Assembly: GCA_018700895.1 (NCBI GenBank)
Contig: JABIUV010000014.1
Coordinates: forward strand, 1 to 49,085
Length of the DNA stretch: 49,085 nt
Source of the DNA: Bacteroidota bacterium
GTDB lineage: Bacteria; Bacteroidota; Bacteroidia; NS11-12g; UBA9320
Reading direction: 5' to 3'
Shown: positions 1 to 49,085 of the stretch, piece by piece
Layout of the letters: each line of letters begins with the position of its first letter
How positions within the stretch are numbered: position 1 is the stretch's first letter
Made by a program: the position numbers and the translations under genes
The notes under the pieces: generated by a model
Told to the model about the DNA's origin: nothing
Database searches by the model: none
Seen by the model: only the letters and a program-made list of their open reading frames with translations

Positions 1-1716
1 CGTGTAGACTTAGTAACGCCGCTCAAGGCTGGAGACTCTATACAAATAGATATTAAGTGGTGGTATAACATCAATGACCGTATGGAAACAGGAGGCCGAA
101 GTGGTTATGAATATTTTAAAGAGGACGATAACTACTTATATACGATTGCTCAGTTTTTTCCGCGTATGGCAGTGTATAGTGATGTCACCGGATGGCAAAA
201 CAAGCAGTTTTTGGGTAGAGGAGAGTTCACGCTTCCATTTGGAGATTATGATGTTAAACTTACCGTACCTAGAGATATGGTAGTAGGTGCTACAGGTGAA
301 ATACAAAATACAGATGAGGTTCTTACCGCTGCACAATTAGCACGATTAGAACAAGCTAAAACAAGTGACAAGCCGGTACTTATCGTAACGCAGGATGAAG
401 CGACCAAAAATGAGAGTAGCCGAGCTAAAGACAATAAAACGTGGCATTTTAAAGCTAAAAACGTGCGTGACTATGGCTGGTGTGCTAGCCGCAAGTTTAT
501 ATGGGATGCACAAGGGGTGCAGTTTGGAGACAGAACGGTAATGGCGATGTCACTATATCCTAAAGAGGGTAATCCTATGTGGGAGATGTACAGTACCAAA
601 GCCATTGTTTTAACGCTCGAGACTTATTCCAAATTCACATTTGACTACCCGTATCCCGTAGCATATTCTATCAATGGTAAAAGCATTGGTATGGAGTACC
701 CTATGATTTGTTTTAATGGTGGACGTACCGATAAAGATGGAAACTTTAGCGATGCGGTGAAGTACAGAACCATACTTGTTATCATTCACGAAGTGGGACA
801 CAATTATTTTCCTATGATTATCAACTCAGACGAGAGACAATGGACGTGGATGGATGAAGGACTCAATACCTTCTTGCAGTACCAAACAGAAAAAGCGTGG
901 ACTGATGAAAGTGGTAAAGCTTTCCCGAGCAGACGTGGACCAGCACACAAAATAGTGCCGTATATGGCGGGAGATAAGCGATACATATCGCCTATTATGA
1001 GTAACTCAGAGAGTATACATCAGTTTGGGAATAATGCCTACGGAAAGCCGGCTACGGCCCTCAATATATTGAGAGAAACGGTGATGGGACCTGAGCTTTT
1101 TGATTACTCATTTAAGACTTATGCTAATAGATGGAAATTCAAACACCCGAGTCCTGCAGACCTATTCCGCACTATGGAAGACGCCAGTGCAATGGATTTA
1201 GATTGGTTTTGGAGAGGATGGTTTTACACCACAGACCACAGTGACGTGGCTATTACTGGGGTGCAGGAATACCAAGTAGATTTCAATCCACCAGCCGAAG
1301 GTGCCAATAGAAAGAAGGTAGAGAAAATGATTAAGAAGCAAAATAAGGCTGGCACATTTGACCCACTACTGCAGAGTGTAGTGTACGCCAAAGATCCAGC
1401 AGCGGCTTATGAATCTATAAAAGGAAGAGTTACCGATACGCGTAAGGATAAACTAAATGAGGATGCGTACTTCTATCAAGTAGATTTACAGATGATAGGC
1501 GGATTGGTAATGCCCGTTATATTCAAAGTAGAATACGAAGATGGTACCGAGGAAGAAATTCGCCTGCCAGCTGAGATTTGGAAAATGCAAAATGAGCAAC
1601 TTGAGGAAACCGTGAGCAAAGTGCTAATCACTGATAAGCCCGTTGCTAAAATCATACTTGACCCCAATTTAGAAACAGCAGATACTGATACAAGTAACAA
1701 TACTTGGGTGAAGTAA
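1..1716 (+). CDS. M1 family metallopeptidase, 5' end cut off by window edge
   Basis: Zinc aminopeptidase-like protein of the M1 (gluzincin) family. The frame is open from base 1 and holds 571 residues, so the start lies outside the window; the first in-frame ATG at base 82 is internal, because the residues before it continue the N-terminal M1 beta domain. The zinc site is clear: HEVGH encoded at about 787-801, followed after 18 residues by the third ligand Glu in WMDEGL (HEXXH-X18-E). The substrate-anchoring motif upstream reads GMEYP (about 690) instead of the classical GxMEN. After the catalytic domain come a helical segment with RGWFYTTDHSD and a C-terminal beta region with DGTEEEIRLPAE. 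It probably acts in the periplasm or at the cell surface, but the signal peptide region is not in view. The stop overlaps the menA start (TAATG). Family assignment is firm; substrate unknown. Confidence 0.93.
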   Translation, partial: RVDLVTPLKAGDSIQIDIKWWYNINDRMETGGRSGYEYFKEDDNYLYTIAQFFPRMAVYSDVTGWQNKQFLGRGEFTLPFGDYDVKLTVPRDMVVGATGEIQNTDEVLTAAQLARLEQAKTSDKPVLIVTQDEATKNESSRAKDNKTWHFKAKNVRDYGWCASRKFIWDAQGVQFGDRTVMAMSLYPKEGNPMWEMYSTKAIVLTLETYSKFTFDYPYPVAYSINGKSIGMEYPMICFNGGRTDKDGNFSDAVKYRTILVIIHEVGHNYFPMIINSDERQWTWMDEGLNTFLQYQTEKAWTDESGKAFPSRRGPAHKIVPYMAGDKRYISPIMSNSESIHQFGNNAYGKPATALNILRETVMGPELFDYSFKTYANRWKFKHPSPADLFRTMEDASAMDLDWFWRGWFYTTDHSDVAITGVQEYQVDFNPPAEGANRKKVEKMIKKQNKAGTFDPLLQSVVYAKDPAAAYESIKGRVTDTRKDKLNEDAYFYQVDLQMIGGLVMPVIFKVEYEDGTEEEIRLPAEIWKMQNEQLEETVSKVLITDKPVAKIILDPNLETADTDTSNNTWVK

Positions 1717-2585
1717 TGAAACACTGGCTCGCAGCATTTCGGTTAAAAACATTACCCCTAGCCTTAGGGGCTATCATACTGGGAAGTAGCTTGCACGAGC
1801 TTGCCTTTGATTTTTATATCTTTCTTTTCGCGGCACTTACAGCCATTTTTTTACAAGTGCTCAGTAATCTTGCCAATGACTACGGTGATTTTGTGAAGGG
1901 AACTGATAGACATCGCAAAGACCGCCAACTATCGGGCGGTTATATATCTAAAGAAGCTATGCTCGTGGCGATTGTTGTTTTTGTGCTTTTATCCTTAGGG
2001 TCAGGCATATATCTCTTGCACCTCGCGTTTGCAGATGAGTGGGGCTATTGGTTCAAGTTTTTGGGTTTAGGCATTGCCAGTATTATCGCAGCTATTACGT
2101 ATACCGTCGGCAAAAAAGCCTATGGTTACAATGGCTTAGGAGATGTCTTTGTTTTCGTCTTTTTTGGTCTCATAGGTGTTGCAGGCACGGCATTTCTTTT
2201 TGAGCACAGCGTGGAGTCTGCTATGTGGCTGCCGGCTGTGGCCTATGGTTGCATGTGTGTAGGAGTGCTTAATGTAAATAACATACGCGACCTTGATAAA
2301 GATGTACTCACTAATAAAATAACATTAGCATCTAAACTAGGAAGAGACGGAGCTATCGCATATCAGATCACCTTACTCACCTTGGCTTTTGTTGGTTTTG
2401 TGGGTCATCATCTGGCAACGGGTTATTACAGCTTAGCTCCTTTGGCATTGTTCATACTTGGCTACGTGCACATCTCGCGACTACATGAGGCAGAACATGC
2501 GGATGATTATAATGCTCAACTCAAGTTCCTGTCATTGGGTAGTTTGGCGGTGGTTATCCTTTTTCTGATTAAATTGTTTGTATAG
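1716..2585 (+). CDS. menA: 1,4-dihydroxy-2-naphthoate polyprenyltransferase MenA
   Basis: Integral membrane UbiA-superfamily enzyme that attaches the polyprenyl chain to 1,4-dihydroxy-2-naphthoate, the membrane step of menaquinone synthesis. The 289 residues start MKHWLAAFRLKTLPLALGA, typical of MenA. The first Asp-rich motif is NLANDYGDFVKGTDR (about residues 56-70) and the second is NNIRDLDKDVLTNK (about 188-201). About eight or nine hydrophobic helices span the rest. The ATG at 1716 overlaps the preceding stop as TAATG, which supports it over a TTG four codons upstream. menC begins 3 nt after the stop, so both genes of the same pathway are probably co-transcribed and translationally coupled. 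Confidence 0.95.
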   Translation: MKHWLAAFRLKTLPLALGAIILGSSLHELAFDFYIFLFAALTAIFLQVLSNLANDYGDFVKGTDRHRKDRQLSGGYISKEAMLVAIVVFVLLSLGSGIYLLHLAFADEWGYWFKFLGLGIASIIAAITYTVGKKAYGYNGLGDVFVFVFFGLIGVAGTAFLFEHSVESAMWLPAVAYGCMCVGVLNVNNIRDLDKDVLTNKITLASKLGRDGAIAYQITLLTLAFVGFVGHHLATGYYSLAPLALFILGYVHISRLHEAEHADDYNAQLKFLSLGSLAVVILFLIKLFV

Positions 2586-2588
2586 CAG

Positions 2589-3617
2589 ATGTACACCTAC
2601 TCGCTCCGCAAACACGTATTAAAGTTTATTAATCCTGCCAAAACTTCGCGAAATGTTTTCACCGAACGGGCCATTTATCTTATTACACTGGTAGATGTAT
2701 CTGCAGGGAAACAAGGTGTAGGTGAGGCAGCTCCACTATCCTTGCTAAGCATAGATGACGTAAGTGATTATGAAGCTATTCTTCATAATAAACTCCAAGA
2801 ATTTTGCGAAGCAAGAAAATTAGAAGATGTAGATTTAGCCATTTTCCCAAGTGTTCGTTTTGGTATAGAGACGGCATTACGCTCGCTAACAGCAGATGAC
2901 CAGGGCAGAATGTACGATACTCCATTTACCCGAGGGGAAGAACAGATACCCGTAAACGGGCTCGTATGGATGAATGATGCAGAAACCATGTATCAAGAAG
3001 CCATAGCCAAAATAAATGCAGGTTTTAATGTAATTAAGTTCAAAGTTGGAGCTTTAGATTTTGATGATGAATGTCGCCTGCTAGAGAAGATACGTCGCGA
3101 TTACTCAGCTTTTAGAATTACACTACGTGTAGATGCCAATGGTGCTTTTAAACCTGATGAGGCAATGGAGCAATTGTGTGAGTTAAGTAAATTTGAGTTG
3201 CACAGCATAGAGCAACCTATAGCGACCAATCAATGGGATGATATGGCACGATTATGTGCTGAGAGCCCAATAGATATAGCCTTAGACGAGGAACTCATCG
3301 GCGTAAATGTATATAACCAAGGAGCTAAGTTGCTCGATTACATCAAACCACATTATTTGATTCTAAAGCCCAACCTCATTGGAGGAGTATCCATAGCAGA
3401 TAAGTGGATAACACAAGCTAGAAAAGTGGACGTAGACTGGTGGGCTACTTCAGCATTAGAAAGTAACGTGGGGCTCAATGCCATTGCCCAATGGGTAAGT
3501 ACGTATGATGCTACTTTGCACCAAGGATTGGGTACAGGAGGGCTATTTACCAATAATCTGGATACGCGATTACTATTGCAAAAAGGCGTGATGTCATACG
3601 CTGAGCCGAGTAAATAA
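2589..3617 (+). CDS. menC: o-succinylbenzoate synthase MenC (enolase superfamily)
   Basis: Cytosolic dehydratase that converts SHCHC to o-succinylbenzoate in menaquinone synthesis. The 342-residue protein has the enolase-superfamily muconate-cycloisomerase layout: capping domain with GVGEAAPL near residue 45, then a TIM barrel with the catalytic Lys in VIKFKVG, the metal ligands Asp in VDANGAF, Glu in SIEQPI and Asp in ALDEEL, and the second catalytic Lys in LILKPNLIGG. The ATG at 2589 lies 3 nt after the menA stop. A dipeptide epimerase would share these motifs, but the operon with menA and the short N-terminal domain favour MenC. No menE is visible nearby. Confidence 0.92.
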   Translation: MYTYSLRKHVLKFINPAKTSRNVFTERAIYLITLVDVSAGKQGVGEAAPLSLLSIDDVSDYEAILHNKLQEFCEARKLEDVDLAIFPSVRFGIETALRSLTADDQGRMYDTPFTRGEEQIPVNGLVWMNDAETMYQEAIAKINAGFNVIKFKVGALDFDDECRLLEKIRRDYSAFRITLRVDANGAFKPDEAMEQLCELSKFELHSIEQPIATNQWDDMARLCAESPIDIALDEELIGVNVYNQGAKLLDYIKPHYLILKPNLIGGVSIADKWITQARKVDVDWWATSALESNVGLNAIAQWVSTYDATLHQGLGTGGLFTNNLDTRLLLQKGVMSYAEPSK

Positions 3618-3698
3618 AGATGGTTGGTGATTTCGAAAAATTATTGTGTAGATCATTTTTTTTTGTAGAAGAATATGACACTTGTGAGATAAATTGGC

Positions 3699-3706
3699 TA
3701 TCTTTG
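3699..3706 (+). promoter_or_regulatory. -7 promoter box TATCTTTG
   Basis: Exact match to the Bacteroidota -7 element TAnnTTTG. It lies 11 nt before the GTG proposed as start of the next gene and inside the longer TTG-started reading frame, which argues against the upstream start. No convincing -33 TTTG is seen at the usual spacing. Confidence 0.5.
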
Positions 3707-3717
3707 ACGTAACTATC

Positions 3718-4029
3718 GTGAATAAAATAATTTCCATAGCACTTATTCTATTGTTCACCTCAGCGGTAGCAATGGCGGATAATGAGCCTAAACTAGCTCA
3801 GAATTATCCTAATCCTGCTAAGGAAAAAACCTACGTGGAAGTTCAATTTTCATCACTAGAGGCTACACTTGCACTTTCTAATATACTAGGTGAAGTAGTT
3901 TCTATACAGGTTTTAAAGCACTCGGGTACATTTATTTTAGACGTAACCGAAATACCAGAAGGAGTTTACTTTTATACCCTAGAAGCTGACGGTCAGAAAT
4001 TGACTAGAAGGCTCACGGTGAAGAAGTAA
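3718..4029 (+). CDS. Mini-protein: signal peptide plus T9SS type A sorting domain
   Basis: A 103-residue secreted protein made almost only of export signals. From the GTG start the sequence begins MNKIISIALILLFTSAVAMA, a good Sec signal peptide. The remaining about 80 residues match a type A T9SS C-terminal domain: QNYPNPAKEKTYVEV, then LSNILGEVV, DVTEIPEGVYFYTLEADG and the basic end LTRRLTVKK. There is no passenger domain. A TTG at 3694 would add eight residues that lie across the -7 box, so GTG 3718 is preferred. It should cross the inner membrane by Sec and be recognised by the T9SS, whose SprA subunit is also encoded in this window. Function unknown; it could be a remnant of a larger cargo gene, but the clean signal peptide and own promoter box argue for a real small gene. 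Confidence 0.75.
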   Translation: MNKIISIALILLFTSAVAMADNEPKLAQNYPNPAKEKTYVEVQFSSLEATLALSNILGEVVSIQVLKHSGTFILDVTEIPEGVYFYTLEADGQKLTRRLTVKK

Positions 4030-4232
4030 TATCATTCCTTATCATTCCTTAGCATTTCTTGCTGTTTTTGTTAGTACGTTTTTTGTCTGGCTTAAAGTGA
4101 TTTTTCTAAACTCAGACAACGTAGAAAATAAGAGTTATAGCTCCTTTCGTAGAGTTCTGGAGGGTAGTTCTGTTAGATCTGAATCTATTTCTATTTAGTC
4201 CTAGTGTAATTCAGGCTGAAACGCGTGTAATC

Positions 4233-4683
4233 CTAAAACTGCCAGCCATAGGATATCCGTAGTTGAAGTAGATTGGTTCGCAGGTTTGCAGTTTCACTGC
4301 AATCGCCATTTATACACGTATCAAACTCTGCGGGGTATAGTCCAGTAGAAAAGGTAAGTCTTCTACTTTTATAAAATTCTTTACGCATGAGTTTAGTGTA
4401 AGAGGCATCAATATCAAAATCACCCCTACTGTTGTTGGCTATATCTTCTAGCGGTACAGTGCTTAGATTTATATTGTGCACGAATCTTCCTGCAGGATTA
4501 AACTGGTAGGTAGTGATGGCTCTCAGGTTAAGTTCTAAGAAGGATAAATCTCCTCCTGCGTGGGTAGTAGATGTATAAAGCTCTTGCGTCTCATTTTTTT
4601 GATGGTGCAATGGTCATACGAATATGCGAAGTTTGAAAACCGTTCACCTTGGTTTGACCGAAATATGGGATGCCCCATATAGT
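4233..4683 (-). pseudogene. Outer-membrane beta-barrel protein, C-terminal remnant
   Basis: The last 125 residues form an open frame (4233-4610) with the alternating pattern of beta-barrel strands, ending LRISYGWQF with a terminal Phe typical of outer-membrane proteins. Going upstream, an in-frame TGA precedes the frame, but another frame continues the same kind of sequence (WGIPYFGQTKVNGF, about 4600-4680) before it too meets a stop. This indicates a frameshift near 4590-4600 and loss of everything further upstream. No start, signal peptide or family-level motif is left. I interpret it as the decayed tail of an unidentified outer-membrane protein. Confidence 0.6.
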
Positions 4684-4811
4684 TTACAGGCACATCTCGC
4701 TACGCTTGAAATTATTTCAATGACTATGCTAACTTGTTTGGGTTTTTCTCCAAATTTGTTGGTCTATCATATTTTTATGGGAATTGACACTATACCAGCT
4801 GAAACACCTAA

Positions 4812-5836
4812 TTTTTGCTCACCCCATTTGAGTACCACCCCAAGGTAAGAGACCATTTCAAAATCACTCACCAAGACGTGGAGCTGGTTTGCAGGCGAAG
4901 AACTCAAAGAGAAGCAAATAGAAGAACTCAAATCTTTGCTGCTCAAAAACACCTATCGGCTAGACCAAGAAACACACCAAAACCTATATTCTATAGCCGC
5001 GGAAGTGAACAAAATACTAGGGCTAGATGCAGAAGTTACGCTGTACCAAGATTACAATAGTGTACAGCTCAATGCTGGGATATCGTGCATTGGCAAGGAG
5101 GCACATATCGTACTATCAGGCAATCTTATAAATCTACTGAGCGAGGACGAGATGAAAGCCCTTCTAGCTCACGAGCTAAGCCACTACTTGTTTAACAAGC
5201 TAGAAAATGAAGACTTTGAAATCACACAACGTATCATATTGGCTTAGGCCAATGATGCTCGCAGCGAGGACAATTTGATAGAAGCTACTCGTATTTTCCA
5301 ATTGTAATTAGAACTATTTTGTGACGCAGGAGCACTGATGGTATTCCATGACCCGAAAGTGGTGATACAAACCTTGGCAAAACTAAACACGGGCCTTACC
5401 CTTGTGAATGCCGAAAGTTACCTCGCTCAAGCCAATGAAATAATAGGTGCGGATAGTGATGCGACTAGTCGTACCACACACCCAGAGTCTTACATACTGA
5501 GTATTGTCCTACAGCTAAGACACGAAGAAGAACCGGAGTACCTTACCAAACTAAAGGCGATGATATCGGGTGAATTAGATTTAAACAAACTCGATATTTT
5601 TGAGTAGTACACGATGGCAGATTTGACCTGCAAATTGCTGCAACTCATACTCAAGCCCAAGTATGGCCAGCTCAGGAATGCTCAACTTGGCAGCACAATA
5701 TTTCAAAGATTTTTATAGAGATACCGCAGAAGGAAGTCTGAAAGAATTGGGAGAAGAAATAGCCGAGATAGAAGAAGATTTTGGCAACATGCCACGTAGG
5801 CTGTATTCCCAACTTTTCAAACGACCGGTCTATTAG
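4812..5836 (+). pseudogene. Decayed M48-type zinc metallopeptidase gene
   Basis: One peptidase-like protein is spread over several frames. The N-terminal piece TPFEYHPKVRDHFK (about 4818-4859) shifts frame into KTWSWFAGEELKEKQ. That frame carries the zinc motif HELSH in ALLAHELSHYLF (about 5160-5195), typical of M48-like peptidases. It is then interrupted by TAG (5245), TAA (about 5296) and TAG (5605), with clearly continuing protein sequence in the same frame between the stops (for example FCDAGALMVFHDPK). A further frameshift near 5660-5690 leads to the C-terminal piece ending LYSQLFKRPVY at 5836. At least three nonsense mutations and two frameshifts make a working product very unlikely. 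The original would have been about 340 residues, without an obvious signal peptide. Confidence 0.85.
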
Positions 5837-5905
5837 CGAGACATATGCCGTGCTGAGGCACTCACGGGACCGAGGCGAGTAGGCGACGTCAGATTTGCCT
5901 ATCGC

Positions 5906-6916
5906 CTAAGAGCCCTTCTCGCTAAAATAATTGCGTGCTGCTTCCTTACCGTATTGGATTACACGTAGTTTGGTGGCTTGTTTTTGCCGTTTTATTTTGG
6001 GGTTAAAATTGTAGGTGTTGATGTAGATAGTTTGGGCCTTTTGTTGTGTTCCAAGGTGCCTACGGTTCAGATATTCGCTACTTAGCAGGCTAAAAGCCAT
6101 CATATAATCACTGGTATTTTTTATGCGTTTAGGAGCTATATCCATTTGTGAGCTATCAGTTTCTAGTTTGATGCCCAGCGTGTGTATGTTGCTTTTGTAG
6201 TAAGAGTTGGCACCATTATTTGCACTTACTAGCGTATCGAAAACAAAGAAGGGGTAGTTATCCAAAATGCCACCGTCTACCATTACTTTGGTGGTACTGT
6301 CGGCATCTTTTTTGTCTATTATGCTACCGTCTGGTTGCATCCACAGAGCTTCAAAGTAAAGGGGTATGCTGATGCTGATACGCACGGCATCCAGTATTCG
6401 CATTTTAGGATACGTCTCGTGACTAAAAATTTCTATTTTTTGGTCGGTAAGGTTGGCTCCTGTGATGTATAGAAGTTTTACTTTTTTGCATTCTTGCTTG
6501 GCTTGGTACAGTTGCTCAAAGGTCATATCACTCTCAAATCCTTTGGCCTCCATAAGTTTGCCCAAGTCGTGGGCTAGTCTGTCTGACTTGTAGTAACCAT
6601 ACGTTCGTTTTACACGCACCAAACCGCCAAAAAATGGAAATCCCACGTGGTTATATTTACCAAACTTAGTATTGAGGTTGATGTGTCTTATCTCAAGACC
6701 AGAGTAGCCTAGGGAAAACATAAGCCCATTCATGGCACCAGAGCTGGCACCGGCTACTTGCTCTATGTCGACAGATATCCCCATACTATCCAGCACTTCG
6801 AATGCTCCTGCATAAGCCATACCTTTCATTCCTCCGCCTTCTAGCACGAGGTTGGTGTACTGAGCGTTGGATACAAGGCTGATAGCAAGGAGTATTATGG
6901 TGAAATATGATTTCAT
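5906..6916 (-). CDS. Exported patatin-like phospholipase
   Basis: Patatin-family serine lipid acyl hydrolase with a Ser-Asp dyad. The 336-residue protein starts with a Sec signal peptide (MKSYFTIILLAISLVSNA). The oxyanion-hole loop is LEGGGMKGMAYAGA (about 25-38), the nucleophile elbow is GASSGAM (about 56-62), and the catalytic Asp lies in VDGGILDNYP (about 213-222). No C-terminal barrel or sorting domain follows, so it is probably periplasmic. Its ATG overlaps the stop of the preceding small membrane-protein gene by 4 nt, so it appears to be the last gene of the mgtE unit. Substrate cannot be deduced. Confidence 0.9.
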   Translation of the reverse strand: MKSYFTIILLAISLVSNAQYTNLVLEGGGMKGMAYAGAFEVLDSMGISVDIEQVAGASSGAMNGLMFSLGYSGLEIRHINLNTKFGKYNHVGFPFFGGLVRVKRTYGYYKSDRLAHDLGKLMEAKGFESDMTFEQLYQAKQECKKVKLLYITGANLTDQKIEIFSHETYPKMRILDAVRISISIPLYFEALWMQPDGSIIDKKDADSTTKVMVDGGILDNYPFFVFDTLVSANNGANSYYKSNIHTLGIKLETDSSQMDIAPKRIKNTSDYMMAFSLLSSEYLNRRHLGTQQKAQTIYINTYNFNPKIKRQKQATKLRVIQYGKEAARNYFSEKGS

Positions 6917-7116
6917 TTTTTAATTAAACGGAAGATTATGTAAAGAATTGTTGCCAGACCAATGAAGAATGCTGCGTAAGTCAAAAAGTAATTGACTACC
7001 CACAAAGTATCTAAAAATGAGTCTAAAAGATAAGGAGTGCTAATCCCACAATACAGTAAAACTATAAGGCAAACTATTAAGAGCTGGTATCGGGTTTCTA
7101 AAGGTTTTAAACTCAC
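6913..7116 (-). CDS. Small membrane protein with two predicted helices
   Basis: Unrecognised 67-residue protein. It has two hydrophobic stretches (about residues 11-27, LLIVCLIVLLYCGIS, and 42-63, NYFLTYAAFFIGLATILYII) and a basic end FRLIKK, as expected for a two-helix inner-membrane protein. It overlaps mgtE by 4 nt at its start and the patatin gene by 4 nt at its end. Such coupling on both sides makes it a likely real gene although it is short. No function can be assigned. Confidence 0.7.
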   Translation of the reverse strand: MSLKPLETRYQLLIVCLIVLLYCGISTPYLLDSFLDTLWVVNYFLTYAAFFIGLATILYIIFRLIKK

Positions 7117-8468
7117 CCCAAAAACGCATTACCGATCATAAAATAGAGGAAGAGCCCTAAGAGGTCATTGCTCGTGGTTATGAATGGTCCCGTAGCTAAC
7201 GCAGGGTCTATTTTGAGACGGTCGAGAGCGAGAGGCACCACAGTACCAATTACGGCTGCCATGAGTATTACAGAGAGCAGTGCGAGGCCTACGGTCATCA
7301 TAATATCCAAGTGGCTGCCCGACACAAATCCGTAGCCCATCAGCAATCCAGAACAAACCAGTCCGTTTATAAGGGCAATAAGCAGTTCTTTTCCGAGCTT
7401 ACCCCATACATCGCTATTGGTAATGGAGTTATTGGCCAATCCTTGCACCATTAGAGAGCTAGACTGTACTCCTACATTACCGGCCATAGCCATAATGAGC
7501 GGTACGAATAGAGCGAGCTGTAAGTTGCGAGCCAATTCTTCCTCAAAACCACCTATTACTAGCGAACTGGCAATACCGCCTACTAAGCCTACGATAAGCC
7601 AAGGAAGACGTGCACGAGTGTTACTCAATACGGTGTCGGAGGTGTCTTTTCCGCCACTTATACCCGAGAGCATTTGGTAATCTTTCTCTGCCTCATCTTT
7701 TACATAGTCCAGCACATCATCAAAGGTTACACGACCCACTAATCGATTAAACGCATCTATGATAGGAAGGGCCACTAAGTCATATTTCTGCATAGTAGAG
7801 GCTACTTCTTCACCACTAGAGTAGGTGCTTTCGGATATGATATTGCTATCGTATATGTCTTCTACTTTTTGATTCTCGCGAGAGAGTAATATTTTTTTGA
7901 GTGATATCCACCCCAGAAGTTCTTCAAATTCGTCTACGACATAGGCCGTATAGACTTTACTTACATCTTCGGCTTGTATGCGTATCTCGTCGGTGCATTG
8001 TTTTATGGTCCAGCTCTGTTTTACGCGTATCAGCTCTTTGGCCATAAGTGCACCGGCCGTATTTTCTGGGAATTTGAGCAGAGAGGCGATATTTTTGCTG
8101 TGCTCTTTGTCGTTGATGGTCCGCAGTATCTCTTTGCTTTGGGTGGTATCCATCGCATTTAGAATATCAGCGGCATCATCAGAATCTATGTACACAAAAA
8201 AATCGTTGGCTATCTCCTCATTGGAGTATCCAGCAAGAAACTTGAGTTTCACATCGTCGTCTAACTCGGTGAGTACGTCCACCTTCTTCTGAGGCTCGAG
8301 CAGTGAGGCAATATACACTGCTTGGTCAAGGTTAAAATCATCAAAAAGCTCAGCAATATCGGCCGGGTACAACTTTTCTAATACCGGAAGAAGTTCATCC
8401 TGTTCTTGCGCTGTGATGAGCGAAATAAGCTCCTCTACAGACTCTTTATTTATTTCAATGGCTGACAT
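7113..8468 (-). CDS. mgtE: Magnesium transporter MgtE
   Basis: Mg2+ channel/transporter of 451 residues, a normal length for MgtE. The N-terminal helical MgtE_N domain (about 1-125, with LYPADIAELFDDF) is followed by two CBS domains (about 130-255, including AGALMAKELIRV and DLVALPIIDAFNRLVGRVTFDDV). The membrane part (about 285-451) has five hydrophobic helices, with MAGNVGVQSSSLMVQG and the conserved pore segment near GTVVPLALDRLKIDPALATGPF. The CBS and N domains sense cytosolic Mg2+ in this family. The ATG lies inside the 3' end of rsmA (14-nt overlap). No riboswitch is visible upstream, which fits its internal position in the unit. Confidence 0.95.
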   Translation of the reverse strand: MSAIEINKESVEELISLITAQEQDELLPVLEKLYPADIAELFDDFNLDQAVYIASLLEPQKKVDVLTELDDDVKLKFLAGYSNEEIANDFFVYIDSDDAADILNAMDTTQSKEILRTINDKEHSKNIASLLKFPENTAGALMAKELIRVKQSWTIKQCTDEIRIQAEDVSKVYTAYVVDEFEELLGWISLKKILLSRENQKVEDIYDSNIISESTYSSGEEVASTMQKYDLVALPIIDAFNRLVGRVTFDDVLDYVKDEAEKDYQMLSGISGGKDTSDTVLSNTRARLPWLIVGLVGGIASSLVIGGFEEELARNLQLALFVPLIMAMAGNVGVQSSSLMVQGLANNSITNSDVWGKLGKELLIALINGLVCSGLLMGYGFVSGSHLDIMMTVGLALLSVILMAAVIGTVVPLALDRLKIDPALATGPFITTSNDLLGLFLYFMIGNAFLG

Positions 8469-9219
8469 GCTTTTCTATAAACGCCGTTAACTCTTCAAAT
8501 TCTAGATAGGTTAAATTCTCGGGTCGCAAGGTACTAAATCGGTGTGTATTTAGTATTTCTTTTGGAATAATAGAGGCGAGGCCATTGCTTAGGGTTTTGC
8601 GTCGCATCCCAAATGCCGTTTTTACCACTCGCTTGAGCAGCTTGGGGTCGCACTTCCATGGATGAATTACACGGGTGGCTGTTACCACGATGCTATTTAC
8701 TTGCGGTGGTGGGTTAAATGCCTCTGGACCAAGCTTCATTACGGTCTCTACTTTGTAATAAAATGGGGTGAGTACGCTGAGTATGCCATATTCTTTTTTG
8801 TCTTTGGGCTGAGCCACAAGTCGTACGCCCATCTCATACTGAAACATCCCTACCCACTGTTCTATGAGGTCGGTGTTTTCTATGATTTTAAAAACGATTT
8901 GGGACGAAATATTGTAAGGAAAGTTTCCAATGAGGCTAAAAGGTTGGGTGTAGTAGTCTAGCAGATTTACCTTTAGAAAATCAGCCTTGATAAGTTCTAT
9001 CTTGGGGTAATGTTCCTTCAAATAGGTGGCGGCCTCAGGGTCTATTTCTACAGCTCTAAAACGCTTGGCCTCGTGGAGCATGAATTGGGTGATAATTCCC
9101 ATCCCAGGGCCTATTTCCAGCACATCTTGTTGAGAGATGTCTCCGAGGCCATTTACAATGGTTTGGGCTGTCTCGTTACTCGTGAGGAAATGTTGTCCGA
9201 AGTGTTTTTTAGCTTTCAA
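8455..9219 (-). CDS. rsmA: 16S rRNA dimethyladenosine transferase RsmA (KsgA)
   Basis: Dimethylates two adjacent adenosines in the 3' helix of 16S rRNA using S-adenosylmethionine. The SAM-binding motif is DVLEIGPGMGIITQ, the acidic ribose-binding motif follows as FRAVEIDPEA, and the catalytic motif IV is NFPYNIS. The C-terminal helical domain contains AFGMRRKTLSNGL. The open frame extends up to 9309, but that would add 30 residues unlike the family and overlap the toxin gene by 94 nt. A TTG at 9219 gives MKAKKHFGQHFL, the expected KsgA N-terminus, a 254-residue protein, and a TTGA overlap with the toxin stop. I therefore choose TTG 9219, though an unusual start codon leaves some doubt. Confidence 0.92.
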   Translation of the reverse strand: MKAKKHFGQHFLTSNETAQTIVNGLGDISQQDVLEIGPGMGIITQFMLHEAKRFRAVEIDPEAATYLKEHYPKIELIKADFLKVNLLDYYTQPFSLIGNFPYNISSQIVFKIIENTDLIEQWVGMFQYEMGVRLVAQPKDKKEYGILSVLTPFYYKVETVMKLGPEAFNPPPQVNSIVVTATRVIHPWKCDPKLLKRVVKTAFGMRRKTLSNGLASIIPKEILNTHRFSTLRPENLTYLEFEELTAFIEKHVSH

Positions 9220-9515
9220 GGTTGGTTTGTTAGATTGTTTGGGTCTTGCCGAGCGTCTAGCATAGCTTCTACCAATAAAGTGTTTGGGATCAATGAGTTG
9301 AGCAACCAATATTCTCTCACTCGCAGGTAGTAAGTATCTATGGTAAGTTGTTTTTTAATACTTGGGTTTTGGGCGACAAACTTCAATTCTGCGATAATCT
9401 CTTTTTCTAATTTACTCCGAAAGCTCAGGCTTTTATTGCAATAAAACCAATAGGCTAGAATATCTTTTTTCTGGTCTATGGCTTCTCCGGTCCATTTTAT
9501 AGTTAGTTTAACCAT
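9216..9515 (-). CDS. RelE/ParE-type toxin of a toxin-antitoxin pair
   Basis: 99-residue protein with the size and pattern of the RelE/ParE toxin fold: beta strand MVKLTIKW, two helices with an acidic/basic pattern (AIDQKKDILAYW and KLEKEIIAELKFVAQNP), and a C-terminal sheet with YYLRVREYWLL ending LDARQDPNNL, like the family ending (R-Q-x-P). Such toxins usually cleave mRNA on the ribosome or poison gyrase; which applies here is unknown. The start lies 13 nt inside the preceding antitoxin gene, and the TGA overlaps the probable TTG start of rsmA. No frame damage is seen. Confidence 0.75.
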   Translation of the reverse strand: MVKLTIKWTGEAIDQKKDILAYWFYCNKSLSFRSKLEKEIIAELKFVAQNPSIKKQLTIDTYYLRVREYWLLNSLIPNTLLVEAMLDARQDPNNLTNQP

Positions 9516-9808
9516 TCCATAGTCTCTTTATGAACTATATCATTGTCTACGACTTCTCCTCGTGAGGCTTTCTCTTTAATTGTGCTAAGTTTTCTGGCTA
9601 TTGCTGGATGTTCAATGTATTGGAGCAACATTTCTCGTTCATCTTGTTCCTTCATATATTCTACCACAGGATCATTTGCTGAGTTATCATTTCTCTCATT
9701 TGGTGCATAGGCCTTGTATGTGGTAAGCAGAGTCTCTATTCTTATTAGTGCCGCTTCGTCCGTAATTCGTGCTGTTAATTCTAGTTTTTTGGCTGCCAAG
9801 TGGTCCAT
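9503..9808 (-). CDS. Antitoxin partner of the RelE/ParE-like toxin
   Basis: 101-residue, charged, mostly helical protein. The beginning (MDHLAAKKLELTARITDEAALIRIETLLTTY, abbreviated here to its first 20 residues MDHLAAKKLELTARITDEAA) resembles the N-terminus of Bacteroidota antitoxins that precede RelE/ParE toxins. The C-terminal half is acidic, as expected for a toxin-neutralising tail. It starts 14 nt after the lpxK stop and overlaps the toxin start by 13 nt, the standard antitoxin-first order. The assignment rests more on position and size than on a recognisable DNA-binding motif. Confidence 0.65.
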   Translation of the reverse strand: MDHLAAKKLELTARITDEAALIRIETLLTTYKAYAPNERNDNSANDPVVEYMKEQDEREMLLQYIEHPAIARKLSTIKEKASRGEVVDNDIVHKETMEWLN

Positions 9809-9822
9809 TAAGTCAAAAGTAA

Positions 9823-10785
9823 TTATTTATTCTCGACTTTTCGTTTTAGCCAAGAGATGAAGTTGACCACTCCCTCTATTTTATTAGTGATACTGACGTG
9901 CTTTATTTTCTCGTAACCTTCAAGCTGTTTTATCTTCATCCAGTCCTTTTCTGTACACACTAACGTTGCACCTTTTGCCAAACCTCTCAGTTCCTCTAGG
10001 TCATTTTGGCTGTATGAATAGTGGTCCTTATATCCCTTAAAACCCCATAAGTCATACTGAGAAGCCAAGTGCTTAGCAAAGACATCATTTTTAGCCAAAC
10101 CACTAAATCCAAAGATGGGGCCGTCTATTTTGGTGTCTGAATATTGGATGGTAGAATAAAACTTAGGCTCGTCACCATAATTTATTGAGACATAACCCGA
10201 TGGACACTTGGTGTAGATGGTTGCATCTGCCCTTTTGGCACCGCGTCTACTTTCGCGTAGTCTCCCTACAGGCATTAGGTAATCTTGAAAGTATGGATTT
10301 TCACAAGTGCTTAGTAAAATTTGCACTAATGGCTTAATAGCTCGATGCTGAAAAGCATCATCCAAGAGTATGAGATTGGTTTCGGGTCGTTCCTTTAATA
10401 TTCGATGTACTCCTGCTACTCTATCCTCGCATACGGCTACCGCTATTTCATTAAATTTTGTCTTGATTTGAAGCGGTTCATCACCTGTTTCGGTAGGTGA
10501 CAAATGCGGCTCTACCCAACGAAAGCCTTTGGTTTTTCGTCCGTACCCTCTGCTCAGTGTGGCTATAGTGTACTCGCTTTTTAGTTCTCTTATTAGATAT
10601 TCCACCATAGGAGTTTTCCCACTTCCGCCTACGGCAAGATTACCAACCGAGACTAGCGGAATGTCAAACGAAGTAGATTTTAAAAAACCCACATCATAGC
10701 ACCAATTGCGTATGCTAGTAATGAGCCAATAGATGGCTGCCAGCGGAAGGAGTAATATTGAATAGTGAATATTGATAGGTTGCAA
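9823..10785 (-). CDS. lpxK: Tetraacyldisaccharide 4'-kinase LpxK
   Basis: Inner-membrane-associated kinase that phosphorylates the lipid A disaccharide precursor at the 4' position. The 320-residue protein has an N-terminal hydrophobic segment (SILLLPLAAIYWLITSI), then the LpxK hallmark DIPLVSVGNLAVGGSGKTP containing the P-loop, followed by LSRGYGRK, TGDEPLQI and LDDAFQHR. The start is a TTG at 10785; no ATG or GTG fits the expected N-terminus, and a TTTCTTTG box overlaps this point, so the true start is slightly uncertain. It is the first gene of the (-) strand unit that includes the toxin-antitoxin pair and rsmA. Confidence 0.93.
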   Translation of the reverse strand: MQPINIHYSILLLPLAAIYWLITSIRNWCYDVGFLKSTSFDIPLVSVGNLAVGGSGKTPMVEYLIRELKSEYTIATLSRGYGRKTKGFRWVEPHLSPTETGDEPLQIKTKFNEIAVAVCEDRVAGVHRILKERPETNLILLDDAFQHRAIKPLVQILLSTCENPYFQDYLMPVGRLRESRRGAKRADATIYTKCPSGYVSINYGDEPKFYSTIQYSDTKIDGPIFGFSGLAKNDVFAKHLASQYDLWGFKGYKDHYSYSQNDLEELRGLAKGATLVCTEKDWMKIKQLEGYEKIKHVSITNKIEGVVNFISWLKRKVENK

Positions 10786-10858
10786 AGAAAGGTGAAAGAA
10801 TTTTCTGTCTTACGGAATTAAAATTTTGTGGCTATAAATTGGGATAGTGAAAGTATGC

Positions 10859-11158
10859 CTACAGTTTTCGTCTCAATGGATTTTGCCTATTTGAGAAAAA
10901 GGAAAGAATTAAAATGTTTTCATTGGTTTGGTTTACTGAATAATAGATTGTGTTGTAATTTGGTACGACAAATTTTCGCACAGCCTTACGCTCGTCTACT
11001 TATTTACCAATAAATGGGTTAAGTTCAACTAGTTTCTCTACTTTTATTACACTGTGATGTAAAGCTATTATTTCTTTTTCTGGAAATTGGGTTTGAAGAT
11101 ATTCTATTGTAATAGTTAGTTTATTTGGTGGGTTTTTAGACCATTTAAGTACGAACAT
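10859..11158 (-). pseudogene. Inactivated RelE/ParE-type toxin gene (in-frame stop)
   Basis: From the ATG at 11158 the frame encodes a toxin-like start (MFVLKWSKN) and helices through VEKLVELNPFIGK, then meets TAA at 11000-11002. Reading on in the same frame gives the missing C-terminal half: VDERKAVRKFVVPNYN, IYYSVNQTNENILIL and SFFSNRQNPLRR, ending with TAG at 10859-10861. The complete frame has 99 sense-length codons, the normal size, with the typical ending S-F-F-x-N-R-Q-x-P. A single nonsense mutation at codon 53 therefore removes the active half of the protein. The ATG overlaps the end of the antitoxin frame by 14 nt, as in a normal toxin-antitoxin pair. Confidence 0.85.
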
Positions 11159-11430
11159 ACTTATCAAAAATTTTCATTACTTCATCATGAGGCACAGTAC
11201 GCCCAGCTTCTACGTCAGCTAACCCTCTGTTTATAGAGGCCAAGTTCAGCAGCCGAGAGTTTGGTAGACTCTTCTTTTAGTCTCAAATATTCGTTGTAAT
11301 CGTCAGATGATAACAAGACCACCCCTTTGTCTTTGCCTCTATTGGTAATGATGGTTTCCATCTCATCAGTAATTCTGTCTAGATAGTATTTCATTTCTTT
11401 TCTAAAATCTGTAAGCGTGGTTGTTATCAT
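11145..11430 (-). pseudogene. Inactivated Phd/YefM-type antitoxin gene (frameshift)
   Basis: Starts MITTTLTDFRKEMKYYLDRI, the N-terminal Phd/YefM pattern, followed by IITNRGKDKGVVLLSSDDYN. The frame as it stands ends at 11215 with LGLYKQRVS. A shift by one base near 11238-11242 restores INRGLADVEAGRTVPHDEVM and KIFDKYVRT up to a TAA at 11145-11147, which is the usual antitoxin C-terminus that binds the toxin. The toxin ATG lies inside this restored end. The DNA-binding N-terminal part could still be made; the toxin-binding tail is lost. Because the toxin partner is also broken, this is probably real decay and not a reading error. Confidence 0.83.
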
Positions 11431-11499
11431 ATCTGTATGATAATATGTACAAATTTAGTAAATTACAACCAAAGCGTCACAATCATTCAGCTCTCTCCC

Positions 11500-11507
11500 T
11501 ATCTTCG
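11500..11507 (+). promoter_or_regulatory. Probable -7 box TATCTTCG of the Nif3-like gene
   Basis: Matches TAnnTTTG except for one C. It ends 4 nt before the ATG at 11512, so transcription would start at or next to the start codon. Confidence 0.35.
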
Positions 11508-11511
11508 CCCT

Positions 11512-12609
11512 ATGCGAATAGCCGACGTCATTCATCATTTAGAAAGCATAGCACCACCTAGTTTGCAAGAAAGCTACGACAATAGCGGACTGCTGGTGGG
11601 AGAGAACACTACAGAAGTGAGCGGGGTACTTATTTCGTTGGATTGTATAGAAGCCACTGTACAAGAGGCCATAGAACAAAAGTGTAACCTCATTGTGGCA
11701 CATCACCCTATTGTTTTTGGTGGGTTAAAGCGAATTAATAATGCTAACTATGTGCAGCGTACAGTTCAACGGGCTATCAAAAATGATATTGCTATTTATG
11801 CCATACATACCAACCTAGACAATGTATACCACCAAGGAGTAAATGGAAAAATCGCCAAAAAACTAGGACTAACGAATACCCAAGTACTCGCACCCAAAAG
11901 TGGCGGATTGCTAAAACTCGTGAGCTACTGTCCCGTAAAAGATAGCAAAGCGGTACTCGAAGCACTACTTGTAGCAGGAGCAGGTCATATTGGCAACTAT
12001 TCAGAATGCTCATTTAGCACAATAGGCTACGGTACTTTTTTGCCGGGAGAAGGTGCCAACCCCACCATAGGCCAAACAGGCAAACGCGAAATGCTAGAAG
12101 AAGCTAAGATAGAAGTGATACTGCGAGACTACCAAAAAGGTAGTGTGATGAAAGCACTGAATAATGCACACCCTTATGAGGAGGTGGCGTATGAATTGTT
12201 TCCCATTATGAACGCGGACCAAGAGATAGGCAGTGGTATGATAGGCGAGTTACCAAAGGCCATGTCGGGAGATGATTTTCTGGCATATCTAAAACAGCAA
12301 ATGGAGCTTACCGTAATAAAGTACACACCTACAGACAAAGCGGTAAAAAAAGTAGCTCTGTGCGGGGGTTCTGGTCAATTTTTATTGAACTATTCAAAAC
12401 ACTCAGGAGCAGATGCTTATGTATCGTCAGACTTTAAGTATCACGAGTATTTTGATGCAGAAAGCGAAGTGATGATATGCGATATAGGCCACTACGAAAG
12501 CGAAAAATTTACTATTGATTTGTTGTATGATATTTTGAGGGAAAAATTTAGTACCTTTGCCGTCTTCAAAACAGGGCTGAACACAAACCCAGTAAACTAT
12601 TTCACATAA
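11512..12609 (+). CDS. Nif3-like dinuclear metal centre protein
   Basis: 365-residue member of the Nif3/YbgI/YqfO family, cytosolic hexameric metal-binding proteins often annotated as GTP cyclohydrolase I type 2-like, whose true reaction is unsettled. The start MRIADVIHHLESIAPPSLQE matches the family; an ATG at 11437 would add 25 unrelated residues. Metal ligands are visible in IVAHHPIVFGG (about 62-72), HTNLDNV (about 100-106) and, near the C-terminus, DIGHYESE. The middle insertion (about 130-245) with ECSFSTIGYGTFLPGEGANP and NAHPYEEVAYEL is the YqfO-type domain. The next gene follows the stop directly, a pairing commonly seen in Bacteroidota. Confidence 0.92.
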   Translation: MRIADVIHHLESIAPPSLQESYDNSGLLVGENTTEVSGVLISLDCIEATVQEAIEQKCNLIVAHHPIVFGGLKRINNANYVQRTVQRAIKNDIAIYAIHTNLDNVYHQGVNGKIAKKLGLTNTQVLAPKSGGLLKLVSYCPVKDSKAVLEALLVAGAGHIGNYSECSFSTIGYGTFLPGEGANPTIGQTGKREMLEEAKIEVILRDYQKGSVMKALNNAHPYEEVAYELFPIMNADQEIGSGMIGELPKAMSGDDFLAYLKQQMELTVIKYTPTDKAVKKVALCGGSGQFLLNYSKHSGADAYVSSDFKYHEYFDAESEVMICDIGHYESEKFTIDLLYDILREKFSTFAVFKTGLNTNPVNYFT

Positions 12610-13401
12610 ATGGCAGCAAAAACAATCGCACAGAAACTCGAGAAACTTTACAAACTCCAAACTATTGATACCCGTTTAGATCAGCTTAGAGCCGTACGTG
12701 GGGAACTACCTATGGAGGTTGCCGATCTTGAAGATGAATTAATTGGTCTGAATACAAGACTTACCAATTTCAAAACCGAGATTGATACCTTTAACGAGCA
12801 GATAGTAGCTAATAGAGAGCAAATCAGAACATCTACTGAGCTCATCAGAAAGTACAAAGCACAGCTAGACAATGTGAAAAATAACCGTGAGTTTGATGCA
12901 TTGAACAAAGAGGTTGAAATACAAGATCTAACAATCCAAGCCGCTGAGAAAAAAATAGGTGAAGTTGAGCGTTCTATCAAACTTAAAGAAGAGTTGATAG
13001 ATGAAGTTCAAACCCGCCTGAGTGAACGTGAGAATGATCTCGAAAATAAGAAAAAAGAACTTGAAGAGATCACCGCAGAAACTGAAAAGGAAGAAGCCTC
13101 TATAACTGCAGAAAAAGAAAAAGCAAAAGAGTCTGTAGATGACAAGCTTATTAAAGCCTACCACAGAATTCGTTCAAATTTCAGAAATGGAATCGCAGTA
13201 GCCCCTATATTGAGAGCAGCTTGCGGAGGTTGTTTTGCTAAAGTACCACCTCAATTACAATCAGATATTCGTCAATCGAAAAAAATCGTAATTTGCGAAG
13301 CGTGCGGACGTATACAGATAGACGCTCGTATGGCTGGTATAGAAGAGCATGTGGAAGAAGAAAAACCAAAACCTAAAAGAAGAGCAGTCCGTAAGAAATA
13401 A
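12610..13401 (+). CDS. C4-type zinc-ribbon coiled-coil protein (DUF164-like)
   Basis: 263-residue protein with a long, highly charged coiled coil (about residues 30-180; LEDELIGLN through ETEKEEASITAEKEK) and a C-terminal zinc ribbon with two Cys pairs, CGGC (about 210-213) and CEAC (about 233-236). A basic tail KPKPKRRAVRKK follows. This layout matches the CT398/DUF164 family, thought to bind nucleic acid or act in RNA or flagellum-unrelated assembly; the function is not established. It starts immediately after the Nif3-like stop, so the two are co-transcribed. Its 3' end overlaps the next reading frame by 53 nt. Confidence 0.88.
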   Translation: MAAKTIAQKLEKLYKLQTIDTRLDQLRAVRGELPMEVADLEDELIGLNTRLTNFKTEIDTFNEQIVANREQIRTSTELIRKYKAQLDNVKNNREFDALNKEVEIQDLTIQAAEKKIGEVERSIKLKEELIDEVQTRLSERENDLENKKKELEEITAETEKEEASITAEKEKAKESVDDKLIKAYHRIRSNFRNGIAVAPILRAACGGCFAKVPPQLQSDIRQSKKIVICEACGRIQIDARMAGIEEHVEEEKPKPKRRAVRKK

Positions 13402-14887
13402 GCTCATCAGGTTTTATATACTTTTCTTTTTCCTATGTAGTGCCATCCACGCCAATGCGGAACACTCCTTTTGTTTTAATCAAAATTTATTATTAGCTCA
13501 ACAGCAGAATTATGAGCTGAGACTAGATAGAGCTCGCACCATATTAGTCGAGCAACAATCGCTAGATGTAGATAATAGTGCCGTGCACTACTTGCTTCAT
13601 CTCAACGCTTTTTTGAAAGCATTTATCACTGAAGAGCAGATAGACTATATAGCATATCGCAAGGTGCAGGATGCTGCATTGTTGCATTATGAGCAACTTC
13701 CCGACACCTTGGCTTTTAAGCGTTTTGCTCAGTCAGATGCCTATTTCTTTTCGGCTACGCTCAAAATCAAGTATGAAGAGTTTTATGGTGCTGCACGCGA
13801 TGTGAATAAGGCCAACAATCTTATCAATGAGAACCAGGAGTTATTCCCTGACTTTTTACCTAATAACAAAACTCGTGGTATTTTGAAAATATACCTTAGT
13901 ACGGTGCCAGATAATTACGCTTGGGTCGTTAAAATGCTTGGTATTCAAGGTGATTTGTCTGAAGGACTACAGTTGCTCAAAGACTTAGCTCAAACCAATG
14001 CAGATACAGGCTATTTAAAATACCTTTCACGAGAGGCGGCATACTTCTATTCTTTTTCACTGTTACATATCGCCAAACGGCCCGCCAAGGCTTGGAGTGA
14101 AACACTTAGGTGCACTGGCGATTATCGTACCAATCTTATGAGTACTTACCTCAGAAGTACCATGGCTATGAAACTCAGCAAAAATGATTTGGCTATTGAT
14201 ATGCTAGAACTTAGGCCTACAAGCAAAGAGTTTGAACGTTTTTATTATCTAGACTACCTATTAGGTGTTGCCAAGCTAAATAAGCTTGATGTTACAAGCA
14301 TTTTGGATTTACATAAGTTCAAAACAAATTTCAAAGGCAGAAATTATGTGAAAAGTTGCCTGATGAAAATGAGCTGGTACTATACCATTACCGGTAATGA
14401 TATAAAAGCAAAGGAGTATCAAACCGCGATAAGCAAACAAGGCTACAACTTAAATGAAGATGATAAACAGGCGGTGCTTTTTGGTAATAAGGAACTGCCC
14501 CATAAGATACTGCTTAAAGCCCGCCTGCTTTATGATGGAGGTTATACCGCTCAAGCCTCACAAGTCATTGGGAGTATAGACCCAAAAAAACTACATAGTC
14601 GTCAACTTAAGGCTGAATACTGCTATCGTAGAGGACGCATACTTGAGAAAGACGAAAAAACAGATAAGGCTCTAAAGCTATACGAGGCGTGTTCCTTATA
14701 CGGTATAGATAGTGAAGAGTATTACGCGGCCTATGCAAGCATATATCTAGGTGATTACTACTTGAAACAAGGGGATAAAACAGAGGCTAAGAAATTCTAC
14801 GAACGTGCACTCACCTTCAAGAACAATAAGGAGTACACCGGTTCTATAAATCAGCGAGCCAAAACAGGCCTCTCAAGACTAAAATAG
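13349..14887 (+). CDS. Exported TPR-repeat protein of unknown function
   Basis: 512 codons from the only in-frame ATG. That start lies inside the zinc-ribbon gene and gives a basic leader of about 20 residues before the hydrophobic core FYILFFFLCSAIHANA, which looks like a Sec signal peptide. A shorter start near residue 15 would look more natural, but no ATG, GTG or TTG is present there. The mature part is helical, with tetratricopeptide-like units towards the C-terminus (AEYCYRRGRILEKDEKTDKA, then YAAYASIYLGDYYLKQGDKT). Probably periplasmic. No enzyme motif is seen. Confidence 0.75.
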   Translation: MWKKKNQNLKEEQSVRNKLIRFYILFFFLCSAIHANAEHSFCFNQNLLLAQQQNYELRLDRARTILVEQQSLDVDNSAVHYLLHLNAFLKAFITEEQIDYIAYRKVQDAALLHYEQLPDTLAFKRFAQSDAYFFSATLKIKYEEFYGAARDVNKANNLINENQELFPDFLPNNKTRGILKIYLSTVPDNYAWVVKMLGIQGDLSEGLQLLKDLAQTNADTGYLKYLSREAAYFYSFSLLHIAKRPAKAWSETLRCTGDYRTNLMSTYLRSTMAMKLSKNDLAIDMLELRPTSKEFERFYYLDYLLGVAKLNKLDVTSILDLHKFKTNFKGRNYVKSCLMKMSWYYTITGNDIKAKEYQTAISKQGYNLNEDDKQAVLFGNKELPHKILLKARLLYDGGYTAQASQVIGSIDPKKLHSRQLKAEYCYRRGRILEKDEKTDKALKLYEACSLYGIDSEEYYAAYASIYLGDYYLKQGDKTEAKKFYERALTFKNNKEYTGSINQRAKTGLSRLK

Positions 14888-14970
14888 AATCTTGGGATAA
14901 TTCACGTCAAAAGCTATTCGGCTTCCAGTCTTAGTTCAAATAGTAATGTAAGATTTGGCCTATTTCAGCG

Positions 14971-14978
14971 TATTTTTG
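14971..14978 (+). promoter_or_regulatory. -7 promoter box TATTTTTG of gltX
   Basis: Exact TAnnTTTG match 22 nt before the gltX ATG. It implies a short leader of roughly 17 nt. A TTTG lies 13 nt further upstream, closer than the usual -33 spacing. Confidence 0.5.
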
Positions 14979-15000
14979 CACCCTAAATAATCAGACCAAA

Positions 15001-16530
15001 ATGAGCGATAGACCTGTAAGAGTGCGTTTCGCACCAAGCCCTACCGGACCTCTTCATATAGGAGGAGTACGAACAGCATTGTACAATTATTTGTATGCAC
15101 GACAGTACGGAGGAAAGTTTTTGCTGCGTATAGAGGATACGGACCAAAAACGTTTTGTACAAGGAGCAGAGGAATATATTAATCAGAGTTTGGCTTGGTT
15201 GGGGATAGATATAGATGAAGGTGTAGTAGAAGGTGGAAATTTTGGTCCTTATAAGCAAAGTGAACGAATGGATAAGTATGCCACCTATGCTGAGCAATTA
15301 GTAAATGATGGATTCGCTTATTACGCATTTGATACGCCCGATGAGCTCAATGAGATGCGGGCTAAGCTGGAGGCGAATAATATGAGTGCTAAGTATGATG
15401 CTACATCGCGTATGAGTATGAAAAACTCATTAACTTTAAGTGAAGATGACGTGAAGGAGAGAATGGAAAGAGGGGATAAGTACATCGTCCGTATAAAGCT
15501 ACCAAGAAATAAAGAAATACGTTTTCACGACGAGATACGTGGCTGGATAGTATTCAATAGCAGCCAGTTAGACGACAAAGTTCTGCTCAAGGAAGATGGA
15601 TTACCAACATACCACCTTGCTAATATAGTAGACGATCACTTGATGGAAATAAGCCACGTGATACGGGGCGAAGAGTGGTTGCCAAGTGCTCCTTTACACG
15701 TGATGCTTTATAGATACTTAGGGTGGGAAGATACAATGCCCAAGTTTGCTCACTTACCACTAATACTAAAGCCGGATGGTAAAGGCAAATTAAGTAAGCG
15801 TGATGGCGATAGATTAGGATTTCCTGTATTCCCGTTAGAGTGGAAATCTCCCGAGGGTGAGATAAGCAGTGGTTATAGAGAAAGTGGATATATGCCTGCT
15901 GCTGTAGTGAATATGCTCGCTATGCTAGGCTGGCATCCGTCTGATAATCAGGAACTATTTACGATAGAGGAACTCATACAGACATTTAGTCTGGAACGAG
16001 TGAGCAAAAGTGGTGCTAAGTTTGATATGGATAAGTCCAAGTGGTACAATCACCAATTCTTGATGAAGGCAAGTAGTCAGGAACTGCGTGCAATGGTAGC
16101 AGATGCTGTGACCGATGTTCATACAAGTAGAGGGGAAGCTTACCTGCTCAAGGTGCTTGATATGCTTAAGGAAAAAGTAAGCTTTGCGAATGAGATTTTG
16201 CCACTAGGACAGTACTTCTTTGCATCTCCTGCGGCGTATGATAAGAAGGTACAACGTAAGAAGTGGAAGGGCGAGGTGCCTACCCATATTGCAAATTATA
16301 TAAATGGACTGCTAGAAGGTAATCATGACAATGCAGAAGCGATGGAATCTTATTTGCAAACCTATGCAAACGAACAAGGTGTCGGCAAGGGAACGCTTAT
16401 GCAACCATTACGTTGGGCCGTAACCGGTCAAGCCGGGGGTCCTCCTATCTTCGAAATGCTGGAGCTACTAGGCTTAGAGGAAATAAAACAACGATTACAG
16501 ATAGTTGCGGAGAAAGTTCCGCAAGCTTAA
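15001..16530 (+). CDS. gltX: Glutamate--tRNA ligase
   Basis: Class I aminoacyl-tRNA synthetase of 509 residues that charges tRNA-Glu. The HIGH signature is in FAPSPTGPLHIGGVRTALYN (about 9-28) and the KMSKS loop is KLSKRDGDRLG (about 263-273). The Rossmann domain, the tRNA-binding domain and a helical anticodon-binding C-terminal domain are all present. Length and N-terminus are normal. No CxCxCxYH-type zinc site is seen. The stop overlaps the stop of the convergent rnc gene: the two genes share the palindromic bases TTAA. Confidence 0.96.
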   Translation: MSDRPVRVRFAPSPTGPLHIGGVRTALYNYLYARQYGGKFLLRIEDTDQKRFVQGAEEYINQSLAWLGIDIDEGVVEGGNFGPYKQSERMDKYATYAEQLVNDGFAYYAFDTPDELNEMRAKLEANNMSAKYDATSRMSMKNSLTLSEDDVKERMERGDKYIVRIKLPRNKEIRFHDEIRGWIVFNSSQLDDKVLLKEDGLPTYHLANIVDDHLMEISHVIRGEEWLPSAPLHVMLYRYLGWEDTMPKFAHLPLILKPDGKGKLSKRDGDRLGFPVFPLEWKSPEGEISSGYRESGYMPAAVVNMLAMLGWHPSDNQELFTIEELIQTFSLERVSKSGAKFDMDKSKWYNHQFLMKASSQELRAMVADAVTDVHTSRGEAYLLKVLDMLKEKVSFANEILPLGQYFFASPAAYDKKVQRKKWKGEVPTHIANYINGLLEGNHDNAEAMESYLQTYANEQGVGKGTLMQPLRWAVTGQAGGPPIFEMLELLGLEEIKQRLQIVAEKVPQA

Positions 16531-17273
16531 GATTTAGGGAGTTGAAGTAGTTCGCAGGCTTTTTCGCTAGCGAGCTGTTCAGCTACTTTTTTAGACTTAC
16601 CTCTAGCGTCAGCTATTTTGACATCGTCAATATAGACGCCAATGATGTAAATTTTGATGTTTTGTTTCCCTTCGTCGTTAAGTACTCTAAATTCTAGAGT
16701 CTTTTTTTCTTTCTGAGCGTGTTGATTTAACAAACTTTTAAAATTGACCGTAACGTCCTTAAGGGTATCAAAATCAAGATGTGGTGTTACAATCTTCTTC
16801 TTTATAAATCGTTTGGTGAAAGAGTATCCTTTGTCTAAATATACGGCACCTACTAATGCCTCTAGTGCATTACCCGATATGGTTCTTACTGCAGCTCGGT
16901 TCTTAGATATATTTTTTGCGTAAACAATATGCTCGTGTATGCCCATATTTTGAGCTATGTCAGCAAGCATCTTTCTACTCACGCTTTTGCTACGCATTTC
17001 TGTCAAAAAACCTTCACCTTGAAAAGGAAATTTTTTAAAAAGGAGTTCTGCAATCACCAAATCCAATACAGCATCGCCTAGGTATTCTAAACGTTCGTTA
17101 TTGTTTTTGGCATCTATTCCTTTGAGTCTAGCAGATGTAGAATTATGAAGAAACGCCTGTCTGTACAGGCGTGGTGTCGAGGGAAAAAATCCAAGTAATT
17201 GGTATAACCCTTTGTAGAAGGTTTTATTATTAGATAAGTTGGTGAGGTATATTTTTTTGAGGCTGTTGATCAC
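16527..17273 (-). CDS. rnc: Ribonuclease III
   Basis: Double-strand-specific endoribonuclease that processes rRNA precursors and other structured RNAs. The RNase III signature is NNERLEYLGDAVLD (about residues 58-71), and the second acidic cluster is in GNALEALVGAVYLDKG. The C-terminal double-stranded-RNA-binding domain spans about 175-245 (FKSLLNQHAQKEKKTLEF, ending KKVAEQLASEKACELL). The 248-residue protein starts with GTG, only 3 nt after the fabF stop, so it belongs to the acpP-fabF-rnc unit, a gene order also common elsewhere. It overlaps gltX by 4 nt at the 3' end. Confidence 0.95.
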   Translation of the reverse strand: MINSLKKIYLTNLSNNKTFYKGLYQLLGFFPSTPRLYRQAFLHNSTSARLKGIDAKNNNERLEYLGDAVLDLVIAELLFKKFPFQGEGFLTEMRSKSVSRKMLADIAQNMGIHEHIVYAKNISKNRAAVRTISGNALEALVGAVYLDKGYSFTKRFIKKKIVTPHLDFDTLKDVTVNFKSLLNQHAQKEKKTLEFRVLNDEGKQNIKIYIIGVYIDDVKIADARGKSKKVAEQLASEKACELLQLPKS

Positions 17274-17276
17274 AGC

Positions 17277-18527
17277 TTAGTCGCATTTGCCCATAATAAC
17301 CGAAGCATTATGTCCACCAAAACCAAAGGTATTACTTAGGGCGTATTTAACTTCTCTTTTTTGAGCCGTATTGAAGGTGAAATTCAACTTAGGGTCCACT
17401 TGATCATCATCGGTAAAATGATTAATAGTAGGTGGTACTATACCCTCGTTGATAGCTAATAAGCAAGCCAATGCCTCTACAGCTCCTGCAGCTCCTAGTA
17501 GGTGACCTGTCATGGATTTGGTTGAGCTAATATTTAGATTGTACGCGTATTTACCAAACACACTCTTTATAGCTTTAGTTTCACTAATATCACCCAATGG
17601 TGTAGAAGTACCGTGTACATTCACGTAGTCTATGTCTTCTGGGTTTAATTTAGCATCACGTAGAGCTATTTTCATAACATTGGTAGCACCCAATCCTTCT
17701 GGATGAGGAGCTGTAATGTGATGAGCATCTGCCGTCATTCCACCTCCAAGAATTTCACCATAAATCTTTGCACCACGTGCTTTGGCAAATTCATATTCTT
17801 CTAAAATAAGGGAAGCGGCACCTTCTCCAAGAACAAAACCATCTCTACCAGCATCAAATGGGCGAGAAGCAGTTTGTGGACTATCGTTTCGTTCCGACAA
17901 GGCTTTCATACTGTTAAATCCCCCTACAGCTGCTTGTGTCACACACCCTTCTGATCCACCAGTGACTATAGCCTTGGCCATACCCCAACGGATGTAATTA
18001 AAGGAGTCGATTATTGCATTATTTGAGGAAGCACAAGCCGAGATAGTTCCAAAGTTTGGTCCTCTGAAACCATATTTGATAGAGATATAACCTGGGGCAA
18101 TATCACCTATCATTTTAGGAATAAAAAAGGGATTAAACCTAGGAGTACCATCTCCTAAAGTAAAATCCCTAACTTCTTTTTCCAGTGAGATGAGTCCACC
18201 AATACCAGAACCCCATATGACGCCTACATCTTCTGGCTCAAAATTGGAAGAAAGGATATTAGAATCCTTCACTGCTTCGTCGGCAGCGACCATGGCATAC
18301 TGGGTGAAAATATCCATTTTTCGAGCTTCTTTGCGGTCCAAATGGTCTTTTACATCGAAGTTTTTTACCTCGCAAGCAAACTTCGTCTTAAATTTTTCGG
18401 TATCGAAACGCGTAATAGCAGCAGCTCCACTTGCACCACTAGCAAGGGCTTGCCAAAACTCTGGAGCAGTGTTGCCCGTTGGAGTTAGAGCACCAATTCC
18501 AGTAACTACTACACGTTTTAGAGACAT
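17277..18527 (-). CDS. fabF: Beta-ketoacyl-ACP synthase II
   Basis: Condensing enzyme of fatty acid elongation, 416 residues. The Cys-His-His triad is clear: Cys in ISACASSNNAI (about 162-172), first His in VHGTSTPLGD (about 302-311), second His in GHLLGAAGAVE (about 339-349). The N-terminus MSLKRVVVTGIGALTPTGN and the C-terminal NTFGFGGHNA are typical of FabF. acpP lies 22 nt upstream and rnc 3 nt downstream on the same strand. Confidence 0.97.
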   Translation of the reverse strand: MSLKRVVVTGIGALTPTGNTAPEFWQALASGASGAAAITRFDTEKFKTKFACEVKNFDVKDHLDRKEARKMDIFTQYAMVAADEAVKDSNILSSNFEPEDVGVIWGSGIGGLISLEKEVRDFTLGDGTPRFNPFFIPKMIGDIAPGYISIKYGFRGPNFGTISACASSNNAIIDSFNYIRWGMAKAIVTGGSEGCVTQAAVGGFNSMKALSERNDSPQTASRPFDAGRDGFVLGEGAASLILEEYEFAKARGAKIYGEILGGGMTADAHHITAPHPEGLGATNVMKIALRDAKLNPEDIDYVNVHGTSTPLGDISETKAIKSVFGKYAYNLNISSTKSMTGHLLGAAGAVEALACLLAINEGIVPPTINHFTDDDQVDPKLNFTFNTAQKREVKYALSNTFGFGGHNASVIMGKCD

Positions 18528-18549
18528 CTCTTATATTTTGTGGATGATA

Positions 18550-18786
18550 TTATCCTGCGTTTTCAGTAATATAGGTTACTGCATCACCTACTGTAGCAAT
18601 TTTTTCTGCTTGTTCATCAGGTATAGCGATGTTGAACTCTTTTTCAAATTCCATGATTAACTCAACTGTATCAAGAGAGTCAGCTCCTAAGTCATTAGTG
18701 AAACTCGCTTCGTTTGTTACTTCAGATTCTTCAACACCTAATTTATCTACGATAATTGAGGTTACTTTTACTGCTATGTCAGACAT
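18550..18786 (-). CDS. acpP: Acyl carrier protein
   Basis: 78-residue acidic helical carrier of growing acyl chains. The phosphopantetheine attachment Ser lies in [12 protein letters not shown] (about residues 32-43). The start [20 protein letters not shown] at 18786 is the family N-terminus; an upstream extension to 18840 would cross the promoter box and is rejected. It is the first gene of acpP-fabF-rnc. Confidence 0.97.
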
Positions 18787-18809
18787 ATTAATTTTATTTT
18801 TGTTGGGTG

Positions 18810-18841
18810 CAAAGAACATTTTTTTAGATAAATTAGACAAA
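18810..18841 (-). promoter_or_regulatory. Promoter of acpP-fabF-rnc
   Basis: On the minus strand TTTG is followed after 20 nt by GTTCTTTG, a near match to the Bacteroidota TTTG-N19/21-TAnnTTTG promoter. The -7 box ends 23 nt before the acpP ATG. Confidence 0.6.
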
Positions 18842-18882
18842 AATTATTTGCATTAACTCAAATACACGTTTCAACCATAGCA

Positions 18883-19293
18883 ATGCAGTCTTTATTCACG
18901 GCCTCTGAGTTCGTTTTAAAATACCCGAAAATATACGGTATAGCTACGCCTTTGAGACATCTGAAGTTAGGATATGTACTCATTACTCACGCAGATTTCG
19001 ATGTCGTGTACGAAAAAGAAATATTTAATTTTAACAGAGAAAGTGAGCATCAAGCCTACCTTTTGACTTATTTAGATGATGATACGCAACTGCTCGTGAT
19101 AAAGAATAAAGGTACGCAGCAGTATTTTTATCCTAAATACAAACAAGTTGATTATTTGTTGTGTAGTATATCTGAAGGTGAAATTAATATAGAAATAGTT
19201 AAAATAGTTTCGAAACTTAAAGGAATATCGATTTGTTTTGCATTGGATAATCCCAACAAAAAAGATCTTCTTAATTTTACACAATTACAATGA
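18883..19293 (+). CDS. IPExxxVDY family protein
   Basis: 136-residue protein of unknown function. It shows the family's naming region in variant form, YPKYKQVDYLLCS (about residues 84-96), where the usual I-P-E is replaced by Y-P-K while VDY is kept. The family is largely restricted to Bacteroidota and commonly sits next to pyruvate kinase, as here: the TGA overlaps the pyk ATG (ATGA). No signal peptide or membrane segment is seen, so it is presumably cytosolic. It is divergent from acpP, sharing a 96-nt intergenic region. Confidence 0.75.
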   Translation: MQSLFTASEFVLKYPKIYGIATPLRHLKLGYVLITHADFDVVYEKEIFNFNRESEHQAYLLTYLDDDTQLLVIKNKGTQQYFYPKYKQVDYLLCSISEGEINIEIVKIVSKLKGISICFALDNPNKKDLLNFTQLQ

Positions 19294-20729
19294 ACCAAAA
19301 CGTTAAGTATAATAAGACAAAAATCATTGCTACTATGGGGCCTGCTTGTGCAGATGTTCCTACACTCAAAAAAATAATTGAGGCAGGTGTAGATGTGTGT
19401 AGAGTGAATTTTTCACACGGTGATTGGGATACACATCTGCAAGTAATCAATAATGTAAGACAGGCAAACAAAGAATTAGGCACTAATGTAGCAATACTAG
19501 GTGACTTACAAGGGCCTAAATTAAGAATAGGTGAAGTGAGGAATAACAAGATGCTACTGGAGACAGGAGCTACTATGACACTCACCACCAAAGCTACGGT
19601 TAGCGAAGGTAACGTCATATATGTAAAATACTCAACACTAGCACGTGATGTGAAAGTGGGAGAACGCGTATTGCTAGATGATGGTAAGTTAGAGCTAGAA
19701 TTCACCAAGCGGGTAGATGACGAAACGGTAGAAGCAGTGGTCCTTAACGGCGGTTACCTTAGTTCTAACAAAGGATTTAACTTGCCTAGTTCGGACCTAT
19801 CTGTAGATAGTTTGACACCCAAAGACAAGAAGGACTTAGAGTTTATAATGAAACATGACTTTGATTGGGTGGCCCTCTCATTCGTACGTCACGCACAGGA
19901 CATTATAGACCTAAAAGCCATTTTAAAAGAAAATGGTTGCGAAGCTCATATCGTAGCTAAGATAGAGAAACCACAAGCTGTAGAAAATATAGATGCCATC
20001 ATAGCAGAGACTAATGCTATTATGGTAGCAAGAGGAGACCTCGGTGTAGAGATGCCTATGGAACAAGTTCCTATGATTCAGAAGATGATAGTGAACAAGT
20101 GTATAGATGCAAGTAAACCTGTGATTATCGCTACCCAAATGATGGAGAGTATGATAACTTCGCCTACACCTACTCGTGCAGAAGCGAGTGATGTAGCTAA
20201 TGCTGTAATGGATGGTGCAGATGCAGTGATGCTTAGTGCAGAAACATCTGTAGGTGATTATCCAGTGAAAGCTGTGCAAGCTGTGGAGCGAATATTAGGA
20301 AGTACCGAGCTAGGTTGGGATGTGTATAACAAGATTAAAAAACCAGACCCTACCTCACCCTCATTTATTAGTGATAGAATATGCTACGCTACCGTAAGTA
20401 TGAGTGCGGGAATTGGAGCTAATGCTATATTGAGTATGACACAATCAGGTTACACCGCATACAAAATCGCCAGTGGAAGGCCTAATTGTGACGTGTTTAT
20501 ATTCACAGCAAATAAGCGACTACTTACCAGACTAAGTTTGGTGTGGAATGTAAGAGCTTATTACTATGATAAAATGAGTAATACCGATGACACCATTCGT
20601 GACGTTATAAATATGCTCAAGGCAGAAAAATTACTGAATGATGGAGACGTAGTGATAAATACTGCTGCAATGCCAGTGGCCGAAAAGAAAAAAACAAACG
20701 CGGTAAAAATAAGCACGGTAGGTGAGTGA
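19290..20729 (+). CDS. pyk: Pyruvate kinase
   Basis: Final glycolytic enzyme, PEP plus ADP to pyruvate plus ATP. 479 residues. The N-terminal KTKIIATMGPACAD and CRVNFSHGDW, the catalytic Lys motif in AHIVAKIEKPQAVENIDAII, the metal-binding MVARGDLGVEMP and the ATQMMESMI segment are all present. The barrel, the B domain (about 75-170) and the C-terminal domain with ILSMTQSGYTA are complete. It is coupled upstream by ATGA to the IPExxxVDY gene and overlaps the DUF2480 gene by 8 nt downstream. Confidence 0.97.
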   Translation: MNQNVKYNKTKIIATMGPACADVPTLKKIIEAGVDVCRVNFSHGDWDTHLQVINNVRQANKELGTNVAILGDLQGPKLRIGEVRNNKMLLETGATMTLTTKATVSEGNVIYVKYSTLARDVKVGERVLLDDGKLELEFTKRVDDETVEAVVLNGGYLSSNKGFNLPSSDLSVDSLTPKDKKDLEFIMKHDFDWVALSFVRHAQDIIDLKAILKENGCEAHIVAKIEKPQAVENIDAIIAETNAIMVARGDLGVEMPMEQVPMIQKMIVNKCIDASKPVIIATQMMESMITSPTPTRAEASDVANAVMDGADAVMLSAETSVGDYPVKAVQAVERILGSTELGWDVYNKIKKPDPTSPSFISDRICYATVSMSAGIGANAILSMTQSGYTAYKIASGRPNCDVFIFTANKRLLTRLSLVWNVRAYYYDKMSNTDDTIRDVINMLKAEKLLNDGDVVINTAAMPVAEKKKTNAVKISTVGE

Positions 20730-21231
20730 AATAGTAAATAAAGTAGCCCAAAGTGGTATTATCACGCTCGATCTGGAAGATATGGTTCCGGACAGAGAGG
20801 CTGCACATATTGATGTTTTTGAACAGCTCTTTCAGGGCCTCATACTAAGAGAAAAAGATTTCAGGGCTTGGGTAAAGGAGCACGATTGGAGTGCTTATGA
20901 AGACAAAAATATAGCGGTGTATTGTAGCACCGATGCTATTATTCCTACGTGGGCGTTCATGCTTATCGCATCGGCACTTAGACCGTATACCACTCATGTA
21001 TATTTTACAAGACCTGAATTGCTATCGGCTCTATTAGCTGAGCGTGCATTAGCTGAGATAAACGAAGATGACTATGTTGACAAAAGAGTCGTTATAAAAG
21101 GTTGTGGAGATAGAGGTATAAGCAATCATGCCTATGTGCTACTTACCAATAAACTGGTAGGGGTAGCCAAAACGGTAATGTATGGTGAACCGTGTAGTAC
21201 GGTTCCTGTATACAAGAAAAGAAATCAGTGA
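20722..21231 (+). CDS. DUF2480 family protein
   Basis: 169-residue protein recognised as the Bacteroidota DUF2480 family. Typical stretches are SGIITLDLEDM near the N-terminus, VAVYCSTDAIIPTWAFM in variant form (IAVYCSTDAIIPTWAFML, about 72-89), and VVIKGCGDRGISNHAYVLLT (about 121-140). It begins with GTG inside the end of pyk (8-nt overlap). No catalytic role is established for the family. It closes the unit, followed directly by a strong hairpin terminator. Confidence 0.85.
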   Translation: MSEIVNKVAQSGIITLDLEDMVPDREAAHIDVFEQLFQGLILREKDFRAWVKEHDWSAYEDKNIAVYCSTDAIIPTWAFMLIASALRPYTTHVYFTRPELLSALLAERALAEINEDDYVDKRVVIKGCGDRGISNHAYVLLTNKLVGVAKTVMYGEPCSTVPVYKKRNQ

Positions 21232-21281
21232 TACTGGATAGTCTGGCTACAATATTAGTAGCCAGACTATCCAGTAGTTTT
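21232..21281. terminator. Perfect 19-bp hairpin, likely bidirectional terminator
   Basis: Arms at 21232-21250 and 21258-21276 are perfectly complementary, with loop AATATTA. The hairpin begins right after the DUF2480 stop and is followed by GTTTTGG on the plus strand. It sits between convergent genes. The U-tract is short on both sides. Confidence 0.8.
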
Positions 21282-21308
21282 GGTAAAAGTTAGTAATTAT
21301 CTCATTTC

Positions 21309-21887
21309 TTATTGATCGATGGCTTTCATGGCATCAAATCCCATTACGCGCTCACCATCTTTGTACTGCGATACAAATGCATCGTCTATGCCTAAGCTTT
21401 TTATGTCATTTCTAAATTGAACTGCATCCATCAAATCATCAAAATGTCCTATAACATAACGTTTCTTTCCGTCTACACTTTCCGCTTTAATGGTTTTTAG
21501 TTTTTCATTGAAAGATAGTAAATCCAAGTATTGGTAATATCCCATTTGAACTTGATATACCGTACCCATAGGAAGTTTGGTGGATGGTACGCTTGCTTTT
21601 AATGCCGTATATTGAGTCATGAGGGCCGACAATTTATTTGCCAATTCTTGCTTTTCTGCATTTGCAGCAGCCAGCTTAGCTTTCAGGTAGGCTAGCTCTT
21701 TTTGCAACTCCACTACTCTGATTTCGTGATTTTTTTTCAGCATCACCCATTTTTCAGGGTCCTTCTTGTAGGTGCGTATTTCTTTTTTTATAGCTCTTCG
21801 CTCTTTTTTGCTCAATGATTGTGCATTAGCAACGGTGACACTCACCATCAATGCTAAGAAGGTTACTGCCAAGGTTATTTTTTTCAT
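21309..21887 (-). CDS. Exported coiled-coil protein with SPOR-like C-terminus
   Basis: 192-residue protein with a Sec signal peptide (MKKITLAVTFLALMVSVTVA). A strongly charged coiled coil follows (about 25-95; ELQKELAYLKAKLAAANAEK). The C-terminal about 75 residues (VYQVQMGYYQYLDLLSFNEK, then KKRYVIGHFDDLMDAVQFRN) resemble a SPOR-type peptidoglycan-binding repeat. Probably periplasmic, perhaps associated with the cell wall. The precise role is unknown. Confidence 0.75.
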   Translation of the reverse strand: MKKITLAVTFLALMVSVTVANAQSLSKKERRAIKKEIRTYKKDPEKWVMLKKNHEIRVVELQKELAYLKAKLAAANAEKQELANKLSALMTQYTALKASVPSTKLPMGTVYQVQMGYYQYLDLLSFNEKLKTIKAESVDGKKRYVIGHFDDLMDAVQFRNDIKSLGIDDAFVSQYKDGERVMGFDAMKAIDQ

Positions 21888-21960
21888 ATCGGTGAATTAA
21901 ATGTTATGGCAAATTTACTTGAAAGGTGATCTTACTTTATTCATTAGAAATGTGATTAAC

Positions 21961-21968
21961 TACCTTTG
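21961..21968 (+). promoter_or_regulatory. -7 promoter box TACCTTTG of fumC
   Basis: Exact TAnnTTTG match, 18 nt before the fumC ATG. No clear -33 element at the usual distance. Confidence 0.5.
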
Positions 21969-21986
21969 TATCCATTTTAATGTACA

Positions 21987-23390
21987 ATGGAATATAGAAT
22001 AGAACGCGACAGTATAGGTGAAATACAGGTGCCAGCAGACAAGTATTGGGCAGCCCAAACACAACGATCTCTTGAGAATTTCAAAATAGGCAACCAGAAA
22101 ATGCCTATAGAAATCATACGAGCTTTTGGCGTACTAAAAAAATGTGCGGCTATGACCAATGCGGAGTTGGGTGTGCTTTCGCAAGAAAAAGCGGACCTGA
22201 TATCAGACGTATGTGATGAAATAATAGATGGTAAGCTGGATGATGAGTTTCCACTTGTAATATGGCAAACTGGCTCGGGAACCCAGAGCAATATGAATGT
22301 GAACGAAGTAATTGCCAATAGAGGTCACGTACTGAATGGCGGTAAACTTTCTGACGAAAAGAAATTTCTACACCCGAATGATGATGTAAATAAGTCACAA
22401 AGTAGTAACGACACATTCCCTACAGCAATGAGTATAGGAGTGTATAAGCAGATGATAGATTTTGCTATTCCAGGACTGCAAGTATTGAAAGACACGTTCA
22501 AGAAAAAAGCACGCGATTTTAAAGATATTGTAAAAATAGGCCGTACACATTTTATGGATGCTACTCCGCTTACGTTGGGTCAAGAATTTAGTGGATACAG
22601 AAGACAACTAGAAATGAGCATCGTAGCCATAGAAAATGCTATGATAGGTGCTCAAGAGATAGCTTTAGGAGGCACTGCAGTAGGTACGGGGCTTAATACT
22701 CCAAAAGGATATGACGTGATGGTAGCTGCCAAAATAGCTGCAGAAATGGCTATGCCGTTTCGCACTGCCGAAAACAAATTTGAAGCACTAGCTGCCCACG
22801 ATGCTATGGTAGAATTACACGGTGCACTAAAACGTGCCGCAGTAAGCTGTATGAAAATAGGTAACGACATCCGTATGCTAAGCTCAGGACCAAGAAGCGG
22901 TATAGGTGAAATAATAATACCTAGTAATGAGCCAGGTTCTAGTATTATGCCAGGCAAGGTAAACCCTACTCAGTGTGAGGCACTTACCATGGTGTGTGCT
23001 CAGGTGATGGGTAATGATGTAGCAGTAACTATAGGTGGCAGCAATGGCCACTTTGAGCTGAATGTATTCAAGCCTCTTATAGCAGCCAACGTATTGCAAA
23101 GTGCTAGAATATTAGGTCAGGCGTGCCTTTCTTTCAATGACAACTGTGTGGTAGGTATAGAACCAAATCTTACTGAGATACAGAAAAAACTAGATAGCTC
23201 ACTGATGCTAGTGACGGCTCTTAATACGCATATCGGTTATGACAATGCTGCCAAAATTGCCAAAAAAGCCTACGCTGAGAATACGACATTGAAAGAAGCG
23301 GGTGTTGCTCTTGGATTTCTTACTGCCGAGCAGTTTGACGAATGGGTGATTCCAGCGAATATGTGCGGAGATATAGAGCTTGGATTTTAG
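21987..23390 (+). CDS. fumC: Class II fumarate hydratase
   Basis: Iron-independent fumarase of the citric acid cycle, 467 residues, cytosolic homotetramer in this family. The superfamily signature [15 protein letters not shown] (about 317-331) holds the flexible catalytic loop. Other conserved parts are [29 protein letters not shown] and [18 protein letters not shown]. Aspartase is closely related, but the [20 protein letters not shown] region and the overall sequence favour FumC. The methyltransferase gene follows after 3 nt. Confidence 0.95.
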
Positions 23391-23393
23391 CCT

Positions 23394-24038
23394 GTGAGTA
23401 CTAAGTTAAAACCCTTTAGGCTAAAGACTATTGGTAAGTATACCGACAAAAAAGACCTTAAAATATTGGATATAGGCTCGGGCAGTCACTCGAGTACTAT
23501 CACCAAAAAATGGCTGCCTCAGTGCCACTATACTGGTGTAGATAGAGATGTGAGCTATGATAATACAGAAGAAGACATTCGAAACATGGATGAGTTTTTC
23601 CTGTTGGATCTTACAGAACTAGCATTTGATGCTATACCTGATGATACGTATGATGTGATCATAATGAGCCACGTGATAGAGCATCTGCACAATGGTGATC
23701 AGGTGCTGCCACTTTTGTTCCAAAAACTAAAAAAAGGAGGCTTGTTTTATATAGAGTTTCCATGTGAGGCCAGTGCCAGTTTTCCGAGTAAAAAAGAAAC
23801 GCTCAACTTTTTTGATGATGATACCCACGTGCGTATTTGGTCTATCAAAGAAGTAGCGAACATCTTTATGAAAGGAAAATTCAATGTAAAAATGGCGGGG
23901 AAAAATAGAAGCTGGATCAATATCGCTCTAATGCCTATCAAAATACCACTTCAACTCATCACCAAAGGCTATGTGCGCGGTGGCGTGTATTGGGATGCTT
24001 ATGGCTTTGCAGATTATCTGATAGCGGAGAAGGGGTAG
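23394..24038 (+). CDS. Class I SAM-dependent methyltransferase
   Basis: 214-residue methyltransferase with motif I ILDIGSGSHS (about 23-32), the acidic ribose-binding VDRD (about 49-52) and the post-II motif YDVIIMSHVIEHLHNGD (about 89-105). The C-terminal part (RSWINIALMPIKIPLQLITK) is hydrophobic and may attach to the membrane. The start is GTG, 3 nt after fumC. Substrate unknown; the class includes enzymes acting on glycolipid or polysaccharide intermediates. Confidence 0.85.
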   Translation: MSTKLKPFRLKTIGKYTDKKDLKILDIGSGSHSSTITKKWLPQCHYTGVDRDVSYDNTEEDIRNMDEFFLLDLTELAFDAIPDDTYDVIIMSHVIEHLHNGDQVLPLLFQKLKKGGLFYIEFPCEASASFPSKKETLNFFDDDTHVRIWSIKEVANIFMKGKFNVKMAGKNRSWINIALMPIKIPLQLITKGYVRGGVYWDAYGFADYLIAEKG

Positions 24039-24053
24039 GTGAAAGTATAATAA

Positions 24054-24213
24054 GTTCGTGGAGACACGAACAAATACACTCTGGTGACTTTTTATAATCC
24101 ATCGGGATTTCATATTTCTAAAACACGTGGTAATCCAAGAAAATTCGACCCCTCTTGGGTCGCACTTTTGGTTGCGGTATTTGGGTTATAAATATTAGAG
24201 CCCGAAGGGTTCT
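24054..24213. repeat. Run of three small hairpins in an intergenic region
   Basis: Three inverted repeats occur within 160 nt: GTTCGTG-GAGA-CACGAAC (24054-24071, perfect 7-bp stem), CGACCC-CTCTT-GGGTCG (24146-24162, perfect 6-bp stem) and AGAGCCC-GAA-GGGTTCT (24197-24213, one G-T pair). They lie between the convergent methyltransferase and small membrane-protein genes. None has a U-tract, so they are weak terminators by sequence; they may be RNA stability elements or the trace of a small repeat element. Confidence 0.5.
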
Positions 24214-24216
24214 TGT

Positions 24217-24411
24217 CTAAGGTAGATAATTGACAATTAGGATAATAATTAAAACCAAGCCGATTACCAGAAATCCATTTATATACCAAGGATCGTGAAT
24301 ATACTCCTTAAGCGTTTTCTTCCTTAAGACTAACCAGCATAAAGTACCTCCAGTTAGTCCAAAGATGATGTAGAATAAGATTTCAAAAATAAAACTAAGG
24401 AATAGTTCCAT
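24217..24411 (-). CDS. Small membrane protein downstream of fhs
   Basis: 64-residue protein with two hydrophobic helices (about 3-28, LFLSFIFEILFYIIFGLTGG, and 45-62, NGFLVIGLVLIIILIVNY) separated by the basic turn LRKKTLKEYIHDPW. The ATG is 8 nt after the fhs stop, so it is probably translated from the fhs message. Not a recognised family; described by composition only. Confidence 0.6.
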   Translation of the reverse strand: MELFLSFIFEILFYIIFGLTGGTLCWLVLRKKTLKEYIHDPWYINGFLVIGLVLIIILIVNYLP

Positions 24412-24419
24412 TGCCAGAC

Positions 24420-26087
24420 CTAACTCAATCCCGTAATCACCCCATCATTATCTATATCCATACCTTCACTGGCCGGTACAGCAGGTAGTCCTGGCATACG
24501 CATCATATTGCCTAGTATAGGAATAAGGAATCCTGCTCCTGCAGCTATTTCAAACTCGCGTACGGTGATACGGAAGCCTGTTGGTCTTCCGGTGAGTTTG
24601 TCGTTGTCTGAGAAAGATTTTTGCGTCTTTGCCATGCAAATAGGCAGGTGGTCCAGACCGAGTTTAGCGATGGTTCGTAGTCCTCTATCAGCTTTCGCAG
24701 CATAATCTACGCCATCTGCTCCGTATATCTCTTTGGCTATGGTTTCTATCTTGTCTTTTACGGATGCGTCCCAATCGTATAGTTTTGTAAAGTTGCTTTT
24801 GCCACTCTCTACTTCCTCTACAACAGCTTTAGCAAGCTCTGCCGTTCCGTTGCCTCCTTCTGCCCATCCTTTGCTTAACACGGCTTTTACGCCTATACTT
24901 TCACATTTTTCAATGAGCCAGTCTATTTCTTCTTGGGAGTCGGTATGGAAGTTATTGATAGCGACTACCCGCTGCAATCCAAATTTCCCCATATTCTCTA
25001 TGTGCTTTTCTAGGTTTGCAAATCCTGCTTTTACTCTATCCAGATTAGCATCGTTGTATTCTTCCTTGGGTGATCCTCCGTGGTGACGAAGAGCTCTTAT
25101 CGTAGCCACTATGACTACTGCTTTTGGCTTTAGTCCTGCATATCCGCATTTGATATCTAGGAATTTCTCTGCTCCTAGGTCTGCCCCAAATCCTGCTTCG
25201 GTTACGGTATAATCTGCAAGAGACATTCCCATTTTGGTAGCTATGATGGTATTGGTTCCTTGTGCTATATTGGCAAATGGCCCACCGTGGATAATAGCTG
25301 GATTGTGTTCTAAAGTCTGCACCAGATTAGGTTTGATAGCATCTTTGAGTAGGAGTGTCATAGCATTTTCGGCATTTAGGTCGCGAGCATATACGGGCTT
25401 TCTATCAAAGGTATAACCCACGAAGATGTTGCCTAATTTCTCTTTGAGGTCATCAATGTCTTTGGCCATACACAGTATCGCCATTACTTCACTAGCAGCA
25501 GTGATGTTGAATCCATCTTGACGAGGAATACCATTTCCAGTACCACCTAGCCCAATGGTAATATCTCGTAATGCACGGTCATTCATGTCTATCACCCGTT
25601 TCCAAATGATAGTACGCGGATCTATACCCAAACTACGAGTCTTGCTTTGTAAATTATTGTCAATGAGTGCACTGAGCAGATTGTTTGCTTTTTCTATAGC
25701 GGCAAAATCTCCCGTGAAATGCAGATTAATATCTTCCATGGGCACTACCTGCGAGTGACCCCCGCCAGCAGCTCCTCCTTTTATCCCAAATACAGGTCCA
25801 AGGGATGGTTCGCGGAGAACCACCACCGATTTTTTACCTATTTTGTTCAATCCTTCGTTTAGGCCAATGGATACGGTAGTTTTACCTTCACCTGCTGGGG
25901 TAGGAGTAAGGGCCGTGACGAGTATGAGATTACTCTTGACTATCTTCTCCTCGTCTATCAGGTTCAAGGGGAGCTTGGCCTTATATTTCCCATATTGTTC
26001 TAGGTCATCTTGTGCAATATTCAGTTTTGCAGCTATAGAGTTGATGTGCTGCATTTGTACCTGCTGGGCAATGTCTAAATCGGTCAT
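24420..26087 (-). CDS. fhs: Formate--tetrahydrofolate ligase
   Basis: ATP-dependent ligase that makes 10-formyltetrahydrofolate from formate, supplying purine and one-carbon metabolism. 555 residues from the chosen ATG (MTDLDIAQQVQMQHI). The P-loop is TPTPAGEGKTTVSIGL (about 58-73). Conserved stretches EPSLGPVFGIKGGAAGGG, NLHFTGDFAAI, DRKPVYARDL and the C-terminal PGLPAVPASEGMDID are present. An upstream ATG at 26126 would add 13 residues across the -7 box and is rejected. Confidence 0.96.
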   Translation of the reverse strand: MTDLDIAQQVQMQHINSIAAKLNIAQDDLEQYGKYKAKLPLNLIDEEKIVKSNLILVTALTPTPAGEGKTTVSIGLNEGLNKIGKKSVVVLREPSLGPVFGIKGGAAGGGHSQVVPMEDINLHFTGDFAAIEKANNLLSALIDNNLQSKTRSLGIDPRTIIWKRVIDMNDRALRDITIGLGGTGNGIPRQDGFNITAASEVMAILCMAKDIDDLKEKLGNIFVGYTFDRKPVYARDLNAENAMTLLLKDAIKPNLVQTLEHNPAIIHGGPFANIAQGTNTIIATKMGMSLADYTVTEAGFGADLGAEKFLDIKCGYAGLKPKAVVIVATIRALRHHGGSPKEEYNDANLDRVKAGFANLEKHIENMGKFGLQRVVAINNFHTDSQEEIDWLIEKCESIGVKAVLSKGWAEGGNGTAELAKAVVEEVESGKSNFTKLYDWDASVKDKIETIAKEIYGADGVDYAAKADRGLRTIAKLGLDHLPICMAKTQKSFSDNDKLTGRPTGFRITVREFEIAAGAGFLIPILGNMMRMPGLPAVPASEGMDIDNDGVITGLS

Positions 26088-26094
26088 AGGATAG

Positions 26095-26102
26095 CGAATA
26101 TA
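26095..26102 (-). promoter_or_regulatory. Probable -7 box TATATTCG of fhs
   Basis: One mismatch to TAnnTTTG (C for the second-last T). It ends 7 nt before the fhs ATG, leaving room for only a minimal leader. Confidence 0.35.
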
Positions 26103-26146
26103 CCTAAACCAAATGGGGGTCATCACTTAAACAGATTCTAAATGTA

Positions 26147-26154
26147 TAACTTTG
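26147..26154 (+). promoter_or_regulatory. -7 promoter box TAACTTTG of the GDSL lipoprotein gene
   Basis: Exact TAnnTTTG match ending 5 nt before GTG 26160. It lies within the longer ATG-started frame (26142), which supports the GTG start. Confidence 0.45.
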
Positions 26155-26159
26155 AAGCA

Positions 26160-26858
26160 GTGCGTAAATACTTTTTTGTCGTAATTATGGCCTTGGGCCT
26201 CAGCGGATGTTCACCCAAAGCGACAATAGAGCTTAGTAATGATAATGAATCCATGACCACAACAAAAACATATCTAGCCTTGGGCGATAGTTATACCATA
26301 GGTACATCAATTGCGTTTCCAGATAATTTTCCGAATCAGTTGGCAGACAGTGTACTAGTTAACTTGGATATTAATCTTGAAGTAAAGGTAGTGGCTCAAA
26401 ATGGGTGGCGTACCGACGACTTACAACGTGGTATAAAACGAATAGATTTAGACGATAAGTATGACTTGGTATCATTACTCATCGGAGTAAATAATCAGTA
26501 TCAGGGATTACCTCTTGCAGATTTTGAAAAGGATTATAGAAGCCTCATAGATACAGCCATAAAATACGCAGGCGGTGATACTAATCACGTTTTTGTGATT
26601 TCGATACCTAATTATGGTTACACTCCTTTTGGCTCCGCCAAAAGAGAGGAAATTACCGCTGATTTAGAAGTATTTAACAGGCTATCTCAACAGATTTGTG
26701 AAGAGCAGGGCATCGATTTTTATAATGTTACAGATATTTCGCTCGCTGCCGCAACACGTGAGGACTATCTAGCTTCTGACAATCTGCACCCCAGCAAAGA
26801 GCAATATGCGGATTGGGTGAGTTCGTTTTTGGCAAGGGTGATTGATAAGTTGCAGTGA
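26160..26858 (+). CDS. SGNH/GDSL hydrolase lipoprotein
   Basis: Serine esterase/lipase of the SGNH superfamily, 232 residues from GTG. The lipoprotein signal is VRKYFFVVIMALGLSGC, with the lipidated Cys at residue 17. Block I is LALGDSYTIGTS with the nucleophile Ser, block III is LLIGVNNQYQ with the oxyanion Asn, and block V is SDNLHPSKEQYADW with the catalytic Asp and His. An ATG at 26142 would place six residues before it and span the -7 box. The protein is expected on a membrane facing the periplasm or cell surface. Substrate unknown; an esterase of sugar or lipid acyl groups is likely. It is coupled to the next gene by a GTGA overlap. Confidence 0.88.
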   Translation: MRKYFFVVIMALGLSGCSPKATIELSNDNESMTTTKTYLALGDSYTIGTSIAFPDNFPNQLADSVLVNLDINLEVKVVAQNGWRTDDLQRGIKRIDLDDKYDLVSLLIGVNNQYQGLPLADFEKDYRSLIDTAIKYAGGDTNHVFVISIPNYGYTPFGSAKREEITADLEVFNRLSQQICEEQGIDFYNVTDISLAAATREDYLASDNLHPSKEQYADWVSSFLARVIDKLQ

Positions 26859-27373
26859 GACCTAGACTATATACCTTAGGCTTTTATATTAGTGCGGCTG
26901 CAATTGCCTTGTTACAAGTGTTAGACTGGCAAAATAGCAATATAATTTGCTCCGCTTTGATATTTGTACACCTATCAGCTCAGACTATGAATCTTTACAT
27001 GAACGAACAAATCGCTAAAAAAAGAGTCGTTGTGATTATCTTTGGGATTGCTGCTGTTCTTATCCTAATCTCGCTAAATTGGTTTATCGATTTTTTATTC
27101 TTAGCAAGGTACTACCTCATACTTCTTGTCATCATCAAAGGATACTTGCATAATACGGCTATTTACCCTGCGAAGTATCGAAGGTTAATTTATCTTGTTA
27201 TAGGCTCTTTGATATGCTCTACTTTATTTAGAATAACCCATTGGGCAGGTGCAGATGTTTTATTCAATGGAGCATATTTATTCCTAGCAATACTACTTGC
27301 ACATATTGGTTTATTTAAGGCAAAAGCCCAATTCAAAGTCTTTGACGAGATTGATGAAATAGGAAAAGAATAA
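26855..27373 (+). CDS. Multi-pass membrane protein, unknown function
   Basis: 172 residues with about five or six hydrophobic helices and a charged tail FKVFDEIDEIGKE. The segment FRITHWAGADVLFNGAYLFL (about 129-148) is reminiscent of the membrane segment of GldL and of related small Bacteroidota membrane proteins, but the rest of GldL is absent. It starts with GTG overlapping the stop of the GDSL gene (GTGA), which indicates co-expression with the lipoprotein. Confidence 0.65.
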   Translation: MRPRLYTLGFYISAAAIALLQVLDWQNSNIICSALIFVHLSAQTMNLYMNEQIAKKRVVVIIFGIAAVLILISLNWFIDFLFLARYYLILLVIIKGYLHNTAIYPAKYRRLIYLVIGSLICSTLFRITHWAGADVLFNGAYLFLAILLAHIGLFKAKAQFKVFDEIDEIGKE

Positions 27374-27449
27374 AAGTGATATACGCTAAAAGTACTCAGA
27401 TTAGGTGAAGCCGTTCTTAGAACAGGTTATTGATAAACTAAAGTAACCG

Positions 27450-30023
27450 CTATTCCTTCAAAAATTTATGTATCAATTTACCTTCTTCGGTTTGAAGTAG
27501 TAGGTAGTAGTGCCCAGTTATAAGCTTTGATAGGTCAAGGTGCGTCCTCTTCGGCAGTGTTGAATAGTCTACTTCGTGAACAGTTTTTCCTGTTACATCT
27601 ATAATCTGTAAGTTGATGTTTCTTATGTCTTGCTTTGTGGTGATGGTTAATGTATTGCTTACAGGATTAGGCGTTAAGATTATCGTAAATTCTTTGGCTA
27701 GATCACGTACCGAAACATTGGAGCTATCCATTGGTACTTCGATTAGGTCTACGGCCCAAAGTCCTCTTCCAAAAGTTGCTGCCACAAGTGTTTTTTCTGT
27801 CACGTTAATTTCTAGCTCATTGACTATCACATTGGGCAACCCTTCAGAATAAAACACCCAATTGGTAGAATCAGGATATAAAGCATATACGCCTAGGTCT
27901 GTTCCTACATAAATGAGGTTGCTTCCGTCTGTTTGTTGGGTGATGCAATTCACGGGAATGTTTGGCAAGTCATAGGTAATATTGGCCCATGTCGCTCCTG
28001 CATCTGTGCTGTGATACACCTTTTCATCGGCATTAAAACTAGGAAAGCAAATCCAAACTTCTGATGGATTCTCTTGATTCATTTCGATGTATCCTGGATA
28101 CATGTTACGAGGTAATCCGGTGCTAATGTCGGTCCACGTACTGCCATTATTGGCTGATGTTGCAATTCTATTCTGAATGTTTTGGCTGCTGTATCCTCTT
28201 TTGGCATAGTATATACGCGAGCCGTTACTTTTTTCTACGTCTAAGGCAGTTATGGGTACGTTGTCACTTAATGATAATTGCTCTGACAGATATCCGTCCA
28301 CAGCAGTGTAAACGTTGCTATATCCTATGTACAACTGTCCATCTGCCATTGTAAATGGCGTGGTCCATTCGGCTCGTTCACCTTCTGGAGTGGAAATGGT
28401 ATTCTCAAAACTAAAACCTCCACCGAAGGAGCTAAAGGCATTTATTCTGCCGTTTTGGGACGAAGAGTAACGGATATAGACTTCGTCAGCAAATTCGGAT
28501 TCCATTCCATCACCTCCGCTAATGTTATAAAATATGTTTCCATCCGTATATGAAGTGGAATTATCCTGAGCACCAGCCATCATTTCATTTGGGTTTTCTT
28601 CATTAATACTGAGTCGATAAAAAGACATGATGTTTAGACCGTCAATATAGTTAGTCCATTCCGTTTGGGCGGTATAATCATCTTTTAGTTGTGTAATTTC
28701 ATCGGCAATCACGTTAAAAGTACGAGAAATACCTCCATCGTGACAAGCAAAATAAGTATTGTTAGTAGGGTGTTGTATAATCTCGTGTATGTCGGCGTGC
28801 AAACTTTGGTCGTAGTAGTTGAGCAACCAATAGGTGATAGGTTTAAAGCTATTGCCCCCATTGGTTGTTTGCCAAATATTAACTCCTCCTATTAGCACTT
28901 TATTACGGTCATTTCTATCTACAGAAATGGCAAGATCGTATCTTCCTTGTCCGCCGGGTTCAGAGTTTAAATTCCAGTTTAGGATATTATACTCATAGGT
29001 ATTGTCGCGACGTGTGGCAAAGCTTGTGCCCCCGTTGGTAGAGCGATAAAATCCATAAAACCCTCCCAAGGTATCACACGCTATAGCATAAACGTAATCG
29101 GGGTCAGAAGGTGATATGGCAAGTTTCACACGTTGGGCAACTCCTGTGGCGGGTATATTGGTAATAGAGGCAGCCCACGTAGCACCAAAGTCGGTAGATT
29201 TAAGAATTGCTACTTCTCCCGTTTTGTAGGAATGTACATATCCCGTGGATGCAAATAGTACATTGGAATCAGTAGGGTGTTGCTCCAAGTCCCAGAATAG
29301 GCCGTCTCGTGTTTTGGTAAATGTTACTCCAGCGTCATTAGAAAGATAACAACCTGTTTGGCCTACAGCGAGAATCTTATCTGTGTTGGCGTGGTGTATA
29401 ATTACTTTAGCGATTAACGACCCTTCAAAATCAGTTTGGGCAAACGACAAGCCCGTTGCAGACCAAGTGGAACCCCCGTTGGTAGTTTTATATATCCCTA
29501 AACCATAGTGACTACTTCGCTTATTTTCATTGGCCTGGAGGTTATGACCTAAATAGGCATAGTCACCGAGGGCCACATACATAAGGTTCGGGTCTGTAGG
29601 ATGCACCGAAAGATACGAGGTGCGAAGTATCGGTAAGTCTCCAGAGATAGAAATCCAGCTAGCTCCAGCATTAGTTGTTTTCCATATACCGCCTTGGGCC
29701 ACACATATATACCACGTGTTAGTGTCAGTCGGGTGAAATTGCATGCTATTTACACGTCCCATACCCGCAAGGTCTTCCTTGCCAAAAGGTCCTTTCGGAA
29801 TCCACGTAGCGGTCTTCTTACTTTTGGTAGTCAATTGGTTGCTTACTGCGTGACTAGAGTAATACTCTTTGGCTTGGTTCACGGCATTAGGTGTTTCACG
29901 TTTATCCAAAAAGTCATTGTTTCTCAGAATATAATTCGGTGTTTCTTCACGCGGAGGAAGGTCTTGAGCAATGGCACAAACTGCACCTGCTAAGAATAAG
30001 AATGAAAGTAAATATCGATTCAT
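27450..30023 (-). CDS. Sortilin-like beta-propeller protein with T9SS type A sorting domain
   Basis: 857-residue secreted protein. A Sec signal peptide (MNRYLLSFLFLAGAVCAIAQ) is followed by a long region with many Asp-box/BNR-like repeats of the form S-x-D-x-G-x-T-W, for example STDAGATWANIT, STNGGTSF and SANNGSTWTDIS, as in sortilin/VPS10-like and exo-glycosidase-like propellers. The C-terminal about 80 residues are a type A sorting domain: ILTPNPVSNTLTITT, DVTGKTVHEVDY, LDLSKLITGHYYLLLQT and the basic end HKFLKE. It should be exported through the T9SS and anchored or released at the surface. No catalytic residues are identified; binding or adhesion is more likely than hydrolysis. Confidence 0.9.
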   Translation of the reverse strand: MNRYLLSFLFLAGAVCAIAQDLPPREETPNYILRNNDFLDKRETPNAVNQAKEYYSSHAVSNQLTTKSKKTATWIPKGPFGKEDLAGMGRVNSMQFHPTDTNTWYICVAQGGIWKTTNAGASWISISGDLPILRTSYLSVHPTDPNLMYVALGDYAYLGHNLQANENKRSSHYGLGIYKTTNGGSTWSATGLSFAQTDFEGSLIAKVIIHHANTDKILAVGQTGCYLSNDAGVTFTKTRDGLFWDLEQHPTDSNVLFASTGYVHSYKTGEVAILKSTDFGATWAASITNIPATGVAQRVKLAISPSDPDYVYAIACDTLGGFYGFYRSTNGGTSFATRRDNTYEYNILNWNLNSEPGGQGRYDLAISVDRNDRNKVLIGGVNIWQTTNGGNSFKPITYWLLNYYDQSLHADIHEIIQHPTNNTYFACHDGGISRTFNVIADEITQLKDDYTAQTEWTNYIDGLNIMSFYRLSINEENPNEMMAGAQDNSTSYTDGNIFYNISGGDGMESEFADEVYIRYSSSQNGRINAFSSFGGGFSFENTISTPEGERAEWTTPFTMADGQLYIGYSNVYTAVDGYLSEQLSLSDNVPITALDVEKSNGSRIYYAKRGYSSQNIQNRIATSANNGSTWTDISTGLPRNMYPGYIEMNQENPSEVWICFPSFNADEKVYHSTDAGATWANITYDLPNIPVNCITQQTDGSNLIYVGTDLGVYALYPDSTNWVFYSEGLPNVIVNELEINVTEKTLVAATFGRGLWAVDLIEVPMDSSNVSVRDLAKEFTIILTPNPVSNTLTITTKQDIRNINLQIIDVTGKTVHEVDYSTLPKRTHLDLSKLITGHYYLLLQTEEGKLIHKFLKE

Positions 30024-30053
30024 AATAATTCAGCTAAGTTAACAGTTTTAGAA

Positions 30054-30561
30054 TTAGAAAGGTTGACACAATAAAATGGCTAGGAATTTTCTATAAATGT
30101 ATCGCATACCATTGTGCCATTCAAAACATCCGTGTGAGGTGCAAATTAGTCTTGTCGGGTTTGTAAATCTATAGATGTATTCTTGGTCATTTTTACAATA
30201 AAAAAGTGAATCTCTGTGAGCCTTATAAGCAAGGTTTTCGTAAGTGTCAATTCTATAGGAAAAAGTATCTTCTTGTCCATGTAAAATAATGTTTGACACA
30301 ACCTCTTACCCTTATTGCCAATGGAATAGTTTGATAGTCCGTATAAACTTTAAACGAATTACTGTCTTTATCTATAAGATTTCCAATAATGTGCATTTTC
30401 TGTGGAACAGCGGTATCTTAGCAACTTCTATTTAAGTCTACAATTGAAATACGTTCAGCTAAAGATTTGACTTCAGTATCGTTATAAATACTCTGACTTG
30501 AAATTGGAGAGTTGCAACCAAACAAGAAGCTTATGATGAAAAGTTGAAATATGGTTTTCAT
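30054..30561 (-). pseudogene. Broken small lipoprotein gene
   Basis: Begins at ATG 30561 with MKTIFQLFIISFLFGCNSP, a clear lipoprotein signal with Cys at residue 16. The frame stops at TAA (30418-30420, codon 48) but readable protein continues in the same frame to about 30310 (MHIIGNLIDKDSNSFKVYTD). Near 30300 a one-base shift leads into a third stretch (VSNIILHGQEDTF, then KNDQEYIYRFTN) ending at 30054. One nonsense mutation plus one frameshift suggests a decayed gene of about 168 residues. No family recognised. It lies just downstream of kbl on the same strand. Confidence 0.72.
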
Positions 30562-30596
30562 TTTTTAATTAACCAACCATGACAAGCAAAGAACCA

Positions 30597-31784
30597 CTAT
30601 ATAACTCCCATCTCCTTGCCCACTTTGGTAAATGCTGCAATGGCCTTGTCCAAATGGTGTTGCTCGTGAGCAGCAGATAATTGCACGCGTATTCTAGCTT
30701 TGCCTTTGGGCACTACGGGGAAGTAAAATCCTACTACATAGATACCTTCATCCAGCATTTTAGCCGCCATTTCTTGGGCTACATTAGCATCATACAGCAT
30801 TATAGGCACTATAGGGTGCTCTCCAGGGGTAATGTCAAAACCAGCTTCGGTCATTTTGTTACGGAAATAAGTGGTATTGTACTCTAGCTTATCGCGTAGT
30901 TCGGTTGTTTCGCTGAGCATATCCAACACTGCGATACTTGCTCCCACGATACTTGGAGCAACCGTGTTGGAGAATAAGTATGGACGACTTTTCTGACGAA
31001 GCATATCAATAATCTCTTTTTTGCCCGAGGTAAATCCACCGCTCGCACCACCTAAGGCTTTGCCCAGCGTGCCCGTGATGATTTCTATTTTACCCATTAC
31101 ACCACAATGCTCGTGAGTTCCTCGACCTGTCTTACCCAAAAATCCTGAACTATGACACTCATCTATCATTACACTAGCATCATACTTATCGGCAAGGGCT
31201 ACGATTTTGTCTAACTGTGCTATAGTACCATCCATAGAGAACGAACCATCCGTCACAATGACTCTATTCTGTTGGGCTTGAGCAGCAATGAGTTGCTTCT
31301 CTAGGTCCTCCATGTCGTTGTGCAAGTAGCGGTAGCGTTGAGCTTTACATAATCTTACGCCGTCTATTATACTAGCGTGATTCAGTGCATCTGATATAAT
31401 GGCATCTTCCGCATCAAAAAGCGGTTCGAAAACTCCACCATTGGCATCAAAAGCCGCTGCGTACAATATAGTATCTTCCGTACCGAGGTATTCCGATAGT
31501 TTTCGTTCGAGTTCTTTGTGAATATCTTGCGTTCCGCAAATAAAACGTACCGAAGACAGACCATAGCCGTGAGTGTCAATCGCATCTTTGGCGGCTTGTA
31601 TCACCTTAGGATGAGAGCTAAGGCCCAAATAATTGTTAGCACAAAAATTAATCACATCGCCACCTGCATGTGTCTGTATGTCAGCACCTTGCGGGGTGGT
31701 GATAATGCGTTCCTTCTTGTATAAACCTGCTTCCTCTATCTCAGATAGTTGCGTTTTTAATTTGGCTTGTAATGATGCGTACAT
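30597..31784 (-). CDS. kbl: Glycine C-acetyltransferase (2-amino-3-ketobutyrate CoA ligase)
   Basis: PLP enzyme of the alpha-oxoamine synthase family in the threonine-to-glycine route. 395 residues from ATG 31784 ([20 protein letters not shown]). Conserved parts are [35 protein letters not shown], the PLP-phosphate region [36 protein letters not shown] and the PLP Lys in [17 protein letters not shown] serine palmitoyltransferase or AONS would share the fold, but RFICGTQ and overall similarity favour Kbl. No tdh gene is seen nearby. A TTG three codons upstream is less likely. Confidence 0.94.
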
Positions 31785-31790
31785 ATACAG

Positions 31791-31798
31791 CAAACTTA
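31791..31798 (-). promoter_or_regulatory. -7 promoter box TAAGTTTG of kbl
   Basis: Exact TAnnTTTG match on the minus strand, ending 6 nt before the kbl ATG, which predicts a nearly leaderless transcript. No -33 element is obvious. Confidence 0.45.
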
Positions 31799-32000
31799 GT
31801 CAACATAGACTAATTTACCACGCCATACACCACGTAGAATAGATACGAATAAAACAGAGAATGGTGAGGAGTAACTGACATAAAAGCACAGTTTGGAGGT
31901 GTATTTGGTCATAATAGCGACAAACCGACGTAAAAGGATAAACTTTTTAGGTGGCACGGAGGTTGTATCCTTTATACTTGCAAAGACGAAATTAAGACGA

Positions 32001-34049
32001 ATGTCAGAAGAAAATAAAAGAAGCGAAAAGCCTCAAAATCAACAGAACCCTCCAAACCCGTTCGAACAGAAGAAGCCAAAAAGCGGTAAGCCAAGATTTA
32101 ATCCAATGTGGATTTATGGCATTTTATTGGTTGCCTTTATCGGGATTACATTCTTTGGGCCTAAGACGGGCAAGAAAATATCGGTAAACAAGCTGCTCAC
32201 CATGGTAGAAAATGGTGATGTAGAAAAAATCAATGTTATAAACCGAAGTAAGGCGGAGATATACATCACCGATGAAGCCAAAAAGGACGAAGAATACAAG
32301 AAAGACGTACCCGAAGGCTCTCTAGTAAATCCTGATTCATATATTTATTACTTGTCAGATATTGGTGACTACGAGTATTTTAATAATCAGATAAGCCAAG
32401 CACAAGCGAAATTGCCGAGTAGTAAGCAAGTAAACGTAAACCCAGAAGTACACGAAGATTTTTTTGATAATCCGTTAATTCAGATTCTACTTTATGTAGC
32501 AATTTTTGGATTGATATGGATGTTCATTATGCGACGTATGGGAGGTCCAGGTGGCCCAGGCGGCGGAGGTCAGATATTTAGTATAGGCAAGTCTAAGGCT
32601 CAATTATTTGATAAAGATACTAAGGTGAATGTTACATTCAAGGACGTAGCAGGACTAGAAGGAGCTAAGGAAGAAGTAATGGAGATTGTAGATTTCCTTA
32701 AAAATCCTAAGAAATACACCGAACTTGGTGGTAAAATACCTAAAGGAGCACTACTAGTAGGCCCTCCAGGAACAGGTAAAACATTGCTAGCCAAAGCAGT
32801 AGCTGGAGAAGCAGATGTGCCATTTTTCTCTCTATCGGGGTCAGACTTTGTGGAGATGTTTGTGGGTGTAGGAGCGAGTAGAGTAAGAGACTTATTTAAA
32901 CAGGCCAAAGAAAAAGCTCCGTGTATCATTTTTATAGACGAAATAGATGCTATAGGTAGAGCACGAGGTAAAAATGCGATGCAAGGTGGCAACGATGAGC
33001 GTGAGAATACACTGAATCAACTCCTTACTGAGATGGATGGTTTTGGCACAGATTCGGGTGTAATCATGCTTGCAGCTACCAATAGAGTTGATATCTTGGA
33101 CTCTGCACTTCTCAGAGCGGGTCGTTTTGATCGTCAGATATATGCGGATATGCCCGACTTGAATGAGCGTAGAGAAATATTTGAAGTACATCTGAAACCT
33201 ATAAAAGCATCGGAAGACTTAGACAAGGACTTCTTAGCTCGTCAAACTCCTGGGTTTAGTGGAGCTGACATTGCCAATATGTGCAATGAGGCGGCACTTA
33301 TAGCAGCAAGACACGATAAGAAACATGTTGAGAAACAAGATTTCTTAGATGCGGTAGATAGAATAGTAGGTGGACTAGAAAAGAAAAATAAAATCATAAC
33401 ACCAGAGGAAAAACGTGCTGTAGCAGTACACGAAGCAGGTCACGCCGCAGTAAGCTGGTTATGCGAACACGCACATCCATTGGTGAAGGTGACTATCGTG
33501 CCTAGAGGCAGAAGCCTTGGTGCGGCATGGTACCTGCCAGACGAACGTCAAATTACGCGTACAGAGCAGATGCTCGACGAAATGTGTGCAACGCTAGGCG
33601 GTAGAGCTGCAGAGAAAGTTGTATTTGATAAAATTAGCACGGGAGCCCTCAGCGACCTCGAAAAAGTTACCAAGCAGGCTATGGCGATGGTAAGCATTTA
33701 TGGTCTTAATGAGAAGATAGGTAATGTATCTTACTACAATATGGACAATAGTTTCAGTAAGCCATTTAGTGAGAAGCAAGCAGCATTGATGGATGATGAA
33801 ATCAAAAAGTTGACCGATGAACAGTATGCACGTGCTATCAAAATTATCTCTGACAATAAAGATAAAGTACTTCAGCTAGCAGATGAGTTGCTTGAGCGAG
33901 AAGTTATTTTCAAGGAGGACTTGGAAAAAATATTTGGGATGAGTGCTAGTGATGCAGCTAAGCCGCAAGAGGAAGAGGCAACACAAGAGGCGGTAGTAGT
34001 AGAAGAAACAATTGCTGAACCTACCGACGATACATCGGAAGAAGCATAA
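32001..34049 (+). CDS. ftsH: ATP-dependent zinc metalloprotease FtsH
   Basis: Inner-membrane AAA+ protease that degrades membrane and regulatory proteins. 682 residues from [20 protein letters not shown]. Membrane helix 1 is at about 36-52 ([17 protein letters not shown]), then a periplasmic domain, helix 2 at about 160-178 ([16 protein letters not shown]) and a Gly-rich linker. Walker A is GPPGTGKT, Walker B is [11 protein letters not shown], the second region of homology is [20 protein letters not shown], and the zinc site is HEAGH with the third ligand in a later Asp (DLEK region). The reading frame opens at 31893, but those 36 residues do not belong to the family. The acidic tail ends TDDTSEEA. 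Confidence 0.97.
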
Positions 34050-34069
34050 TCTTCATAAAATTACATACA

Positions 34070-34101
34070 AAAAAGTGCTCGCCTGCAGGCGAGCACTTTT
34101 T
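34070..34101. terminator. Bidirectional terminator between ftsH and nadD
   Basis: Perfect palindrome: AAAAAGTGCTCGCC, loop TGCA, GGCGAGCACTTTTT. GC-rich core with A-run on one side and T-run on the other, so it can end both the ftsH (+) and the nadD (-) transcripts. Confidence 0.92.
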
Positions 34102-34126
34102 ATGTTCTGTTAAATTGTGCTGTGTA

Positions 34127-34693
34127 TTACTTTACCTTCGTGTTCATATACTTAGCTACCTCATCGGGCACTAAGTATTTGATACTACGCCCCATACGTA
34201 CTAGACCACGTACATAGCTAGCAGATATATTTAGCATCGGTCCTTTCATTACGCGGACCTTTTGATTTTTAGCAAATTCACCACCCGGGAAACCATCGCG
34301 GAAGTACGAAAGAATCTCGTAGTCCATAAGTATCTCTTCGTGGTCTTTCCATTTTTCAAGATGCTGCAGGTTGTCAGTCCCTAGTATGATTTGAAACTCG
34401 ATAGTAGGGTGCAACTCACGCAGCTTACGCAAGGTGTAAGTAGAGTATGACGGTATCGGCATATCAAATTCGACGTCACTCGCCTTAAACTTATCATTAC
34501 CTTTTATAGCAAGTTTTACCATATTGAGCCTGTGGTCCGCATCCATAATATCCTTACCCTTTTTGAGCGGGTTTTGTGGAGATACGATATACCAAACCTC
34601 ATCTAGTTTTGCTTGGTCTAGCATATACTGACCTATGATAAGGTGTCCGTGATGTATCGGGTTAAACGAGCCAAAAAATAATCCTACCTTCAT
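34127..34693 (-). CDS. nadD: Nicotinate-nucleotide adenylyltransferase
   Basis: Joins nicotinate mononucleotide and ATP to deamido-NAD. 188 residues. The nucleotidyltransferase motif is GLFFGSFNPIHHGHLIIGQY (HxGH at residues 16-19), followed by VSPQNPLKKGK and, near the C-terminus, the ISASYVRGLVRMGRSIKYLV segment with the second ATP-binding motif (ISxxxxR). It starts 1 nt after the gmk stop, so it is the last gene of yicC-gmk-nadD. Confidence 0.95.
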   Translation of the reverse strand: MKVGLFFGSFNPIHHGHLIIGQYMLDQAKLDEVWYIVSPQNPLKKGKDIMDADHRLNMVKLAIKGNDKFKASDVEFDMPIPSYSTYTLRKLRELHPTIEFQIILGTDNLQHLEKWKDHEEILMDYEILSYFRDGFPGGEFAKNQKVRVMKGPMLNISASYVRGLVRMGRSIKYLVPDEVAKYMNTKVK

Positions 34694-34694
34694 T

Positions 34695-35336
34695 CTAATC
34701 TTCTGATTTTAAAAAACTTGCAACTGTTTGTTCTGCAGTTACAAAGGTATCACTTAACACATCGTTAACAATCACTTTATCAAAACGATGTTCAAATTTT
34801 AGTTCACTTTTCACTTTGGCTATGCGTACCGCTAGTTGTTCTTCAGTTTCGGTATTTCGGCTCCGTAGTCGTTCTACTAGAATTTCTAACGATGGAGGTC
34901 TCAGAAAAAGTGCCAATGCCTTATCTGCATATATCTTTTTTATGTTTAGTCCACCTTCTACATCTACATCAAAGATGACAGCCTTGCCTTCGTCCCAGAG
35001 TCGTTGTACTTCAGATTTGAGCGTTCCGTAATATACTCCTTCGTATACTTCTTCGTTTTCTAAAAATATACCGTTTTGTATGCCTGCCTCAAATTCTTCT
35101 TTACTGTAAAAATAGTAATCGTGACCGTGCTTTTCGTTGGTACGCATTGGTCTGGTAGTGGCACTTATGCTGAACTCTAGGTTGGGCATCACCTTCAGTA
35201 AGTGACGCACTACGGTCGTTTTCCCGCTTCCGCTTGGTGCCGAAAATATCACGAGCTTGTGGTTGCCTAACTTAGATTCTTCTAGAACAGATCCTTGCTG
35301 CTTGTTTTCATTCATTGGTGGTTGGTTGGCTGTCAT
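34695..35336 (-). CDS. gmk: Guanylate kinase
   Basis: Phosphorylates GMP to GDP. 213 residues. P-loop FSAPSGSGKTT (about 31-41); GMP-binding segment SATTRPMRTNEKHGHDYYF (about 58-76); later RLRSRNTETEEQLAVRI lid region. The first about 22 residues (MTANQPPMNENKQQG) are longer than usual; a second ATG lies seven codons in. The first ATG overlaps the yicC stop as ATGA, which supports it. Confidence 0.95.
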   Translation of the reverse strand: MTANQPPMNENKQQGSVLEESKLGNHKLVIFSAPSGSGKTTVVRHLLKVMPNLEFSISATTRPMRTNEKHGHDYYFYSKEEFEAGIQNGIFLENEEVYEGVYYGTLKSEVQRLWDEGKAVIFDVDVEGGLNIKKIYADKALALFLRPPSLEILVERLRSRNTETEEQLAVRIAKVKSELKFEHRFDKVIVNDVLSDTFVTAEQTVASFLKSED

Positions 35337-36205
35337 AGTAAGTTGAGCACTTGCTCTTTTATTTTTTCTAATTCTTCTTTCATCGCTACCACTTCTTTTT
35401 GTATTCCGGCGTGGTTTGCTTTGCTCCCAAGTGTGTTGATCTCACGGCCCATTTCTTGAGCTATAAAATTGAGTGATTTACCTTTGGGGTTTTTGCTCAA
35501 TGCTTCTATGAAATGGTCGCAATGAGCCTTTAGTCTCACTTTTTCCTCATTTACATCGTACTTTTCCAGGTAGTATATGAGCTCTTGCTCAAATCTGTTT
35601 TTATCAAAACTCTCATCATCCACCAACTGCTTTAGATTTTTTTGTAAACGAGCCTTGGTACTATCTAGTCGCTCTGGCTCTAAGGCTTCTATGCGGGGTA
35701 TGCCCGCAGCTATCGCGTGAGCGTAGGTAGTGAGCACATCATGCAGTCCTGCACCCTCCTTTAGTCTGAAGGCCTCATAGTCGGCAAAGGCCTCGTTAGC
35801 CGTTTCGGTAACTAAGGCATACAGATCGTGGTCGAGTTGCTCATCGTCCTGATAAATGACATCTTGCATCGTAGTGGTGATACGAAAAATATCGTGCTGC
35901 GGAGCACCTAGTTGCTCGCTTAGGGCCTTGAGTTTGGTGTAATATTGACCCGCAAGTGCATCATTTATTTGAATATCATTTTCGTTTACCTTGTGTTTTA
36001 CCACGTTTATAGATAGGGTAGCACTACCACGTTCTATTCGTTTGCCATAGGTGTTGCGTATTTCTATTTCCTTGGGCATCAAGTAGCGGGGCATACGCAG
36101 ATTTAGGTCCAGGTACTTGCCATTGAGACTGCGTAATTCCACTTTTACGCTATAGTTTTCGGTGTGTTTTTCGGCCATACCGTAGCCGGTCATACTTCGT
36201 ATCAT
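35333..36205 (-). CDS. YicC/YloC family endoribonuclease
   Basis: 290-residue member of the YicC family, shown in other bacteria to be an endoribonuclease. The N-terminus MIRSMTGYG is the family hallmark, followed by VELRSLNGKYLDLNLRMPR, and the C-terminal DUF1732 region is SLNFIAQEMGREINTLGSKA (about 249-268). The ORF extends upstream to 36319, but MIRSMTGYG at 36205 is clearly the start and the extension crosses the promoter. First gene of yicC-gmk-nadD; the stop overlaps the gmk ATG. Confidence 0.94.
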   Translation of the reverse strand: MIRSMTGYGMAEKHTENYSVKVELRSLNGKYLDLNLRMPRYLMPKEIEIRNTYGKRIERGSATLSINVVKHKVNENDIQINDALAGQYYTKLKALSEQLGAPQHDIFRITTTMQDVIYQDDEQLDHDLYALVTETANEAFADYEAFRLKEGAGLHDVLTTYAHAIAAGIPRIEALEPERLDSTKARLQKNLKQLVDDESFDKNRFEQELIYYLEKYDVNEEKVRLKAHCDHFIEALSKNPKGKSLNFIAQEMGREINTLGSKANHAGIQKEVVAMKEELEKIKEQVLNLL

Positions 36206-36218
36206 TATGTGCTGTGTG

Positions 36219-36250
36219 CAAATATAGGTATGCAGCACCGTGCGGCACAA
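36219..36250 (-). promoter_or_regulatory. Promoter of yicC-gmk-nadD
   Basis: On the minus strand TTG, 21 nt, then TATATTTG: a good match to both elements of the Bacteroidota promoter. The -7 box ends 13 nt before the yicC ATG, giving a leader of about 8 nt. Confidence 0.6.
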
Positions 36251-36486
36251 TGCGTAATCCAAAGGCTGCTTTATCCCACATGACGTCTTGATATCTGAGA
36301 TATTAACACTTGTGAGCATTTAATTTGTTGTTAATCAATATTTTACACTGATTTATTAAAACTTTTTTATTAAAAAAATTTGGTACATTTAAGGTGACAA
36401 AATAAACTCAACCCCATTTAATCCTAGGTAACAAGAAATTGAGATGACGTGCCAAGTCCAGATGGCGAAACTGTTTTATATCATTA

Positions 36487-37320
36487 GTGGATAAGAAAAA
36501 AATTCTCATATCAACTGGTCTAGGTCTTGTATGGTTTTTCGTGGTTCAACTTGTCATAATGAATCATCAAGAGCCTTTATGGGGTCTGTTTTCATTAGGA
36601 TGTATAGCAGCTATCGCTGCTACGCATTTTATAAAGAATTCAAAAATCATCTTATTTATGCTGCCTCTTCATGTCGTCTTTTTGATAGTAATACTTATAG
36701 GTAATATTGGAGTTGTCTATTTGCATGTAATATCACTTTTATTTTTTTATATGGCTCAATACTTGTTTTACAAAAAGATTAGACTTGTTTCTGTATTATT
36801 AATATTTGGGTCAGTTTCATATATAATATCATTTCTAATTTTACCTCAATATTTACTTAGAACTCAGCAATCGAAAATTTCACCTAACAAAAGCATCTCA
36901 TTCACATATAAATCAAATGACGGCAAATCGTATAAAGTATCTGGCCAGAAGCCTATAATTATAGAATATTGGAATAGTGGTTGTTCTAATTGTTTTAAGA
37001 AAATGTATATGCTAGACGAACTTCAAAACGAGATAAAGGGTGATTGTGAAATTTTGTGTGTTTATGCAGATTATGAAAAAGGAGTAAAAGACAATCTTCC
37101 TGAGTATATAAACTCTTTAAACCGAACTAAACATAGATATAATTTGAGTTTTGCTTATGACAGTTTATACTATCATTATGATAAGAATATAGGGCTTCCA
37201 CAGACGCTTATTGTCTCACCCCGCGGTAAAATTCTGTATAGCGATGCAGGATATATTACAGGTAATAAAAGAGCAATTATGAATAAGTATAAATCTGTGA
37301 TCAAAGAATACTCTAAATAG
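36487..37320 (+). CDS. Membrane-anchored thioredoxin-like protein
   Basis: 277 residues from GTG. The N-terminal half has about five hydrophobic helices (for example STGLGLVWFFVVQLVIM and FMLPLHVVFLIVILIGNIGV). The C-terminal about 140 residues are a thioredoxin-like domain: the redox motif is WNSGCSNCFKKM (CSNC), and the cis-Pro loop is IGLPQTLIVSPRGKILY. The redox domain follows an odd number of helices, so which side it faces depends on N-terminal orientation; the resemblance to TlpA/ResA suggests the periplasm. By eye the gene is richer in A and T than its neighbours. Its partner is unknown; thiol-disulfide exchange is inferred. Confidence 0.75.
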   Translation: MDKKKILISTGLGLVWFFVVQLVIMNHQEPLWGLFSLGCIAAIAATHFIKNSKIILFMLPLHVVFLIVILIGNIGVVYLHVISLLFFYMAQYLFYKKIRLVSVLLIFGSVSYIISFLILPQYLLRTQQSKISPNKSISFTYKSNDGKSYKVSGQKPIIIEYWNSGCSNCFKKMYMLDELQNEIKGDCEILCVYADYEKGVKDNLPEYINSLNRTKHRYNLSFAYDSLYYHYDKNIGLPQTLIVSPRGKILYSDAGYITGNKRAIMNKYKSVIKEYSK

Positions 37321-37329
37321 AAGGTTTCC

Positions 37330-38214
37330 TCACCTCCCTTTATTCACCAACCAAAGCCCCAAGACGATCAATAGCCCAAAGGCAGCTTTTTCCCGGGTGA
37401 GTATGTCCATACCTAGGCCCACTGCTATGAGCGTAGCGAGCAATGGTTGTAGGTAGATGTAGCTGCCTACTTGTGTACTTGTGCTATGCTGTACGGCCCA
37501 TACATTGAGTATGTAATTGACAATCGTCACAAAAAAGACCACAAAGACCATAGCAAACAACGCCTTAGAGGTAAAGGTGCTCCATTGCACTGCTGCAAAA
37601 TCCGCATACCCGACCGGAAGCACCAACAAAAAACCGAACATAAACATATAGGCCGTTACCGTAGTGGCTTTGTATTTTTTGAGTAATCGTGCTACGTAGT
37701 AGAGGTGAAATGCAAAACTGGATGCATTGAGCATAATAAGTAAGTCTCCTATGATCCCTTCGCGAGATACAGAAAACGATGCCGCATTGACCAAAAATGC
37801 TGCTCCAATAAAGGCAACAGTGATTCCCAGATAGACCAGCGGCTTAATACGCGTTTTGCTGCCAATGGCCGAGTACAATACCACCATGATAGGTGAGAGC
37901 ATCATGAGCACGCTTGCATTGATAGATGAGGTCATACTCAGTCCTTTGAAAAAAGCAAGCATATTGAGGGCTACACCAAAAAAAGCACATACTGCCAAGT
38001 CAAAGTAATCACGACTGCTCGCTATTTTCTCGCGAGCAAAAAGGAAATAGTACAATCCAAAAAACACTGCTCCACAACCTACCCGTACAATGATAAATGC
38101 AAAAGGAGATATAAACTCGGGCATAGCCCACTTGGCGATGGAGTAATTGGCAGCATAAAAAAATGCTACCGTAAACATGGCCAAATGCACACCTATCTTT
38201 TTATTCTGTAACAA
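37330..38214 (-). CDS. DMT-superfamily (EamA) transporter
   Basis: 294-residue inner-membrane protein with ten hydrophobic helices in two EamA repeats (about 10-140 and 150-290). Typical segments are SPFAFIIVRVGCGAVFFGLY in helix 2, the end of helix 4 with SSINASVLMMLSPIMVVLYS, and SYIYLQPLLATLIAVGLG near helix 9. Such proteins export metabolites or amino acids; the substrate cannot be predicted. It converges on the thioredoxin-like gene with a 9-nt gap and is divergent from ruvA. Confidence 0.9.
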   Translation of the reverse strand: MLQNKKIGVHLAMFTVAFFYAANYSIAKWAMPEFISPFAFIIVRVGCGAVFFGLYYFLFAREKIASSRDYFDLAVCAFFGVALNMLAFFKGLSMTSSINASVLMMLSPIMVVLYSAIGSKTRIKPLVYLGITVAFIGAAFLVNAASFSVSREGIIGDLLIMLNASSFAFHLYYVARLLKKYKATTVTAYMFMFGFLLVLPVGYADFAAVQWSTFTSKALFAMVFVVFFVTIVNYILNVWAVQHSTSTQVGSYIYLQPLLATLIAVGLGMDILTREKAAFGLLIVLGLWLVNKGR

Positions 38215-38380
38215 GGCGACAAAGGAAAGAGAACTTTGAGTCTAAATTTATATGAGCGACGATTTTTTTCAGTTTCCAAGGTCAAGCTAACTTTTGGAGT
38301 TAAGCACTTTGGTCAGAGATATTACTGCCTCCATTTCAAAACTCAATACTGAAAACACCCCTCTTTTGACAGAAGTGCCT

Positions 38381-38388
38381 TATCCTTG
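38381..38388 (+). promoter_or_regulatory. Possible -7 box TATCCTTG of ruvA
   Basis: One mismatch to TAnnTTTG. It ends 4 nt before the ruvA ATG. TTTTGACA lies 12 nt upstream, too near for a standard -33 element. Confidence 0.3.
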
Positions 38389-38392
38389 CAAT

Positions 38393-38977
38393 ATGTACGA
38401 TTTCATAGCTGGAAAGATAGACCGTATTACACCTACCGAGGTAGTGATTGATGCAGGAGGAGTAGGGTATTTATTACATATATCACTCAATACTTTTGAG
38501 GTAATCAAATCAGAAAAGGAGATTAAGCTCTATGCTCACCTTATCGTAAGAGAAGATAGCCACACATTATTTGGCTTTGCTACGGTAAATGAACGTCAGA
38601 TGTATGTAAAACTTGTTGGGGTAAATGGGGTAGGACCAAGCACTGCTCGTATGATACTGAGCAGCATGAGTGTAGATGATGTAGTAAGTGCTATTACCAA
38701 TAGCAATATTGCAGCCCTCAAAAGCATAAAAGGCATAGGTCCTAAAGCAGCCCAAAGACTAGTGGTAGAGCTACAAGATAAGCTTGGTGGCATAGGGGCA
38801 GATAGTGCCTACAGTTTGGTAGCCGGAGGTACACAAACAGAGGAGGCTACAGATGCATTATTAGCCCTTGGTTTTTCTCGTCCTGCCGTTGCTAAAATAC
38901 TCACTCGAATAATAAAAGATAAAGGCAATAATCTAAGCACAGAAGAGTTAATTAAAAAATCATTACAATTATTGTAA
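38393..38977 (+). CDS. ruvA: Holliday junction branch migration protein RuvA
   Basis: Binds four-way DNA junctions and loads the RuvB motor. 194 residues from MYDFIAGKIDRITPTEVVID, the normal N-terminus; the frame opens 33 codons earlier but that part is not family-like. The OB-fold domain I (about 1-63) is followed by two helix-hairpin-helix motifs (LVGVNGVGPSTARMIL and LKSIKGIGPKAAQRLVVEL) and the C-terminal RuvB-binding domain (ATDALLALGFSRPAVAKIL). sprA follows, a gene order found in other Bacteroidota. Confidence 0.95.
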   Translation: MYDFIAGKIDRITPTEVVIDAGGVGYLLHISLNTFEVIKSEKEIKLYAHLIVREDSHTLFGFATVNERQMYVKLVGVNGVGPSTARMILSSMSVDDVVSAITNSNIAALKSIKGIGPKAAQRLVVELQDKLGGIGADSAYSLVAGGTQTEEATDALLALGFSRPAVAKILTRIIKDKGNNLSTEELIKKSLQLL

Positions 38978-39074
38978 TTTTGCTTTCTACTCAATATCGA
39001 AGCGTATAAGGGAAACACCTACTTTAGAACACATAAGTTTTAACACAAAACTTTTGATAAAAAGAGATTTAAAA

Positions 39075-42000
39075 ATGAGAATAAGTAGAGCTCTAAGAGC
39101 TTCTGTGATATTGGCTATTTGTTGTTTTTGCTATGGTTTGGCTTCTGCCCAATTGGATAGTACCAAGCTACGCTATGAGCTAAAAGATAAAAAACTGGGA
39201 GAAGATGTTCGGCGTAATCTTATCGATTTCCGCGATCCGCCAAACATAAAGACAGAGTACAGATACGACGCCGAAACAGGAAACTACCTAGAGGTGGTAA
39301 CCGTAGGTGGCAAACCCATAGGTAGCCCACGCGTGCTAACGCTGATGGAGTATATGCGTGCCAAAGAAAAACAAGATCGTGAAGCTTATTACCGTAAAAA
39401 AAGTAATGCCGACAACTATGTAAAAGGGGGAGGATTGATTCCTCAATTAGCGGTTACCCCGGAGATATTTGATAAAGTTTTTGGAGGTGGAATTATAGAT
39501 ATACGCCCTACGGGTAGTGCGGAGGTGACCTTTGGCGGGAATTACAACAAGGTTGAAAATCCTACCTTTCCTGTTCGCCAGCAGCGTAACGGGCAATTCG
39601 ACTTTGAGATGAAAATGCAGCTCAATGTTACGGGTCAAATTGGAGATAGGCTCAAGCTGAACTGGAACTACGACACGGAGGCTACATTTGAGTTTGAGAA
39701 CCAAATGAAGCTAAACTGGGGTGGTGGAGAAGACGATATTGTAAAAAACATTGAACTGGGTAACGTAAGTCTTCCGCTCAATGGTAGTTTGATACAAGGT
39801 GGTAGAAACCTTTTTGGAGCTAAAACCCAATTGCAGTTTGGTAAACTAAAGGTTGCTGTCATCGCTACACAAGATAAGGGTGAAACCAAAGAAACAGAAG
39901 TAACCGGCGGTGCTCAAGTTACCAATTATGACATACAAGCTCATAATTATGATGCCAACAGACATTATTTCTTGTCGCAGTATTTTGCCGAAAATTATGA
40001 TAACGCACTCAGCAATCTGCCCATTATCATCAGTAACATTCAGGTAAATTATGTAGAGGTATGGGTTACAAACCGTAATAACGCTGTAGGCAACTCACGT
40101 AATGTAATGGGTTACCTCGACTTAGGAGAGCGAGAAGAAGAAGCATATAGACCTTGGGTGGTAAATACAGGCGGCGGTTTTCCCGATAATAATGGTACTA
40201 ACTATTATAATGACGTAGTCAAAAATCAAGAATTTTGTAATCCGTCAGATGCACGATTAGAACTGGGTATCGATTATGAATGCCTGAGTAATGCTCGAAA
40301 ACTGAATGCTAATGAGTTCGTATTTCATCCTACATTAGGATACATATCGCTCAATCAAGCATTGAATAATGATGAGGTGCTCATGGTGGCTTATGAATAC
40401 ACTGCCAATGGTGCCAATTTCAAAGTAGGAGACCTTACGGTAGACAATCCGCTTACCACAGGTGATAATGCTCACCTTAATCTAAAATTACTAAAACATT
40501 CTACCATCAAAACAACACTACCGACGTGGGATTTGATGATGAAAAATATCTACTCACTTAATACGTACAACCTTCAGCGTGAAGATTTTACGATGAATGT
40601 AGTGTATGCGGATGACCCAAGTGGTGCAGACTTAAACTACTTGCCTGTAGAAGCCTCGGAACCAGCTATCCGAGAGAAACAACTTATTACTGTTCTTAAT
40701 CTTGATAAAATAAACAAGCAGCAGGAGGCAAAGCCAGATGGTGTTTTTGACCTAATAGATGGAGTGACGATAGATGCACTCAAAGGACGTATCATGTTTC
40801 CAGTGAGAGAACCCTTTGGTGAGTTCTTACGGTCCAAGTTTGTAAGTGAGGACCAAGCAGACTACTATGCTTTTGACTCGCTGTACAGTACCACTAAGTG
40901 GAATGCAGAGCAAGATTTGAAACATAACAAGTATTTCATTCGTGGAACGTTCAAAGGTTCATCTTCTGACCAAATACGTTTGCAATGTTATAATATATCG
41001 CAAGGCTCTGTGCGTGTCACAGCCAATGGTAATGCCCTGCGAGAAGGTTCTGACTATACAGTGGACTATACGCTGGGAACAGTAAAAATTGTAAATCAGG
41101 GAATACTCAACTCTGGTGCCGCTATCAAAGCAACGTGTGAGAGTAACTCACTTATCAATATTCAACAAAAAACACTCGTAGGTACACGATTGGATTATAA
41201 GCATTCGGATAAGTTGGTGCTGGGTGGTACGTTTATGCATATGAGCGAGCAGCCGCTCACTAATAAAGTAAACATAGGTGACGAGCCTTTGCGAAATAGT
41301 ATATGGGGTGTAGATGGTTCTTATAACACCACGAGCAGATTTCTTACCCGAATGGTAGATAAGCTACCCTTTGTAGAAACTAAGGAGATATCGACCATAA
41401 ACTTTACGGGTGAGTTTGCACACCTTATCCCACACAAAGCCAAAACACAAGGAGATAAAGGTACTTCCTACATTGATGATTTTGAAGGAGCAGAAACACC
41501 TTATGACCTTAAGTATGTGCGTAGCTGGAATATAGCTAGTACACCACAAGGACAACCTGATTTATTTCCAGAAACGAGTTTGCCACTCAATGCCGATAGC
41601 TCGTATAACTCCAAAAGAGCAAGCCTTTCGTGGTACAATATTGATCCCGTTTTTCAAGGGGATGATAATAACCTGACGCCTCAAAATATCCGTGAAAATA
41701 CCCTTGAACGTAGTAGTCACTGGGTACGTACCGTCGTACAAAAAGAGATTTTCCCAGACATAGAGTTGCAGCAAGGACAGCCACAACAGCTGCCTACGCT
41801 AGATTTGGCGTACTACCCCAAGGAGCGTGGTCAGTATAATTATAACTCCGTAGACCTACAAGCAGATGGGACGCTAGACAAACCAGAAGAAAACTGGGGA
41901 GGTATCATGCGAAGAATAGAAACAAATGATTTTGAAGCAACCAATATTGATTACATAGAGGTATGGCTAATGGACCCATTTGTATATTCTAAATACAATG

Positions 42001-45000
42001 GCGACCCACACCATAAAGGACAGCTATACCTCAACTTAGGTTCTGTTTCAGAGGATATAATTCCTGACAGAAGACGCTCGGCTGAGAACGGATTGCCTAT
42101 TCCAGATGGTAATTACGTGGTAGATACGGGTGATTTCGCTTTCACGCCAAACGGACAAATCATAAACAAAGCTTTTGACAATGAACGGGCAGCAAGAGAA
42201 GCACAAGATGTGGGGCTAGATGGAATGGATGATGCCACAGAGCGAAAGCACCTAGAAGGCTACCTCAATGCCGTACGAACCAAGTTTGGTGCTACGTCAG
42301 CCGTATATACGCAAATAGAGAGTGACCCGTCGGCAGATAATTATATCTACCCACGTGACCCAGTGTATGATGACCAAGAAGCATTGGTCTTGCAACGTTA
42401 CAAGCGATTCAACGGGATGGACGGTAACTCTACCTTAGATAAATTGGCAGATGGAACGCCTAAGTCGGGGAATACTATTCCAGATGACGAGGATATTAAT
42501 CAAGATTTCACTGTAAACCTGACGGAAGAATATTACCAATACAAAATAGATATAGATCCTACTCGTCTTAGAATAGGAGAAAATTATGTGACAGATTCCA
42601 TCAGAGTAGAGGCTAATCAGATAGACCCAGGAGCACTGCCTAATGATCTTACGTGGTACCAATTGAAAATTCCAATTCGCCAGTATGAGAAAAAAGTTGG
42701 TGGTATTCAGGATTTTAAGTCCATACGTTTTATGCGTATGTACCTCAAAGGTTTTGAGGATAGCGTGGTATTGCGTTTTGCAAACCTACAACTAGTAAGA
42801 GCGGACTGGAGACGTTATCTGAATACACTGAAATTCCCGCCAAGAGTTGGTCCAGCTCAGGATCCTAATGACGATACGGAGCTTGTAGTGTCTACTGTAA
42901 ATGTAAATGAGAATAGTAAGCGAAGCCCTGTGCCATACAAGGTACCTCCTGGTTTTAACCGTGAGATAGACCCTACACAGCAGGGGAGTGTACAGCAAAA
43001 CGAGCAATCATTGAGTATAGCCGTATGTGACTTGGAAAAAGAAGATGCTCGTGGGGCATACCGTACATTGGATTTTGATATACGTAACTATAAGACAATT
43101 AAGATGTTTGTGCACGCTGAGTCAGAATTGGCTCAGGACAATGATATGGTGGCTATTATGCGTGTAGGTACTGATTTGGAAAACAACTTTTATCAGTATG
43201 AGGTGCCACTAAAACTGACACCTGAAGGTTCTGCGGATGACCGCGTAATATGGCCAGAGTCCAATGAAATGATCATAGACTTAGATGCCTTTTATAATGT
43301 AAAACTAAATCGACAATTGAATAACACGGGTAATCCGAATGGTTACTATTCCGAAATATTAGAAAACGGACATAAGGTAAGTATCATCGGACTCCCAGAT
43401 ATGAGTAACGTGAGAACGATACTGCTAGGAGTGAAAAATGCACAAACCAGTAGCCAAGAAAAACTATGTGGTGAGGTATGGTTTAATGAGCTCAGATTGG
43501 TAGACTTTGCCAACAGAGGTGGATATGCTGCCAATGCACGTTTGGTAGCTAAATTAGCCGATTTTGCCAATATAACCGTATCGGGAAACTACCAGACTAT
43601 AGGTTTCGGAGCGATAGACAAAAAATTGAATGAGCGTAACATTACAGAGCAGTTGCAGTACGATGTAGCAGCTAACGTACAGTTAGGTAAATTTTTCCCG
43701 CAGAAATCGGGAATTACTGTGCCTATGTTTATAGGATACAGTGAGAATATCGTGAACCCAAAATTCTACCCGCTTAATCCAGATATAGAATTGCGTACCG
43801 CCATAGACAATGCCGAAAGTGCCATAGAAAAGGATGCAATACGCCAAGCCGCTCAAGATTACTCATCGCGATATAGTCTCAACTTTACCAATGTGAAGAA
43901 AAACAGAACGAGCTCCAGTGGCAAAACTCATTTTTATGATATCGAAAATTGGAATTATACGTTCGCATACCAACGTCTGTTCCGCAGAAGTCAGGTCATA
44001 GAACGTAATGATGCCAAAACGTACAAGAGTAGCTTAGGTTATAATTATAGCATCAAGCCCAAATATTGGGAACCCTTCAAAAAGATTGTAAAAAATAAAA
44101 GTCTTGCTCTAATTAAAGATTTTAATATCGGGTTAACACCTGCTAATCTTAACTTTAGGGTAGATGTGGACCGCAGGTACAGCGAATTGATGAATAGGGA
44201 TAATGATAATTTTAAGTCCATTATACCTGTATTGTACGACAAAACTTTTAGCATAAATAGAGTTTATGGCTGGAAATGGAATCTTACTAAAGCCCTCTCT
44301 GTAGACTATGCCGCCACGGCTAATTCTTGGGTAGAGGAACCCTTTGGAGAGTTAAATACACAAGAGAAACGAGATACATTGTGGCAAAATTTCTGGTCAT
44401 TAGGCCAGCTCAATAATTTTAATCAGCGAGTAAATGCCAATTACAGCTTGCCATTGCGTAAGATTAAAATGCTAGACTGGGCTACAGTTACTACACGTTA
44501 TAGTGCGAGTTACGAATGGCGTAATGCTCCGCCTGCTTTTGTAAGTTTAGGTAATACCATCCAAAACTCAAGAACTATGGGCGTGGTAGCTAATATGAAT
44601 CTGATCTCCCTCTATAATAAGTCGGACTTTTTGCGTAAAGTAAATAGACCCACCCGAAGACCTGCTGTGAAAAAAGACACCGATGAAGATACCTTAGATG
44701 GTGACGATAAGAAGAAAAAGGGGGAACTAAGTGAAGGCACCAAGGGTCTTCTCAAATTCTTGATGATGCTGAAACAAGTGCAAGTAACTACTAACTTTAC
44801 AGACGGAACCACCTTGCCTGGATTTACTAAAAGCATAGATGCTATTGGTCAAAACTTTGCTAATAACACACCTGGGTTGCCATTCATATTTGGTGCACAG
44901 AGTGAAGATTTTAGAAATACCATCGCTCAGAATGGATTCCTTACACGTGATACCAATCAGATAGCTCGTTATATCAATATGAGTGGTTTAGATATCAATG

Positions 45001-46136
45001 GTTCGGCCACACTAGAACCTATCAAAGGGTTTAGGATTAATATTTCATTCAGCAAACGCCAAAGCTTGAATATCAATAGCAACTTTAGGTTTCAAACCTC
45101 AGAGTCAGCGTTTAATGATGTGTTTTATACGGAAGTAGGGACGTACACCACATCCTTCCTTACGTGGAATACACTATTTGATAAGATGTCAGACGAGTAC
45201 ACTTCCGAGGCATTTGAGCAATTCAAAAACAATAGATTTACCATAGCAAAACGATTGCAGAGTAGAGATTTTGGTGCAGGAGGGGTGTATAATGATTTGT
45301 ATGGTAATAAGCTCAATGACTTAGATAGTGCAGGATTCCCAGTGGGGTATACCAATAAGCACCAAGAGGTATTGCTACACTCATTTATATCAGCATACAG
45401 CGGTAAAAATGCTGATGCCGTTAGTCTTAATCCCTTCAAAGGCTTGCCTATACCTAATTGGAGAATAAATTACGGAGGCTTGTCTCGACTAGATGCATTT
45501 AAGGATATTTTCAGTAACATTACTATATCACACGGATATTCTAGTACGCTCAATATTGGATCTTTTCAGCGTCCACAGGACTACGGAACGGCACAGTTAG
45601 ACTCAGGGGGCAACTTATCTACCGAGTATCGCTACCAAACGGGTGTGAGCATTATAGAAAGACTAACGCCACTTATAGGAATAGATATTACGACTAAAGA
45701 AGGGATATCAGCCAAGTTTGAATACAAAACAGACAGAAACTTGCAGTTGAATGTGATATCCGCACGTATGGTTGAGGTGCGTAATAAAGAGTTTGTAATA
45801 GGAGCAGGATACCGCACCACGGGACTTAAACTACCGATTAAGATGGATGGTAAACGGATTATCCTTGCGAATGATCTAAACTTCAGATTCGACTTCTCTA
45901 TTAGAGATGGAATTACCGTGGTACACACACTAGAAGCCAATAATGGTGAAGATAGCCATACACCTATAGCTGGCATACGTACAATGGGCATACGTCCGTC
46001 TATCGATTATAAGATAAACGATGCGTTGAATCTGAGAATGTTCTATAACCGTAATAGTAATAATCCGGTTACAAGTAATTCATTCCCATCGGCTCTTACT
46101 GATTTTGGAGTGACTATACGATATACACTGCAGTAA
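39075..46136 (+). CDS. sprA: T9SS outer-membrane translocon SprA (SOV)
   Basis: Very large outer-membrane beta-barrel that forms the protein-conducting pore of the type IX secretion system and is needed for gliding in motile species. 2353 residues, close to the family's usual about 2,300-2,500. It starts MRISRALRASVILAICCFCY with a Sec signal peptide. Characteristic stretches are LIDFRDPPNIKTEYRYD, GGLIPQLAVTPEIFDKVFGG, GGGEDDIVKNIELGNVSLPL, GDKGTSYIDDFEGAETPYDL and GEVWFNELRLVDFANRGGYA. The C-terminal end DFGVTIRYTLQ is an outer-membrane strand. A TTG at 39054 would add seven residues; ATG 39075 gives the better signal peptide. No frame damage over 7 kb. It should transport the two sorting-domain proteins of this window among many others. 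Confidence 0.97.
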   Translation: MRISRALRASVILAICCFCYGLASAQLDSTKLRYELKDKKLGEDVRRNLIDFRDPPNIKTEYRYDAETGNYLEVVTVGGKPIGSPRVLTLMEYMRAKEKQDREAYYRKKSNADNYVKGGGLIPQLAVTPEIFDKVFGGGIIDIRPTGSAEVTFGGNYNKVENPTFPVRQQRNGQFDFEMKMQLNVTGQIGDRLKLNWNYDTEATFEFENQMKLNWGGGEDDIVKNIELGNVSLPLNGSLIQGGRNLFGAKTQLQFGKLKVAVIATQDKGETKETEVTGGAQVTNYDIQAHNYDANRHYFLSQYFAENYDNALSNLPIIISNIQVNYVEVWVTNRNNAVGNSRNVMGYLDLGEREEEAYRPWVVNTGGGFPDNNGTNYYNDVVKNQEFCNPSDARLELGIDYECLSNARKLNANEFVFHPTLGYISLNQALNNDEVLMVAYEYTANGANFKVGDLTVDNPLTTGDNAHLNLKLLKHSTIKTTLPTWDLMMKNIYSLNTYNLQREDFTMNVVYADDPSGADLNYLPVEASEPAIREKQLITVLNLDKINKQQEAKPDGVFDLIDGVTIDALKGRIMFPVREPFGEFLRSKFVSEDQADYYAFDSLYSTTKWNAEQDLKHNKYFIRGTFKGSSSDQIRLQCYNISQGSVRVTANGNALREGSDYTVDYTLGTVKIVNQGILNSGAAIKATCESNSLINIQQKTLVGTRLDYKHSDKLVLGGTFMHMSEQPLTNKVNIGDEPLRNSIWGVDGSYNTTSRFLTRMVDKLPFVETKEISTINFTGEFAHLIPHKAKTQGDKGTSYIDDFEGAETPYDLKYVRSWNIASTPQGQPDLFPETSLPLNADSSYNSKRASLSWYNIDPVFQGDDNNLTPQNIRENTLERSSHWVRTVVQKEIFPDIELQQGQPQQLPTLDLAYYPKERGQYNYNSVDLQADGTLDKPEENWGGIMRRIETNDFEATNIDYIEVWLMDPFVYSKYNGDPHHKGQLYLNLGSVSEDIIPDRRRSAENGLPIPDGNYVVDTGDFAFTPNGQIINKAFDNERAAREAQDVGLDGMDDATERKHLEGYLNAVRTKFGATSAVYTQIESDPSADNYIYPRDPVYDDQEALVLQRYKRFNGMDGNSTLDKLADGTPKSGNTIPDDEDINQDFTVNLTEEYYQYKIDIDPTRLRIGENYVTDSIRVEANQIDPGALPNDLTWYQLKIPIRQYEKKVGGIQDFKSIRFMRMYLKGFEDSVVLRFANLQLVRADWRRYLNTLKFPPRVGPAQDPNDDTELVVSTVNVNENSKRSPVPYKVPPGFNREIDPTQQGSVQQNEQSLSIAVCDLEKEDARGAYRTLDFDIRNYKTIKMFVHAESELAQDNDMVAIMRVGTDLENNFYQYEVPLKLTPEGSADDRVIWPESNEMIIDLDAFYNVKLNRQLNNTGNPNGYYSEILENGHKVSIIGLPDMSNVRTILLGVKNAQTSSQEKLCGEVWFNELRLVDFANRGGYAANARLVAKLADFANITVSGNYQTIGFGAIDKKLNERNITEQLQYDVAANVQLGKFFPQKSGITVPMFIGYSENIVNPKFYPLNPDIELRTAIDNAESAIEKDAIRQAAQDYSSRYSLNFTNVKKNRTSSSGKTHFYDIENWNYTFAYQRLFRRSQVIERNDAKTYKSSLGYNYSIKPKYWEPFKKIVKNKSLALIKDFNIGLTPANLNFRVDVDRRYSELMNRDNDNFKSIIPVLYDKTFSINRVYGWKWNLTKALSVDYAATANSWVEEPFGELNTQEKRDTLWQNFWSLGQLNNFNQRVNANYSLPLRKIKMLDWATVTTRYSASYEWRNAPPAFVSLGNTIQNSRTMGVVANMNLISLYNKSDFLRKVNRPTRRPAVKKDTDEDTLDGDDKKKKGELSEGTKGLLKFLMMLKQVQVTTNFTDGTTLPGFTKSIDAIGQNFANNTPGLPFIFGAQSEDFRNTIAQNGFLTRDTNQIARYINMSGLDINGSATLEPIKGFRINISFSKRQSLNINSNFRFQTSESAFNDVFYTEVGTYTTSFLTWNTLFDKMSDEYTSEAFEQFKNNRFTIAKRLQSRDFGAGGVYNDLYGNKLNDLDSAGFPVGYTNKHQEVLLHSFISAYSGKNADAVSLNPFKGLPIPNWRINYGGLSRLDAFKDIFSNITISHGYSSTLNIGSFQRPQDYGTAQLDSGGNLSTEYRYQTGVSIIERLTPLIGIDITTKEGISAKFEYKTDRNLQLNVISARMVEVRNKEFVIGAGYRTTGLKLPIKMDGKRIILANDLNFRFDFSIRDGITVVHTLEANNGEDSHTPIAGIRTMGIRPSIDYKINDALNLRMFYNRNSNNPVTSNSFPSALTDFGVTIRYTLQ

Positions 46137-46155
46137 GAGTTTAATACATAACATC

Positions 46156-46190
46156 AAAAAGGGGCAGAATCTTAGATTCTGCCCCTTTTT
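46156..46190. terminator. Terminator between sprA and tRNA-Pro
   Basis: Perfect 16-bp stem (AAAAAGGGGCAGAATC and its complement) with loop TTA, flanked by an A-run and a T-run. It can end the sprA transcript and, in the other direction, the tRNA transcript. Confidence 0.93.
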
Positions 46191-46195
46191 GATTG

Positions 46196-46270
46196 TCGGG
46201 ATGAGAGGATTCGAACCTCCGATCTCTGGTCCCCCAGACCAGCACTTTAACCGGACTAAGCTACATCCCG
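46196..46270 (-). tRNA. tRNA-Pro, anticodon GGG
   Basis: 75-nt cloverleaf on the minus strand. Acceptor arms CGGGATG and CATCCCG pair fully, with A as discriminator. The D stem is GCTT/AAGT, the anticodon stem is CTGGT/ACCAG with loop CTGGGGG (anticodon GGG), and the T stem is GGAGG/CCTCT around TTCGAAT. The CCA end is not encoded. It reads CCC and CCU proline codons. Confidence 0.95.
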
Positions 46271-46574
46271 ATGATTAAGAAATTGCTACTTGAGGAATAC
46301 TTGTGGAGTTAAGCTTTGCCTGCAGCAGTGCAAATGAACTATAATTTTATGAAAATGGAATGCTCTAAAGTGATATGAGTTTGAATTCTTTTGTGGTATA
46401 AAATCTATGTTGAATATTCCTTTCTATTTTGGAGAAAAAGAACGTGTTTCGACCAGAATCTCATAATAGTGTATCAATTTTATAAGTTTTATGGAGCTAA
46501 CCGTGCGGTTCGTTCTTTTATTTCCGCTTGTTTTTTGACCCCTTGCCCCAATCCAATTTAAATACTAATCAATT
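46271..46574. other. Intergenic stretch without recognised gene
   Basis: About 300 bases between tRNA-Pro and a broken lipoprotein gene. No open frame with protein-like character, hairpin terminator or clear promoter pair was seen. Confidence 0.5.
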
Positions 46575-46747
46575 ATTAAGAAAAACATTATAAACACACT
46601 ATGGGTAGTAATGGCTTTTGCAACTATTACGTTTACTACTTGTTCAAATTCTGCTAGCGATGTAAACCACGAAGCAATGAGCCTATAGAAGGTGTAGATG
46701 CTAACGATCCATCACAAAAAAGAATCACTGTTACTTTTTATAAGTAA
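46575..46747 (+). pseudogene. Broken mini-lipoprotein gene
   Basis: A lipoprotein-like start is visible, IKKNIINTLWVVMAFATITF then TTCSNSASDVNHEAM, but the expected initiator position is ATT and the frame ends at TAG 46686. A one-base shift near 46680 restores PIEGVDANDPSQKRITVTFY ending at TAA 46745. The Cys after TT would be the lipidated residue. ATT can act as a rare start codon, but start loss together with a frameshift points to decay. Original length about 57 residues; no family recognised. Confidence 0.55.
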
Positions 46748-46852
46748 TTTGATCTTTTCTTAAGAAATGGATGAGACTGCCAGTGGCGGTCCCATTTTTT
46801 TTGCTCGAAATCCAACCCTTTAGAGCATTTATGTGTTGATTGAATAGTAGTT

Positions 46853-47521
46853 ATGATTCAACAAGCCACCTTTTCATTTCTCAAAGACCTCCAAAAGAAT
46901 AACACACGAGATTGGTTTAAGGAGAATAAGAAGCGGTATGATACCGCACGCAAAGAGTTATTATCATTCTTAGATGCCACTGCTGATCAACTTAATCTTA
47001 CGGATGTTTTGGAGGATAAAAAGATTTTCAGAATTAATAGAGACATCCGCTTTAGTAAAGACAAATCACCCTACAAGAGCAACTTGAGTGGCTATTTTGT
47101 CAGGGCTGGAGCTTCACGCAGGGGAGGTTACTTTATAAGCATAGAGCCAGGAGGCAAAACTATCGTAGGCGGGGGTTTTTATGCTCCCGAGAAAGACGAC
47201 CTTTTGCGGATACGTCGCGAGTTTGAAATGGATGCGACCGAAATAGAAAAAATAACTTCGGATAAGAACTTTATTAAGCATTTTGGGCTACTACGCGGCG
47301 ATAGTCTGAAGTCGGCACCACGTGATTTTGACAAAGCACATCCCAATATTAAATGGATACGCATGAAGCAATTTTATGTCATGCGTGAATTCACAGATAA
47401 GGAGGTAACCGCAGATACATTTGAGAAAGAAGTGATGAATGCTTTTTTAGCGATAAGACCATTCTTTGATTATATGAGCGATGTGCTTACCACAAATCTT
47501 AACGGAGAATCAATTTTGTAG
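46853..47521 (+). CDS. DUF2461 domain-containing protein
   Basis: 222-residue cytosolic protein of the DUF2461 (TIGR02453) family. Family-typical stretches are FLKDLQKNNTRDWFKENKKR (about 9-28), RDIRFSKDKSPYKSNLSGYF (about 63-82) and the glycine-rich EPGGKTIVGGGFYAPEKDDL (about 99-118). It is full length. Function not established. Its 3' end overlaps the restored end of the convergent aminotransferase pseudogene by 12 nt. Confidence 0.92.
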   Translation: MIQQATFSFLKDLQKNNTRDWFKENKKRYDTARKELLSFLDATADQLNLTDVLEDKKIFRINRDIRFSKDKSPYKSNLSGYFVRAGASRRGGYFISIEPGGKTIVGGGFYAPEKDDLLRIRREFEMDATEIEKITSDKNFIKHFGLLRGDSLKSAPRDFDKAHPNIKWIRMKQFYVMREFTDKEVTADTFEKEVMNAFLAIRPFFDYMSDVLTTNLNGESIL

Positions 47522-48480
47522 GAATGGCGAAATTTCGCGTGCAAAATAATCAATTACCTTGTTTGTTATTATAATAATGTAGTGCGATTCGGAGATTGCC
47601 TGCTCTTTCAGAATAGTCAATGCCTCTCGACACTAGATGATTTGCTAACCCTTTAGAGCCGGAAAGTATCAAAATACCCAGTCTGTTTTCATCATAAAAA
47701 TCACCAATAATGGGTATACTGGCGTCAGCCAAAGGATCAAGTAGATAATCCATAAGTTCTGTAATACGCAGATGTATCTGCTCTTGATTAAGTTCTTTTA
47801 TAGTTTGCAAGGCGAAACCGAGCCGGTGAAAAGCGACATGGTCTTGATGTCCCGGTTCGTAACTTTTTATACTAGGTGCATAGAACGTTGTGTTGTCCTG
47901 GGAGGGGAAGCTATTATACCCACCCGTTTTAGGTGTGTGCGTGGCGAGCACAGATTCACTTATGTATAGAAAACCATTCCCAAAACCAGCCAAAGCACAT
48001 TTATAGCAGCTGGCACTTAGCACACTGATGTTGCATTTTTGCACATCTATTCCGATAGCACCAAAACTCTGAGTAGCGTCTACAATGAGTTTGCAGTTAT
48101 ATTGCCTGCAGATTGCCCCTATGCTTCCCAAATCAGCAAGATAGCCCGTGAGATATTGGCAATGGCTTAATGCAAAGTATTCGGGTTTCGTATCGTGCAA
48201 GACGGTCTCCAATTTAGCTAAGTCTATGGTTTTATCTGTCTCAAATGTGGTCCATATGACCTCAAAGTCATTGATTGTGAATGGGGTAGAAATAGAAGGA
48301 TAATCTTCTTGCAGAAGTAAAATTTTGGTTTTGGCAGGTAGTGACTGAATAAAGAAATTGATACCCACAGAGAAACTTGGGATGAGAGCAACAGACGATT
48401 GTGATGCATTGATTAGTTCGGCAACTTGTTGCTTGATGGCAGGTATTGCTTCGCTGATGAATGTCGTTCGGTACGTGGTA
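47510..48480 (-). pseudogene. Truncated class V aminotransferase-like gene
   Basis: PLP-dependent class V aminotransferase fold. The readable part runs from TYRTTFISEAIPAIKQQVAE (near 48470) through SVALIPSFSVGINFF and LIVDATQSFGAIGIDV to the expected PLP-lysine region SCYKCALAGFGNGFLYI, and on to NLRIALHYYNNKQ. A stop codon (TAA) lies in frame shortly upstream of this part, and the first about 40-50 residues normal for the family are missing. The longest start-to-stop frame begins at GTG 48368. Near the 3' end, a one-base shift at about 47560 restores VIDYFAREIS, ending at 47510. A 272-residue product might still be made, but it would lack the N-terminal arm. I judge it a pseudogene. Confidence 0.72.
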
Positions 48481-48640
48481 GGCCACTTGCTGTTACTGCT
48501 GCATAATTATCATCTTGGTGATTATGACTAAAATCAGCCCATTGCAGTGGCTTGTTATTTCCCAAAACTATCTCATTGTAAGTTGTGGTGGCGGCCAAGA
48601 GTATCGCCAATACTGGTATTATTAAAATCCTTCTCCTCAT
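48481..48640 (-). pseudogene. 5' fragment of a DUF922-like exported protein gene
   Basis: ATG 48640 opens MRRRILIIPVLAILLAATTT, a signal peptide, followed by PLQWADFSHNHQDDNYAAVT and ASG, which resembles the start of DUF922 (putative zinc protease) proteins (L-x-W-x-D-F then A-A-x-T-A-S-G). The similarity ends near 48490, where the aminotransferase sequence begins in another frame. The frame itself runs on to 48413 with unrelated residues. It looks like a deletion joined the first part of this gene to the middle of the aminotransferase gene. Confidence 0.6.
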
Positions 48641-48762
48641 ATCCGTTCTTCATTTTATACATAACCTGAGAAATGCCCCTATTATTGCCGAACATTATAG
48701 CACTTAGTGCATCCTTACCATACAAATAAGCCTAAACACTCGCTATTTCAACACGCTAAAAA

Positions 48763-49085
48763 ATGAGCAAACTACCTCCGGAGCATTCATTTCTAGATCT
48801 ATCCGACTATGGACGAAAGCCTGCCCGATGGTTTGCTTTATTGCTTAAAAATACCACCATAACTCCTATTCATATAACGTTACTTTTTGGTGTAGCGGGA
48901 CTTACAGCTTGCTACTTTATACTCACTCATCTGCTTGTACTTGCTGGCCTATTCTTGATCTTAAAATCCATACTAGACGCAGCCGATGGAGAGCTAGCCA
49001 GAGTAAGAGCAACACCCTCATATACAGGAAGATACCTAGACTCCATCTTTGATATCATTCTTAATTTTCTTATTGTTATGTGTAT
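48763..49085 (+). CDS. CDP-alcohol phosphatidyltransferase family protein, 3' end beyond window
   Basis: Integral membrane enzyme of phospholipid synthesis. The frame opens at ATG 48763 and runs off the window after 107 codons. Two hydrophobic helices (ITLLFGVAGLTACYFILTHL and LLVLAGLFLILKSI) precede the complete family motif DAADGELARVRATPSYTGRY followed by LDSIFD, that is D-x2-D-G-x2-A-R-x8-G-x3-D-x3-D, with all metal- and CDP-binding residues. Which alcohol it transfers cannot be told from this part. Confidence 0.9.
   Translation, partial: MSKLPPEHSFLDLSDYGRKPARWFALLLKNTTITPIHITLLFGVAGLTACYFILTHLLVLAGLFLILKSILDAADGELARVRATPSYTGRYLDSIFDIILNFLIVMC

Follow-up and report, generated by a model that had tools for sequence, protein, structure and literature searches.

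A conserved stand-alone T9SS sorting domain without a passenger in uncultured Bacteroidia, with a possible role at the secretion machinery

RESULTS

A sorting domain that lacks a passenger

The window analyzed here is the whole 49,085-nucleotide stretch of contig JABIUV010000014.1, from a Bacteroidota bacterium. The features around the gene of interest are the following.

2589 to 3617, plus strand: menC-like upstream neighbor (PF13378, PF21508), a syntenic flank on the same strand as the stand-alone gene
3682 to 3706, plus strand: promoter region, with a degenerate upstream element TTGTGAG (3682 to 3688), TTG after 5 bases (3694 to 3696), and a -7 box, TATCTTTG (3699 to 3706)
3718 to 4029, plus strand: stand-alone T9SS type A sorting-domain gene (GTG start, 103 amino acids, stop ending at 4029)
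3718 to 3777, plus strand: signal-peptide-like N terminus (approximately residues 1 to 20, ending AMA), from sequence inspection and a predicted helix
3790 to 4026, plus strand: sorting domain (residues 25 to 103), a predicted seven-strand beta sandwich
5906 to 9309, minus strand: downstream convergent neighbors patatin, a small ORF, mgtE, and rsmA, from Pfam and synteny

No ATG lies in frame upstream of the GTG start. The N terminus is a putative signal peptide, judged by its sequence and by a predicted helix at residues 3 to 17, and its hydrophobic character is conserved across the aligned orthologues. A few residues separate this stretch from the sorting domain, so there is no passenger. 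The sequence-only reading had described a 103-residue product made up of a signal peptide plus an almost complete type A sorting domain. We confirmed this, and the domain is complete. It scored 41.8 bits against TIGR04183 (cut-off 23), with residues 30 to 102 covering positions 2 to 72 of the 72-position profile, and 41.5 bits against PF18962 (cut-off 27). Family proteins are 102 to 118 residues long (30 copies with an assigned start). Within the genus, only a few residues lie between the two parts; over the whole family, this stretch differs in both length and sequence.

Both profiles were matched by all 31 family members (E ≤ 0.001). G58 is invariant in the 31 sequences, and we take it to be the essential Gly of motif Lb3b4, as that motif is described in the accessible part of PMC11285876. 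The C-terminal strand and the loop Gly are retained in the family alignment. T-[KR]-[KR]-[LM] occurs throughout the family near the C terminus, and K103 is nearly invariant. By our own assignment of equivalent positions, the window copy has Arg where the near-invariant type A Lys is expected.

An AlphaFold2 model made from the alignment of 31 sequences has seven strands, with a pLDDT of at least 90 for 79 of the 103 residues; the helix at residues 3 to 17 is of lower confidence than the sandwich. The top VIA-align match was the T9SS domain of mirolase (8qb1, Z 11.4), and PorU (Z 10.8), PorZ (10.1), and the NucA domain (9.9) were also in the top six. However, unrelated Ig-like domains from an S-layer protein (Z 10.9) and a glycoside hydrolase (Z 10.7) tied with these, so the fold alone is indecisive and the sequence profiles decide identity. 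Foldseek placed a DUF3244 protein first (3sd2; a modest E value of 3.6e-4, VIA Z 9.4), with two more, 4g5a and 3d33, in its top seven rows. None of the 31 family members matched the DUF3244 Pfam profile at E ≤ 0.001. By profile and predicted fold, the window protein is a type A sorting domain. It is not normal cargo because the passenger is missing, and it is not PorA because PorA's N-terminal domain is missing (see Discussion).

The domain by itself is unremarkable because its own genome has 80 TIGR04183 matches at E ≤ 0.001. The remarkable part is the missing passenger. Other short frames in that genome (on contigs C17, C2, C31, C42, and C51 and a second match on C53) were set aside; in none of them does a signal peptide immediately precede the domain, and they look broken, truncated, or like cargo. 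C2 has paired adjacent sorting-domain matches in separate frames (20272 to 20769 and 46766 to 46971), which may be broken cargo genes.

Where contigs reach, the gene order in the genus is menA, menC, stand-alone gene, (patatin), mgtE, rsmA, and menC also lies upstream of the stand-alone gene in G023 and G027. Elsewhere in the family the context varies, and a convergent gene follows in the ten loci listed. Because the neighbors differ in this way, menA-menC and patatin were dropped as functional partners. In the window, a 125-residue minus-strand ORF (4233 to 4610) precedes an M48-like peptidase reading on the plus strand that is split over several short frames (4936 to 5836). The latter contains a HELSH motif, which we take to indicate an M48-like peptidase. 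This stretch looks like inserted, decaying DNA because in G016 patatin comes almost immediately after the stand-alone gene.

The stand-alone gene is conserved in its family

One option in the sequence-only reading was that the gene is the leftover of a truncated cargo gene. A profile built from 31 sequences was used to search the window's family (38 genomes). In 34 of these, the best match was a stand-alone copy (E ≤ 8.4e-37), counting a copy in G013 that is cut by a contig end. The homologues in relatives are therefore short too, and their promoter is conserved (see below), which refutes that option. G006 has a frameshifted copy (C66, approximately 4840 to 5150, locus L056) in an otherwise syntenic locus, reflecting a recent loss or an assembly error. 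The same search found no stand-alone copy in G022, G025, or G033; the G022 and G033 assemblies are 78% and 87% complete. Because these three lack the gene and G006 has a broken copy while cargo-domain matches remain, the gene is apparently dispensable in some lineages.

Short frames also stood apart from cargo in broader searches. A protein search of 58 relatives ranked them first in the majority of family genomes, with E values from 2e-46 to 2e-19; after a gap, long cargo followed at approximately 2e-9. In a search of 395 genomes of the class, with at most 11 candidates scored per genome, family members came first, and the matches listed outside the family, which began at 1.8e-23, were frames of at least 200 residues. 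In a named genome collection, 45 of the 47 lower-scoring loci (L124 to L170, among the best 80 of 117 loci) were frames of at least 250 residues, and the other two were cut by contig ends. Family members are mostly named Bacteroidia bacterium or Bacteroidetes bacterium, and many are metagenome assemblies. A tree of 92 sequences, including 39 cargo domains, placed all 31 stand-alone sequences of the window's family in one clade apart from cargo (support 0.84). Looking in relatives for short sorting-domain proteins with conserved length and neighbors, the check proposed with the original reading, thus gave a positive answer. In these sequence comparisons, the stand-alone gene is a conserved independent gene and not a deletion remnant.

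Stronger conservation of the stand-alone domain than of three cargo domains

We calculated dN/dS for the 18 lowest-dS pairs of the 120 pairs among 16 genus members. It was 0.00 to 0.07 in the nine closest pairs and 0.02 to 0.21 in the next nine. Therefore, the gene is under strong purifying selection.

With the window gene as reference, the stand-alone domain is 66 to 82% identical to its orthologues. The sorting domain of cargo L002 is 40 to 51% identical (passenger, 61 to 77%), that of L005 is 47 to 67% identical, and that of L007 is 25 to 47% identical. The stand-alone domain was the more conserved in all 32 same-genome comparisons (11 with L002, 14 with L005, and 7 with L007), which are not independent because they share one reference genome. 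The closest contrast was 70% versus 67%. Some cargo partners are distant (L005 passenger identity, 25 to 43%; L007 domain, 25 to 31%, with passenger approximately 50 to 60%), so domain replacement may inflate the L005 and L007 contrasts. We left out G004 (contig end), G012 (39% passenger identity, taken as a paralogue), and G006 (no intact gene) for L002; G006 and the second copies in G003, G007, and G014 for L005; and G004 and G006 for L007. The three second copies reflect two neighboring L005 homologues in each of those genomes. L005 and its relatives (L205 to L223) are 243-residue cargo in which the sorting domain is more conserved than the passenger. An 856-residue T9SS cargo in the window itself (27456 to 30023, minus strand) was unusable as a control, being found in 1 of 19 genus genomes, its own (E ≤ 1e-60). 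It is an example of patchy cargo.

In Flavobacterium johnsoniae, the surface of a type A domain that touches the translocon is poorly conserved, according to the accessible part of PMC10994853. Ordinary export alone would thus not obviously demand the conservation of the stand-alone domain.

The gene has its own promoter

The -7 box noted in the sequence-only reading is real. In the window it ends 11 bases 5' of the GTG start, and the motif TAnnTT[TC]G is within 40 bases of the start in all 30 family genes scanned, compared with 43 of 229 further ORFs from those loci (ATG start, at least 120 residues). The scan covered 30 of the 34 family genes, leaving out G013 (cut), G058, G059, and G060. 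The motif ends 8 to 23 bases before the start. TTGGYA lies 10 to 14 bases 5' of it in 19 of the 30 genes but not in the window copy. Half of these genes (15 of 30) start with TTG or GTG, versus 0 of 22 genes in the sister family described below (starts assigned from the alignment).

The pattern TTGGCAY-N10-13-TAnnTTTG has 29 sites in 7 genomes, which were picked because the gene carries the pattern there. Seven are the stand-alone genes. Sixteen of the other 22 are inside frames of at least 150 residues. Of the remaining 6, four are outside such frames with no ORF start near, and two precede ORFs (one read as FtsK-like and one of 178 residues). No T9SS regulon on this promoter is apparent from the 29 sites. 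A wider promoter pattern gave 7 sites in the window's own genome (control pattern, 1), two of them before genes read as lpd-like and lon-like, and 0 sites within the window. At L230 (C44, 147226 to 147251), before the gene read as lon-like, TTGGCAC-N5-TTGCC is followed by TATCTTTG, a double element resembling that of the stand-alone genes. A very long ORF in the window (39075 to 46133, plus strand, approximately 2,350 residues) has TAnnTTTG 92 bases 5' of its ATG.

A sister family has similar genes beside a PorE-like gene

Four short matches in one genus of the order's other family and one in another genus seeded a second alignment, with which we searched the order. A sister family has at least 22 verified stand-alone genes of the same build (70 genomes); a match in G052 was left out as a contig-edge cargo fragment. 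All five sister-family members tested matched TIGR04183. The 22 sister genes formed one clade in the 92-sequence tree (support 0.80), but a joint clade of the stand-alone genes of both families that excludes cargo was not recovered. Common descent of the two groups is not proven; it is suggested by a shared TTGGCAY element and the profile matches.

Fourteen of the 22 sister genes are flanked by an M1 peptidase gene and a PorE-like gene. Five are between a gene for 242 to 248 residues (with a Pfam outer-membrane barrel match in one of the two scanned) and a gene that we read as aldolase-like, two follow TonB-type genes (for G039, the matching gene is the second one upstream), and one is elsewhere. 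Six PorE-like neighbors were scanned. They have 888 to 934 residues and scored 364 to 428 bits against the NCBIfam PorE family NF052230, below its cut-off of 600; PorE was the best family, with nearly equal scores for the CHU_0125 family. TPR, PD40, CarboxypepD_reg, and OmpA domains were found in all three PorE-like proteins scanned with Pfam (E ≤ 0.001), one CarboxypepD_reg match being below its own cut-off. PorE itself is a T9SS component. When the sister M1 and PorE-like proteins were searched with tblastn against 32 loci from the window's family, none matched at 1e-5.

The sister genes have a different promoter. TGGYAY-N5-TTG occurs in the 70 bases before all 22, versus 0 of 117 neighboring ORFs in the same loci (again ATG start, at least 120 residues), and before 1 of 229 ORFs in the loci of the window's family. 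None of the 30 genes of the window's family has this strict motif. Conversely, TAnnTT[TC]G is not enriched before sister genes (5 of 22 versus 41 of 117). The sister motif is not unique to these genes, since both strands of the sister loci (204 kb) have 38 sites, 22 of which are the stand-alone genes. With the form TTTGGCAYRnnnTTTG, these sites closely resemble the consensus for sigma-54, TGGCAC-N5-7-TTGCT, given in the accessible text of PMC12316311. The base after TTG is C in 7 of the 22. Eight of the nine genomes tested had a match to the rpoN profile PF04552. Of the four sister genomes in that set, G050, G038, and G105 had one (in G105, a frame of 45 residues located at a contig end), whereas G046, despite carrying the motif, did not. 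Because the final C is present in just 7 of 22 and the profile is missing from G046, we call the promoter sigma-54-like only. The motif begins exactly 27 bases 5' of the ATG in 13 of the 22 genes, in which a sigma-54-like promoter would put the transcript start at or adjacent to the ATG.

DISCUSSION

Sorting domains are usually regarded as disposable address labels. The stand-alone family says that the label itself can be the functional part. The strong conservation of a bare tag in a group of uncultured Bacteroidia suggests that it has a job of its own, probably on the secretion machine.

We tentatively favor a "blank" sorting domain that may engage the T9SS carrier and translocon as a resident ligand, competitor, or sensor, although we put this at somewhat below an even chance. 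A role as decoy, regulator, or competitor of the T9SS, raised in the sequence-only reading, is possible, and the PorE-like neighbor in the sister family and the precedent of PorA make it likelier. A surface peptide with a role of its own, another option in that reading, is also conceivable. The product would cross the inner membrane by Sec and then fold in the periplasm. Because the type A fold and motifs are kept, it might be accepted by a PorV-type carrier and the SprA/Sov pore. Because the protein lacks a passenger, the PorU sortase would find nothing that it could anchor or release; we therefore propose that the effect would fall on the machine. A passenger-less ligand could damp, prime, or report secretion load at the carrier and translocon, by analogy with PorA on PorV-Sov. 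In the sister family, the ligand perhaps acts jointly with the PorE-like wall anchor, and the sigma-54-like promoter suggests production on demand. However, the neighbors in the window's own family are housekeeping genes, and the extra FimH-like domain of PorA, as it appears in the accessible accounts of that protein, may carry PorA's function. Both argue against a ligand of the machine. So do the failure of the sister M1 and PorE-like proteins to match in loci of the window's family, the PorE scores below the cut-off, the missing or broken copies in four genomes, and the lack of TTGGYA in the window copy. We regard a more detailed version as rather unlikely: a passenger-less ligand inherited across an order of Bacteroidia, with a nearly leaderless, sigma-54-like promoter in one family, would occupy the carrier-translocon-PorE machinery, serving there as gatekeeper or load sensor.

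The main rival is a free-standing Ig-like envelope or surface protein, acting in adhesion, in a coat, or in wall binding independently of the T9SS and comparable to the Bacteroides DUF3244 proteins of solved structure. The three DUF3244 structures near the top of the Foldseek results favor it, as does Fjoh_0547, which is reported from the medium of sprA and porV mutants (PMC7712824 citing Lauber et al., in its accessible part). The type A profile, matched by every member tested in both families (31 and 5), argues against it, as do the failure of all 31 to match DUF3244 and the retention of the C-terminal strand and loop Gly; on balance, we consider it doubtful but a serious contender. An ordinary minimal cargo would leave through SprA, stay on the surface or be shed from it, and carry no payload besides the domain; the machine would be unaffected. 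Such a cargo would account for a complete signal with nothing besides, and the near-consensus promoter close to the start codon in relatives would suit an abundant product. We nonetheless think it unlikely, as it leaves unexplained both the higher conservation than in the cargo domains tested and the linkage to a PorE-like gene.

The other two rivals fare worse. If the sortase cut where the domain begins, a few residues might be released, making the protein the precursor of a small secreted peptide. However, the stretch in question is just a few residues in the genus and variable across the family, and conservation sits in the domain, so this is very improbable. A remnant of cargo that lost its passenger, for which the broken copy in G006 could be cited, is refuted for the family as a whole and has next to no chance of being correct. 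The short gene is kept in 34 of 38 family genomes, dN/dS is near zero in the closest pairs, the clade is separate from the 39 cargo domains, and the lower-scoring loci of the named collection are long frames apart from the two cut by contig ends. What remains most plausible to us is a ligand of the secretion machine. The family would offer a natural minimal ligand for PorV-type carriers, useful for questions of T9SS gating and load sensing. If the gatekeeper or load-sensor reading is true, the machinery would have a built-in regulator derived from its own export signal.

Among known systems, PorA (PGN_0123) of Porphyromonas gingivalis is a CTD protein that takes part in the T9SS and is found with PorV-Sov (PMC7712824, PMC8754138). 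In the accessible parts of these papers, PorA amounts to 22% of Sov in Sov pull-downs and follows PorV (PMC8754138), and it affects PorXY-SigP signaling (PMC7712824). However, PorA has 246 residues and a FimH-like N-terminal domain, with homologues reported there only in Porphyromonas, whereas the window protein has 103 residues and no such domain. Fjoh_0547 of F. johnsoniae, a 112-residue CTD protein, is similar in size (accessible part of PMC7712824). It favors the free-standing envelope protein because it indicates that small CTD proteins occur elsewhere and may exit without SprA or PorV.

Cargo domains matching TIGR04183 and PF18962 are the same domain as that of the window protein by sequence profile, fold, and loop Gly. 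However, cargo carry a passenger, whereas the stand-alone domain makes up nearly all of the mature protein and surpasses the domains of the three tested cargoes in conservation. In the clusters PG1035-PorP-PorE and Fjoh_3952-3951-3950, a CTD protein is linked to a PorE-type wall anchor, much as the sister genes mostly have a PorE-like neighbor; the proposed role of PorE-type proteins is to tether CTD proteins to the wall (accessible text of PMC12618676). Those CTDs are type B with a PorP/SprF-like shuttle, whereas the stand-alone genes are type A. DUF3244 proteins (3sd2, 4g5a, and 3d33) resemble the window protein as small Ig-like sandwiches but differ from the family in sequence, as the Pfam result indicates. 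Our literature search on stand-alone CTDs, which covered mostly papers outside subscription, found no conserved passenger-less family. Therefore, we regard the family as a new variant: small CTD proteins are known, and what is new is a conserved passenger-less family with its own promoter, of two types, and a PorE-like neighbor.
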